DNA of 64,000 bases from Branchiostoma floridae. Taxonomy: Eukaryota; Chordata; Leptocardii; Amphioxiformes; Branchiostomatidae. The notes beneath the pieces were generated by a model. The model was not told the DNA's origin. It worked only from the letters and a program-made list of their open reading frames with translations, and did no database searches. A program made the position numbers and the translations under genes. Of the stretch, positions 1 through 64,000 are shown piece after piece (positions within the stretch are counted from its first letter, which is position 1; each line of letters opens with the position of its first letter). Location of the stretch: assembly GCF_000003815.2 (NCBI RefSeq), contig NC_049991.1, positions 12,896,711 to 12,960,710 of the forward strand. Reading direction: 5' to 3'.

Positions 1-919
1 CCCCCCCACTCGCTCAAAAGGTCCACTTTTTCACGCATGAAGGTCCACTTTTTCACGCATGAAGGTCCACTTTTTTATGTCCACGATTTTTTTTTCAAAG
101 GCATGACTGATTTGCATTTTTACTCATAAACATTTCATTCAATCTTAGTAAGTATATCGGCAAAATTTGCCCCAGAAAGTGAAGGAAATGGCGTTTGCGA
201 GGGTCCAGATTTCAAAATTTCCCGGACCTTCTTTGCGACGGCTTGCGTCCTCAGGGCCGGACATGGTGAACATGATGTGGAGGGTGCGTCGCCCTCAAAA
301 ACCTTTCTGATTAATAAAGAAATTCAGTGAGCTTAGCTTAATTTGCTACATTTGCTCCTGAAAATGCAAGAAATGGCATTTCAGAGGGTCCAGATTAAAG
401 ATTTCCCGGATTTCAATCCCTTGCGACAGCAAACGCCTCCGGCGCTGGGCATGGTGAAAATATGTTGGGAGGGGTGCCGTCGACCTCGAAAGAATTTTTC
501 TCTTACTAGTCTTAGAGAAATGTCATTAAATCTAGCTTAGTCTGGCAACAAAATTTGTCCCTCAAAATGCGGGAAATAGCTTTTCGGAGGGTCCAGATTT
601 CAAAAATTCCTCGGATCTCCATTGCGACGCCTCGCGCCTTTGGTGTAGGACATGGTGAAAATATGAAGACTTACGGCGAAAGCCTTGTGTATTTCAATAG
701 TAATTCCATTAAACTTGTCCAACAAATTTTGCCCGCCAAAATGCAGGAAATAGCGTTTTAGAGGGTCTAGATTTCAATTTTTCCCGGGGGAGCATGCCCC
801 CGGACCCCCCTAGGCAGCTCACGCCTTCGAATTCGGCGTGAGTCTCGCGCCTGCGGCGCTCGATGGTCCCACAAGTACTAAAAAGAACCCCCCCAACCAA
901 AATCCTGGCTACGGGCATG
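1..919. mobile_element. TIR element, copy 1 (left end outside window)
   Basis: This is the right-hand 919 bp of the element that is complete at 3549-4515. It ends with the inverted-repeat tip CCTGGCTACGGGCATG, followed by AGCTC (920-924), the same five bases that flank the complete copy. The left tip lies beyond the window edge. The body holds four degenerate copies of a ~180-200 bp unit and, near its left end, a 22-bp motif (GGTCCACTTTTTCACGCATG) in tandem. No transposase is visible, so it is non-autonomous; superfamily not assigned. Confidence 0.7.
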
Positions 920-972
920 AGCTCTGTCCGTACTGCTGTGCACATGTTACAAGATTTGATTTGTCCCCACAG

Positions 973-1243
973 AAACTCAGATACAACGGAAGGAACTCAA
1001 GAACGACAAAAGCTCACTGACATCACATCCTGGCTTCAAAACCTTAAGACACAGCGGGTCTCACGGCTGCCTTCGAACGGCGGAAGTCAGTCGTCTGACC
1101 AATTAACACCGGAAGTACACGGCCTATACGTCATACCCGACCCCGACAGTCGGGCCGGATCTTATGTTCTGTTAGAAGAACACCGCGACAACGCAGTGCC
1201 TGAGGAGTCTAGATCGCGTTCTTCCGTGCTTACCGGTGATTAG
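973..1243 (+). CDS. Possible terminal coding exon of an unseen upstream gene (copy 1)
   Basis: A pyrimidine-rich stretch ending in TTTGTCCCCACAG (960-972) is a good splice acceptor. From 973 the frame stays open for about 90 residues to a TAG at 1241-1243. The peptide is hydrophilic, Ser/Thr/Arg/Glu-rich and has no membrane segment or motif I recognise; it resembles a cytoplasmic C-tail more than a folded domain. Upstream exons would lie left of the window. It lies about 50 bp past the end of a transposon. The second copy (4569-4839) has one amino-acid difference (Ser to Pro). It could be a chance open frame. Confidence 0.25.
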
Positions 1244-2084
1244 ATAACCGGCCTGGGTAGACGCGCTAAACCGGTCCCGTAGCTTGCTGTATCACCCCAG
1301 CTGTTAACTGTGGAAACCTTACATTTGTACAGCCTCGGCGCACCCCAGAACCCCCAGCACACACTGAGGAGGATGCATCCTCGTTGTACATCTGATCTGC
1401 GTTTCGTGCCCTTACAATGTGTGATGTACAAGTTTTGAAGAAACATATCATGTCACACCTGTGACGCTTCTTCAATAACGAGATCGACATGTATCAGTCT
1501 CATTTTTAAACTCTGATTGCAAAAGATGATGCCAGCGTCTCTAATGCATTAAAAGCATACCGAACTGGGGCTTGAGTATACCCAAGAACTAGACATTAAT
1601 CACAATTATATGTACATCGACAGCACTAAATGGAATCTGATGAGTATTGGTGCCGCTTCATCGGACCTATGAAGTGATATTTTGTTCAATAATTTATCTT
1701 TGACTCTTCGTAGTAAAACGGACCGTAGTATAGTACATCGTTCAGTATAGGTGTATGTGATGATGAAGTGTATCAGTCCGGAGTTGTAACTACAAGTTAT
1801 GAGGTCGTCATCTCTACGTCCAGTCGCTGCAGTGGTTCAACATACGCACTTTGATCGTTCCTGGAGTAGTCGATTTTGCTTTACTGTTTATAATCCAATA
1901 TATCTTAACGATATGAGCAGAAGACTTATTACTTCACTGATGCGAAACAGCAACCTCTTGGTAATGAAAAAGTGTTACCACCGTAACCCTATATCCGCCG
2001 CACGCGCTAGTTACACTGGTCGTCATGCCGGCTTGCCGCCGAGATTGCACGTCAGACTAGTAGAATAAACGGACCAAGTGGATA

Positions 2085-2475
2085 CGAGGGGCGTTCAATA
2101 AGTATTGGTCCTGACCCACTTCCAGTCATCTGATCTAGATGAAATTTTGTATGTATAATGATTCATATCTCTATAAAATACGTTGCAAAAAACAGCTCTG
2201 AACTAATTGTGGTTTCTGATTTACTGGTGTTTGAACTGAGTCAGGTGTGAAATGGACCAGGTGTGAAATGGAGTCAGTTGAATGACGCGCGGTGATCCAG
2301 TTTTAGTATTTGAAAGGACGCACACCACAGGAGACTTTTGATGATATGAAAGAAACTTATGGTGATGATGCTCCATCATATGACCTTGTAAAACGCTGGC
2401 ATCCTGAATTCAAACATGGCCGGAAGTCTGTGGAAACAGCTCCCAGACCTGGGCATCCCTCTTCTGCCATTGATG
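2085..2475 (+). mobile_element. mariner-derived non-autonomous element, copy 1 (cut by gap)
   Basis: Starts at the target TA (2083-2084) with the TIR tip CGAGGGGCGTTCAATAAG. It matches the left two thirds of the complete 578-bp copy at 5681-6258 and carries the same transposase N-terminal remnant (helix-turn-helix with a PRPG-type linker). The right part disappears into the N gap. The frame is broken near the expected start (ATG GAG TCA GTT GAA TGA). Confidence 0.85.
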
Positions 2476-3265
2476 NNNNNNNNNNNNNNNNNNNNNNNNN
2501 NNNNNNNNNNNNNNNNNNNNNNNNNNNNNNNNNNNNNNNNNNNNNNNNNNNNNNNNNNNNNNNNNNNNNNNNNNNNNNNNNNNNNNNNNNNNNNNNNNNN
2601 NNNNNNNNNNNNNNNNNNNNNNNNNNNNNNNNNNNNNNNNNNNNNNNNNNNNNNNNNNNNNNNNNNNNNNNNNNNNNNNNNNNNNNNNNNNNNNNNNNNN
2701 NNNNNNNNNNNNNNNNNNNNNNNNNNNNNNNNNNNNNNNNNNNNNNNNNNNNNNNNNNNNNNNNNNNNNNNNNNNNNNNNNNNNNNNNNNNNNNNNNNNN
2801 NNNNNNNNNNNNNNNNNNNNNNNNNNNNNNNNNNNNNNNNNNNNNNNNNNNNNNNNNNNNNNNNNNNNNNNNNNNNNNNNNNNNNNNNNNNNNNNNNNNN
2901 NNNNNNNNNNNNNNNNNNNNNNNNNNNNNNNNNNNNNNNNNNNNNNNNNNNNNNNNNNNNNNNNNNNNNNNNNNNNNNNNNNNNNNNNNNNNNNNNNNNN
3001 NNNNNNNNNNNNNNNNNNNNNNNNNNNNNNNNNNNNNNNNNNNNNNNNNNNNNNNNNNNNNNNNNNNNNNNNNNNNNNNNNNNNNNNNNNNNNNNNNNNN
3101 NNNNNNNNNNNNNNNNNNNNNNNNNNNNNNNNNNNNNNNNNNNNNNNNNNNNNNNNNNNNNNNNNNNNNNNNNNNNNNNNNNNNNNNNNNNNNNNNNNNN
3201 NNNNNNNNNNNNNNNNNNNNNNNNNNNNNNNNNNNNNNNNNNNNNNNNNNNNNNNNNNNNNNNNN
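2476..3265. other. Assembly gap (790 N)
   Basis: Unresolved bases between the two near-identical segments. The gap falls inside a mariner element, and the sequence after it does not continue that element, so the gap length or join may be wrong. Confidence 0.99.
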
Positions 3266-3548
3266 ATCTTAAGACTTGCATGAGTGTCTCTTTTTCATCC
3301 TTAAAGTTAAAAGATCCTATTTGTCCTCAACTTTAAGTGCATTGTGTTGTACAGCGCAAGCTACCCATCCCATCATCTAATGAGCCACATAATTTCGTGT
3401 CTTTTGTGCTTATTGCCAGCATGCGCTTGCTGATCTAACAAGCTCCATATGTGCTAATATGACAAGATACCTTCTGTCTTGTACACAGGCAGAAGCTAAT
3501 GTTCCCCATAATTTTGTGTCTTTAAGCCTATTGATGAGGCTCAAGCTC

Positions 3549-4515
3549 CATGCCCGTAGCCAGGGGGGGGGGGTTCGGGGGGTTCGGAAGAACCCCCCCC
3601 CCCACTCGCTCAAAAGGTCCACTTTTTCACGCATGAAGGTCCACTTTTTCACGCATGAAGGTCCACTTTTTTATGTCCACGATTTTTTTTTCAAAGGCAT
3701 GACTGATTTGCATTTTTACTCATAAACATTTCATTCAATCTTAGTAAGTATATCGGCAAAATTTGCCCCAGAAAGTGAAGGAAATGGCGTTTGCGAGGGT
3801 CCAGATTTCAAAATTTCCCGGACCTTCTTTGCGACGGCTTGCGTCCTCAGGGCCGGACATGGTGAACATGATGTGGAGGGTGCGTCGCCCTCAAAAACCT
3901 TTCTGATTAATAAAGAAATTCAGTGAGCTTAGCTTAATTTGCTACATTTGCTCCTGAAAATGCAAGAAATGGCATTTCAGAGGGTCCAGATTAAAGATTT
4001 CCCGGATTTCAATCCCTTGCGACAGCAAACGCCTCCGGCGCTGGGCATGGTGAAAATATGTTGGGAGGGGTGCCGTCGACCTCGAAAGAATTTTTCTCTT
4101 ACTAGTCTTAGAGAAATGTCATTAAATCTAGCTTAGTCTGGCAACAAAATTTGTCCCTCAAAATGCGGGAAATAGCTTTTCGGAGGGTCCAGATTTCAAA
4201 AATTCCTCGGATCTCCATTGCGACGCCTCGCGCCTTTGGTGTAGGACATGGTGAAAATATGAAGACTTACGGCGAAAGCCTTGTGTATTTCAATAGTAAT
4301 TCCATTAAACTTGTCCAACAAATTTTGCCCGCCAAAATGCAGGAAATAGCGTTTTAGAGGGTCTAGATTTCAATTTTTCCCGGGGGAGCATGCCCCCGGA
4401 CCCCCCTAGGCAGCTCACGCCTTCGAATTCGGCGTGAGTCTCGCGCCTGCGGCGCTCGATGGTCCCACAAGTACTAAAAAGAACCCCCCCAACCAAAATC
4501 CTGGCTACGGGCATG
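3549..4515. mobile_element. Complete 967-bp TIR element, non-autonomous
   Basis: The tips are perfect 16-bp inverted repeats: CATGCCCGTAGCCAGG at the left and its complement at the right. The direct repeat AGCTC flanks both sides (3544-3548 and 4516-4520), consistent with a 5-bp target duplication. G-runs and C-runs follow the left tip. The interior has four degraded copies of a ~180-200 bp unit, recognisable by GGAAATGGCGTTT-like and GAGGGTCCAGATT motifs, and ends in a GC-rich palindrome (GGGGGAGCATGCCCCC). Short open frames in it look like chance. I do not assign a superfamily. Confidence 0.75.
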
Positions 4516-6071
4516 AGCTCTGTCCGTACTGCTGTGCACATGTTACAAGATTTGATTTGTCCCCACAGAAACTCAGATACAACGGAAGGAACTCAAGAAC
4601 GACAAAAGCTCACTGACATCACATCCTGGCTTCAAAACCTTAAGACACAGCGGGTCTCACGGCTGCCTCCGAACGGCGGAAGTCAGTCGTCTGACCAATT
4701 AACACCGGAAGTACACGGCCTATACGTCATACCCGACCCCGACAGTCGGGCCGGATCTTATGTTCTGTTAGAAGAACACCGCGACAACGCAGTGCCTGAG
4801 GAGTCTAGATCGCGTTCTTCCGTGCTTACCGGTGATTAGATAACCGGCCTGGGTAGACGCGCTAAACCGGTCCCGTAGCTTGCTGTATCACCCCAGCTGT
4901 TAACTGTGGAAACCTTACATTTGTACAGCCTCGGCGCACCCCAGAACCCCCAGCACACACTGAGGAGGATGCATCCTCGTTGTACATCTGATCTGCGTTT
5001 CGTGCCCTTACAATGTGTGATGTACAAGTTTTGAAGAAACATATCATGTCACACCTGTGACGCTTCTTCAATAACGAGATCGACATGTATCAGTCTCATT
5101 TTTAAACTCTGATTGCAAAAGATGATGCCAGCGTCTCTAATGCATTAAAAGCATACCGAACTGGGGCTTGAGTATACCCAAGAACTAGACATTAATCACA
5201 ATTATATGTACATCGACAGCACTAAATGGAATCTGATGAGTATTGGTGCCGCTTCATCGGACCTATGAAGTGATATTTTGTTCAATAATTTATCTTTGAC
5301 TCTTCGTAGTAAAACGGACCGTAGTATAGTACATCGTTCAGTATAGGTGTATGTGATGATGAAGTGTATCAGTCCGGAGTTGTAACTACAAGTTATGAGG
5401 TCGTCATCTCTACGTCCAGTCGCTGCAGTGGTTCAACATACGCACTTTGATCGTTCCTGGAGTAGTCGATTTTGCTTTACTGTTTATAATCCAATATATC
5501 TTAACGATATGAGCAGAAGACTTATTACTTCACTGATGCGAAACAGCAACCTCTTGGTAATGAAAAAGTGTTACCACCGTAACCCTATATCCGCCGCACG
5601 CGCTAGTTACACTGGTCGTCATGCCGGCTTGCCGCCGAGATTGCACGTCAGACTAGTAGAATAAACGGACCAAGTGGATACGAGGGGCGTTCAATAAGTA
5701 TTGGTCCTGACCCACTTCCAGTCATCTGATCTAGATGAAATTTTGTATGTATAATGATTCATATCTCTATAAAATACGTTGCAAAAAACAGCTCTGAACT
5801 AATTGTGGTTTCTGATTTACTGGTGTTTGAACTGAGTCAGGTGTGAAATGGACCAGGTGTGAAATGGAGTCAGTTGAATGACGCGCGGTGATCCAGTTTT
5901 AGTATTTGAAAGGACGCACACCAAAGGAGACTTTTGATGAAATGAAAGAAACTTATGGTGATGATGCTCCATCATATGACCTTGTAAAACGCTGGCATCC
6001 TGAATTCAAACATGGCCGGAAGTCTGTGGAAACAGCTCCCAGACCTGGTCATCCCTCTTCTGCCATTGATG
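3597..6071. repeat. Duplicated segment, copy 2
   Basis: Counterpart of 1-2475 with only a handful of substitutions. This copy continues intact through the rest of the mariner element, so it is probably the reliable representation of the locus. Confidence 0.9.
4569..4839 (+). CDS. Possible terminal coding exon (copy 2)
   Basis: Same acceptor, frame and stop as 973-1243. One base change (4669) converts Ser to Pro relative to copy 1. No domain is recognised; treated as a candidate only. Confidence 0.25.
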
Positions 6072-6258
6072 AGGCATCTGTTGGAGGACCAACGTGGGGT
6101 GTCCTACAAAAACGGTGTCCAGAGCTGCATCAAACGATGGAAGAAATGCATAACTCTGGGTGGTTTCTATGAAGATAAAGACTAATAACTGTGCTAAGTT
6201 TCATTAATCTCCTGCTATGGGAAATGGGTCAGGACCAATACTTATTGAACGCCCCTCG
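5681..6258 (+). mobile_element. mariner-derived non-autonomous element, copy 2 (578 bp, complete)
   Basis: Perfect 34-bp terminal inverted repeats (tip CGAGGGGCGTTCAATAAG) are flanked by TA on both sides, the mariner/Tc1 target site. The interior joins the start of a mariner transposase to its last ~20 codons: the N-terminal part reads as a helix-turn-helix with a GRKSVETAPRPG linker, and the C-terminal tail (CIKRWKKCITLGGFYEDKD then stop) reads in a different frame. The catalytic DDD region is deleted. The start region carries an in-frame TGA, so no protein is expected; it would need a transposase in trans. Confidence 0.92.
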
Positions 6259-6260
6259 TA

Positions 6261-7062
6261 GCTACAGTTTGGTTATTACCTTTTACAGAGTTGGCGCCCT
6301 GATCACACAACACTATCTATCACTGTAATACCGAAAAAGGAAGTTTCACGTTATGTATTCCTTCGTGATATAGGTACACCAGCTTCGAACGCATCGTGTA
6401 TCACAGAATTTATAACTGGGCAATGCGCAATCTACACGTGAAGAGGTAGAAATAAAAAGAATTGCAACAATTCGTATGAATATCACTTGTATCTACAGTG
6501 TAAGTGTATTGAAATGTCCTGCTGGATTTTACTCATTGTCACCAGGCGTAGTGTTTCTCCTGACTGATTGGTGTGTTGTTTATGCATTGCTTTGTAAGTA
6601 GTTTCACAAAATACCTGTACATATATCTGGAATAAAAGTCTTTCGTAAAAATATTCATCCCAGGCCTGATCATTTGAGACGAAATTACATTTAGTCAAAA
6701 TTCATTTCTAAATTCATATACTTAAGCGTTTTACCAGATAATGCATACATCAGCATCAGCGGTTTGAGATTAAGAACCTCTTGATTAAAGAAGGACATTT
6801 GGGGACAACTACTACACACTCCTCGACTAAGTTGACGTCATAACCACATTTGTATCTTCGCTAAGAAGGGTGCGCAGGCGTGTCTGTGTTGCGAATTGAC
6901 TTTAATGATATTTAATATTTTGGTAGATGTTTGCAAAATGATAAATGTTTCAATGTTTAGATTTTGTGACCCATGGCGGGTTGCTACGAAACTGCAGCAA
7001 AACTTCTCTTTTTGGTATCTCTTGGGCTGGACACGCAATGGCCGCGTTGTTTGGGCGGTACA
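6261..7062. other. Unannotated AT-rich spacer
   Basis: No gene, RNA or repeat structure recognised between the two mariner-derived elements. Short open frames here lack codon bias or splice context. Confidence 0.5.
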
Positions 7063-7064
7063 TA

Positions 7065-7642
7065 CGAGGGGCGTGCAATAAGTAATGGTCCTGACCCACT
7101 TCCAGTTGTCTGATCTAAATGAAATTTTGTATGTGTAATAATTCATATCTCTATGGGTTATGCTGCAAAAGACAGCTCTGAACTAATTGTGGTTTCTGAT
7201 TTACTGGTGTTTGAACTTAGTCAGGTGCGAAATGGACCAGGTGTGAAATGGAACCAGTTGAGTGTCGCGCAGTGATCCGGTTTTTGTATTTGAAAGGACG
7301 CACACCAAAGAAGACTTTTGATGAAATAAATGAAACTTATGGTGATGATGCCCCATCATATGACCTTGTAAAACGCTGGCATCCTGAATTCAAACGTGGC
7401 TGGAAGTCTGTGGAAACAGCTCCCAGACCTGGTCGTCCCTCTTGTGCCATTGATGAGGCATCAGTTGGAGGACCAACCTGGGGTGTCCTACAAAATCGGT
7501 GTCCAGAGCTGCATCAAACGATGGGAGAAATGCATAACTCTGGGTGATTCCTATGAAGAGAAAGACTAATAATTGTGCCAAGTTTCATTAATCTCCTGCT
7601 ATGGGAAATGGGTCAGGACCATTACTAATTGCACGCCCCTCG
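7065..7642 (+). mobile_element. mariner-derived non-autonomous element, copy 3 (578 bp, complete)
   Basis: Same length as copy 2, with TA on both sides (7063-7064, 7643-7644) and 34-bp TIRs that match at 33 positions. Scattered substitutions separate it from copies 1 and 2, so it is an older, independent insertion of the same internally deleted element. Identical length in diverged copies shows that the deletion derivative itself was mobilised. Confidence 0.92.
7248..7547 (+). pseudogene. mariner transposase remnant: N-terminal HTH fused to C-terminal tail
   Basis: The only copy whose start codon runs without a stop into the helix-turn-helix region (residues ~5-75 with KTFDEINETYGDDAPSYDLV and APRPGRPS). 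This resembles the HTH_48 domain of mariner/SETMAR-type transposases, which binds the TIR. The Asp catalytic core is absent. After residue ~75 the frame is shifted relative to the ancestral C-terminal codons and ends after 99 residues. A small DNA-binding peptide is conceivable but expression is unsupported. Confidence 0.8.
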
Positions 7643-7644
7643 TA

Positions 7645-10600
7645 CATGTAGCTCTTATGCACGGAAAGAAGTGACACACGATTGGCCCCAACAACTTTCT
7701 TTGGAGCTGCAGGGGCGTTTTACATAGGATGGATGGATTTTCAGGTACCCTTGATGGAACAAATATATGATATCAGAAAATAATGCAAATTAGGAGACAA
7801 TTTCCATGACTAATGAGGAAAATTCATATTCGTTGTTGCTTTAGTCCAAATATTTGCTTGCACTTCATTTCAGTTCTGTTCAATACCCATTACTGCTGTG
7901 ATATACATGTAGCACAGGAAATGAAAGGAATGAAAAACGCTGGGGAGTCAACGACAATACCCAATTAGTCCATGTCAATTGCTTTCTTCAATGTGTTCGT
8001 ACGCATACTCTTATTTTTCGAACAACGACATTCGTCTGTCAGTTTCAATGGATTCCACGCAAGCCTCGGTGTGTCAGGAATCGCCAAGTGTAACATTCAA
8101 GCTTCCCTGGGTGGAAAATCAAAAGGCCCTGATTATGAATTCGCATGATTGCCATACTCCACCGCAAAGTCTATCATTCGAACTTGTAAGGTATTATTTC
8201 TCTTCGGGATACTAATTCATAACCATGGTAATCCCTGTATTCAGCACGGTGCAGTCGCATGCATATCGGCGGATGATCCTGGGAAGGCCATCCCAGGGTA
8301 GGGAACCCGTCTAACAATGATGGTACATGTACCTAATCCTACTGGCGAAAACCTTCCTCAGACGGGTTAACTCATGAGAGACTGTATCAAAATGTCAATT
8401 ATACGTCGATGAAGGTTAGACATCCGGGTAATAAGATATGCCAAAAGCAGTTACTCAAGCTACTGGATATGATTTTGGAAATGGTCAGACCTTTCAGACA
8501 CCATCCGTTGTCTTTCGTCACTGAGGGATCTTGGGGGCAGTTTTTATATCCTAGCTATGAATTGATATGCAATCCGAGATCTAGATAAAGAACAACTTTA
8601 TCATAACAAAAGAAGAGACATGATAAGGCCAGCAGTTAGCACCTGAAGTTCCTTGTCATTAGCAAAAGAACGAAATGTATAGATCCTGTCTTGGTTTGGT
8701 TTAGTTCGTGTTGTTCGGCCTCGTTAAGCGCAAAGATACATAAATCAGTCTGGTGGCAGTTACAGATGACAGTCATAAGTGGATTTGATTTATAAGGTAA
8801 AAGTGTGGCAGTCTCTAACAATCTGTAGCACATATTGGCTGCGGTAGGAGCGCCAGAGGTAGACGGAAACATTCATCATACAAAATGCCTGGTCCTTTGG
8901 GCTGTAGATGATTTAGTACCTAGATCATCATAGATATTTCCATTAATTCATAACTCTAAAGATATTTTCCTTTTAACAAATGATATCACGAAATAGATGG
9001 ATAATCACCGAGTATATGCTATACAGAGTAATCAATCGATTCAACAATTACATACAGTGTTAAAAAGTATATCAAACGCTATAACAAGTTGCATTCATCA
9101 TTGGTGTCAGTTGGAACTTATTCTAAAACAGAAGGTGTATTCAGTGGGTAGACGCGACTTCCTCAGGTTAAGGTGAATGGACAATGGCTTTGATTACACA
9201 CCATTTGATGCTCAACGATTGCCAATGACGCGTGAAGTCTCCAAATATCCTGGTAGTTTCTCCTTATTTCCCCGCTGAAAACTTGGCTGGATCCTTTGGG
9301 CGCTTCACGTAGGGAAGCCCAGGCAGCTATGATGACATCATTACTGTGCTGTCAACGCCAATCTTACCCTGCCAGAAACAATATCAGATCTCCCATCGGA
9401 ACGGTTGACTGATTCACGGCCAGACAGCCTCTAGCGATAGACTGTATGTTTGATGTATTTATAAGCTATTCATCAGGAGTCCAATGTATACACTGATTAC
9501 TGAAATTTATGGGGGGGGGGGCATAGATCTGATGCTAATAATCCTAGACCAGCTAGATAAAATGATCCTTATTGGTAACAGTATGTACTCTTGCTAATGC
9601 AAATATTCTTCATAAAAGGACCCGTCCAGCTAGGTGCACGATTCTGACGCTTTGACATTCGAACGTATTCTATCTTATCCCCGAAAGAAACGCCTGCAAT
9701 AAGAGTTGCCTTTATTAACCGACTGGCTGTCTATGATGCATATAGATTGATTTACAGAAACAATAGATGTGACATTTTGAATAATTCAGCTACGTACTGC
9801 AATGAATAGTTACTCAGACACATGTCTCCCGGGCTTTTGACTTTCAGACATGAGGTAAAAATGCTAAGACGTTTTTGTACCACTGTTTGTCATTTAAAAG
9901 GCCATATCGGCATGACTTGCTCAAACATCTATTCATTACAGCGACTCAAGGCATCAAGACAAATCATAGGATTTGCTAAAAGTTGAGTTTATGGACTGTG
10001 ACGCTGTGAAAGAGCGATTTGTAATGGCGTCCTTTAAGTGACCTCTAAGGCTTTGCTGTCCTGGTAATCGGGACATAGTCATTCAGCCCTCTTCCTGTTG
10101 ACATGTCAATCAATGCATAATCACTTGCCGATGCAGGTGCCAGACCGTAGCAGCAAATATGTCACTCGGTATCTTTATTTCGGGGTCACTGCTTATTTTA
10201 AGGGTGAGGTATCATAAATTGGCTATGAGAGAATCTCCTGTTTTACATATAAAGCAATTTGGGCCCACTACATTCAACAGCCAACAGGACCCCCATTCTA
10301 ACTACAACGCTGCTATGCCGAGCGATTGGACAGGGCGCTCAGAAAACTTGTGCTAAAACCCAAATCTGTTTTACCTTGTCTGTTCTGATGTCGTTTTAGG
10401 CACACTTTTAGACTCTGCATGGCATTCCAATTATGAAGTCCTGGGATACACAGATCCAATTTAGATCGCAGCGAGGTCGCAATGCGATAGCGGCAAGTGA
10501 AGTGGGAACCTACACCATATAGAACATCAGGAGTGCAACTCCATTATGAACATCTGTATGCCTCTAGCATCCATTCGAACAGACGAATGGCTTCAATTCC

Positions 10601-12061
10601 AAACTTATTCGAACCACATCGCTGCAATCAGCCTCGGTGGCCATTAGTGTGGCTAGAAGTAACCGTCAAATTTGTCATTGCATATTGTAATGGAGAAAAT
10701 GCGTTTACAGAAGTATGTATCAGGCAAATTGGATCGACTTGAAGCGTTAACTCACATCCATCTTCTTTTTGTTTCCCTCTAAGATCTTCCATCCAGGTCT
10801 AAAGTATCAACTTTGTAACCGAACTCGACTGTTTTTAGATGGTTTTACTCAGATTGTCACTGCGTTACTTTCAGATGATCCGTCGTGGGAGTGGCGATGG
10901 TGTTTTATATGTATAACTCTCAACAAAGTCTGGAAAATCGATAGTTTTCTATATCATGCCACTACCGGATGTTCCAATTTCCATGTCTATGTATGCGGAA
11001 ACTCCTGCGAGATACGAATCAATAAAAATATCATGAACCTGGCATGGGATGTCAGAAAAGAACCTCATCTCCGAGGTCATTATGTATTCATCTTGAAGAA
11101 CTTTTCCTCACGACTACTGGTTTTCATTTAGACGGTTGTCCCTTCGCATTATGGCCGAAAATCCTCAAAAAGTCAGGCGGATTTATCATTATCTGCTCTG
11201 CTCGGTACAAATGGCTTGTAGTGTACATAGAATATTGATTATACCAAAGCCTATTATATTCTATTCGTACTTTGAATGTGTTTGAATCAAATATTGTATC
11301 AATGTGAGATTGATCTCGAGGCCTTTCGAGGATCACAATACGTTATCGAAACAAGTTCTATTTCCCGACTTTGTAAGCTTTAACGGCTGCCAGGTGTAAT
11401 CGGACTAACAATACGTCAGTACCGGATCCTACAGTATTTGTAGACCGATCTCTGTTATGCCTATATAGCACATTGTGCAGCATACACGGCACGGCACGTG
11501 AGATGGTTGCTGGGTCACAGAGATAGCAAATCCTTTTAGTATTATGTTGTAGCGGTAATGACCTTTGCTTTAATCTTCTTATGAAAATTCTGAAGCCTTA
11601 GGATGTAGAAGGTATAATAGGCCATGAAGATCGAACAGTTCCAGCAGTAGTGAAGTGTCTCCGTGGGGCCCTTTTCACTATACGGCAATCGCTGAGCGAC
11701 AGTAAGGCCACCAAAAGTCTTACCAAGGCCTTTAAGACAAGTTGGCAGGTTCTAGTTGATAGGAGGTGTACAGAATAGGAAGGTTCTGGCTATTCTACTT
11801 CCAAACACATTCTATCTCACACTTTGTAAACTTCGGAAGGAAACCTTGCTATCAACTGATGCGCACCAGAGTCAGTCAGGAAAGTTAGACGATGAGAGAC
11901 GCAGGTGTACCACGGTGCTACATGTTTCCGAGTTTGAGTTTACAACGTGCTTTTAATGTGCCATTGGCGTTATATAGTTGCCTCACAGCCGACGCAATCT
12001 TACCTTACAACTTTTAATATCAATGGATATAAGCGTGAACACAACATGTAGAAATTGCTAA
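7645..12061. other. Intergenic stretch without recognised genes
   Basis: No coding exon with splice context, RNA gene or array found. It contains one dispersed repeat fragment (8405-8525) and a short G-run near 9511-9520. Confidence 0.45.
8405..8525. repeat. Dispersed repeat, modules A and B, copy 1
   Basis: Begins GTCGATGAAGGTTAGACATC (module A) and continues into module B (AGCAGTTACTCAAGCTACTGG to TTTCGTCACTGAG). Related sequence occurs at 12775-12892 and 60353-60424, so this is a dispersed family; class unknown. Confidence 0.6.
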
Positions 12062-12311
12062 AAGTTGCATCTCACTGCACTTGGGGCACCGGTGCAGCAC
12101 TGTGGGGTTCGTTCCCTGCGGCCCTGTTGTGTTATTTTCGCCGATTTTTTATATAGTTTAGATATTGCGTAATACGTAAAAGGATGACTTAGAAGAAAAC
12201 AAACTACACAAAATGTGAGAAAATTCGTTCTTTATCTCTAAAATTCGTTGAGTATCTTTCGAACCCCACAATGCCGCACCGGTGCCCCAAGTGCAGGTGA
12301 GATACCACCTT
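12062..12311. mobile_element. MITE family M1, copy 1 (250 bp)
   Basis: Arms of about 50 bp are inverted repeats of each other (tip AAGGTGGTATCTCAC, inner CTTGGGGCACCGGTGC and GGGGTTCG). The core contains AAAATTCGTTCTTTATCTCT, shared with copies at 48074-48236 and 57027-57274. No coding capacity. Confidence 0.85.
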
Positions 12312-13373
12312 AAAATGCTTTGCATCTGTATAGAACCCATGTTGACTCTTTATTGTGCATACTTCATTAGTATGGATATACATTGTTGTCCTTGGTCCCT
12401 GTTGAGGTTCATTTACTTCGACATCTGTCCTATGTATTTACCTAATGAGTCATTAGCCTATACTTAATCAGCTTTCCGTGCGTGTGTAATGTTGAGTCTA
12501 TTAGATTCTACAAAACTGCTGCAAACATGATTGACCCTTGATCGATACTTTTGTGCTGAAATCGATATGCTTAGTCCCAGACATCTATAAGTCTTTGCCT
12601 TAATCATCTGATTTAAATACTGAAGACTTTGAAGGATAGACATATTGGCCTTGAAGAAAGAAATGCAGTAGCCCCCCCCCACCCCCCCAATGACGGCGAG
12701 GCAAATGTATACGAGGCAACACATTTCTACTGAAGGCTGCGACCGGCTGCTGAGCGACCAACGATTTCACAGATTCGTCGATGAAGATTAGACATCCAGG
12801 TAATAAGATGTCACTGACGAAAGACACCAGATTGCTGTCTGAAACGTCTGACCATTTCCAAAATCATATCCTGTTGCTTGAGTAACTGCTTCCTGGCGAT
12901 TTCACATTATAGTCAATGAATTTTACAAATAAAGAACGAGTTCTTTTACATTTTCTTTTCACAGCACGAAAATGAATATTTAAGCATACTTTCCGAGATA
13001 CTTAAATGTAGCCTAAAGGTGGGAAAATATTTCCGCAGAGATTACGGTATCGTAAAGACCACGGAAACCATGGTTTTACATTTCCGTAACCTTTCCGTAT
13101 TCGTTAAGGCCCATTAAATACATGTAATATCTTTACATAACCTTTAAGCATCCTTATATGTGCCGTACATGAAACGGGTATTGCTTATGTACAGAAAACA
13201 TCTACAGGCTTTGAACCGACCATACGTTCACATACAATCAGTTAACCTTCGCCTTTTTTTTATTTTCGTGGTTCTCTAAGGTGGAAATTACCAATAGGAG
13301 ATGATATCTTTTCATTGCCCTTCCGTTACAATTGATCTCATTTACATACTCTTATTAGAATAGGTCTATGGAG
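12312..13373. other. Intergenic stretch
   Basis: No gene recognised. It includes a dispersed-repeat fragment (12775-12892), C-runs near 12672-12688, and, from ~13240, a degraded partial unit of the neighbouring tandem array. Confidence 0.45.
12775..12892. repeat. Dispersed repeat, modules A and inverted B, copy 2
   Basis: Module A (TCGATGAAGATTAGACATCC) is followed by the reverse complement of the module B seen at 8405-8525 (GTCACTGACGAAAGACACC to TTGAGTAACTGCTT). The two modules therefore occur in both relative orientations. Confidence 0.6.
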
Positions 13374-14439
13374 ACCTCCCCCTTTTGTGTATAGGTGCAA
13401 AAAAAGATGTCAGAATGGTAGCGTTTATTTATAAGAAGAGGCATTGCTTTTACCAAATTAAGGGTATTTTCCGCTCAATATACCACATGCGCCGTTCAAT
13501 AAAGCAGCGGCTTCAAATGAATAGTTCCTGCTGTGTTTGCGTGTTAAGTTTAACCAAGAAAAGAAAATCTCCTCCTGTGTGAAAGCTACATATAACAGAT
13601 ACAATCTTTCCGATGTCTTTCCGTTACATTTGAGCTGACTTTACATAAAAGGGGGGAGGCTTAAGCAAACCTCCCCCTTTTATGTATAGGTGGAAAAAAG
13701 GTGTCGGAAAGGTATCGTTAATCATTAGTTGAAGAAGAGGCATTGCTTTTACCAAATTAAGAGTATTTTCCGCTCAATATACCACATGCGCCGTTCACTA
13801 AAGCAGCGGCTTCAACTGAATAGCTCCTGCTGTGTTTGCGTGTTAAGTTTAACCAAGAAAAGTAAATATCCTGTGTGAAAGCTACATATAACGGATACAA
13901 TCTTTCCGATATCTTTCCGTTACATTTGAGCTGACTTTACATAAAAGGGGGGAGGTTTAAGCAAACCTCCCCCCATTTACGTATAGGTGGAAAAAAGGTG
14001 TCGGAAAGGTAGCGTTAATCATTATTTGAAGAAGAGGCATTGCTTTTACCAAATTAAGAGTATTTTCCGCTCAATATAGTACATGCGCCGTTCACTAAAG
14101 CAGCAGCTTCAAATGGATAGCTCTTGCTGTGTTAGCGTGTTAAGTTTAACAAAGAAAAGCAAATCTCGTCCTGTGTGAAAGCTACATATAACAGATACAA
14201 TCTTTCCGATATCTTTCCGTTACATTTGAGCTGACTTTACATAAAAGGGGGGAGGTTTAAGCAAACCTCCCCCCTTTGATGTATAGGTGGGGAAAAGGTG
14301 TCGGAAAGGTATCGTTAATCATTACCTGAAGAAGAGGCATTACTTTTACCAAATTAAGAGTATTTTCCGCTCAATATACCACATGCGCCGTTCACTAAAG
14401 CAGCGGCTTCAAATGAATAGCTCCTGCTGTGTTTGTGTG
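13374..14439. repeat. Tandem array of ~298-bp monomers, left part
   Basis: Monomers are marked by GTATAGGTGG at about 13389, 13684, 13981 and 14281, a period of 294-300 bp. Each monomer ends TACATAAAAGGGGGGAGGTTT and the next begins with its reverse complement after the spacer AAGC, so every junction is a 21-bp-arm hairpin. A degraded partial unit precedes the array (~13260-13370). The last monomer is interrupted at 14439 by the block 14440-17417 and resumes at 17418. Confidence 0.9.
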
Positions 14440-14454
14440 CCAATGGCTGGTGAG

Positions 14455-14719
14455 AGCATATTAGGTAATCCCTGATTGGCTGGATGCCGACAGCGTCCAA
14501 CCAGCTTACCTGTGATGGGCGGAGTTATACAACCTATTGTCATGCTAGTTAACCTTAGAGATTGTATGAAGAGATTTAGTCAGTCTCGTGCCCCAAGGAC
14601 TCAGGTGAAGTACTTTGGTAGGGCTTAGTCCCTCTGTTGGATTGTGTACTAGTTATTAGTTAGACCGACTCTCTCTGTAAATATACTTAGATCTCTGTAT
14701 CATTATCCTAGACCTGTAT
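14455..14719 (+). repeat. Left inverted arm (265 bp)
   Basis: Read against the reverse complement of 17078-17341 it shows a single mismatch (…CAGCGTCC… versus …CAGCATCC…). Homology ends exactly at CCTAGACCTGTAT, where the tRNA-like sequence begins. Confidence 0.9.
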
Positions 14720-14788
14720 GTGGTCTAGTGGTTAGGATTTGGCGCTCTCACCGCCAAGGCCCGGGTTCGATTCCCGGCGTGGGAACCA
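14714..14788 (+). tRNA. tRNA-Glu(CTC)-like sequence with encoded CCA, probable pseudogene or SINE head
   Basis: From 14721 the sequence follows eukaryotic tRNA-Glu closely: D-arm TGGTCTAGTGGTTAGGAT, anticodon loop CTCTCAC (anticodon CTC), T-arm CCGGG TTCGATT CCCGG. The anticodon stem TGGCG/CGCCA is fully paired. The 3' strand of the acceptor (CGTGGGA, then A) is followed by CCA in the DNA. The 5' acceptor strand (CTGTATG) does not pair with it and belongs to the adjacent repeat arm. Eukaryotic tRNA genes lack encoded CCA, so this looks like a sequence derived from a mature tRNA rather than a working gene. Internal A and B boxes look intact and might still drive Pol III. Confidence 0.7.
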
Positions 14789-15331
14789 CTATAACGTTTC
14801 GGGTGTTTGGTATCTAAGTCCTATATTAGCTTATCAGGAACTCAGCCAAACCAGTCGATTACTATTTGTGAGCCGTGTTTATTAAACCTATGCTAAACTC
14901 AAGTAACATCTCTCAGCGGTTAAGTCATGTTCTGGGACCCCCAGCAAAGTGGGTGTTGGCTGCCCTAGCAACACATAGCAACCAACTTTGACCCCGATTT
15001 TCACAGATTTTCCCTATTGTTCAATAATTGCCCCCTCTCCGCCTACTGTGAAAACTTTTCAGGTGGGGTGCTGCTGGGCCAGGTGAGAAGGTACCTGGCA
15101 CCCCGTGTAGTGTGAATGGTCATCATACAGGGCTGTCTGGGAATACAAGCTAGGATGCATGTGTATTGAAAGAAATTGAACTAGAAAGGCCACATTTTCA
15201 AAGAAAATGCAGGGTGTTTCTGAAGGGAAAAGAAATTTCGTCACAAAAGAATTAAAAAAAACATTGTCAAACGTTTGATGCCCTATTCGCAGATGAAAGC
15301 GTTGTATGTATAAGATATAACATTATGTTTA

Positions 15332-15502
15332 GAAAAAGATAGAAAACTTCCGATGTGGTTCTATATCTTTGCACGCACCGATATCTACAAACATTCTTTT
15401 TTCCCACGCACAATTCCCGAGTGGAATGCCCTGCCTGGCACGGTTGTAAGCGCTCCCAACGTTGAGCACTTCCGTGCCAGGCAGGCGGCCTGCCTGCCCT
15501 AA
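15332..15502 (+). pseudogene. LINE reverse-transcriptase C-terminal remnant
   Basis: In the + frame ending at the TAA 15500-15502 the peptide reads …FARTDIYKHSFFPRTIPEW then NALPGTVVSAPNVEHFRAR. The SFFPRTIxxWNxLP…SAP pattern is the conserved C-terminal end of CR1/RTE-type non-LTR retrotransposon ORF2. Upstream reverse-transcriptase and endonuclease domains are missing, consistent with 5' truncation. The following C-rich tract and TTTGGGGGTATCC may be 3' UTR. Confidence 0.75.
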
Positions 15503-17077
15503 CCCGGGAGCCTCAGCTCCCCCCCCCCTACTTTTGCCCCTCGCGGGGTCATTTGGGGGTATCCTATGCAGATGCAGATATAACCTCCTTGCTTGTACCA
15601 GCATTACAGGATAGCGATTTTTTAAAATGTTATAATCTGTTTTAGCCTACATCACAGCACTTTTTTCTGGCTGGCGACGGAAGAAACAAAAATAACACAG
15701 ACCAGTAAAAACAATGCTAAGTATCTTTTCCTTCAGAAACATAACGATGTGTTCAAATTCAAAAACGTTTATTGTGTCTACAAACTTCTAGTGTTTTTAG
15801 TTTGTAAGTTTGGTAACGTCAGATCCACATTTTGACAATTCACACAGCATAGTTATAATAACTTCAAATTACTTCAAACATTATTGTACCAAACAGTTCG
15901 GAGACATCTGAGTTTTCCTTGACTTAAAAACCCATGGGAAGTTGCTCGCTTGCTCAAGATAGTCGTCTTTGATAGAACAAGGGATTCAAGACAAGACAAA
16001 AAGATTTTTAGTGATTTCTTCGATGGACTTGCAGAGAAAAAAAACATTAGAAATTTCAGACGAATTGCCCACCAATCCCGTTGTTTCCTTTGTTAGAATT
16101 GTGGATACACATGTACATTTTGCTTAATTTTATGATCACCAAATGTTTTGCTGTCATTTATTTGTATAGTCTCCTAAATTACATAGGCCTGGCCATAATT
16201 TTCTAGGAAACTAGTGTTTTACAACTGTAATTGAAAACTTGTAATAGGGTAAAGAGAATCATTTACACCACCTATGCTTGAAAACATGTTTAGCATTGTT
16301 TTTAAAAGCAACCCAAGCTGCGTCTGGAGCCAGGTAAACAAGCCGTGAACTACCCATTGTTCTGGCCAGGTAGTCTGCTTTCCTACTGTGAGGGTGCTAT
16401 GTCAACAAGTTAATTGGCCATATTGTTCACCAATCACAACAAGAAGATCAGGTTTCACATCTACAGATGCCAAAAGTTAAAATTTTGTAGTACTTTTTTT
16501 TATAAAGTTGTGCACGCTGAGGCAACATTTTTCCAACTTACAAAACATTTTGGTGGAAAGGAGACAAGTTGCACAACAATCTCCTGTTGAGACCATTTTC
16601 TTAGAGTGTTTCAGTGCTAAGTTATGGCTTCATGAATACTTCCAAGGGTCTGTTTTTGTCAAAATTTGTTAAATATCATAAAATATCTTTCTTCTAATTA
16701 CAGTTATAGACATGGTCTCAACAGGATGTTGTAGATTGGTCTTAGCTGCATACGTACATACAAAATTTGTACTGAAAAAATATTTCTGTGCTATGCACAA
16801 GGTGTTTGATGGTACCAACATTGTCAAGTGCTTATTATATTAATATTGAGATATACGTAAGGTATATGTGAAATGAATGTAGTCAGATTGCATCTAATCA
16901 ATATTTAGCTTCAAAATATGTCAACAATTCCAGACAAAAACATCAAGTAACCGTTGTACAACGCATGAAAGTAAGGGCAGCAGTTAATTAGGCTGAAAGG
17001 CCGAAACATGACTTAGGGTTACTGAGATATAATACAATGTGTTTCACTTAGGACTACAGCAAGTTACAGTTACAGGA

Positions 17078-17341
17078 TACAGGTCTAGGATAATGATACA
17101 GAGATCTAAGTATATTTACAGAGAGAGTCGGTCTAACTAATAACTAGTACACAATCCAACAGAGGGACTAAGCCCTACCAAAGTACTTCACCTGAGTCCT
17201 TGGGGCACGAGACTGACTAAATCTCTTCATACAATCTCTAAGGTTAACTAGCATGACAATAGGTTGTATAACTCCGCCCATCACAGGTAAGCTGGTTGGA
17301 TGCTGTCGGCATCCAGCCAATCAGGGATTACCTAATATGCT
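17078..17341 (-). repeat. Right inverted arm (264 bp)
   Basis: Reverse complement of 14455-14719 with one mismatch. Beyond the inner end it continues with TACAGTTACAGG instead of the tRNA-like sequence found at the left arm. Confidence 0.9.
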
Positions 17342-17417
17342 AATGTCAGCTCTTCCTCATATGGTCTAGACGGTCATTACCTAATTATCTCATATGTCAA
17401 AGGTCATGGCCGTTACA

Positions 17418-18470
17418 GTTAAGTTTAACCAAGACAAGCAAATCTCCTGTGTGAAAGCTACATATAACAGATACAATCTTTCCGATGTCTTTCCGTTACA
17501 TTTGAGCTGACTTTACATAAAAGGGGGGAGGTTTAAGCAAACCTCCCCCCTTATATGTATAGGTGGAAAAAAGGTGTCGGAAAGGTAGCGTTAATCATTA
17601 TTTGAGGAAGAGGCATTACTTTTAACAAATTAAGAGTATTTTCCGCTCAATATAGTACATGCGCCGTTCACTAAAGCAGCGGCTTCAAATGAATAGCTCT
17701 TGCTGTGTTAGCGTGTTAAGTTTAACAAAGAAAAGAAAATCTCCTCCTGTGTGAAAGCTACATATAAAAGATACAATCTTTCCGATGTCTTTCCGTTACA
17801 TTTGAGCTGACTTTACATAAAAGGGGGGAGGTTTAAGCAAACCTCCCCCCTTTTATGTATAGGTGGAAAAAAAGATGTCGGAAAGGTAGCGTTAATCATT
17901 ATTTGAAGAAGAGGCATTATTTTCCGCTCAATATACCACATGCGCCCTCACTAACGCAGCGGCTTCGCCTGAATAGCCCCTGCTGTGTTAACGTGTTGAG
18001 TTTAACCAAGATAAGCAACCTTTACTCTTGGTTAAAACTTACATATAGCAGATACAATTTTTGGAATGTATAGGGGCAAAAAAGATGTCGGAAAGGTAGC
18101 GTTAATTATTAGTCTTAAAAGAGGCATTGCTTTTACCAAATTACGAGTATTTTCCGCTCAATATACCACATGCGCCGTTCACTAAAGTAGCGACTTCGCC
18201 TGAATAACTCATTCTGTGTTAGCATGTTTGACGAAACCAGGAAAATCAAAATATCCTCATGGGTGAAACATAAATATAACATATGGTATCTTTCCAATGT
18301 CTTTACGTTACCATTGAGCTCACTTTACACAAAAAGATGCTATGTACAGGTGCAAGAAAGATGTCGGAAAGGTAGCGTTTATTTTTTCCAGTAGTATCGT
18401 ATGTATGATATCGTTCCGTTACCTTTGCCTTTGAGCTTACTTTTCAGAAAACTCTCTGAACTTTCTTTAC
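17418..18470. repeat. Tandem array of ~298-bp monomers, right part
   Basis: Resumes the monomer broken at 14439. GTATAGG marks fall at about 17557, 17857 and 18068, then a decayed one near 18345; one unit carries an ~90-bp deletion. The junction hairpin at 17814-17859 is perfect (21-bp arms around AAGC). Units decay toward the right edge, as expected of an array homogenised by unequal exchange. Confidence 0.88.
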
Positions 18471-19759
18471 AGAGGTGGAGATCGATAGTTACAGAAAAAG
18501 ATGTTGGAGAGGTATCGTTGAAAGCAAGGAAATTAAATATTTAACCTCCTTGTTGAAAGGAAACAACAGTCGCCGGGAGCACTGCGTACATGCCCCCGAA
18601 GATTGGTGGTCATAATTACGGCGTGTTCCCGTTCAGGGTAAGAGGACTAGTACTGGGCGGCCTGTCCAGTATGTCGCTCGCGGGTGGCTGTGCCTTGCAG
18701 CTTGGCATCCCGACGACATAGCGTCCTCACTACCCGGTAACGTATCATGGGAATATAGCGGGTTTGCTGTTTATATAATTGTACAAAAAAAAATTCTTAT
18801 CATCTGGAAGAACATTTATTATCTACAAGCAATAATCACGTTCTCCCAGAAAGGCTGGTATTTTCTAGTGTTGTAACAGTTGTGTTTAGCTTAACCTTGG
18901 CTAAACAGCGTACAAAGGGGATGGTGTTTTTCAAATTCAAATGTATTCGCCGTCAACTATGAATAACGAACAACGCGGCATTGAATTTCTAATTAGCAGC
19001 TCCCAGAAGAGGCCAGTCATGTGATAGGGCGTTATCCAATGACAGACAAAGGTGGGTTTTTTAAACCTAACGAATATGCCATAATTTATAGAAGAAACCA
19101 GTTTGCAGGGCGTCTGTTTCGGGACAAGTCAAGAAGGAGCCTTGGACCCGTTTCAACACACGGATTATCGGCGTGGCTTTGCCGCAAATGGATTCCAACG
19201 GAACTACAGGACGGAACGGACATAACCATAGGACACTCACGGCTTGCCGGAAACGGAGTACGTATGTTGGAGAGTCTTCAACGGGGCACAACTCAGGGTG
19301 AATTCAAGACTGTGTCGTCTTGACCAGCATAAGCTGGCGGAGACATGGAGAGCACGGCCTGTTCATCACAAAACAGCACCCGTCTTCGGGAATCTCAGCG
19401 GATTTTTCCTAATGTGATGGCCAGATGGAACTATGTTGCTTGAAATGACGTCTTTCCAGGCGTATCGCCCGACACTGGACTCCAAATTGTGGACTTAAAA
19501 AGTTAAATGTAGCGGAGATTCGTGCATGGATATTGTACACCGATTGTTCCCTCGGTCGACCAATCCAAGTCCACAATTAGAATCACAAGATAGTTTAGAC
19601 GGCGAAGCCATAGATACCGGTGTAGGTATGATTCACACCAAATAAGACACGCATACCCGATGCAAAAGTTCCAATTTAAGCCACACAAAACACATAAAGC
19701 CTACCTAAAGATGCGCCGCCTTTACTAATAATATAGTCCAATGAAAGATCACGGAAAGC
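18471..19759. other. Intergenic stretch without recognised genes
   Basis: No splice-supported exon, RNA gene or clear repeat seen. A 100-codon open frame at 19021-19323 matches nothing I know. Confidence 0.4.
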
Positions 19760-20236
19760 GTACGTTTCTGCACTTCTTCACGTGCCTTTCAGGGTGTGTA
19801 AACGACACATAAACGTGGGGAAATCGTGACGGAAATCGACTGTAAAGGTCTTAAGAAACGCGTGCTTTCCGCCCGTATAGGTTACGAAAAACTGTCATTA
19901 ACGACGCCTTTAAGCGTCTAATAGTTGCGGAAAGGCACGTGAAGGAGTGCCGAAACGTACATATAAGTGCATTAAAGGGAATCTTTACGTTCACGGATAG
20001 ATGTCGTTAAGTTGCGGAAAGGGTGCAGAAAGGTCTTAATAAACGCGTGCTTTCCGCCCGTATAGGTTACGAAAAACTGTCATTAACGACGCCTTTAAGC
20101 GTCTAATAGTTGCGGAAAGGCACGTGAAGGAGTGCCGAAACGCACTTTTAAGTGCCAACGTAAAGGTAACATTAAAGGGAACCTTTACGTTCACGGATAG
20201 ATGTCGTTAAGTTGCGGAAAGGGTGCAGAAACGTCG
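19760..20236. repeat. Foldback and tandem repeat
   Basis: A 31-bp arm at 19760-19790 (GTACGTTTCTGCACTTCTTC…) is the inverted match of 19930-19960 with about three mismatches. A unit of about 185 bp starting AGGTCTTAAGAAACGCGTGC near 19846 is repeated from ~20031 and begins again near 20219. The sequence is rich in GGAAAGG and CGTTA motifs. Probably a decayed non-autonomous DNA element. Confidence 0.7.
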
Positions 20237-23200
20237 CGTTTACGTTGAGTTTAAGCTTGCTTAAATACCAGATTTCGTGCTGTGTTTGAATCATAGTTTT
20301 ACGCTTTGCATCGTATTTCAATTGTGAAATCAAGGATCACAAACCTTGTTTGCTGTACGGTTGCCGTCTAATGGAAAAGGGGCCTTACTAAAAATGTTGG
20401 TCACGACTAAACGTGCGAGCATGCTAGCAAAGCATATCATCAGGCTTCTGCATAAACTCTGCATTATCATAGAATCATTTGTGAATCTGGCACGTAGTTG
20501 CCAACTTGCGAAGATCCATGATTAACCCATTTGAACCGCAGAATTGTAGCATGCAATTACTGACCCCGAGGTGCGCACAATTCCCCCTGCCCTTTATACC
20601 CAGAACGCTTTTGAATCCACCACGCCTTGCAGGCACAAGGGCGCCATGATTACTTTCTTACACGCCTCGCCGATTGGCTTTCTCTCCAAATTAATTACAC
20701 CGTAACAGAGGGACGTGCCGTTTCCGAATCTTCTTTCATTCGTCGTGGTACAGGTTACCAAGCAGGTGGCAAGTTTTTCGGAGCTCTGACGGTCTCCGAA
20801 GTTTCTTTAGACTGTCCGCTCCGCTGCGCGTGTTGGACCGTTCCACACGAGCGGCCGCCCGGGTACGTGAAGTAATGTGCAGGCAGTCTGACTGATGTAG
20901 CCACGCACCTGATCTGCTACTTGGTCTGCGGTAAAGATTGCGCACGTCTTCGGTGAGTATCTTGTCAAATCGCTTGCCGCTCCGCATATCCAGGTGAGTG
21001 CACTGTCGTTTTTTTCTGCTTTGATCTTTGTATACACCATTTTCCTTTATACATCGTTTTAAGAATACGTTTAACCAGTGATTAGAAAATGCACTTCCGT
21101 ATGGATTTTAAGTAGCAAGGAAAATTGATGAATTATGCATTTCTTGATGTTTTGAATTCCAGCAAAATGCCAAACCATCAGTTTCTTGAAATATCAAATG
21201 TAATTGTTAGTTGTATTTGTCCTTGATCAATCACGCAATCTTGTTTTAATGAGCGGGCATTGCAGTCATCAACAAATGTTGCGAAGTATTCATGATGGAT
21301 CATATTTACTTGATATGATGCCTGCAAATCAATCTTTGAGTTTGAGAAATGTCCATATCGATATCTCTACTTGTCAACCGTGTGCATGAATGATGCAAGC
21401 GTTATCAGTACCCCGGCAGTCAGCAGCCATATGTTTACTTGAACAAGACGTCAGTGTAACTGCCGAATGGTCCGCCGACAGTCTGTCAGCTTTTTACGAC
21501 CAACTGGTTATTGGGGTATGTTTGCGTCATGGTGGACAATACGGGAAACGTAGAGTGGAATGGTTTCCTGGCATAGTACTGTCTCCAGCCATTTGTTTTC
21601 TGTCGTGGACCGGATAAATCGCCAACATGCCACTTCGCTATTTGGTCTGAGGACGTAATGGTTTTTTGGACGTGAAAGGCTTGCATGTGCTTCGCAATCC
21701 TAACCACAAAAGTACAAGACAAACTGGTCATGCAAAGTCATGCTCATGGCTCAAAGTGATGCACACAAGATGTCATCGACAAATCCAAGAGACCCTAGAG
21801 AGGAGCTTTACTGTAGTTTATTACGGTGAGAAATAGATGCGCCATTATGATACTTCCAAGTTCAAGATTACAAATCATGACATTCTTGTTATATGAAGAT
21901 TATATCAATCAGTCATGATGCATAAACTATGAACGTAACACTCTCAGTCTGTGTCTAAGAAGATAAATCGCTTAGGGACTCCTGTTTCATTGAAGTGGAA
22001 ATAAGAAAGTTGCGAGGTCTTCATATGCATGTGTCACCACTACAGCCAACCAGAATTCAGACAGAACACGTAATGACTATAAAAATGGGCGTTATCTAGT
22101 CCATGCACATGCACGTTTGATATTCGCATCCTGGCTCTCCCCAAGCTGGCCCCCATGGGTGGTTAGAGACAAAGCGAACCAGCAGACTGTAGCAGACATG
22201 ACTATCTACGAGTAGATAAAACATTCAACGTCTGTTGCGTATGTACTTTGAGCTGAGCGAACAAAGTGTCAGGTCTCATTTGTAAAGATAGTGTGCCCTC
22301 ACGGGCTGATTGCCAGCAGTTGTAAAACAAACTGCTGCCACTGATCTAGCCTGAAATCTAGAAGATCTGAATCTAGAAGAAAGACTGCAAGAAGATAGCT
22401 AATTATCTTGACTTGACTTTAGATAAGCCTACAACAGTCAAGACAAGATAGGCTTTGGTACTCATACAATTCTCCATGCATACTCATGTTCACTTCCTCC
22501 TTGATGTTACTGTAAACTGAGATCGACTGGATTCCCATACATACGGGAATTCCTTTTTCCATTGTACTTTTTCCAGGCGATCCATACCAGAGTAGAGTGA
22601 GGTCAAAGACTCTGACCTTATGAATTGCCTTTACATATTTAACATGACGCCAGGAAGGATTTTGTCCTCATGGAAGATACACAGTTGATAGCTTCTAGTA
22701 CCCAAGAGACGATTTGGTCTCGTGGAAGGAATCTTCCTTACTAAGGGTGGCTGATGCTATTTTATTGCTTCCACGATTATCGTGCGTTTAGGAATTTTGT
22801 AGCCTTTTATATAAATCCATGTGTATCTAGATTAAAGAGAAAATGCTGGCACAATTTGGTGTCCTCGAGAAAGGCAATTGCATTTACTCTATTCGAAACT
22901 TTACCCTTATATCTAGACATCCCAACAGTCTCCTGTTGAATAACTTTGCAGTAGCACACTACCAGTTGATCAAGAATTAGTTATTCAAGTCTTGCCCTTT
23001 TCTCCAAACGTACGGTATTCGAACTTGGGGTACTGCTAAGACCTTCTTAGAAAACTTGAGGTGTTGAGTTGAAGTTGATGAATGATATAAGAATGTTATC
23101 TTGAACTCCCGTACGGAGGTCAACCATTATACCCTTTTGAAGCGGAAGTCAGCTGCCCACGACGGGACTTCATTAGAATGGTATCGATTCCGTACCAAAT

Positions 23201-24355
23201 ATCAAGCCAGCGACATCCATCATCCATTTTCATGCCTTTCATGTATCTAATATGAGAATCATTGGTAGCGACTAATGTCTAAAGTCCTGGTAAAATGGGT
23301 TGGTAATAGGAAAGTTTAGGGAACCGCTATGTGAGGCAAAGAAGACTTGGTCTGCTACTAAAACGAAGACAAACATAGCTTTGTACACAGAGTCCTATAA
23401 TTCAGAGCATGTTAAATGTGACTTGCTGAATTATAGTTACTATCAATTTTTCTTCTAACAGTGACTGTTTATTAAAGGTAGAGAAGGTACCTACCAGTAC
23501 ATCTTGGACGCGGAGAATGGTCTAGTCTCGATCTCGCGAGAGAATATGAATTAAAGTTATAGTTGAAGGGACAGAGAATATCCTAAGCTGTCAGCGTCAA
23601 GAAATCGTCAGGGTCAACGAAATTGCTGGCCTTGAACTCAAAGTTCTTTAAACATCATAGCTAGTGATTCAATGACTTTAAAAACAAGACTGGCGGGGTC
23701 TGTATCAGACTCGGAAGTTTTCCATTTAGCCTGTAGCTACAGAATATCAGGATCACCAGCTTATCTCCTCACAGCAGCTGTCTGCTTAATGTGGAGGGTA
23801 ATGTACGGAGGAATCTATTATACTGCTAAGCGATTTTCGATTTTTCATCATTGGCAAAGTTAGACTACTGCCTGGTACATGTATATTACATCAGCAAACA
23901 AGGGCAAGAGACTGCCCCGGGATGCAGAAAAGCCTTTACCTCTCATAAAGAAGAGAATAATGTGGTGGTAAAATCCCCGAACAGACGAACTACAGTAGAC
24001 TTTATGTTGACTTATGTCATATACCGCCATTACATTCTCGCTCGAGCTTCTTTAGCTGTTAATCTGATGGAAGGTGTGTTTTCCTGCGGATCGGCAGTTT
24101 TCCAGTTAAGAAGGTAATCTCCTGACTTGAAGACCGGATGTTCATTCCACTGAGAAACGTATTATGCATGTATATTGCACCAGAAACAACCATTCGAAAC
24201 CACCTCGGGATGAGAAAAAGCCATTTCCTGCCCACGAAGGAGAAGATCTTATGGTGGCAAACTCCCCGAACAGTCTTTGCTGTCTACGGTTCTCGCATAA
24301 GGCTAGAAGCTATATGCATATTTACGACATTAAACGAAGGTCGCTCAATTGCCCC
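20237..24355. other. Intergenic stretch; one strong donor-like site at 20992/20993
   Basis: No coding exon recognised. A GC-richer segment (~20750-20992) ends in CATATCCAG/GTGAGTGCA, a perfect donor, and could be a non-coding first exon of gene A. Nothing else supports that. Confidence 0.3.
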
Positions 24356-24442
24356 AGACATTGAAGGGTAGCCATTCTGTTTTCAATCACACACTCTGCC
24401 AGAGTGTCTGATTGAAAACAGAATGGTTACCCTTCAATGTCT
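24356..24442. repeat. Near-perfect 87-bp palindrome with ~43-bp arms
   Basis: The left arm AGACATTGAAGGGTAGCCAT…CACTCTG is followed, after one base, by its inverted copy CAGAGTG…CTTCAATGTCT. Two mismatches are seen in 43 pairs. There is practically no loop. It may be a minimal MITE or a source of hairpin RNA. Confidence 0.85.
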
Positions 24443-27379
24443 CTAGAACGCCATTTCGTATACAAGAGTTTAGAGAACCACTCTACAATTAAAAGTTGTG
24501 GACAGAAGTACATTTTCAAGTGACATCGTCATCGAAACGAATGGAACTTTGACCTGTTTCAAACATACCTTATTTCATACATTTCATACCTTATTGTTTA
24601 AGGGTGTTTTGAAATTCAACGTGTACAACTTAATGATTGTCAGTTAAGGTACTAATCTTCTGACCCGAGGGCTAAATGACTATTCTATGGAGACGTGGGA
24701 CAAGGTCACATTTATATTTATGGCGTACGGAAGGACAAGCGACAGTTCTGGTCTTGAGTGATACGTCTTTCAACGATGATGTCTGTGTGAGAGGCACAGC
24801 CATCCTGGGAGACACATTGCAGTTGCACATAAATCTGACTGAATATTGATGATAAGAAATTATTCCGCACGATGCTACTGTTTCACTGATTTTAAGTTAG
24901 TGTTTTCTGAGAGTTTGAAAAAGTTCACTGTGTGGTTATCAACAGTGGAGTATCCAATGAAGGATGGTGTCAATGTCTACAGATCACAATCAAACCACAG
25001 TTACCAAAAGTGATTTATACGTCCCTGTCATCACTAGTGCAGCTAGTCAGATGGGGCAGTGCTGATAAGGAGACACTACCTTTTATGTACATGTATGTAG
25101 GGGCATTGCCTGCAGGCTGACACTCGGAGAAAAGATCCCCAAGTGTTTGGACCCTCGCCAATTTCACCTTCAATACCCACAGGGATGATAGCATCACCGC
25201 AAGGTCTCGAAATGAAATGTTGGCATTGCTTGCAGAGTAATGTTATTCCTGTTAACCCCAATGTCGTTATTCGCGACCGTGCAGGGCAGACAGCTTCTGA
25301 GCCTATCACAGCCACATGACAGAGTATCCGCAAAAACACCATCACTGTAGTCTAGCACCACGTACATGTAATGCCTGTATATAATCTATGGACAATCGAT
25401 GGCTTTGCCGGTTTTAGGGTAATTAGATCCAAATTACTATGTACCTGATTAACGTCGTACTTACATATCGAAGCGTCCAAAATCTTTACAGTATTTATTA
25501 ATAAGAGTTTTAGTAATTTGAGACACCCATCCGGTATGTGTATACAGTGCAGACACCACAAAATAGTAGTGTGCTAGATTCTACCCAGGTCCATCACACA
25601 CAGCTTTGTCACACAAGGTAATGGATAACATTGTGGTGACCTGATCCTCAGTTTCAATATCAATAGATCTGGAACACCATATTATCTGAGAGATTGAGGT
25701 CGGTTGATTCAATTATCCCCATCCATAGGTAAATACGTATATCACCTCATCCAATATTTCATAAGATTAACGAACAGTGGCTTTGTCGGTGCCTCCTTCA
25801 TCAATAGTTGGATAGTGTGGATTTTCAATTCCAAAACGTTAGAAAAGAAATAGAAGTATATATAGCATATACGTATGTATCGACTTTGTTAACGTGATTT
25901 AAGGTAACACCAGCCAAGGCAGGCAAATGTTCTTACACAGCTATATCCGAGTAGACATAATGGTCATGAAGAAGAATAGCCGAGAAGATACTTATCTCTA
26001 ATAACGCTTTCTTTGATTAAGGTAAATTGCACAAAGGAAATTACGGCTTACACAGCCTAGAATAGGCACAGTTTGTTACCACAGGGAAGATAATCATATT
26101 GTCTTCCGGATTCTCTTCGTCGAGGAGGTTGATGGGCTATTTGTTTGTGCTTCGTTCCTTTTTCATGATCACTTGAATTCTGGTTGGTTTTGTATTTGAT
26201 TTGATTATGTTGATTTACAGAATTGTAGAACAAAGACTATCAGGTAGATAAAGTTGAACAAAAGTTGATTTGCACACCAAAGCTCTATAGGTGCTTGCGC
26301 TTTATTCTACTTATGACCACCCGAAATCAGTGTGGTTATTCTATGCGGGTGGTACCTCGTGGCATTGCTGCCTCTTTAACTCATCAAACACCAAATTAAA
26401 CTCTGAGGTCGCGCCCGATCTCTTTGTTGGGCCTCATGCGCTCAGTCACCTACATCAGCTTCTTCTTTCAGGGCGCCGAGCCAGATCATTACCAATCCTC
26501 GCGGAATTACGGAATACGTAATGGTCTTATAATGAAGCTGACGTCCAAGCCATTGTCCCTACAGTCTCATTTACCAGTTACTTCATTTTACATTGCACGA
26601 GAGAGGTTCATATTTCACATCTAGTTTTTTGTGTGAGTGGGACTACCTATGTAAAAAAACGTTTAGTTTCTTGATTCTTTTATAAGAGTGCAGTAATTTC
26701 CCCTTCGATAACCGGTCTGGTTGACGTTGATCGAGAGGGCCAAATGTACGTATCCGGGTTTCACCGATCGAAGAAACACGAAGAAAGGCCACATGACGTC
26801 TAAGTATGTTTATTGAACGCAAATGAGATTCATTCGCGATCATCAAAGCACCCCTCTGCTTGCACCAAGATTACTCTGCGACCTCTTGGGTATTAAAACG
26901 GAGCTTAATCGGGATATTTTTCACCAGTGTACAAGATTTTAAGGTCCTATCCGTGATGCAATTAGGGTTGCTGGACTCTTCTAAGGTGAAACCTCCAATT
27001 TTTCTAGGAGCAACTCACGTAATGGCCTAAGCTACGACCTTTGACACAGGGTCAAGAACATAACAATACTAATGCTATATAGATTTAGACCGGGATGCTT
27101 AGAGTCTTAAATCGATAAACCGCTTTTAATATGTTGGGAAGTATCCGCAGCCTGGGGTACCTTTCCCAGATACTCCCTCTGGGAAATGTATTATACGAAC
27201 TCTATAAAGATACTGTCGACTTTGGATGTGCCGGCATATCTCCGACCTGGACATGTGTTCGTTTACATAACAGTGAGAATAACTTATTTCAAATTCTCGT
27301 CATTTCCATTTGTACAGATCGCCACGTAAGGTTGCAGTAAGAAATGTACAGCGAGTGCAGTGAGGATATCGTGTAGAGG
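24443..27379. other. Stretch upstream of gene A
   Basis: No other gene is recognised. TTTCCATTTGTACAG (27303-27317) could be the acceptor of the 5' UTR exon that contains the gene A start codon. Promoter not identified. Confidence 0.35.
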
Positions 27380-27802
27380 ATGAAGATGATGGTTTCAAGG
27401 AGAGTAGCCAACTTCGGCGCGTTCTGCTTCGCAATTGGAACAATCTTGGCTGGTGCCTCTGTAGAAAATGGCACACTATGGAAAGAAAGGACCCTGACGC
27501 TTGCTGCGATTCTCGAGTCCGAAGAAGAAAGGATGTCTTTTCTAGAGGATGTGAGAACACAAGGTCCCATCAGAGGTAACGACATAGACACGGTGTCCAT
27601 GGTAGCGAACAGCAGTAACCCCATGGGTACCATGGTGTGGGCCTGTGACGAGGCCGTGCCCAGGAGACCGGACGCCATCCTGTTCGCTGGAGGACACGAC
27701 ATGTCTCTCCTGTCTGCCAGGTACGTCATGATGGTGGCCAAGTACCTGGACATCCCGGTCATCAGCGCCTACAGGGGCATGTCCGGCGTCGTGGCGAGAC
27801 AG
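27380..27802 (+). CDS. Gene A exon 1: signal peptide and first part of amino-terminal domain
   Basis: Codes residues 1-141 and ends in phase 0 at GAGACAG/GTAAGA. Residues 10-27 ([17 protein letters not shown]) are the signal-peptide core. The later part ([20 protein letters not shown]) corresponds to lobe 1 of the clamshell amino-terminal domain. Confidence 0.92.
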
Positions 27803-30800
27803 GTAAGATTATGTTTCACTTTATCTTTCTATCCCCAGATCAAAGTTATACAATGTATGTTAGAATAATTAGAGTTGTAAAAATGTATAATGTACTTTCT
27901 TACTAATTTATGCACGCATTTTATCACCATTCCTGTGGATATACAGCTTGCAGATATTATTTTTTGTTAATATACATTGCTGCCAAGACATGGTTGTTTG
28001 CAAATAGTGTGATATATTTGTACTCCTGTGTGTCTTGAAAATATCACATTATCTTTGTGATTGGATACTTTCTAACGCTTCATTCGTAGAACATGATTTC
28101 ATGAGGCTCATGATCAAGTACGCCGTAAATCAACTTTCTTGTACTCATTATCAATGTGGCATAAACACGTCGTTGCCATATCCAACTGCATGATATTGGG
28201 CTACTTTCAACTGGATGGAGACCGTCCAGCGACCAAACCTTGACTTTTATGACTTTATAATTGGAATATCATCCAATATGTAAAATCACGATTTTAATGA
28301 TAATAAAACACACAGACGTATAAAATACACTTCTTCAATGTTAAAATACACTTGATCAACGGTCACCGCCCGGTGGAAGGAAGCCATGTGAGCTGTACAT
28401 TGTTGATTCTCCTCCATTCACTTTCTGCTTAATCTGTAACTGTCGCACGTGCATGTTGCAATGATTTGAACTGATAACATGTCTAGAATAATGTCGTAAA
28501 AGAACCTTCACAATGGCAGACCTGAGAGAGAATAAGGATTATCTAAAAAGTTCCAAAATTGCGGTGCTTTAGAAGCCATTACACTACTGAGCCGCAAATG
28601 GAAATCTCTGAGAATGGAGCTTTCCTTAGAAAGAATGTGAATCCCTATTTTCTGTTCACTTTAAGCTTGGCATTAAAACCGACGACGCATAGGAAGGCTT
28701 TTGTGTACGTTTTACCATTTATGCTTAATCTTCCTCAACAGATACATGAATTGCTCATCTAAGTAAACTTTGAAATGCACATTGATCTCTAATGTTTGAC
28801 CCGGTTGCCAAATAAGCGCCGAAATGGGTTGTGCATTAATACTTTTGACGTTGACTGGCTGTGACCGCCAGTTGGGTTCTCCTTTTTTGACTGGCCATTA
28901 TGTCCCACAAAGATTGGATGGGATGGAAAGGAATGGAAGGTTAGACAAACCTTGCAGACCATATGGCTTTACAGGGTACCACCTTGCTATTCAAAATGTG
29001 CCTGTAATAACACAATCACACGTCATTGCAATGTATACCCAATCAAAGCGCTTAGCAAATGGGACTAAATTGCCAACGTTTGAACTCTAGTTAAGCCCCT
29101 GTTACAAATCCAGGATATTTCCCCAACCTTAGCCTTGACGGGTCTCACTTATTACCGAAAACGGCCGAAAACGAACGAAAACAACCAGAAATACTGAGGT
29201 TCGCTTATTACCAAAAACAACCGAAAACAACGTTCACTTATGACCGAAAACAACTTTGCCGTGATTATCGGAAACAACAACCGAAATCAACTTGAAACCC
29301 ACTAGCCAACTAAGGCTGTTGACAGTTTCGGAGCGGCATAAGGCGTAGGTCACATTTGCAAAACGGGCCCCGGTATAAGATAACGAAAAATTATATTGTA
29401 TACCTGGAAATATACACAAATTATGCCCATGAATCTTACGTTGACATTTTGTGCATTTTGATGTCTTTCATATCATTATTTTCCCTCCCAAAAGCTGCCC
29501 GGCAGGACCTCGGTTTAGAAATGTGACCTAAGCCTAACCAGTTTTAAGCCATGTGTATCATCCATGATGACCATGTCACAACCGTTCCGCAAGCAGCGCC
29601 GTTGACCTTTTTCCCACCAGAGCCCCGAACGCTGTTTGACCTACTTGCAATTAGCCTGGAGGCCATAGTCGACTAAGTGTGACAGGGCATTAACTTTGCC
29701 GACAAACACGGCTTCATTCATCACCATTTTCCTGAGTCGCAAATGTGTTGCAATAGTTACGCTCTGATTATGGTATCTATAGCACAATTTTACACCCTGG
29801 ATAAATGACACTGATAGATATGTTTTCTCCTTCTAAGTATAGAACTTTACGGCCATTGCTTGCATCGTCGTTATCTTGTTTGCATCAATTTTTCCTAAAT
29901 TGGACACGTAATACTTTTAAACTCACTTTTTGACTGCTAAATCCTTTATATAGCAGGGCCTATTTGTCACCTAAGATTTTTCGTGATAGGTAATTCCCCC
30001 AGGGGACGTGCGCTGAATGGCTCGGGTTGATTGCACACGTGAGGGGATTGAAAATGAGGAGACAAGAATAAGTAACGTAATGTTAATGGATCGATGTGTT
30101 AGAACATAAGCAATGAAGCTTAACCCAAGTTCTGTCACCGCCGCGTTACGGTTGATACCAGTTCTTATTGTTTTAATCAAATTGTCCCTTGCGCAATAAA
30201 CGGCAACGAAAGGGGCAATAACTTCACGTGAAGTAATATTGCAGAATGGATTTAACCGATCTAATTTCATCTCCAGGGCTGACAGATGTATACTAAAGCC
30301 GTGTATATCTTAAGAGAGGACTCCTAGTGGTATTGGATTCACATAAGCTGGGTTATCGTATTATCCAAAAGCTGTGGAGCTAATGCAACAAAATGGCCTT
30401 CTTTTTTTTGCAATAAAACTCAGAACGCGTACGGACACAGAGAAGCTACGTTTACTTAAAGAATCTCACAAGTCCTCTAGGACCAGGAAATGTAGACTTA
30501 AACAACATAATATTTCATAATTCAAAGGCAATCATGCAAAGATCATATTATAGGGCTTTGGTGGTAGCTTAGCAACAAAACACATATCAGCACTTTTTTT
30601 GAGTGCGTCACAACTGTGTATTGTATTGCCAACTTCACGTTACCGCGTACGTGGGTGTTTGTTGCATTTTGTTCTAACATTTTAGAAACCTTTGTAACGA
30701 TAAGTTACTGATTTGAAGGCTTTCTATCGGATTCGAACATCTTATGTTAAATTTCTAATGTTTCAGTTTCTAACCTGTGCCAACATAGATTCATTATTTG

Positions 30801-33800
30801 TTCCAACATGTTTGAACATGTTACAAAGTTTGTGATTGAATCTGTGGTCAGAGGGCAATTCACACATTTCCTGTACTTGGCAATGAAATTATGTTTATCT
30901 GACACCTCCGCACAAAAGAGCCACCAGTATCCAGCTGTGAAATAAAAAAATATATAATAAGTAAACAATGGAGGCTAGTTCACTCCTACTTTTATGTGGG
31001 AAATAATCCAAATCGATGATATGGAACATCTTCCAACAGTGGAAAAAATCACATAGATGATTAAAAATTCGATATTCGTATAGTTACTTTCACAATGTCT
31101 TTAACATATCCATATTGCTCAAACATGTTCAAACTTTCATTCTTACTATTGTGACTGAAATATTCTTCAGCTCGTAGTTCAAACTTGTAGTAACAAATAT
31201 AATTTTCAAACCCTCTTGGTGACTTGAAATTGACACTAATCAATAAACATAACCACAATGATGCATCATAGTTTACTTTACCACATGAAGAGTAATCTAA
31301 CATTCCCTACTGTATCATAATTTATCAATTTATTGTGCAATTACGTGGAAGTACACCATGCCATTACTATCTACGAGTATCTGAGGCACGGTGCATAAAC
31401 AATTTGTCAGATCAACATCAGTTGTAGGCGAAGTAATAAACCTCCATTCGTCATTATGGCGGTGCAATCTCTGTGGAGAGTCTTAAGTTAACAGTCAGCG
31501 GTTGTTTTGGTTTAGGCAGATTAGAGGCAAATGTGTTTGTGATTTATAAGACCCCCGTGCGCGAGTCTTTACCGTTAATGCATAATTCAAACCTCCTATT
31601 TTCCTCACGTTTAAGTATGCCATCCGCATGCCGTACATCATGTTATCGAGCTGTAAAACTGCACTATAAATCCTGATAATTGGACAAGAGTGATGGTTTG
31701 GGGTTTCCTGGTGTCCTGGAGCAACTATTGACCAGGTCAGCTTGACCAATACCTTACATTGTACGTATCGACGGGACGGACAGAGGGTCCCCACCGGTGT
31801 CATTTCTGGTACATTGACATTGCAATTTGCAGTAGAACCTGCCTGCTCCAAGTTACCTAAAGTTTTATTAGACGAGGGCAAATTTGACAAGAAAAGCTTT
31901 CCTGTATTTGCCATGTTCTAATCCATTTGGATCTACATGACAAGATCGTTGCCGCCTCCTTGCTCGGTTGTCGTTTTTTACCTATTTGAGCGACAAGCAA
32001 TGATTACAGTATAAATCCAAAGGATCAAAAGTTTTTTTTTATATAAGTAAACTTCAATTGCAAGTCCAAAAGAGGCCTACCAGTGACCTGATCGTCCGGT
32101 GTAGTACATTTATGACACGCACAGTTTACTCTAAGATCAATACTACAGACCATCAAACCCAGAATAAAACTTAACCGTAATCTTTTACTTGCTGCCATTG
32201 CGCCATATATAACGCTTCTGGTGATCCGTACCAACATCGTGCTGGAGGGATATGTGATGGAAAATTCTCGCACACTCATATCATACCCTTTCGACCATTT
32301 TATTAGGATTCCGTGTGCTACAGATCACTGGACGTGTAGAGCGATAAAGCCATAGATTTCATCCACAGCCTATCATGTGCGTGTAGTCAATACCAATCGC
32401 CATCAACTTGATCTTGATTCGATTTTTGTTCTGGTCACCTGTTGAGTTGAGTATCCTCCCATGTAATTACAACTAACACCACGCACGGTTATTCTGAAGG
32501 GTGCCACAGACGCTGCCAATCTGTCTGGGTGGAACAGCCATCCGAGGATTTGGCGTGCGCTCTGATTGACCCTTGACGCTACCATACTGCCCCCAATTAT
32601 TTAATACATACACTTGGGCTAAGTAAGACGGATTGATGCGTAACACTTTTTGTCACGCCACAGCTTCAATGCTTAACAAGCTTACACAAGGATCTGTCTT
32701 TTTCCTTAGGCAAAGATGACAGACACAACGTGAGATCGTATCAATGTGCGTCTACGTCAAACATTGGACATTAGACAGATTAGTGTCACATATCAAACAT
32801 CATATTCAAAGCATTCCTGTCAAAGAAAGATGAACACTATTCAAATACGACATGTTCGAGTATCGCGTTATGCTCCTTATATGACTTGCTGAAGGCACAG
32901 TGACATAGAAAATCCCCGGGCCTCACGTCTTGCATAGTTGTATACTTCCAGTTTACTTGCCAGGCCAAGCTTGTTTAGCTATCTCAGCGGCTCTCTCCGT
33001 AACCTTAACTGTAAATGGTCCCAGCTGGCCACATCGGTCTATACATTAAGTTGATACCTTCTAAATCCGGACCCAGACAAGAAATGCATAGGCTCGCTAA
33101 CATTGACATTACCAATTCTAACTTGATCTAAAATGACCTTGACTAGGGGATCTCAAACCGCACAATGCATTAATCATTCTCACCGTAGCGTTGAGTGGCG
33201 AGACACTAGAGTGTTTGGCAGAGGTGCAAGGTTTGGATCCCCTGACATGTGCCGATGTTGTGCCCTTGGGAAATTCAGTTTTCAGACACGAATTTCCTTA
33301 TTTCACACAGGTGAAAATGAGTACCTAGTTTCGGTTAGGGCTGCCCCTCGGATAGTATGTTGCATTGATGTGTTTTAGAATAACGTGAAAGTGTCCGCCA
33401 TACTTATCGAACACAGTATAGAGACTCTTCTCGGTATGAGTGAATCAAATAGATCTGTCCGGATATGCAGATTGCCACAGTGCAAACCTGATGTGTTACG
33501 CCATGATGAGGTGGTTTACAAACTTATCACCCAAAACTTGTTTTGTTAAGTAAATGTGTTTTGTGTTATTCATATATATTCCACCTTTCACCTCATGAAC
33601 TGGGGTCTGTTCTACCATTGGTAACAGGAAGAACTCCCAAACTTCGTCCATCTCGGCGTGTCGGTTGAGCAGGAGTACTCGGCCCTGCTGAGTATCCTGA
33701 AGTTCTTCTTCCAGACACGTTTCTCCATCATCACGAGTCTGCACACGGGACACAAGGCGTTCATCCGGTACTTCCAGGAGCAGGTGGAGAAGGAGGGTCA

Positions 33801-36800
33801 GTCAGTCTTTGTGTTTCATTTCAAAATGAGCTCTCCGAACATGCAATCGTACCATCATTTATAACTAGCGCTACAGTCCAGGGGCATAACAGAAAAATTG
33901 TGCAAATTTGTCTACAAGCCACAACTTTGACACTCATGTAGTTGAATGCATTCTAAGCCAGTAAGCTATACGGAAACTGCCCTATGTATCTTTGGAGGCA
34001 TGTCAGTGTATTTTGGGCTACTGTGCCCTGGCACCAAATGAATTGAATTGACCTGAATTTGAAATTGGGATGTCAAAGACATATCCCCATTGATCTCTTT
34101 TATGGATACAAATGTATCCATCCATAGCTGATCACATTAAGTCGAAATTAGGAAAACGGACCTATGCAAATTATGGCATTCTTGTTTTCAGAGCGTCTCA
34201 CAGTGGCCGAAATGCCCTCATACAAACCCCTAAGCCGACACTCTTTCACATATTTCCACCTGCCAATGTGTCTTCATCAAGAGTATTCATATGTCTTTCT
34301 CAAAATCGTGGCCAAATTCCTTAGAAACGTCGCCAACTTCAAATCAAACAAAATGTCAAGAGCGTCATATTCAAATCTTAAGTAGGGTCACCAGCCGCGC
34401 AAATGCCAATTTCATGCTCATTCTGCCTCACTAATGCGTCATTTGACGATATAACGAGTGGTCTCATTCCAGCTCATCTGCCGTAAATGCCCACAGAAGC
34501 AACATTAAACTCGGCCTATTTAGTCTCAATGGTCCTGGAATCAAGCGAATTCGTCTAGCGCCATCTCGTCTTGAGAGCGAATTAGATACGTTGGATGAGT
34601 TCAAAGACCACACACCTCCCTCTGCACATCTAAAGAGTGGTTGTTGTATGTGAAGTTCTCCTTCCCAATCAACAGACGTGTGTAGTACATATGCCCTGTT
34701 CCTTCGTAGTAAAATGCCTCATATATGACCCTTTACGTTATACTGTTGAACAAATTAACATGATAAAGACACCCAAAGGCCAATGAAAAGAAATCTACCA
34801 CTATAACAAAAAGAATAATTTTCATTTCACCAACAGGTGATGCCTGGGGTGTTGAAAACGTCTTGACGCTTGACCTGGACAGTATGGAAGAAATAGACCT
34901 GTACATGTCTCTAGCCCGGGACATCACCTCAGGTATCATCCTACTGTACTGCACCAAGCAGGAGGCAACCGTCCTCCTACCGGCCGCGGAGATAGTCGGC
35001 AAGTTTTCGGAAAACTCCGTGTGGATCGTGCCGGAGATTGTTATCGGTGATCTGGACAGCGCGCTTACAGCTCCGTACGAGTATCCAGTGGGACTGCTGG
35101 GGATAAAGTACGAGAGTCCGTCCTACAGCACGAGGAAGATGACCCTGGACGGACTGTCTGTTTACAGGACGGCCATGGAGAAGTACCTCACCAAAGGAGA
35201 CGTGTCTGAGACCTTCATGAGTGACACCTGCTGGAACTACACCTCACAGACAAAAAGCGACAGATTAACGTTTAAAGAGTGAGTTTTAGTCGTCTGTATT
35301 GTGTCAAAAAAAATAAAAGTATAAACGTTTGTGTGGTCTGTACAGAAAGCTCTGACGTAGATGGCTGAGGGATCACTCAAGACTAGGTTAACATTCTTTG
35401 AACACAGACGCCCGAGTTCAAAAACCTCAGAAGTTTCCCAACATATCCACATAGAATCAACGGGTCATTCGGTCTCACTGGACAAAGTTAAAATCTTTAA
35501 CATAGAACCAGACTTTTTCGCCAGAGGGATCAAAGAAGCCATCTACATCAGAGCTTTACAACCATCTCTGAACAGAGACGGTGGGCGCCATAGACTTCCT
35601 GCAACGTATGATTACTGCTTACCGAGTCACGTGTTCTATCTGCATAACGTGACGTCACGACAACAGTGGAATGTTCATTCCTTGACAAAGACTGGTACTA
35701 TTTAGTCAAAAATTTGGATGAGTCCAATTTTTGTGTTGGATATTACTAGTCCAATAATATCCTTTGGTATATAATCTTTATTTCTTTCAACAGTTTTCTG
35801 CAAAATGCCTCCATTCCGGAACGTGACATCAAATTCGGCGCTGATGGCTTGGTCTACAGCCCTAATTTCGCCATCCTGAACGTAGCTTCCAAGGGGACAT
35901 GGCAACGGGTAAGAATATAAAACATTCATTTTGTACTTCAGCTCCGTCATTTAATCTCCGTTTCTCACAAGCGACATCAAGTAAGGCTTAGTATGTTTCT
36001 CACGATTTCATTTCGCTTTTATTCCCAACATGCCAGGAAACGTCATTTACTGATGAGAGCGTGATTTTGTTCGCTGTATGTGGTTCCTTAGGCGATTGAA
36101 CTTAATGAACCTTAATCACTATCACTGCTACATACATTAGAGGTACCCGGGAACTCAAAGCTACTTTTATTATAAAGCATATATTACGTGTGGCAGTGTG
36201 TCAAACTTATTGCCAAATTATTACAGAGACTTTATTAGAGAGTGTAATTGAAGCCAAAACATTTTATAATATTGCTATATATATCTATGTTGGTTAACCG
36301 TGTATAATTTGAATCCTTCTACAGACGTCACTGTCGGGGTTATGTAATTGCATCATGCATTCTCTTTCATTACACAAAGTGTCCCGGAGTCACGCACCAT
36401 TATATCAGCCGTCCTTTGAGATATTGATGTTTTGGTACGAAATTAGATCTAGCACGACGGCCCTTAGCTTTATTAGACAATACAGTATTTACGTAATGTT
36501 TATAATTACTTGTAACGTACTCTGACAGTAGCTTATTTTGAATCAATTTCCACAATGAAAATTAGTCTTGTGGTTTTGGATTAATTCTAGGTGTTCTGTA
36601 ATAAGGGTGATAGAATTTGTCTACGCAGCTCGCGCATATTACTAGTATCAGTGGAGGGGGAGGGGGTGGATCTGTACATGCATGTTACGTATAATGTTAT
36701 TGTCCTGTGTGTCATGTAGTTTTGTGTACTTATGGTAAGGACTAGGGCTGGGTATCGGTACAGCGTACCGGTACAAAACCGGTTTTTCTTATTGGACCGG

Positions 36801-39800
36801 TCCAGAAAAACCGGACCTGAAAAAATTAGGTGGACCGGATGTTGGACCGATTAGAAAATTAACATATCATTTTATCAGGCATTCACACGTTTTGGCGCTT
36901 GCAGTTGGAAGAAAATGACAAGAGTGAAGTAGAGTAGAGTTTATAGTAATTTCTACCAAGTTTTACAGCCAATCGTACAGGTGCAGTTAGCGTTGTAGGA
37001 TTTTAAAACGCCAGTGTAAGTCTAATACTCCACCAGACAGATTTCTTTGTAGTGAAATGGACCATTGGTATGAGTCATACTGAATCAGGTCCAGGTTCAG
37101 GTCCGGACCTGGACCTGATCCTTTGGACCTGAACCGGACCTGGACCTGAATTTTCTGTACCGGTACCCAGCCCTAGTAAGGACCACAGACCTCAGGAAGA
37201 ATAGCTATAATGTAAATTCTCAAGCTACATGTGGCTCTCAAAAACCTCAACTCAATTTGTGATGATCTTAAAAAATTGCAGGGTGAAAAGGATGGAAAGG
37301 CGATTTTACCTTATTGCACTAAAAATGACCCTAAGCCTATGTCACACGTCCAGCCCGGATGTGTGACGTCGGCGATAGGTCAAAGGTGCTTGGAAGTCGG
37401 TATCGGCCCCCGACTCGGTACATAAAATAACTAAGCTGTGATGATTGCGGCAGGTTGGGTCCATCATCATGAACCGGATCTCCCTGAACGGGATCATCTG
37501 GCCGGGTAACTCGTACCTGGCGCCCCGCCCGGTCAATCAGCGGCACCTCAAGGTCGTCACCATCGAGGAGGAGCCGTTCGTCATGGTCACGGATCTGTCC
37601 CCCGTCACCGGGGACTGCACCAAAGCGGCGCTGCCGTGCACCAAGTTCGACTCCAATGGACAGTAAGCTCAGCCCTGTCTAGTATCTGTTTTCTAAGCCA
37701 TAAGAAATTTCTACTAGTATTCTACTACACATTACGGAAGAAATGGGTAGATTCGCCTTCCATTGCCACAGAAGAAGAGGTTAAACCAAGGAGCTTTTAT
37801 CTGATAAAAGCTCCTTGGTTAAACCTAATACAACTACCTCAAATTATATTTCAAAATGCAGTATACTGTATAGGAACATATACCGGGGGGGGGGGCTTTT
37901 GAGGCCCTCCACTTCTAAGTCCTATAACTCTAAAACGACGTGCCGTAGGGCCACCAAATTTTCAGGACATAATTTCGACATAATATCTGACAAGTATATG
38001 ACGTTTGACGTTACGTTAACGTAAGATGACGTAATTATGACGTCATCAATTTGATTACATTGGCCAAACCTATGAAAAATGGGTATTCTCAGAAAACTTC
38101 AAGTTATGGTACAAAAATGTAACAACAAGTGCAGATAACAGAATAATAATGTTTATTACTACTTGCGTTGCCAATAGCAACATCAATGACGTCAATATGA
38201 CGTCATAAAATGACGTCATGCACATCTAACTTACGAGTTGGGCTCCGCCATATTATATCCACCACCTTGAATTTTTAAAAATACTTTTTTTGCAACAAAT
38301 AATCACAAAGGGCAATGGAAATTGACTAAATTCATTCATTTAGATGGTTTTTGATGAAAAAATACCAGGTAGTTACAAATTTTAAGGGATAATTAGCTTG
38401 TTATTATTGATCTGGCCATTCGGTCCGCCATCTTGGATGTTGGGCTGATGACGTCATCTAATTAGCATAATTTATGCAGATATAATTATGAAAGATATGC
38501 TGAATAATACAAGATTTTATTTATGTAACAAAATCGCAGTAATATAGCAAATAAATGTGAAAAATACATAGTTAGAACCAAAAATAGTGATTTTTGGCAA
38601 AACTGCCTGTCAACAAACGGTTGCCATGGCAACAAGAAAAAATGGAAAATTTGTCAAACTTCGTAAAATTGTTGCCAACAATATTTTAAGAAAACTCATT
38701 AAATTTGGTGGCTCTAGCGTAAGACTAAAGTTACTTTGTATTTCCAGGAGAGAAGATAAGTGCTGTGCTGGTTTCTGTATGGACCTGCTGGAGCAGCTGA
38801 AGGATGACGCATGGTTCACGGTGGAGATTTACGTGGTGGCGGACGGGCGGCACGGGACGGTACAGAGCGGGAACTGGAACGGCATCATCGGTGACCTCAT
38901 CAACGGGACAGCGGACATGGCAGTAGGTCGGTATTAGCCTCCATAGCAGGCTCTCTGGGTACTTTTTCGTCTTTTCTTTGGCTCATAATACACTTTTTTT
39001 CTGGCCAGTTATTTTTGTACTGGGTCACTTGTACTGCCGGCCCGTAGTACGGACCTACAGTACAAAAAGAGATGGCCAGCAAAATGTATTATGAGCCAAA
39101 CAAAAGACGAAAAAAAGGCCCAGATGAACTGCTATGGAGGGTAGACCGGTATGGGGATTAAAAGCCTTCATACTGCATCAAAATATCACAATCTATCATT
39201 ACGTTTCCTAGTTTTTAAAAACAGAACCTTGCTTTGTGTCTCTAATGTGTTGAAACTTGTTCTCCTGTCTTCATAGCCTCTGTGGGTTATTATTGACAAT
39301 GGTAAACTCCTCATTCATATCGGCCCTACATGTACGTACAGCATCGGCTATATGAGTAACCGGTGCTTCCGTCCTATAAAGGAGAGACACGCTTACCAAG
39401 ATCAATGCCTCATTCAAAATCCGGTCAGGTTTATACTATGATGTTCCATATTCTCAGTCAGCGACACCATCTAATACCTTTCATCAGCCTCGCGTACTTT
39501 ATGTCAGTCACATATTATTGGCTCCTACCAAAGCTATGAAGATTATTGCAACATCTGTTATTTTCCCGCAGGGTCTCTTACGATCACAGAGGAACGTCTG
39601 GAGGCGGTTGACTTCTCCGTACCTTTTATTGAGACAGGCTTAAAGGTGATGGTAGCGAAGAAGAAGGGAGTTGTGTCACCGTCAGCCTTTCTTGGTAGGT
39701 CAAGGGGCACATACTGTATGATACAGAGATATCTCAAGTTCCCCGTGCCTTTTATTAAAGTGGGTGTCTCTCTGAAGCTGTTGTACGTAGGCGGCTTCAC

Positions 39801-42800
39801 TTAGTACTTCGGAGCGATTTGTCAGAGCGCTCAGCGAGTTTTACCGATAAATAACACGAATTACTTTACGCTCTGTGTGTTTTTTTGTCAAGTCATATGA
39901 CTTGTGTACGTTTCCCATGGAATTTCCATTACAAAGTAAAGGATTCCGCAGCCTCGGTGAGATGCCATTGATAGTTTTAAAGTAGTATTCAATTCAAATA
40001 TCAATGTAACAACTTCACAACCTACACAATGGAAAGGTTTCCCACAAATGGTATGACTCCTACTCTCTTGTGTTGGTCGTCAGAACCATACGACGCCACG
40101 CTATGGATCATCATATCCGTGCTCATTATCAACGTCATCACGTGTGCGCTGTGGCTCTTCGAGAAACTGCGACCTGGTCAAGCCGGATATCCACAGAAAG
40201 GTGAGGATCTGCAATATTCATTTTGTCACATGGCAAAGTCCTGAATGAATCACGAAAGCTTGTGATCTTTAGATTGACATAAAAACCTTTGAGAGACACC
40301 ATATTAAACGTACGTGGCTTAGATATACATGATATTAGACATGAAAGGGAGCTCAGATAGATGTGATTTTACCACTCTCTAATCATACACATCTGGTACA
40401 TGTCATTACAGTGAACTGTACTCTTTTAAATATACACATGTACATGCCTTTCTCTAATGTTATAGAAGAAGATATATTCTTTTCTATTTTGTTTCCAGTA
40501 ATGTCAGCGTCAGACCAACCAGCACGCTGGTTATTGAACCCTTTTCAAATGAAACGTGTCCGTTCAAACAGTGGTTAACTTGCCTGAATTGCCCACCAGA
40601 TCCATCGAAGAGGTTTGCTCCATTCCACGCGTTCTGGCTGCTGTGGACGCTCCTGTTCAACAACACCATGCCGCTCATCCGCGTTCCCAAGGGCCTGGCG
40701 TCCAAGTTCATGGTCTGTGTGTGGGCCATGTTCTCAACCATCTTCATAGCCTCGTACACAGCCAACCTGGCGGCCTTCATGATCCAGGAACAAGTCAGTG
40801 AGAAGATCACGGGACTGACGGATCCGAGAGTGAGTTTTAGCCTCATTTCAGCATTGAGGTGACTCGGAACGTACCTTCAAGCTGTCTAACAAATAGTAAC
40901 GCATGTTAGTAGGTTGCAAAACGCTTGCAGTTTGCTTAATCGTTTCCCTGTAATTGTCTACGCTACGCCTACTATGTCTACTCCTGTATACGCATATGAA
41001 ATGCATTCATTCAACAGATGTTCTATAGCTTAAAGCGCTGACTTTTCATTTACTTTTGAAGGCAATTAGATAAGTACATAACTTTGCAGTTTTCATGTTC
41101 AGCACGTTGTGCCTTACTCTGCCCTGATCTGATGTAGAAATAAGAGTCACGTCTGTTCATCTACGTTGTCCCAGATCCATATAAAACATGCAAACAAATG
41201 GGAAGGCGCCGCTGATAGTAAGTGTGATGTATAGCACCTACCACATGAAACCTTCAGGAGGTCTCCTATTACTCCCAGACTCACTTTTCTGATCGATTCT
41301 GAACGCCACACGACCTTTATAAGCCGTTTCAAAAACCCATTTAGTTTGCTGATGTCCTGCGGCTACGTTAGGTTTTAGCAATAACCTTTATGATGGCAAC
41401 CGCAGTAGATCACTGTGTGCCGGGGAACGTTAAACCGCGCATGATGCACGACTGGTGCAAAAGTAGCCTGCCCCGTGTAATTGGTAGGAGAGACCCGACA
41501 CTGTTTCTATGAAGTACTGTGATGATTTGTTGCACGCGCTCCGACCCCGGTCACAAGCTGGCTATAAATTCTATTAATGTGGCTGATGATTGAACTTTCC
41601 TTGTCTTGTCTTGCGGGTTGCCTCAGCATCCAAGGTTACCGCAAAGGTGAACCAAATAGATTAATGCCTAGTGTTTTCTTGATGAAATTACTAGCACTTT
41701 GAAGGTTCAGCTTTTGTGATACTGTTTTAGATTTCCTGGGTAGAAGAATGTCCTTGCTTGCAAAGGCGTTTATATTAACCTCTGCTACTTGCGTTTTGGT
41801 AGAATTGGATTTCGGATGAGGGAGTTAGAGATTTAAACCCCGGCTTTACTGTTGAAATATCAACTCCGAACCAGCGGTGATTGGAGACTAATGTTGTTAT
41901 CCTCCGGCAGGAGTTCACCCCGTATATCATGGCTTTAGAGTACGCGCTACGACTGAAACAGGTTTAATCCCCCTGATATTGGAGTATAGGAAGTACATTT
42001 CCCACGCTACAACTTGGCAAACGAAGTGTCGAAACCTTTGCCCTTGCCCTAAAGGACACCTTGACTATGTAACCCGAAACTCTGTGCAATGTCATCACTC
42101 TCCAACTGTAGCTTCTGATACTGACTGCTGGGTCTAGGATTTCTGGATAAAATATACACCATTTCTCACTCTAAAATGTCAGACTATCAACCATCTGATA
42201 TTGTTGTTGACACTTTTGGTACAGAGGTCATGTGCCTGGTTAAACATATACCATGAATATGACAATAACATTTTCCCTCGGCGCTTGAGACTCGCATCTA
42301 TATGTACGCTAACCTACCTCGCTGAAATATTGCATCCCGTTAATAATAATAATTGTGATAATTATCATAATACATAGTTGAGCATGATACTCCTGTCAGT
42401 ATTAAACACACATGATACTTTCCCCCAGTTCCAACGTCCAGAGGAGTTTCAGCCGTCCTTCAAGTTCGGAAGTGTGGTGGGGACCAGTATGGAGATGAAA
42501 ATCCGTGACAACTACCCGCGCATGTACAGCTACATGCAGAAGTTCAACACCAGGTCTGCCAAGGAGGCCGTAGAAGCTCTTAAGAAAGGGTAAAAAAAAA
42601 CATTTCTACGAAATCATAATTTTGAGAACACTGAATTCCAATTACGTCTGATTAAATTATGAAAGCCGCTCTTAAAATGGTGTCGAAAGTGATGAATGTG
42701 TTATTGAAGCACCCCACTGTTTGAAGAAATGCTAATCATCGTGATAACCTTAGTTGAACAGTTCCTCTAGCGATGCATACACACACTGCAGCCAAACTTG

Positions 42801-45800
42801 ACGGTTGATAGCACACTAGTACTATCACATATACTCCTTGCATATACATAGAGTTTGACGACACCGGCATACTTATCATTTTATGAAGATGATCGTAAAT
42901 ATCATTTCTGTAAGATAACAATTGATGTTGCTTTGATAATTTTCACCCCAGGGAACTGGACAGTTTTATCTACGACGCTGTAGTGCTGGAGTACCTGGCC
43001 GGGAAGGACGATGGCTGTAACCTGGTGACTGTCGGGAACGTTTTCGCCTCCACTGGATACGGGGTGGCGTTTCCCAAAGGTTCTCCGTGGAAGAACACAA
43101 TCGACGTACTCATCCTATCCTACAACGATCATGGTACGTTTCGTCCTGTTATAGGTATATGTCAAATACATGTGAAGAAAACACTATCATATGATGATCT
43201 TATTTGCTCCTACTCTATTACAATAAGTTCTAACGTAACACTCACTTAGGGAACTACACGTTGAAGAATATTGGGCTGGACACCGATTTAAAGTACACTT
43301 ATAGTAGCTTACTGTAACATACGTCATGAAACATGGATACATTTAGAATTCCACAAATGACTGTTGTTTTTGTTTCCCCCCAGGGTACTTGGACATGTTT
43401 AAGAGTCAGTGGGTGGAGGGACTCTGCAGCAGGAAACAGGAGCTGGAGAAGAACACCCATCGCCTCGCCATCGAGAACTGCTCAGGTTGGGAGTCAACAA
43501 GTTTATCAGTGTCCACCTGTATATATAACGTTATACATATAAAACGAATGATGACATATTGTCAAATGGCTTTTTTTAAGGACTTTAAGGAACCACAAGT
43601 TCAAATTCAGCGGAAGATACATTTTTCACAGTGGTAATGGATCCATTTGCTCATTCACTCTGTATGCACATCATGCATTAATCTTTTACTAAATGTATTT
43701 CCCTGGTGCAATAATATTATCGTTCGTGACAAAATATTAATTGGTAAACAAAACACTGTTAACTTAGAAAACAATAGAGGAGATCTTTTCCTTTCCATAA
43801 CGACTGTTTTCAGCACATGTTGTTTTCTTCAGGAGTCTTCATCCTGCTCCTTGCTGCCATCGCGCTCAGCCTGGTTATCTTCTGTCTGGAGCACGTGGTG
43901 CACAAGTACCTGGTGTTCATCGGCAAGTGGCCCATGCTGTCAGACAGCGACATCCCGCCGTCTCCTGTGTACGAGAACGTAGCGGTACGAATCTACAGGG
44001 GCTTTCGCACAGTTTAATTTTGTGCGGTTATAAATGCTTTTGAAGCCAACTGCGTATAGATTTACTAATACAAAGTATATATGTTGAGCCTAATCTTAAA
44101 GCAGATTCTACGGTGGCATAAGATTCTGATACATTGTAGTATCAAAAGCTGACAGGGGAGTGAAGCCGGCCTATAGGAGTATGCATTGGCTACCGGAGTC
44201 AATGTAAACTCCTAGGCCGACTTCACTCCTCTATCAACATCTTATGCTACCGTAGGATCTGCTTGGATGATTATCCGTGGATGAAAGTTTCCTAGAACAC
44301 AGCTTTAGTAATTTGCCTAGGTTGACAAAGAGCTTTCGATGAAAGCTCAATAGTTTGACAGACATTGTAATTTGTTGGTAATATCTATCTTGATCCGCTG
44401 TTGTTGGACAATCATGAGACTCGTCGTCACACTACGCCCTTTGTACCCGAAAGTTACACTAGCTGCTGAGTCATGTTATGATTTGAAGAAAATACTTCTA
44501 TCCTGCAGGGCACCGGTAGCCTCCGGATAAACGGCGCAGAACGGGTGGTGGTGACGGAGCACAAGTTCGTCCATGCCGTAGACACGTTAGATGATGAATG
44601 TCCCGGATGTCAGGTAGCCCAGGAACAGATCCATGCTCTGACGTCACAGGTGCGGAAGGCCTTCACACGGCTGGAGGAGCTCGAGGGGGACACGGGGACA
44701 AGCAGGTATACAGTAACATAGCGTGCATTCTTTCAGGCCTTAGTTGGAAAGGCCACACTAGGTTGACTTTACAGATGACAACCACGCATACATCGTTTGG
44801 ACCGTTTAAAAACATTCAAGATGGAAATTCTTTCTTTCGTGGACAAAGACATATAGCTCGCCAGAGCCTCATCCGTAGTGCCTTTCGCGACCATCGGGCG
44901 AAATATCGTCAAAACGTCCGTCAAGTTACCAGAATCGGTCTTTTTTTGGATTGGGAAATCGTAATGGGGGTTCGATATAGGCTGCTTTAACATGAGTTTT
45001 CAAAGTATAAACATTTTGTCAAGAATGACAATGTAAAAGACCTCCCAAAAAACGAAACAATTGGATATCTGGTCAAAGATATATGCTACCTTGGGGATCT
45101 ACATCCTTGCGTAGTTTCCAAAGGGCTACCAAATCTAAATGCCAATCCTTACTTGTGAAACTAGATACTTTGGAAATGAATGCGATTTTCTTTTCAAAAT
45201 GCTGTTAAGTGAGCTTTCCTCAGATGATAGTTAAGACTTTGTTAAAGACTTATATGACCCAACATTAAAGTCTAGATTTTCTTTTTGTCCGCACTACGTC
45301 TAATCCTGTACTAGTTAAGTGTTTGATTGTGAAATAAGGTATTGAAATGGGAAAAAAGGATTGAAATCCGTTTGTCAGTCTATTTTTCTCATCTTGGTGA
45401 GACTATGGCAATTGGACGGTCTTGTTGTACAATCTCCTCCCAGCGGTCAGAAACGGTACTGCAGGTTAAGCTCCAAAGGATAATGCAATTCTGACATTTT
45501 TAATCAAAACTGTGTTACGATAGGAACGTTTGATATAATAGAAGATATGTTTGACAAGACCTTATGTTTATGAGTTTCCCTGGTCGGAACTACTTTAAGT
45601 AGTGCAAATGTTGAATAATGCTTGCGATGTGTTATCACAGGGAGGTGATTCCCGAAGTTTTAAATGTTCAGAAACTTTTAAACGAAGACGTCCCAGCCAG
45701 AGTAGCGGAGCCACCTGGCGCCCTGATGTCCCTTCATGACGTGGTGCAACAACTGACGGGCGGTGGCGATGGGACAGAAGACGAGGGGACTAGTACTTCT

Positions 45801-45884
45801 CACACATCCGGGAACACAAGCCGAGCTAGTTCCTCTGGTAGCGCCTCCTCTCCGGAAACTGCCGAGCATGCTAATGAGGACTGA
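27380..45884 (+). CDS. GRIN2-like: Gene A: GluN2-like NMDA glutamate receptor subunit, complete, 15 coding exons
   Basis: Ligand-gated cation channel subunit of the plasma membrane. Exons: 27380-27802, 33628-33796, 34837-35278, 35794-35908, 37454-37662, 38748-38926, 39572-39694, 40084-40200, 40600-40829, 42429-42589, 42952-43133, 43384-43485, 43833-43984, 44509-44705, 45641-45884. Frame is continuous across all GT-AG junctions (3,045 nt, 1,014 residues). Order: signal peptide (~1-27), amino-terminal domain (to ~383), S1 (~384-555), M1 (~560-580), pore loop with FNN (612-614), M3 with SYTANLAAF (644-652), S2 (~670-815), M4 (~819-837), C-tail. Glutamate-site residues H488, S514, T516, R521, S689, Y730 and D731 match GluN2, but the Thr of GluN2A position 690 is Met. 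Paired LBD cysteines are present. An in-frame TAG six bases before the ATG and A at -3 support the start. It lacks a PDZ-type C-terminus. Family assignment is firm; ligand is inferred. Confidence 0.95.
27803..33627 (+). other. Gene A intron 1 (5.8 kb)
   Basis: Largest intron of the gene. It contains a minisatellite-like run of ACCGAAAAC-type units (~29150-29290) and a GC-tipped MITE (29339-29536). No exon recognised within it. Confidence 0.75.
29339..29536. mobile_element. MITE family M2, copy 1 (in gene A intron 1)
   Basis: Ends are inverted: TAGGTCACATTTGCAAAACG on the left, AAATGTGACCTAAGCC on the right, each followed inward by GC-rich GGGCCCCGG / GCCCGGCAGG. The AT-rich core contains ATACACAAATTATGCCC, shared with 61035-61245. 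Family also at 54658-54847. Confidence 0.75.
33628..33796 (+). CDS. Gene A exon 2: amino-terminal domain
   Basis: Residues 142-198 ([17 protein letters not shown]…), phase 0 to phase 1, acceptor GGTAACAG, donor GAGG/GTCAGT. Matches the GluN2 segment that follows the first lobe strand (…PSIEQQASVM…). Confidence 0.9.
34837..35278 (+). CDS. Gene A exon 3: amino-terminal domain, second lobe
   Basis: Residues 198-345. Contains [12 protein letters not shown] and [10 protein letters not shown], diagnostic of GluN2 amino-terminal domains ([11 protein letters not shown] and WIVPSLVAGD in mammals), and the Cys/Trp pair SDTCWN. Donor AAAGA/GTGAGT, phase 2. Confidence 0.95.
35361..35705 (+). pseudogene. 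Penelope-like element remnant: GIY-YIG endonuclease C-terminal part
   Basis: The + frame reads [20 protein letters not shown], then a His/Gly segment (HIHIESTGH) and [20 protein letters not shown] followed by RLPATYD. The EHRRPSS…SLNRDGG…LP pattern is typical of the GIY-YIG nuclease at the end of Penelope-like retroelement ORFs. The GIY-YIG strands and the reverse transcriptase upstream are absent, so it is a 5'-truncated copy within gene A intron 3. Confidence 0.8.
35794..35908 (+). CDS. Gene A exon 4: end of amino-terminal domain
   Basis: Residues 345-383. The sequence [20 protein letters not shown] matches the last strand of the GluN2 amino-terminal domain (F-x-x-DG…P…ILN). Donor CAACGG/GTAAGA, phase 0. 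Confidence 0.92.
36743..37175. mobile_element. hAT-type MITE with 8-bp target duplication (433 bp)
   Basis: Flanked by the perfect direct repeat GTAAGGAC (36735-36742 and 37176-37183), the 8-bp duplication typical of hAT insertions. The 19-bp tips TAGGGCTGGGTATCGGTAC and TAGGGCTGGGTACCGGTAC (right end reversed) differ at one base. The interior is built from GGACCGG/CCGGTCC-type short repeats. Lies in gene A intron 4. No transposase. Confidence 0.93.
37454..37662 (+). CDS. Gene A exon 5: start of ligand-binding lobe S1
   Basis: Residues 384-453. [10 protein letters not shown]…[12 protein letters not shown] corresponds to the start of S1 in GluN2, including two conserved cysteines. Acceptor GATTGCGGCAG, donor GGACA/GTAAGC, phase 2. 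Homologous to gene B 60454-60644 with identical phases. Confidence 0.93.
37778..37826. repeat. 24-bp-arm palindrome in gene A intron 5
   Basis: AGGTTAAACCAAGGAGC…GCTCCTTGGTTAAACCT with a single mismatch between arms and almost no loop. Confidence 0.8.
38038..38456. promoter_or_regulatory. Cluster of five CRE palindromes TGACGTCA
   Basis: Exact TGACGTCA occurs at 38038-38045, 38187-38194, 38198-38205, 38211-38218 and 38449-38456. A YY1-like GCCATCTTGG lies at 38427-38436. Binding by CREB/ATF proteins is plausible from the consensus only. The cluster may be a property of the repeat family rather than of the receptor gene. Confidence 0.55.
38621..38634. promoter_or_regulatory. Perfect palindromic X-box (RFX site)
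   Basis: GTTGCCATGGCAAC fits the RFX consensus GTNRCC-N(0-3)-RGYAAC on both halves. It is in gene A intron 5, 113 bp before exon 6. Function is inferred from sequence alone. Confidence 0.5.
38748..38926 (+). CDS. Gene A exon 6: S1 core
   Basis: Residues 453-513. [14 protein letters not shown] is the GluN-typical CC-x-GFC motif; ADGRHG contributes H488, the GluN2-type histidine (Phe in GluN1). Donor GCAGTAG/GTCGGT, phase 1. Gene B has no intron here. Confidence 0.95.
38938..39140. mobile_element. 203-bp MITE starting 11 bp after gene A exon 6
   Basis: CCTCCATAGCAG at the left and CTGCTATGGAGG at the right are perfect inverted tips. Complementarity continues inward (CTTTGGCTCATAATACA / TGTATTATGAGCC; GACGAAAAA). 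No coding capacity. Confidence 0.88.
39572..39694 (+). CDS. Gene A exon 7: S1 glutamate-contact loop
   Basis: Residues 513-554. SLTITEER supplies S514, T516 and R521, the alpha-carboxyl/amino contacts conserved in GluN subunits, followed by [15 protein letters not shown] and SPSAFL. Donor CTTG/GTAGGT, phase 1. Confidence 0.95.
40084..40200 (+). CDS. Gene A exon 8: transmembrane segment M1
   Basis: Residues 554-593. EPYDATLW leads into M1 ([20 protein letters not shown]). Donor CAGAAAG/GTGAGG, phase 1. Confidence 0.93.
40600..40829 (+). CDS. Gene A exon 9: pore loop and M3
   Basis: Residues 593-669. [14 protein letters not shown] is the M2 re-entrant loop with Asn at the selectivity filter; [14 protein letters not shown] is the M3 gating motif. 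I chose the acceptor at 40598-40599 (TTGCCCACCAG) because it restores frame with exon 8 and gives the usual GluN2 M1-M2 linker length. The stronger-looking acceptor at 40497-40499 runs into a stop. Confidence 0.88.
42429..42589 (+). CDS. Gene A exon 10: S2, gamma-carboxyl contact region
   Basis: Residues 670-723. [19 protein letters not shown] aligns to GluN2A FGTVPNGSTERNIRNNY: the Ser is kept and the adjacent Thr is Met690. Phase 0 to phase 2, donor AAAGG/GTAAAA. Confidence 0.93.
42952..43133 (+). CDS. Gene A exon 11: S2 core
   Basis: Residues 723-784. [15 protein letters not shown] carries Y730 and D731, the latter binding the ligand amino group in all GluN subunits. [15 protein letters not shown] is the conserved S2 strand. 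Donor CATG/GTACGT, phase 1. Confidence 0.95.
43384..43485 (+). CDS. Gene A exon 12: end of S2
   Basis: Residues 784-818. QWVEGLCSR supplies the second cysteine of the S2 disulfide; IENCSG leads into M4. Donor TCAG/GTTGGG, phase 1. This intron is absent from gene B. Confidence 0.9.
43833..43984 (+). CDS. Gene A exon 13: M4 and start of C-tail
   Basis: Residues 818-868. [20 protein letters not shown] is M4, followed by HVVHKYL. Ends phase 0 (GTAGCG/GTACGA), the same position and phase as the last intron of gene B. Confidence 0.93.
44098..44264. mobile_element. 167-bp inverted-repeat element in gene A intron 13
   Basis: AAGCAGATTCTACGGTGGCA… at the left pairs with …TGCTACCGTAGGATCTGCTT at the right. 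Inner arms also pair (GGGGAGTGAAGCCGGCCTA / TAGGCCGACTTCACTCC). MITE-like, with no coding capacity. Confidence 0.8.
44509..44705 (+). CDS. Gene A exon 14: cytoplasmic C-tail
   Basis: Residues 869-934. Includes a likely coiled-coil stretch ([20 protein letters not shown] then EELEG) with heptad-like hydrophobics. Donor AGCAG/GTATAC, phase 2. No database motif recognised. Confidence 0.85.
45641..45884 (+). CDS. Gene A exon 15: C-terminal end
   Basis: Residues 934-1014 and TGA. The last half is low-complexity Ser/Thr/Gly/Glu ([20 protein letters not shown]). Ends HANED, which is not a PDZ ligand. Confidence 0.85.
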
Positions 45885-47704
45885 AGCAGAAAACTCAACA
45901 GGGTTAGCGTGAGCGTTACGCCTCCAGCCGTGACGTTTCTAAGACGTTAACGCTTCCTTTAAAAATTGCTATCGATTTTATTGTCTGATGTATTGGCGTA
46001 CGGCTGACAGAGGTGGAAGTGTCAGCTGATGGACCGTTCACGGATCACCGGGAACTATGTGTCAAGTCACGTGTGGAACACTAAGTCATCAGTCTCCGTC
46101 TCTACAACAGTACGGGTGTCGTTCGTCACATTAAGCGTAATTACAACCTGTGTGCTCGCCCTTCCTACGGTACATACCGGCAAAGCTAACAAAAGAAGCC
46201 GATAAACAAACTCACCCAGCAGCGACCTTCCGCTGTCAAGATGTCAATCATATCACGGGGAGCAATGCCCGGCCCGACGATTGGTCGATATTTCATTTTT
46301 GTGTATGTAACGAATCCGTGCCACATGCTGCTGTTGCCATAAATTAAGGAAAAGGATCTTTTGTGACAAAAAGCTCTTTTGTGACAAAAAGAGAGACTAT
46401 TACTACTCAGATATCTACAAGTGGAAGAAACGAGGGTGATGTAGAGACAACTTATGCCAAGTTCCTTGAATCGATTTTGACAAAGGAAGCTTCGTCTTTT
46501 GAATTAACTTTACAAAAACACACATATACATTGTCAGTCAGCCACACAAAATGTTAACTATGTAAAAGAAAATAAATGTAATCGTTGTATACCTGCTCCG
46601 TTTGTCACAAGCACGAAGGAATGTCATCATATGACGGCATACTAAAATATTTAGTGCGGTCATGATGGCTGAATATGAAAGACATAACTCGCATCATGTT
46701 GAGGTCATTACCATCATTATCTCTGTACAACGTGATCGCCTAGTTTCGATCTCTAGATGTTTCAGTCCGTATCCTGTTGAATAACTATGGTTACAAATGT
46801 AAAATCTGCAGCTGAGCAACTCCATCTCTGATACATGGGTAATCCTTCACAATTACAATGTATATCTAGCCGGACGTGTCTTTTGGTATCAAACCGACAG
46901 GTGGCTTTCACTGCAAGTCCATGAACTGAGATGATACGCCAGTCTGCTGTAAATGGTTCTTTTGAACCTGTAAAAAGCAGCGTATGAGTGTTGGAAGTAT
47001 ATAGAGTCTCACCCTATGGGCAATGAGATTGCATGGTGAAAAATTTCCGGGATTTGCACCTAGATTTACGTTATTTTCACTATTTGCCACAGTTACAGTG
47101 ATGATATATATGAACAACTTCTTGCTAAGTGTGTGGGGAGTGGGGTATATTCGGAATCGCTTGATATACTTGTACAGATTGTCCGCAAACAACGTAAAGA
47201 CGTATAACATACTCAGGCATCGTATTATAACCGGCACTGTGATTATCTGTGGGTGGTTAGATGATAATAATTATAAATACTTCATTTTCCAGCGATGTTT
47301 GTTACTTCTGGTCTCAGGCTGAGGACATGTCTAAAGTAAGTGCGTGGTGGTTGTTCATATGATCATGAAGAATAATCCGTCGATATTTTACGTCCTACAC
47401 GTTATGGTTGTTAATAAAACTTATGTGTAAACACGATGCAGTGTTGTCTCTTCAATTGCGCCAAGACCGTATCTGTTATCATTTTATCTACCCTGGAACG
47501 TTCTTCGAACTTTGGATCACTGTCTCCTTGTCACAAATCATTTGTCCAACTTTCCAGAGATAAGTAGTTGTGGACATCCCTTCCACACAATTGCTACCAT
47601 TGTAGAAAGAAAACCACCACACATACGGCAGCGAGATGATTGTACAATTTCAACAGCTCAAATGACAATGTAGACCATTTGGCACACTATTTCCAACCCT
47701 CCTC
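45885..47704. other. Gene A 3' UTR and intergenic
   Basis: About 690 bp follow the stop codon before the candidate poly(A) signal. Beyond that no gene or RNA is recognised. Confidence 0.5.
46571..46576 (+). terminator. Candidate poly(A) signal AATAAA of gene A
   Basis: Canonical hexamer followed within 30 bp by a T/G-rich stretch (GTAATCGTTGTATACC, then GTTTGTC). Confidence 0.5.
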
Positions 47705-47902
47705 ATACGAGCGATCGCGATGATGTCATGGTGACGCAGTGGTAGGCAAAAAACAGGTGTTTGGCAAAAGATTGATTTACATATTAACCAGTAATTTGAG
47801 CCGCTAATTTGAATATCAATTTTTGATCCAATCTACTGACGTCCTGGTAGGCAACAACCGTCCAATACCCCGGATATAAACAAAAACAGCGATCGCTCGT
47901 AT
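47705..47902. mobile_element. 198-bp MITE with palindromic GCGATCGC tips
   Basis: ATACGAGCGATCGC at the left and its exact reverse complement GCGATCGCTCGTAT at the right, 198 bp apart, with no coding sequence between. Confidence 0.7.
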
Positions 47903-48073
47903 TACAGACAAAAAACATTGTTATTGCTGTAAATTTTAGGTTCAGAAACTGGCAAACTACAATATAGTGACCTTATACCACATTGGGACAACTTGCTTTC
48001 AGAATGAGATACATGCATGCATATGGAAATGGAGTCGTATTTCTAAATGCAACGATCAGACAGCAACATACTG

Positions 48074-48236
48074 AAGGTAGTATCTCGCTGCACTTGGGGC
48101 ACTGGTGCAGTACTTAGAAGACAACAAAATATACAAAACGTAAGAAAATTCGTTCTTTATCTCTGAAATTGGATGAGTAATCTTTCGAACCCCGCAGTGT
48201 CGCAGCGGTGCCCCAAGTGCAGTGAGATACCACCTT
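48074..48236. mobile_element. MITE family M1, copy 2 (163 bp, shortened)
   Basis: Tips AAGGTAGTATCTCGCTGCAC and GTGCAGTGAGATACCACCTT match the family. The core AAAATTCGTTCTTTATCTCT is retained, but about 85 bp of the left interior found in copy 1 is missing. Confidence 0.85.
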
Positions 48237-50102
48237 GCATCTATCAACACAAACATAGATTTTCAATGATGCATGCTCGGTGGTTGTCAAAGTCCATCAA
48301 ACAATAATGCTTTTGTTGAGAACTACTTCATTTGAAGTTTGTAAAAAACACAGCGCGTTACTCAACATACCTTTGTTGCTTTATTTGGATAAACGAAACA
48401 TTAATTCTCCACTTCTGTGTAAAAGAACTAGGACGATCATTTCCAGTTAACAGCCAAAAGTGAAAAGTCCCTTTGTTTCCAATACGATTTATTGTCAAAT
48501 ATACATTGAGTTTACTTCCAGAAGGATATATCTTTCTTTATATGATTGATTTCATTTTTGTTGTATGTGACCGAAATTACCAATGGAAACCAAAGAGAGT
48601 TCTTCACTTTCTGCTGGGACACAATGTAAGCACCAGGACGAGAAAGGTTTGCTGCTTGACAGCTCACTAGGTCAATGGAGAGACGGGTACAAAAATATCG
48701 CCAGACTTTTCTTACGTTTGTTTCACGTCTACTTCACGACTGTTGGCAACATTGTGAGGGTTAAACGGGCCATCCTCCGCTTGTATGTGGTTTCCATCTC
48801 ACGGGGTTACACTTTTCCGCTAGGAGGCGCAGTTGGTTCAACAATTCTTCGTTATCGTTGGTTTAAAATTGTCTGTCACCAGAGAATGGGGCTTGCTGTC
48901 CAGAAAAGAATACCGCTATTGGTGACATTGCCAATGAATAATTTTTTAAAATAAATTTACTCACTAAATCCACATTGGGAGATAGTATGTTAAAGAATTA
49001 CTGAGTACCAGAGTGTACGCAATTTGAAGGATGGCCCGCTTGCTCATGGTCAAGGTTAGTTTCATTACTGCACAAGATGCTTACGTTTCTTATACCATAA
49101 GACAATCTGTCTTCACCAGACACGTATCCTCTGAGGAGGAATTGTCACTAGAAATAGTAGGACGACATATCTAGGTTGCCTGTTGTAGTTACAGGTTCTT
49201 ACTACTACTCGACCGCACCGTAGAAACCACTGGAAAGAAATGAAAAGGCCAGGCAACACTCCGGTAGCAGCTTTCTGTCGGCTACTGTACAATAAGGTAG
49301 GATATCAACAGGTCGGGATACTATATTCATTCAACTTGACTCTGATATGTAGCTTGCAGATGGACATTTCACGGAAAATTCATCCACAATACAGAAATAC
49401 GGTCCTCTATTTTCCTATTCTGTACATTAATATTTACAGGGACGTTATAAAAGGCCCGTTGGTGATGGTATAGCAGTGCTTCATATGCTGAATCCTAGTT
49501 CCACTGTCCCCCAGTAGACGTTCTCATAGTATTTAGTTCTTATTGTTGGTGGCCTTGGTACAATGATTCCATGCCTACAAACCTGAGTAAAATAATATAA
49601 AGAGTTTCGGTGTAGATTCATCAAAAGTCTACGACGCAAAATCGTGGTACAAATGGAAACGATTTTTCTTCGTAGTCTCGTGTGGCTCACATCAAAAGCA
49701 GGTTTGAAAGTTCCTGAAGGACAGTTGTATTCAAGTTTGCAACGGGTAAGTTTTCACACCTCGAAGGCATGACATTTCGCAGTCTTACCACCGACTTAAG
49801 AGTCTCCTGAGTTTTCATGTCGGGAATACGGTGCCAAGCCTTGCAGAAAGTTCGTGTTCTTGATGGCAAAAGCAACTGAACAGACTATAATCTGAAGGAA
49901 CCGAAGGCGATGGTAGACATTGATACGATGGTGATATCGGCCGTAAAAAAGGCGATCTTTCCAGCCAAGGATTTCTTTGAAAACAATAACCAGTACTGAT
50001 GATTTCATCTGTAACGTGCTTGTCCCTTCCACCATGTATTTGTGTGGTTAGGCTTGCAGCTGGCTGGTGTGTTGATCGCCAGCTCGTGTGGTGGGGCTCC
50101 GG
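48237..50102. other. Region between the convergent genes, including gene B 3' side
   Basis: No gene recognised; a 123-codon open frame (48583-48954) has no family resemblance I can name. Gene B 3' UTR must lie at the right end. Minus-strand AATAAA hexamers occur at about 48380 and 48488, both distant. Confidence 0.4.
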
Positions 50103-50726
50103 TCATACTGCCGACTCCCGTCTCCCCGGCAGTCTTTGCAGAACGATGCCGTTTGGCTCAAGTTCTTTAAATGGGAATTCAACGGCACTTCTCGGTCGGG
50201 GTGGGTTGTCCTGTCGCAGATAGTTCGCCTGGTGGTTGGCATTGACGTGTTTCAGGAATGGACTCACTCCTACGACGGTATGCACATTTCTCGTTCGAGG
50301 CTTGGGGTTCATGGGGAAGGTGTTGAGGTGCAACTCGTGGAAACTCCTCCGCCGAGGGCTGGGCTGCCTCAGGAAGGGGTTGTGGAGGGGTTGTTGGGGC
50401 CGCATCACGGGCGACTGGTGCGCGCTTCTGGACATCCGAGGTCTGTCGGGCTTCAAAAATGGGTTCGGCAGGTTTTGTCTTTTGTTTGACACTGCGCTGA
50501 CAAGGTGATTGACAAATGCTTTCTCTATAGCATCCTTTCCTTTGGCATTTTCGCTCTCGTTCTCGTTATCTTCGGCATACAACTCTGACATGTAAGGTTT
50601 GCTATGCTTGACTGAACTGTAAGCAAACGCCCTGGTCGCCATTATAACGTCCGCTTCCACTTCAGATCTTTTCCTCTTTTTCCTCTTCCGCCCAACCTCC
50701 TCTCCCTTCAAACAGCCGTGGGTGCC
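50103..50726 (-). CDS. Gene B exon 8 (visible numbering): C-tail and stop
   Basis: Codes 207 residues. A basic cluster RKRKKRKR follows the membrane-proximal end. Two NPF motifs ([15 protein letters not shown]) could bind EH-domain endocytic proteins. The end is RRESAV. Pro/Arg/Asn-rich and probably disordered. Acceptor TTATTTCTCCCACAG. Confidence 0.88.
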   Translation of the reverse strand, partial: GTHGCLKGEEVGRKRKKRKRSEVEADVIMATRAFAYSSVKHSKPYMSELYAEDNENESENAKGKDAIEKAFVNHLVSAVSNKRQNLPNPFLKPDRPRMSRSAHQSPVMRPQQPLHNPFLRQPSPRRRSFHELHLNTFPMNPKPRTRNVHTVVGVSPFLKHVNANHQANYLRQDNPPRPRSAVEFPFKELEPNGIVLQRLPGRRESAV

Positions 50727-53700
50727 CTGTGGGAGAAATAACAGGAATATTGTAATAATGACGTTCCCACTGGAGAAGAGGAGCAACCCACTTGATCTTT
50801 AAATGGCGGAATATTAGATATCTCTGAGGACTACGTACCCTGCTAACGATTGCCAATAGTTCTTTCTTGTCGAATTCACACCGCCTCAGTGGCTCCCGTA
50901 AGCACCTGTAGAAGAAGTGCTCTAGAAACAGGATGACGATGCTGAGGACTATGGCGGCCAGGAGGAGGTAGAACACTCCAGCGGTGTTCTCTATGCCGAG
51001 CGGGTGGGTGTCCAGATCAGACGACGCCTGGTTGCACGATCCTGTCAGCCACAGTTCGTGCAGCTCTTCCAGTTTACCTGCATGGACGAGCAATGGGGTA
51101 TGCTGCCAGTTAGCGAGCGCCTGGAGGAAATCACATAGTTTACAGCACATATTATGCAGACAATGCGGCACCTTGCGAGAAGTAGAGATGGGAATAGATG
51201 TAGATAACGTATATTGAAGACTACAGTTAACTCTATTACCGGAGACTCTAATGTTTACCGAGTAGGTCGTTGTATATATGGGGTGAAATATCTATTCCTT
51301 TCTGTAATGTTTTTGAGACAAGGAATTCTCGCAAGATGAACCCGCAAGGGCTGAAGACGGTTTGAAGTCTGCAACACACAAGCGCTGAACAAGACAGGCT
51401 CCATGATTTGTCGATGCGTGTCAACTCGATACATTGCGACATATTACTTCATGTGAACAACAGTGCAGGTCAAACATAAAGTCACAAGGATCGGTATTGT
51501 GAGGTCCTTGGTCTGCGGGTAAACAGTCGTTACAGTGGAATAGAAGTCATGAAGTTAACATCAATTCCAACCTCATCGTTACCAGGATCACCCCACGTGC
51601 TTTAGGACTCTGGGCCCAGCTCATTTTGGCCTCACAACTGCGTGCTGCCGGGTATCCCATCAACATTATTCGGACACCGCCACTTTATCTATGCACAAGA
51701 GGTAGTGTATTCATAGTGCCGTGGGCGTCTACTGATATTTCCCGGCCTTCAGCGCTACAGATTAAATCTACTTAATTGTGGTTTCTTGTTGCCGATCGTG
51801 TTTATCTGGCCATCTAAAAATGTATCCAGAACCAAAATGAGTCAAGTTGTCTTTGCTGAAACTTTTATGGTTAGAGATGATCTAGAAAAGTGATGTGGCC
51901 CGAGAAATGAACAGGATGTGAAGCAGTGCGCAACCCTGGTAACGGGGCTGGCACAGACCATGAGTAAGCATCACACAGTGGACAGGGTTGTCGAAAAAAT
52001 ACACTTTGCTCTCTTTCTAGACCGGGGAGTGCAAAAAAATACCGACACGTTTTGCTCCATGAAAAAAAAAAGTGAAAAAATGTTGGGAAAAATGACTTGA
52101 AGGGGGACAGCACGAGACGGACATCCGCATAAAAGTAGAAAACACAAGCCGTACTCGCTAGGTACCACGGGGGTTTTGGAAGTGGTGAGGTGTCACAAAC
52201 CCCAGAAAGCCACTTTGTATGAAGATCTTCTATAAAATCTGTGGGTAAAAACAATAAAATCCGTAAGATAGTCTCCAAAACCTTTCCTTGGAGTACACAT
52301 CTTACGTAAAAATTCACTCAAGGTAACAATACAAGTGTCGCTCCAAGGATTAAATTCGAAAATGCCGTTGAGATTACTGACACAGCATTCGGGACGATAG
52401 CAGAAAAATAACACATAGCGTATCACACACAAAACGTTCTCTGTAAAGAAGAAATTTGGTTTGAAGAGAAAATCGAATATAATATATATTTCTGTGTTCG
52501 TTAATATGACTGTTGTAGTGCAAAATCCATTCCATAGAATTGTGCCATTCACTAGAATCATACTGTTGCGAACGTTGTCTTTCTATAATATTCACTGAAT
52601 GAATTTGTAAAACCTTAAAAGCGCACGAATAAGAAAAAAGACACAATAATACATTAAAATATCATTCAAATCACCCGAATAGAAACAGGCCTCTCTTAGG
52701 GCGAACGATGAAACTGCAAGACGTGAAATATCTTAATATACGAGTTATGCTTTTTCTTGCCTTGGAATTGTGTCGCAAACTAATAACGGTACATTTCAAA
52801 ATATGAAGCCATTTCGAACGACGTGTATCTTGTTGCACACGGAATGAAAACGACAATTTGCAAGGGACTCGGTGTGTTCAACTGCAGCGCCTGACACGGT
52901 ATCAACATAAATACCGTGTCCTATGAGTTAGTATGCTTATTTCCTTATGTCACGGCATAAGGTAACTTTACACAAGACTAACCAATTAGTAGATTCTCGA
53001 CAGATCATTTTGCACGGCTCACTTCACCCTGCTGAGAGGGTGCTTTCTCGCGTCTTCATCTTCTACTTAATGGTTGCAGCATAATTTAGGGCACAATGAA
53101 GCGGTATATAAAGTGAACGCCTTATTTGCTATGTGGGTCAAAGACCGTGGTGTATTTGCCTTCACTGAAATCGAAACAGACTCTTCAGATATTGATATTC
53201 CGTGGATATGCTCTGATAACATCATTCAATCCATTCTGCATGTGTCAAGGTTTGGAGGCGAGTTTCCCTGCTTGTGAATTTATACTTTCATGCAGAAAAT
53301 AAAGACACATCTTTTTGTAAAAGAAGATGGAATGCAACAGTATGTAGCAAATCAGTTCTCAGAGGTGTAACAGTTATATAGTGAACCGATGACTTGGTAT
53401 CAGAAAAAATCTTTCGTATTGTGAGGTATCCCGTTTCTATGTAAAGGTAATATGAAAATGTTTCTTCATACAATCATCAAGAGGATATCTGCTGAGACGT
53501 GGCAATCTTCGAAAGAAGATAGAGTCTCTCTGACCGAGTTAGCACACAGTGTTATTTCTCCGTCTTTAAAGTGTTGATTATGAACAGTCGTGTTTGCTGA
53601 AAATTCTCACTGAAAAAGATAACCGTGATACGCCATATCAACTGTGAAAAGCACACCGTACCCAAGAAGCCTGCAGCTGAGTGGGTGACGCGTATGCGGC

Positions 53701-56700
53701 AGCAGGAAAATGACTCGAAATGAAATGGCCTCTTATTGATTATTCATCTGATGATGAAAATGGGGCGAGAAAATTGTACCTATGATGCTTCTCAGCGCTA
53801 TTGACAAGCCAGTCCGTTTAGTACCTGAAAATCTAGTTCGATGGAGACTCGCAACAACTACTGGCCTTTATTGGGAATGACAAAACTGCCTTATGTTGAA
53901 AACACTAACTTCAATATTTGCAACATCATCACATATGTCTATTGGTAATGGATTTCATATGTACCCGTAACAGACCTTACCATTCGCAAAATACGAAAGG
54001 AGAGCGAGGTCGATATCGTCGACCCACTCCGAGTTCTTGGGAAAGCCTATACCGTAGCCGGTGGTGGCGAACACATTGCCGTGCGCGATGGTTCGGAGTT
54101 GACAGCCTTCGTCCTTCCCCGCTTCGTAGTTCAGCACGGCGGCATCGTAGATGAAGGCGTCCAGGGTGCTGCTTGTACATATGGACATAGATAAAGGGCA
54201 TGACCACACTGAACAAGAATATCATTCATTACATCTTTGATTTTTGTCTAAAGCCCCGGTAATGCTTTGGTCACATTTGGAGGGCCCTGCCGGGCAGTTT
54301 GTGCACTTTCGGGTGTGACCCATACGTGGTATATGCGGCTACCGGGCTATTTTGGGGCCCGGTCGGGCCACGGATTTTTATAAATTAATTCAGGGCCCGG
54401 CGACAAATAGATGTTGTGACCGCTAGAACACTAACAGTTACCCCCGCGTTATGCAGCAGTCCACCGGGACAAATTTGCGTCTCCGGAGCCTAGCCGAGGC
54501 TACACCTCCGACGTGGGAATTGTAACTGAAGCATCTCACAGAGCCGCCCCTCCCCCACACCAGCCAACTAAGGTTTTCGGCAATGACTACTATCTTTTAA
54601 CGCCAACCATGTCCTAGTTATGACACTACCACTTCCTAACCAGTACCAGTAAATGACTTAGGCTTACGTCGCATTTCCAAACCTGGGCCTGTCGGGTAGC
54701 GTTCGGGAAAGAAAAGTATGATATACAAGATAAGAAACTACACAAGGGCATTACCTGATTGTATATATTTTTACGAATACATTTCTTTTTCTCGTTTCCA
54801 CAAACAGCCCGGCCAGGCCCCTGTTTGGAAATGTGACGCTAGCTTCACTCCTGACCGAGCCCTGAGTGCTTCTAACCTACTCTCAACCATCCCGACCTCT
54901 AGCCGTAAGCTGACGAGTCCCTCCCGGCTGATTATCAACAGATTGTTACCCCTCTCACGAGCAAATTGACATAATCAGGAATATTAAAAAAAGAGGTAAC
55001 TTTTGTTTTCATCAAAGTGATTCTATGTTCTTCTATGGTTCTTCTTTTTTTAGGTCGCGTGTTGGTTTGCTGACTTCGCTCACAAGTAGTATGTGACTTC
55101 CATAAACCAGCGGAACATCGCTTCACATTACCATTACTTTCCGCTTGCTCTAAAGAATTTGCTACTCTCTGTTCGATAGATAAATTCAACTACATTCTGG
55201 GAGGCGATAACCCTCAATGTGTACAAGAAGGCAAATATATCCACGAATGTTTATACCGTAGAACTAATAGTGTTAATGACATGCTAGACCCTATATGTTG
55301 ATTTATTCATACCTATAGATATCCATATATGTGTGTTTAGTTGTACTGTAAGTAGTTGTTATACATGTAGACCTTACGAAAGTCGCTGTACTGTTGTCGT
55401 GTCAATAAAGATTGTATTTACCTGCATCATATGTGTATTTTGTTTACTTTACGTGTTTTATTTATCATTCTACTCCATTTTTATACAGGATGGAGGAAGC
55501 ACCAAAATACCCGATGGTTCATGATAATAATTGTACATCACTAAACATAGATAATGTGCAGCACTCACCCTCCCTTTAGGGCTGTTATTGCGGCATTGAC
55601 GCTCGGTTGGTTGTACCTATTCATGTACTCGTGCATTCTCCTGAAATTCTTGGCAATAAAAGCTTCGGTACTGCCGTTGGGTTTCGTTCCGAACCTGAAT
55701 GAGTGGGCGTACGGATTGCTGAACTGTAAAGAGAGAAAAAATCATCAAATTAATACTTACGCCTGCAGAAATAGGATAGCAAAGAAGTAATAAAATGCAA
55801 ATAGCTATCACACTCATTACGACAGTATTGCAATTGTATTATCCGCAAAATTTAGTAGCAGATTTTAATTTAATGAAGTGTCATCATGGGGTTCATCAGA
55901 TTATGGCTACTGTCTTGGAAGAAACTATCAACTTAATTGTATGAGGAAATTTCCCCTGTACTGATGATTGGTCCTCCATTGTGCTACCCCTTGGTTCTCA
56001 TCGACTTAAAACTCACCCACAAAAAATCGAAACAGCAAATTGAGAAGTTTTAGTCGCAGGAAGATATATATATATATGTCTTAACTTCTTCTAGATTTCA
56101 ACTCACCTCATACAGAGATGAACCTAATATGATACTGATGGCATTACTTTCTGAGTCATCCTTATAGATGACTGTGAGAAACTATATGGACATCACGTCC
56201 AACATTGCGAGGTGTAAACGCAAGTAGGCGGAGAAGATTTATCTCCGTTCTGATACATCCCGGCGGCCATGGACGAGCTGTGACGTCAATGGCGGGATGA
56301 AGTGTTCGCAGGTTAATCCTGACCCCGACACTGTTATTATTTTGATGTTCAGTCTGATTTCCGTTAATGTCCCGGCGTTACCCCAAGGCACGCTCGATTT
56401 TCTATTTGTCATTCTAGGCAGATGAACTCTCATAAACAGAGTTGGTGGGTATAATTTGATTGGATAAGATTACGACGTCTTCAGTGCTTTATATCGAATT
56501 TTTGCTAAAGAATTAAGACCTTTATTGCATTATTTTGCCACACCGGGCTAAGTACAGGTCACAACAAGACATGTTGAAGAAAAACATTTAACAGATACAG
56601 GATAAAACTAACGTTGGATAAAAGAACAGATATGCTTTATGTTTTTTTCCGGTTTCAATATGTACTTTGTGGCAGCTGATCTTAAGTCTTGTAACTTCAT

Positions 56701-59700
56701 TCATGTCCCTCATATTTTCATTACTTAGATATTTTATTAAAGATCTGCGTAGGCAAGTGCATTTTCGATTGTCAGTGATAGTGAGTACATTACTATGGTA
56801 TGATTTAGTTTGTCGTTTGCCAATACCCTCAGATTACACAAAACATGCATGACTACACTGTCACACTTGGCTATGTTGGACTCTAGAGGGAGACAAAGGA
56901 AAAGACAATTTGCAATGGCGTACAACAGCGGTTCTATCCAGTTGGCAGACTTGCCGATGTTCTGATTATTGCTACATGTGGCAATGGTGAGAGTGCAGTG
57001 AGTGCTTCCATGACGTACATCACGTAAAGGCCCCCTCTCACTTGACGTGCGGCACGCTTGCGGCATTGCTGCGTTCGGAAGATGCTCAACGAATTTCAGA
57101 GATAAAGAACGAATTTTCTTACTTGTTGTGTATTTTGTGGTCTTCTATGTCACACTTTTACGTATTGCGCAATATCTGAATTATAACAAATCGGAGAAAA
57201 TAACAAAACAGTACCGCAGGAACGAACTTAGCAATGCCGCAAGCGTGCCGCACGTCAAGTGGAGAGGGGGCCTTAACCTGTGAAATGACGTACCTTTTCG
57301 TCTGTCAGCCCGGTAATGGCCTCCGTGTACTCCTCCTGGATCATGAAAGCTGCCAGGTTGGCTGTGTAGGTCGCCAGGAAGATGACGGCGAAGAACGCCC
57401 AGAAGGTGATCATGTACTTGCTGGTCGCACCGCGAGGATTCTCAACTGGCACGGAGTTGTTGAAGATGAGGGCCCAGAGGAGCCAGAAAGCTTTTCCCAC
57501 TGTGAATCTGCCAGCTACAGAAAGTACAATATACAAACTATTCCGTTACATCAAGTCAAAAATATACGTCATACAAAATCAATTTGCAAATACAAGTGAG
57601 AGATGATGGAGGTTGTGTATATGTGTATGTGAAACTCGGGAATACCCAAATGGAATGTTTTGATATTTGGTATGTAGGTAGGTCTTGATGAAACCTTGGG
57701 AATTCTTAGGGGAATTTGGGGCCCCAACCGGCTTGTTATGGTATTGTAGAGGATCATCGGGTTTTTGTAAGATGGTAAGGTCGCCAAACTGATGCGGTAG
57801 ACAGCTCTTGTTCTCCGAAAAATGTCCTATCGAGTTTTGTTATTTAGCGGGTGATGTTGGAACTGCCTGGGAGGTTTTTGCAATTTTTTTCAAGAGGACA
57901 ACTGACGAAAGGAAGGATGAATTCCCATCATTGTCATCATCATCATTATCGGTCGGCTTCTGTGCAGTCGATCACAAGTCTTGTCCACGTCTGTCTGTCC
58001 GCAGTCAGTGCAGCATGCATGCATGTAAGTTGGGCATGCAGGCAAGTCTAAATATTTCATTGAGGTATAGGGTCACCAAACTTCATTTATGTAATTCACA
58101 TACCTTCACTTGCTCTTGGTGGAGCGTCATCTTGGAAATATAAGAATCACATTGTCTTAGTCATATTCATGTACGTACATGTATTATTTGGTTGCAATCG
58201 TCCTTCGTGCAAACATCCAGAATCTTCAAAATCCGAAATCCAAATGACGTTAAGATTATTCCGGTTGCATTTTATGCCGAGGTCCATGTTTGACAAACAA
58301 ACAAACAAACAACAAACAGACAAACAGTGCTTACCTGACGGGTGAAGGTTGCCCGCGTATCCCTCCGGACTGAAGAACTCGAAGGCCATAACGGTAAAAG
58401 CTACGCACGACAGGCACACCGCAAACATCGCCATCCATGCGAAAACATCGAAAGGTTCTGCAAAGAAACGTAAAGTTCATAGCCACAGATGATAACGTAT
58501 GATTTCTCGTTCTAGCATACAGTGCACGTAACAATAAATTCGACATGATTTGAATACGATGGACAACTTTCGTACTTTCTTGGAAATTTCTAGGTCTGGT
58601 GTTAACCTTTTGTTTCAGATAGAATCAAGCAAATCTAGTTTTCTATCATAGTCTTAAATTGTACCAATAAGATTCCATTTAACATAAGGTAACTCCCCAA
58701 TGTAAAATTTGTAAGTACAAAAGCTATATGATATAGTTGTGCCAACTTGTGCGTATCTTATATCGTTTCCTTATTTTCTTATGTTATTGATGTTGATTTG
58801 CTTCTCTTCTTCCGTTTATCTTATTTTCGATATTTTCGCATATAATGTATATGTATATATCTTATAATTATTAATAATTGACATAATCAAAATGTTATCA
58901 ACTGCAAGTAAAGTTTTTGGTTTCTCAAGCATTTTGCTCTTACCGTTTGTACTTTCATGGTTGTTTGTATCAATTTTTGGCAAATAAGCAATAAACAAAC
59001 AATAAACAAATAACCACACGAACCTAGAAATGCTGTGGCTGGCACGACCCCCTTCCGTCTCCTGGTCATGACGGATATCCCCGTCTCCACAAACGGCATG
59101 GAAAAGTCGACAACCGTCGCTCTCTCTTTGGTAATTGTAATGGACCCTAGGGCCATTTGGGCGTGACCCTTCACGAGCTCGCCTATGCAGCCCGTCCATT
59201 TTCCCTTCTCGTATTTGCCGTGTTTGTTGTCCGGCACCAGGTACAGGTCGTAGGAGAACATGACGTCTCTGGCCAGCTCCTTCAGCAGGTCGATGCAGAA
59301 TCCCGTACAGCACATCTTGATCCCTCCCCTGGCGGTACGGTTTCTGTCAACATGAATGTGTAATGTCGTGTAGATTCGGAAGACATTAAAGCCGGGTTCA
59401 CACACTTGCGTGTATATTCAAGTCCGTTCTAGGTCCGTATGGAATTTTTAGCCTCTACCAGGCTTCACAGGTTGCTGGAAAATTGCTAGATATTGAAAAA
59501 AATCTAGACACATAGCATTCCAGAGGAGCTATCACCTGTTCGATGGCATGTTATCTGGCTATATCTGTCCAATTTGTATCATTTTTCCTGCGACCTGTGG
59601 AGACCGGTGAGACGGCTTCCATATATGAATATATACGCACGTGTGAGCCCAATTCAACTTGCTTAGCACGAAAGTTTAGCTGAGTTGGTAAACCACATTA

Positions 59701-60644
59701 TAGACAAGGTTAAACCATTCTCAAACCAACCTTCTCTTAACTGGGGACGGGGAGGGGGCGAAATCGACTTTTAGCAAACTTCGACCCGCTGCCAATGCCA
59801 CACAAGTCACGTCTCCATTCGAAATTGTAGGGAGTCCGATTCTTTTTTGTTAAAGAACAGTTTAACCTTTTCTCGTAATCAACTCGCCTATTTCATATTG
59901 AAACCCCCATATTTTAATGGAATTACAAAGATGAACGGATATTCAGCTTCAATCAGGGTTTTGCTAAGAGCAGAATTACTAACGTCTGCTAACAGAGACT
60001 ATGTGTAATGTATGATGGTCGCTCTGGCTATTTCCTGATAAAGAACAATGGCTACAACCTTTCCGTTGGAGCATCCACACAGAAAGATTCAATTTCGCCC
60101 GTCGCTTCTGATAACCTTGGGATTTAAAACGCGTCGCAGTGCATGCATAGTAGGTAGTGTTGCCTTGTTACGAAACAGACTTTTGCCTTTTGATCGAATT
60201 GCTCTATAAGGTATTCGTTTGATTCAATTGGCACGCCTCACTGCCAGGCTTTTAGTGCAATCGAAAGTACTCGGTGACCGTTTACCTTTTTAGCATCTGT
60301 TTTCACAGTTAACGTGATGTAATGTACAACTGACTTTAAACTTAATAATGATTCTTCGATGAAGGTTAGACATCCATGTAATAAGATACGGCAAAAAGCA
60401 GAATCCCCAAATTGAGTAACTGCTATTTGGAGCATAATAGTGATTTTATTTACATTTTCTTGCATTCCACAGTGTTATGACACTCTCCTGTGATGTCCGG
60501 CTCGGTGGCCGTAATGAAGGGGTGCTCCAGGACGGCAACAATACGGATGTGTTTGTCCTTAGAGATTCCGTTAGGAGGAGATGCCTTATTCCCCGGCCAT
60601 GTCACCCCTTCCATGTACAGGCTGTCTTTATTCCAGCTTCCCAC
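50103..60644 (-). CDS. GRIN2-like: Gene B: GluN2-like NMDA glutamate receptor subunit, ligand-binding domain to C-terminus
   Basis: Minus-strand exons in order: 60644-60454, 59343-59024, 58457-58335, 57514-57294, 55723-55569, 54168-53981, 51077-50839, 50726-50103. All junctions are GT-AG and in frame (2,061 nt, 686 residues plus stop). It encodes S1, M1, pore loop with FNN, M3 (TYTANLAAF), S2, M4 and a 207-residue C-tail. Every glutamate contact of GluN2 is present (H105, S131, T133, R138, S303, T304, Y344, D345 in this partial numbering), so a glutamate-binding GluN2 subunit is expected, working with a GluN1 partner. The amino-terminal domain was not found in 60.7-64 kb; it probably lies beyond the window. 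It is tail-to-tail with gene A, stops 4.2 kb apart. The C-terminus ESAV is a class I PDZ ligand. Confidence 0.94.
50839..51077 (-). CDS. Gene B exon 7: end of S2, M4
   Basis: [14 protein letters not shown] gives the conserved S2 cysteine, then [19 protein letters not shown] begins M4. It joins in one exon what gene A splits into exons 12 and 13. Donor AGCAGG/GTACGT, phase 0. Confidence 0.94.
53981..54168 (-). CDS. Gene B exon 6: S2 core
   Basis: [20 protein letters not shown] carries the ligand-binding Asp; [15 protein letters not shown] follows. The acceptor reads ACAAGCAG/C, a tandem NAGNAG site; using CAG gives the length of other GluN2 subunits, AAG would add one Ser. Donor AATG/GTAAGG. 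Confidence 0.93.
54658..54847. mobile_element. MITE family M2, copy 2 (gene B intron)
   Basis: CGCATTTCCAAACCTGGGCC at the left pairs with GGCCCCTGTTTGGAAATGTG at the right, with an AT-rich core. A further related half-element (TGGTCACATTTGGAGGGCCC) lies at ~54270. Confidence 0.7.
55569..55723 (-). CDS. Gene B exon 5: S2, gamma-carboxyl contacts
   Basis: [19 protein letters not shown] keeps the GST motif (Ser-Thr contacts) that gene A has lost at Thr. Phase 0 to phase 2; the same position as gene A exon 10. Confidence 0.94.
57027..57274. mobile_element. MITE family M1, copy 3 (248 bp) 19 bp after gene B exon 4
   Basis: Tips AAGGCCCCCTCTCACTTGAC and CAAGTGGAGAGGGGGCCTT; inner arms GCGGCATTGCTGCGTTCG / CGAACTTAGCAATGCCGC. 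The core AGAGATAAAGAACGAATTTT is shared with copies 1 and 2, but the outer tips differ from theirs. Confidence 0.85.
57294..57514 (-). CDS. Gene B exon 4: pore loop and M3
   Basis: [20 protein letters not shown] is the GluN2 M2 loop with [23 protein letters not shown] is M3, with Thr where most receptors have the first Ser of SYTANLAAF. Donor GAAAAG/GTACGT, phase 0. Confidence 0.95.
58288..58328. repeat. Simple repeat (CAAA)n-like
   Basis: Runs of ACAA/CAAA units immediately before the donor-proximal side of gene B exon 3. Confidence 0.7.
58335..58457 (-). CDS. Gene B exon 3: M1
   Basis: [20 protein letters not shown] then [15 protein letters not shown]1 followed by the FEFFSP motif of GluN2. 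Phase 1 to phase 1, donor TCAG/GTAAGC. Confidence 0.94.
59024..59343 (-). CDS. Gene B exon 2: S1
   Basis: [18 protein letters not shown] and SITITKER carry the S1 cysteines and ligand contacts. One exon here equals gene A exons 6 and 7. Donor CTAG/GTTCGT, phase 1. Confidence 0.95.
59394..59650. mobile_element. 257-bp MITE 50 bp upstream of gene B exon 2
   Basis: GGGTTCACACACTTGCGTGT at the left is the inverted match of GCACGTGTGAGCCC at the right with several mismatches; GTATATTC/GAATATATAC continue the arms. Confidence 0.7.
60353..60424. repeat. Dispersed repeat fragment, copy 3
   Basis: TTCGATGAAGGTTAGACATC followed by AGCAGAATCCCC and TTGAGTAACTGCT: module A and both orientations of a shortened module B. 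It lies in gene B intron 1, 30 bp past exon 1. Confidence 0.6.
60454..60644 (-). CDS. Gene B exon 1 (first visible): start of S1
   Basis: [18 protein letters not shown] matches GluN2 VGRWxxxxLxLxxxxWP at the amino-terminal domain/S1 border; [12 protein letters not shown] and [10 protein letters not shown] follow. Acceptor ACGTTGTTTCAG, phase 0; donor AAAAT/GTAAAT, phase 2. Phases are identical to gene A exon 5. Confidence 0.93.
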
Positions 60645-63600
60645 CTGAAACAACGTAATAACTAGTAAGAATTTCATCATTGCAAATTTCACACTTTAAC
60701 AGACAGAACTGCCAGCCGCAGAATATTTCATTAGAGAACGCTCCAACCAGAATAACGCGTTGTCATTCCAAGCATGAATAGGATACTTGTCCACATTACT
60801 CACCGCTGCTATATTCTACATTGCTATACTTTGTAACGTTCATCGCCAAGTTTTGGCATTAATATCGGCAGGCTATTTATGTAGGATTTTAGCCTCTGCC
60901 CCGTATTGAGTATGGTGTCTGGCTGATGTGATTGCATACACAATGTACATGCGTCTTATTTCGCCCAGTGTCTAACTACACATAGACGATCAATGTTGGC
61001 ATCATTGAACCACAAGTACCGGTCAATAACCCCTGGCTTAGGCCTGGGTCACATTTCCAAGCAAGGGCCCGGCCGGGATGTTTTAAAAAACGAGAAATCA
61101 AATTTTATACCAAGAAAAATACACAAATTATGCCCTTGAATCTTATTTTGACATTTTTTGTATTTTTCTGTCTTTCATATAATGTTTTTCTCTCCCGATA
61201 GCTGCCCGGCCGGGCCCCTTTTTTTAAATGTGACCTAAGCCTTACGTGCTAACTAGCCAACTAGCCGGTAAGCCAACAGTCCGAAGATCAATCTTGATAT
61301 CCATACATCGGAGGCATCGCTACCGAGCGAGCGCTACGCAGATAACAGTACCGGCGTGAATTTGTATGTAGGCTCACACATTCACCACCTTGCAACATTA
61401 AAGATGGAAGAGTGATAGTATGAAGACGCATGGAAAGACTAATGTGCTTATTTGAGCTCGGGAACAAACTTGGTGACGGGTTACGCAAGTTCAAGACATG
61501 TACACAAACATAGCTCGCAGGTAGTCGGGGCTTATTGACATACATCAAAAAATTTGACACGCCTAAGCCCTGTTAAAGCGATTATCACCATGTTGTATCA
61601 TAACTTCCATCTCCTCTTGGGAGGAACAAAGGAAAACAAAAACATTCCCATGTAATTTCAACACGGTAACGTGCTGAGTCTATTCCTCACCATCGCTAAT
61701 TCGTCATCAGCACACATTATCTATGTTTAAGCCATGTTCATTAACATCCTTGCCTTGACTCAATCTATACATATCGCAAACGATGCCATTCTTGGTAATG
61801 GCACATCGTCATAACAAAGGCGTCAGTCGTTAACAGGGGATGGAAAAACGATGGATCCAGTGATTGCCCTGACGTGACGCTTGAATCACCCCGAGGAAAC
61901 AAACTGTGTATTATGGAAAAAGTATCAGCAATACTAGCTATTTCAAACCTTTTCTAAGTTTGTTTGTTTGAACTTTATTTATTCACGAGAAGCTCAAATC
62001 GGACTGCAGACCGCTTTTCATTGGGGTAATGAGGGAGGTAAGGGTCAGATAAAATATAGCAGAGAGCTTATATTGAGAACTAATAAATCTATCAATCTAT
62101 CAACATGATATATATATCATTACATGCAAAACATATAATAGAGCAAAATTTCAGCTTTCATAGTACGTGTCCGTTCGTTTTGGTTACTTCTTTTACTTCA
62201 AGAGTCTCTTAAAGCAGGTCCAGTATACATATCATTTCGACTGTGATTCACAGTTTTGCGCGCCAGTGCTCCACAGCCTTACACTTGCTTGGCAGATAAA
62301 TCGTGGAGTAATAAATTGGATACACCTCTGGCGAAGGCAATCATGTAAATGGCAGTATCTTTATCACAAAATTGGATGCGAGCAGAAAAATGTCAAGAGG
62401 TAGTTGCCAACAATGATCACCGACCAAAATACCAATAGATTTACTGCCATTCCGCCAAGACATCTGATACTGTAACGGAAAAGCCAAGGCATAAATTTCA
62501 TGTCCAGGAAACTGATATTTGTGCTGTCTATCTTCTACTCTCATCATCAGAAGGCGGTGCTCCGGGACTCAGTACAATTACAGATATATGTACACGACTC
62601 CGCCATTCCTGCTAATTCACAACACAACACGGGAATTAGCAAGGAGCCGTAGTCAATCACTTTAATGGGCATTCATTATACATACGAGAATGAATAACCT
62701 GGTATAACCTTCAAAACTATGCTAATGGAGAACTACATTGTACCCGTATACGTGCGCGTATATAAATTTATTTTAGATACCATCGTATGGTCCAACGGCA
62801 TCGGAAATAACCTTGCAGTGGTGCTAATGCTTACAACTGACAGTTTCTGTAATGGTATCCTTTCATGGCCTCTGTTTAAGGTGCAGATCAAACCAGACCC
62901 ATTCAAGTCAACTTATACTCTTTGTCAGATTTTGTATTCATAGAGCCAGCTAATCAACTGCAACAGTAGCAGGGATTAGTCAACACGTTCAGCGCGTCAA
63001 AAGAGTTACGGTTTTAAGACGGCTTATGAAAAAAAAAACACTGCAATATGCAGATGTATTGTGATTCATTTAAAAATATAGCAAGCGGCAGCGCTGGTAA
63101 TAGGCCCGGGGATGGAGTTTCGGAGTGTTGAATGTTTTAACAAAACGACTACTAGAAGACAGACTGCCTCTAATCTTGCCTGGAGATTTGCACAAAATGA
63201 ACCATGTTCGCTCGAACGTGCTCGAGCCGGCGTTGTGACTGTTCGCCAGGCAATTGGTATTCCGTGCAGGCAGCCTCATAGCATGCATGGGTAGACAGCA
63301 TTACAAAGAAAGTTGGCCAGCACCTGTGGTACCTGTTTGTGGTACTTTTAAATCAAGTTTCTACGCAGACTAGCGTAATTGCAATGCTGTGAGGAAGTAC
63401 ACTTCAAATGGCCATTACACCACGAGCTAAGAAAGAGGACCTCATCGCAGTATCACCGTCTAAAAATATATACAGTTGGCACGGGGGCGACTATATAAGT
63501 CAAGGTCAAATAGTATGCACGCCAAGAGTAATCTTTGAGTACCATCTGGATATTGACCCCAAATTGGTTATCCTATATTCAAAACACACAGGGGAAAAGG

Positions 63601-64000
63601 CACAGAGGGCAGCTCCTGGGACTGGCGTCTATTGAAATATCGCAACAAGGCTACAAAGTTAGTCCATAAACATATCTTCGCTCAAAGTATGTACTGATCA
63701 GTGCAGTTTTGCATGTATTTTTCTTATATCTACCTTCATCGAAAGTTGTTTTTACGCTTTTCTTCATCTTGTTCCGTTCCAAACAAACAAGGGCAATGAA
63801 CTGGACCAGACGGATTATCTGTTACTAGTAAAGTAGTGGGCACCATGTGGTGTTCGATAACATTACGTAGCAAGTGGCAGCACAGAGCTGGAGGAGCCGG
63901 TAACCATATATATGTATATAAATGTGTTTGTGTAAGAATGGATACAATAGTAGCCTGCATCACTAGAGCCCAAGTAGCACCAGAAGCTAGAGCAGCACGT
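60645..64000. other. Upstream of gene B visible exons; probable intron
   Basis: No amino-terminal-domain exon recognised on the minus strand. Contains MITE family M2 copy 3 (61035-61245). Open frames elsewhere (for example 62341-62547 minus, 63408-63635 plus) match no family I know. Confidence 0.5.
61035..61245. mobile_element. MITE family M2, copy 3
   Basis: TGGGTCACATTTCCAAGCAA then GGGCCCGGCCGGG at the left; CCCGGCCGGGCCCC then AAATGTGACCTAAGCC at the right. The core ATACACAAATTATGCCC is shared with 29339-29536. Confidence 0.78.

Follow-up and report, generated by a model that had tools for sequence, protein, structure and literature searches.

GluN2 subunits are taken as the glutamate sensors of NMDA receptors. 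The residues that set the ligand have been condensed into a short code, in which glutamate sites carry G, S or T at position 653, T at 655 and Y at 732, and glycine/D-serine sites carry S at 653, a hydrophobic residue (V, L, A, I or P) at 655 and F at 732 (PMC12226733). In a placozoan receptor, the substitutions S653G and I655T, joined by F732Y in the triple mutant, turned a glycine response into a glutamate response (PMC12226733). A similar ligand rule, put to 122 proteins from newly described groups, allowed a confident prediction in 72 of them; the same paper names GluN3A as a glycine binder, and the parts of its text consulted, figures and supplements aside, make no statement about the amphioxus GluN2 ligand site (PMC6307864). 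Ten iGluR genes have been reported in B. belcheri (PMC5225553). Among the open-access papers listed in literature searches, no title or abstract dealt with a GluN2-class subunit that naturally lacks the threonine of GluN2A T690.

This threonine is named among the glutamate hydrogen bonds (PMC12577679). In human GluN2A, T690A shifts the glutamate EC50 from 6.1 to 5254 uM, about 860-fold, and the patient variant T690M, which reaches about 41% surface expression, gives zero current even when 10 mM glutamate is applied (PMC12199545). Poor surface delivery may be part of this null current. The result bears out the statement of an earlier note on the DNA analysed here that substitution of the residue strongly reduces glutamate potency. 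The double change R518K + T690I renders the GluN2A agonist domain incapable of binding glutamate (PMC9983021). At the neighbouring glycine, GluN2B-G689S and G689C have EC50 values of 2.8 and 1.7 mM against 0.8 uM, about 2000-fold or more, and in mixed receptors values of 368 and 761 uM, being dominant-negative on potency (PMC11127902). GluN2B G689 corresponds to the glycine that is replaced by threonine in the amphioxus gene described below as gene A.

GluN2-class genes of Branchiostoma floridae

The window, that is the whole stretch of 64,000 bases analysed (C13:12896711-12960710), contains two GluN2-class NMDA-receptor genes that converge tail to tail, A being encoded by the + strand and B by the - strand. 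Gene A spans about 27.4-45.9 kb of the window. Ten of its exons, running from where S1 begins through to the tail, were joined; all introns are GT-AG and a single frame is open, the other two frames of the spliced reading holding 21 and 15 stops, and the gene looks intact. These + strand exons encode, successively, the ATD end and S1 start with the E413 equivalent (37454..37662), the part of S1 with the H485 equivalent (38748..38926), the part of S1 with the S511, T513 and R518 equivalents (39572..39694), M1 (40084..40200), the pore loop and M3, in which FNN and SYTANLAAF are kept (40600..40829), the first part of S2 (42429..42589), the part of S2 with the Y730, D731 and Y761 equivalents (42952..43133), the S2 end (43384..43485), M4 (43833..43984) and the cytoplasmic tail (44509..44705). 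A probable last exon with the stop codon (45641..45884, +) is placed by the fit of its acceptor and phase only; if it is correct, the tail is short compared with that of GluN2 subunits. Upstream, an ATD exon with approximate boundaries (34790..35285, +) matches a GluN2B ATD chain in the PDB search (E 2e-17) and, below threshold, ANF_receptor in Pfam (E 0.006). A possible first coding exon for the signal peptide and ATD start (27380..27865, +, boundaries approximate) was picked by eye; it had no Pfam match, and its PDB search returned no GluN chain among two unrelated weak matches (best E 6.7e-5). The unspliced Pfam scan gave no fitting match for the ATD. The GluN2-class architecture thus read comprises S1, M1-M4, S2, the pore NN, SYTANLAAF and an ATD identified through one exon matched to the PDB.

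Gene B (50791..60644, -) was read over seven exons from S1 to M4, the 50791 end being a chosen cut and not a splice site; it is of GluN2 class, with the canonical NGSTE and all 11 of 11 contact positions kept. Gene C, the third GluN2-class gene, lies about 5 kb beyond the upstream edge of the window, on the + strand (L010, C13:12886711-12896710, at 1548-5324), and has the motif SST together with H485F and T513K; N gaps at 2638-3130 and 6148-10000 of this region hide other exons. The fourth, gene D, is found on the minus strand of the same contig, 10.8 Mb away (L072, C13:2108573-2118572, at 9797-2455). It keeps GST, carries H485F, has GG in place of the pore asparagines, and its gating motif is SYTAKLTAF. 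The assembly searched (513,431,437 bases, 431 contigs) accordingly holds at least four GluN2-class genes, a lower bound drawn from 87 Pfam matches, through 8 loci given and 40 short regions fetched (one repeating such a locus), and from an S2-M4 genome search with gene A as query, in which the best candidates only were scored. The genome further holds a GluN1 with SSV on C19, one GluN3 with SSP on C15 and a second GluN3-like stretch (L074) that was left out of the trees. The GluN1 stretch around GFGIGMRKDSPW has more than 10 matches in about 3 kb (L075, C19:16584906-16594905, at 622-3448), representing either tandem partial GluN1 copies or an assembly artefact.

Several repeats were observed towards the start of the window. 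Positions 1-2475 and 3597-about 6070 are near-identical direct copies, 3596 bases apart (99-100% in 200-base steps to 2400), which probably reflect an assembly duplication; a 790-base N gap (2476-3265) lies within this region. A Mos1-type transposase HTH domain (PF17906, E 1.3e-10) is encoded at 7221-7544 (+), and the 300-base stretches at 2082 and 5678 are repeats of the stretch at 7062-7361. A tandem array with a 300-base unit (3.6 copies, 91% matches) occupies 13374-14439.

Class and relationships of gene A

The best 60 of the 365 PDB matches to gene A are all GluN2 chains. Its identity to GluN2A is 48.9% over 427 S1-M4 columns, with GluN1 and GluN3A at about 35%, and the likeness to GluN2 extends to the FNN pore and the contact positions. 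Compared to GluN2 subunits (GRIN2A-D), gene A has TSM for GST, a loop before Y761 that is two residues shorter, a shorter loop 1 and a shorter M1-M2 loop. Right after the pore asparagines, it also has one extra residue and an Arg (PLIRVPKG against PVQNPKG; 40600-40829, +). GluN1 and GluN3 share with gene A a hydroxyl at 688, a non-polar residue at 690 (SSV, SSA, SSP) and the same shorter loop before Y761; however, they are unlike it in overall sequence, in the pore, at 730 (W or M) and at 485 (F or Y).

The main tree comprised ten sequences over S1-M4 (LG+F+G4, support given as SH-aLRT/UFBoot); genes C and D, like the GluN1 and GluN3 of this genome, were entered in pieces. The GluN2 class stands apart from GluN1 and GluN3 at 99.1/97, and gene A is assigned to it on its sequence. 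A position of gene A within GluN3 was rejected in the ten-sequence constrained tree (AU 0.013), and the W or M of GluN1/GluN3 at 730 is absent. In smaller trees without either C or D, the grouping of A with GluN3A was not rejected (AU 0.062 and 0.051); with C included and D still left out, A/C with GluN3A was rejected (AU 0.019).

Within the class, gene B joins GluN2A/2B (92.9/84), and A groups with C (62.6/62), the two falling, with modest support, outside D, B and GluN2A/2B (88.2/77). An origin of A and B as sister duplicates is disfavoured (AU 0.032 for the ligand domain, 0.012 for S1-M4 and 0.017 for ten sequences). A lineage-specific expansion of the four amphioxus genes is weakly rejected (AU 0.041), two fixed arrangements of it giving 0.013 and 0.004. 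Neither a group of A, B and C (AU 0.067) nor a tree in which A, but not C, falls among B, D and GluN2A/2B (AU 0.417) was rejected. An old A/C lineage is therefore regarded as a lead rather than a result, because, apart from amphioxus, the trees contain vertebrates only and their branches are long.

The TSM motif and the ligand pocket

The motif at the place of GluN2A G688-S689-T690 lies at 42483..42491 (+), in the exon of the first part of S2, and is formed by the codons ACC (42483-42485), AGT (42486-42488) and ATG (42489-42491), that is Thr-Ser-Met. The earlier note had reported this methionine, ending the motif one base short. Alignment with GluN2A (VPNGSTE), GluN1 (VKQSSVD) and GluN3A (VRESSAE) runs without gaps between the FRFG motif and E691 and sets M on T690; it also places in that column the hydrophobic Val of GluN1 (SSV) to which the note had pointed. 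Ten of the 11 contact positions compared, which were taken from PMC12199545, are kept, T690 being the sole difference. The residues retained are the equivalents of E413, H485, S511, T513, R518, S689, E691, Y730, D731 and Y761. E691 acts via water, and reports differ on the role of D731 in glutamate contact (PMC12199545). The alignment agrees with the previous description of the other named contacts and Tyr730 as GluN2-like, for which the proper GluN2A numbers are H485, S511, T513, R518, Y730 and D731, the four S1 numbers having been set 3 too high.

Beside T690M, gene A carries G688T, P686V and N687G, the first of these being a second motif change that had escaped the earlier observation. The glutamate side-chain site G-S-T is thus T-S-M here, four base changes away from the gene B codons GGC AGT ACC. 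The changes grouped at 686-690 do not stand out on their own, since 73 of the 228 columns identical in B, GluN2A and GluN2B differ in gene A. Two of the three motif residues differ, and judged from the published mutants, changes at both places are severe in mammals. Human GluN2A-T690M has the same residue at the same place and arose de novo in a patient (PMC6856296); there it is a lone, disease-associated change on a GST background, whereas in gene A it is natural and combined with G688T.

T690 is kept in genes B, C and D (GST in B and D, SST in C). In the four GluN1/GluN3 sequences compared (two PDB chains and two of this genome), Ser at 688 is followed by V, A or P at 690, and the Thr/Met pair of gene A resembles this Ser/non-polar pair more closely than the Gly/Thr pair of glutamate sites. 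The residues at E413, H485, Y730 and Y761 stay glutamate-type, the corresponding GluN1 residues being Q, F, W and F; GluN3A, too, has Y at 761. In terms of the ligand code, gene A has T, M and Y at 653, 655 and 732 and matches neither published list. It departs from the glutamate list at 655 (GluN2A T690), with Met and not Thr, and from the glycine list through Thr at 653, Met (hydrophobic, but unlisted) at 655 and Tyr at 732.

A search of the two flanking introns for an alternative GST exon, using the GluN2A, gene A and gene B versions, revealed none, with nothing matching better than E 0.6. No second genomic copy of the gene A S2-M4 region was present among the 31 genome matches; the four at 85% identity or more are its own exons, and the next best reaches 60%.

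The earlier note had read gene A as a GluN2-like gene that lost its threonine and may have altered ligand choice. The class is upheld, and so, on stronger grounds than the note had, is the view that a normal glutamate receptor is improbable, since the very substitution T690M has been tested in human GluN2A and G688 is changed as well. A loss cannot be taken as proven: in the best tree, gene A falls outside the GST-bearing GluN2 genes, and no direction of change at 690 is claimed because the GluN1/GluN3 outgroups carry V, A or P.

Possible ligands of gene A

Gene A probably does not encode a subunit that responds to micromolar glutamate. The region of the pocket receiving the side-chain carboxylate would be dismantled, with Met replacing T690, which is a hydroxyl donor in GluN2A, and Thr replacing G688; the residues gripping the backbone of any amino acid (S511, T513, R518, S689, D731) are kept, as is the channel. 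The mutants of mammalian subunits suggest that, without the hydroxyl and the space by which the carboxylate of glutamate is held, micromolar glutamate would not activate the subunit. The smaller, less polar pocket would take a small neutral amino acid, such as glycine, D-serine or alanine, and the subunit would pair with GluN1. To this reading as a whole, a GluN2-class subunit with a disassembled glutamate side-chain site, a small neutral ligand and GluN1 as partner, we assign a probability of about 0.42. The altered ligand (glycine, D-serine or other) proposed before is plausible. The tyrosine at 732 is no bar to glycine, because Y is found there in the PDB GluN3A and in the GluN3 of this genome, and Y at 761 does not exclude it, since the glycine binder GluN3A has Y at that place. 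Against a small neutral ligand stand the glutamate-type residues retained at E413, H485, Y730 and Y761, the Met, outside the published glycine list, and the Thr at 653, which is listed for glutamate sites. Mammalian single mutants may also be a poor guide to a pocket that evolved as a whole, and the ligand readings draw on the sequence of one genome.

The chief alternative is that the subunit is silent and lowers potency within mixed receptors. Gene A would be an agonist-insensitive regulator that assembles with GluN1 plus a glutamate-type GluN2, either B or D, and lowers glutamate sensitivity, a built-in dominant negative. GluN2B-G689S and G689C behave in this manner in mixed receptors (PMC11127902), the pore and gating motifs of gene A are kept, and the GST-bearing B and D are present in the same genome. 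However, S511, T513, R518, S689 and D731 are all kept as well, which would be needless in a silent pocket, and we consider such a regulator rather unlikely.

The small-ligand reading can be widened to gene C. A and C would then form a separate GluN2-class lineage, older than the split between the GluN2A/2B line and gene B and with no known vertebrate counterpart, whose pockets departed from the glutamate design; gene A with GluN1 would be an excitatory glycine, D-serine or alanine receptor on a GluN2 body. This joint proposal is doubtful, the more so because the constrained trees back the old split less firmly than the unconstrained tree by itself.

That gene A still binds glutamate usefully, through the backbone of residue 690, Y730 and H485, with compensation by K487T, N687G and the shorter loop before Y761, is improbable. 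It would fit the retention of E413, H485, Y730 and Y761 and the Thr at 653, allowed in glutamate sites (PMC12226733), but human GluN2A T690M and the GluN2B G689 variants are each severe alone (PMC12199545, PMC11127902), and T690 is retained by B, C and D. An assembly or sequencing error, a rare allele or a dead gene is very improbable: the window assembly does have gaps and a near-identical duplication, and the exons, read from the genome alone, leave parts of the ATD and two end exons unsettled, but the motif needs four base changes relative to gene B, so that one sequencing error, the objection foreseen in the earlier note, cannot account for it. The ten GT-AG exons share one open frame with many stops in the others, and the neighbouring gene C is also without Gly688.

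A comparable case is that of the placozoan epsilon receptors GluE1-alpha-A and GluE1-alpha-B, which, like the genes considered here, are close paralogues in one genome with ligands predicted to differ by the same code (PMC12226733). They are of another class, and the ligand of GluE1-alpha-A has been measured.

Gene A may sense another amino acid or serve as a silent regulator, and it bears on whether GluN2-type subunits of every lineage need glutamate. A natural, intact-looking GluN2-class gene with T690M, beside a neighbour with a normal site, offers a convenient way to test how small a set of residues determines the ligand. If the A/C reading is true, glycine-type sensing would have arisen once more among NMDA subunits, in addition to its occurrence in GluN1 and GluN3.
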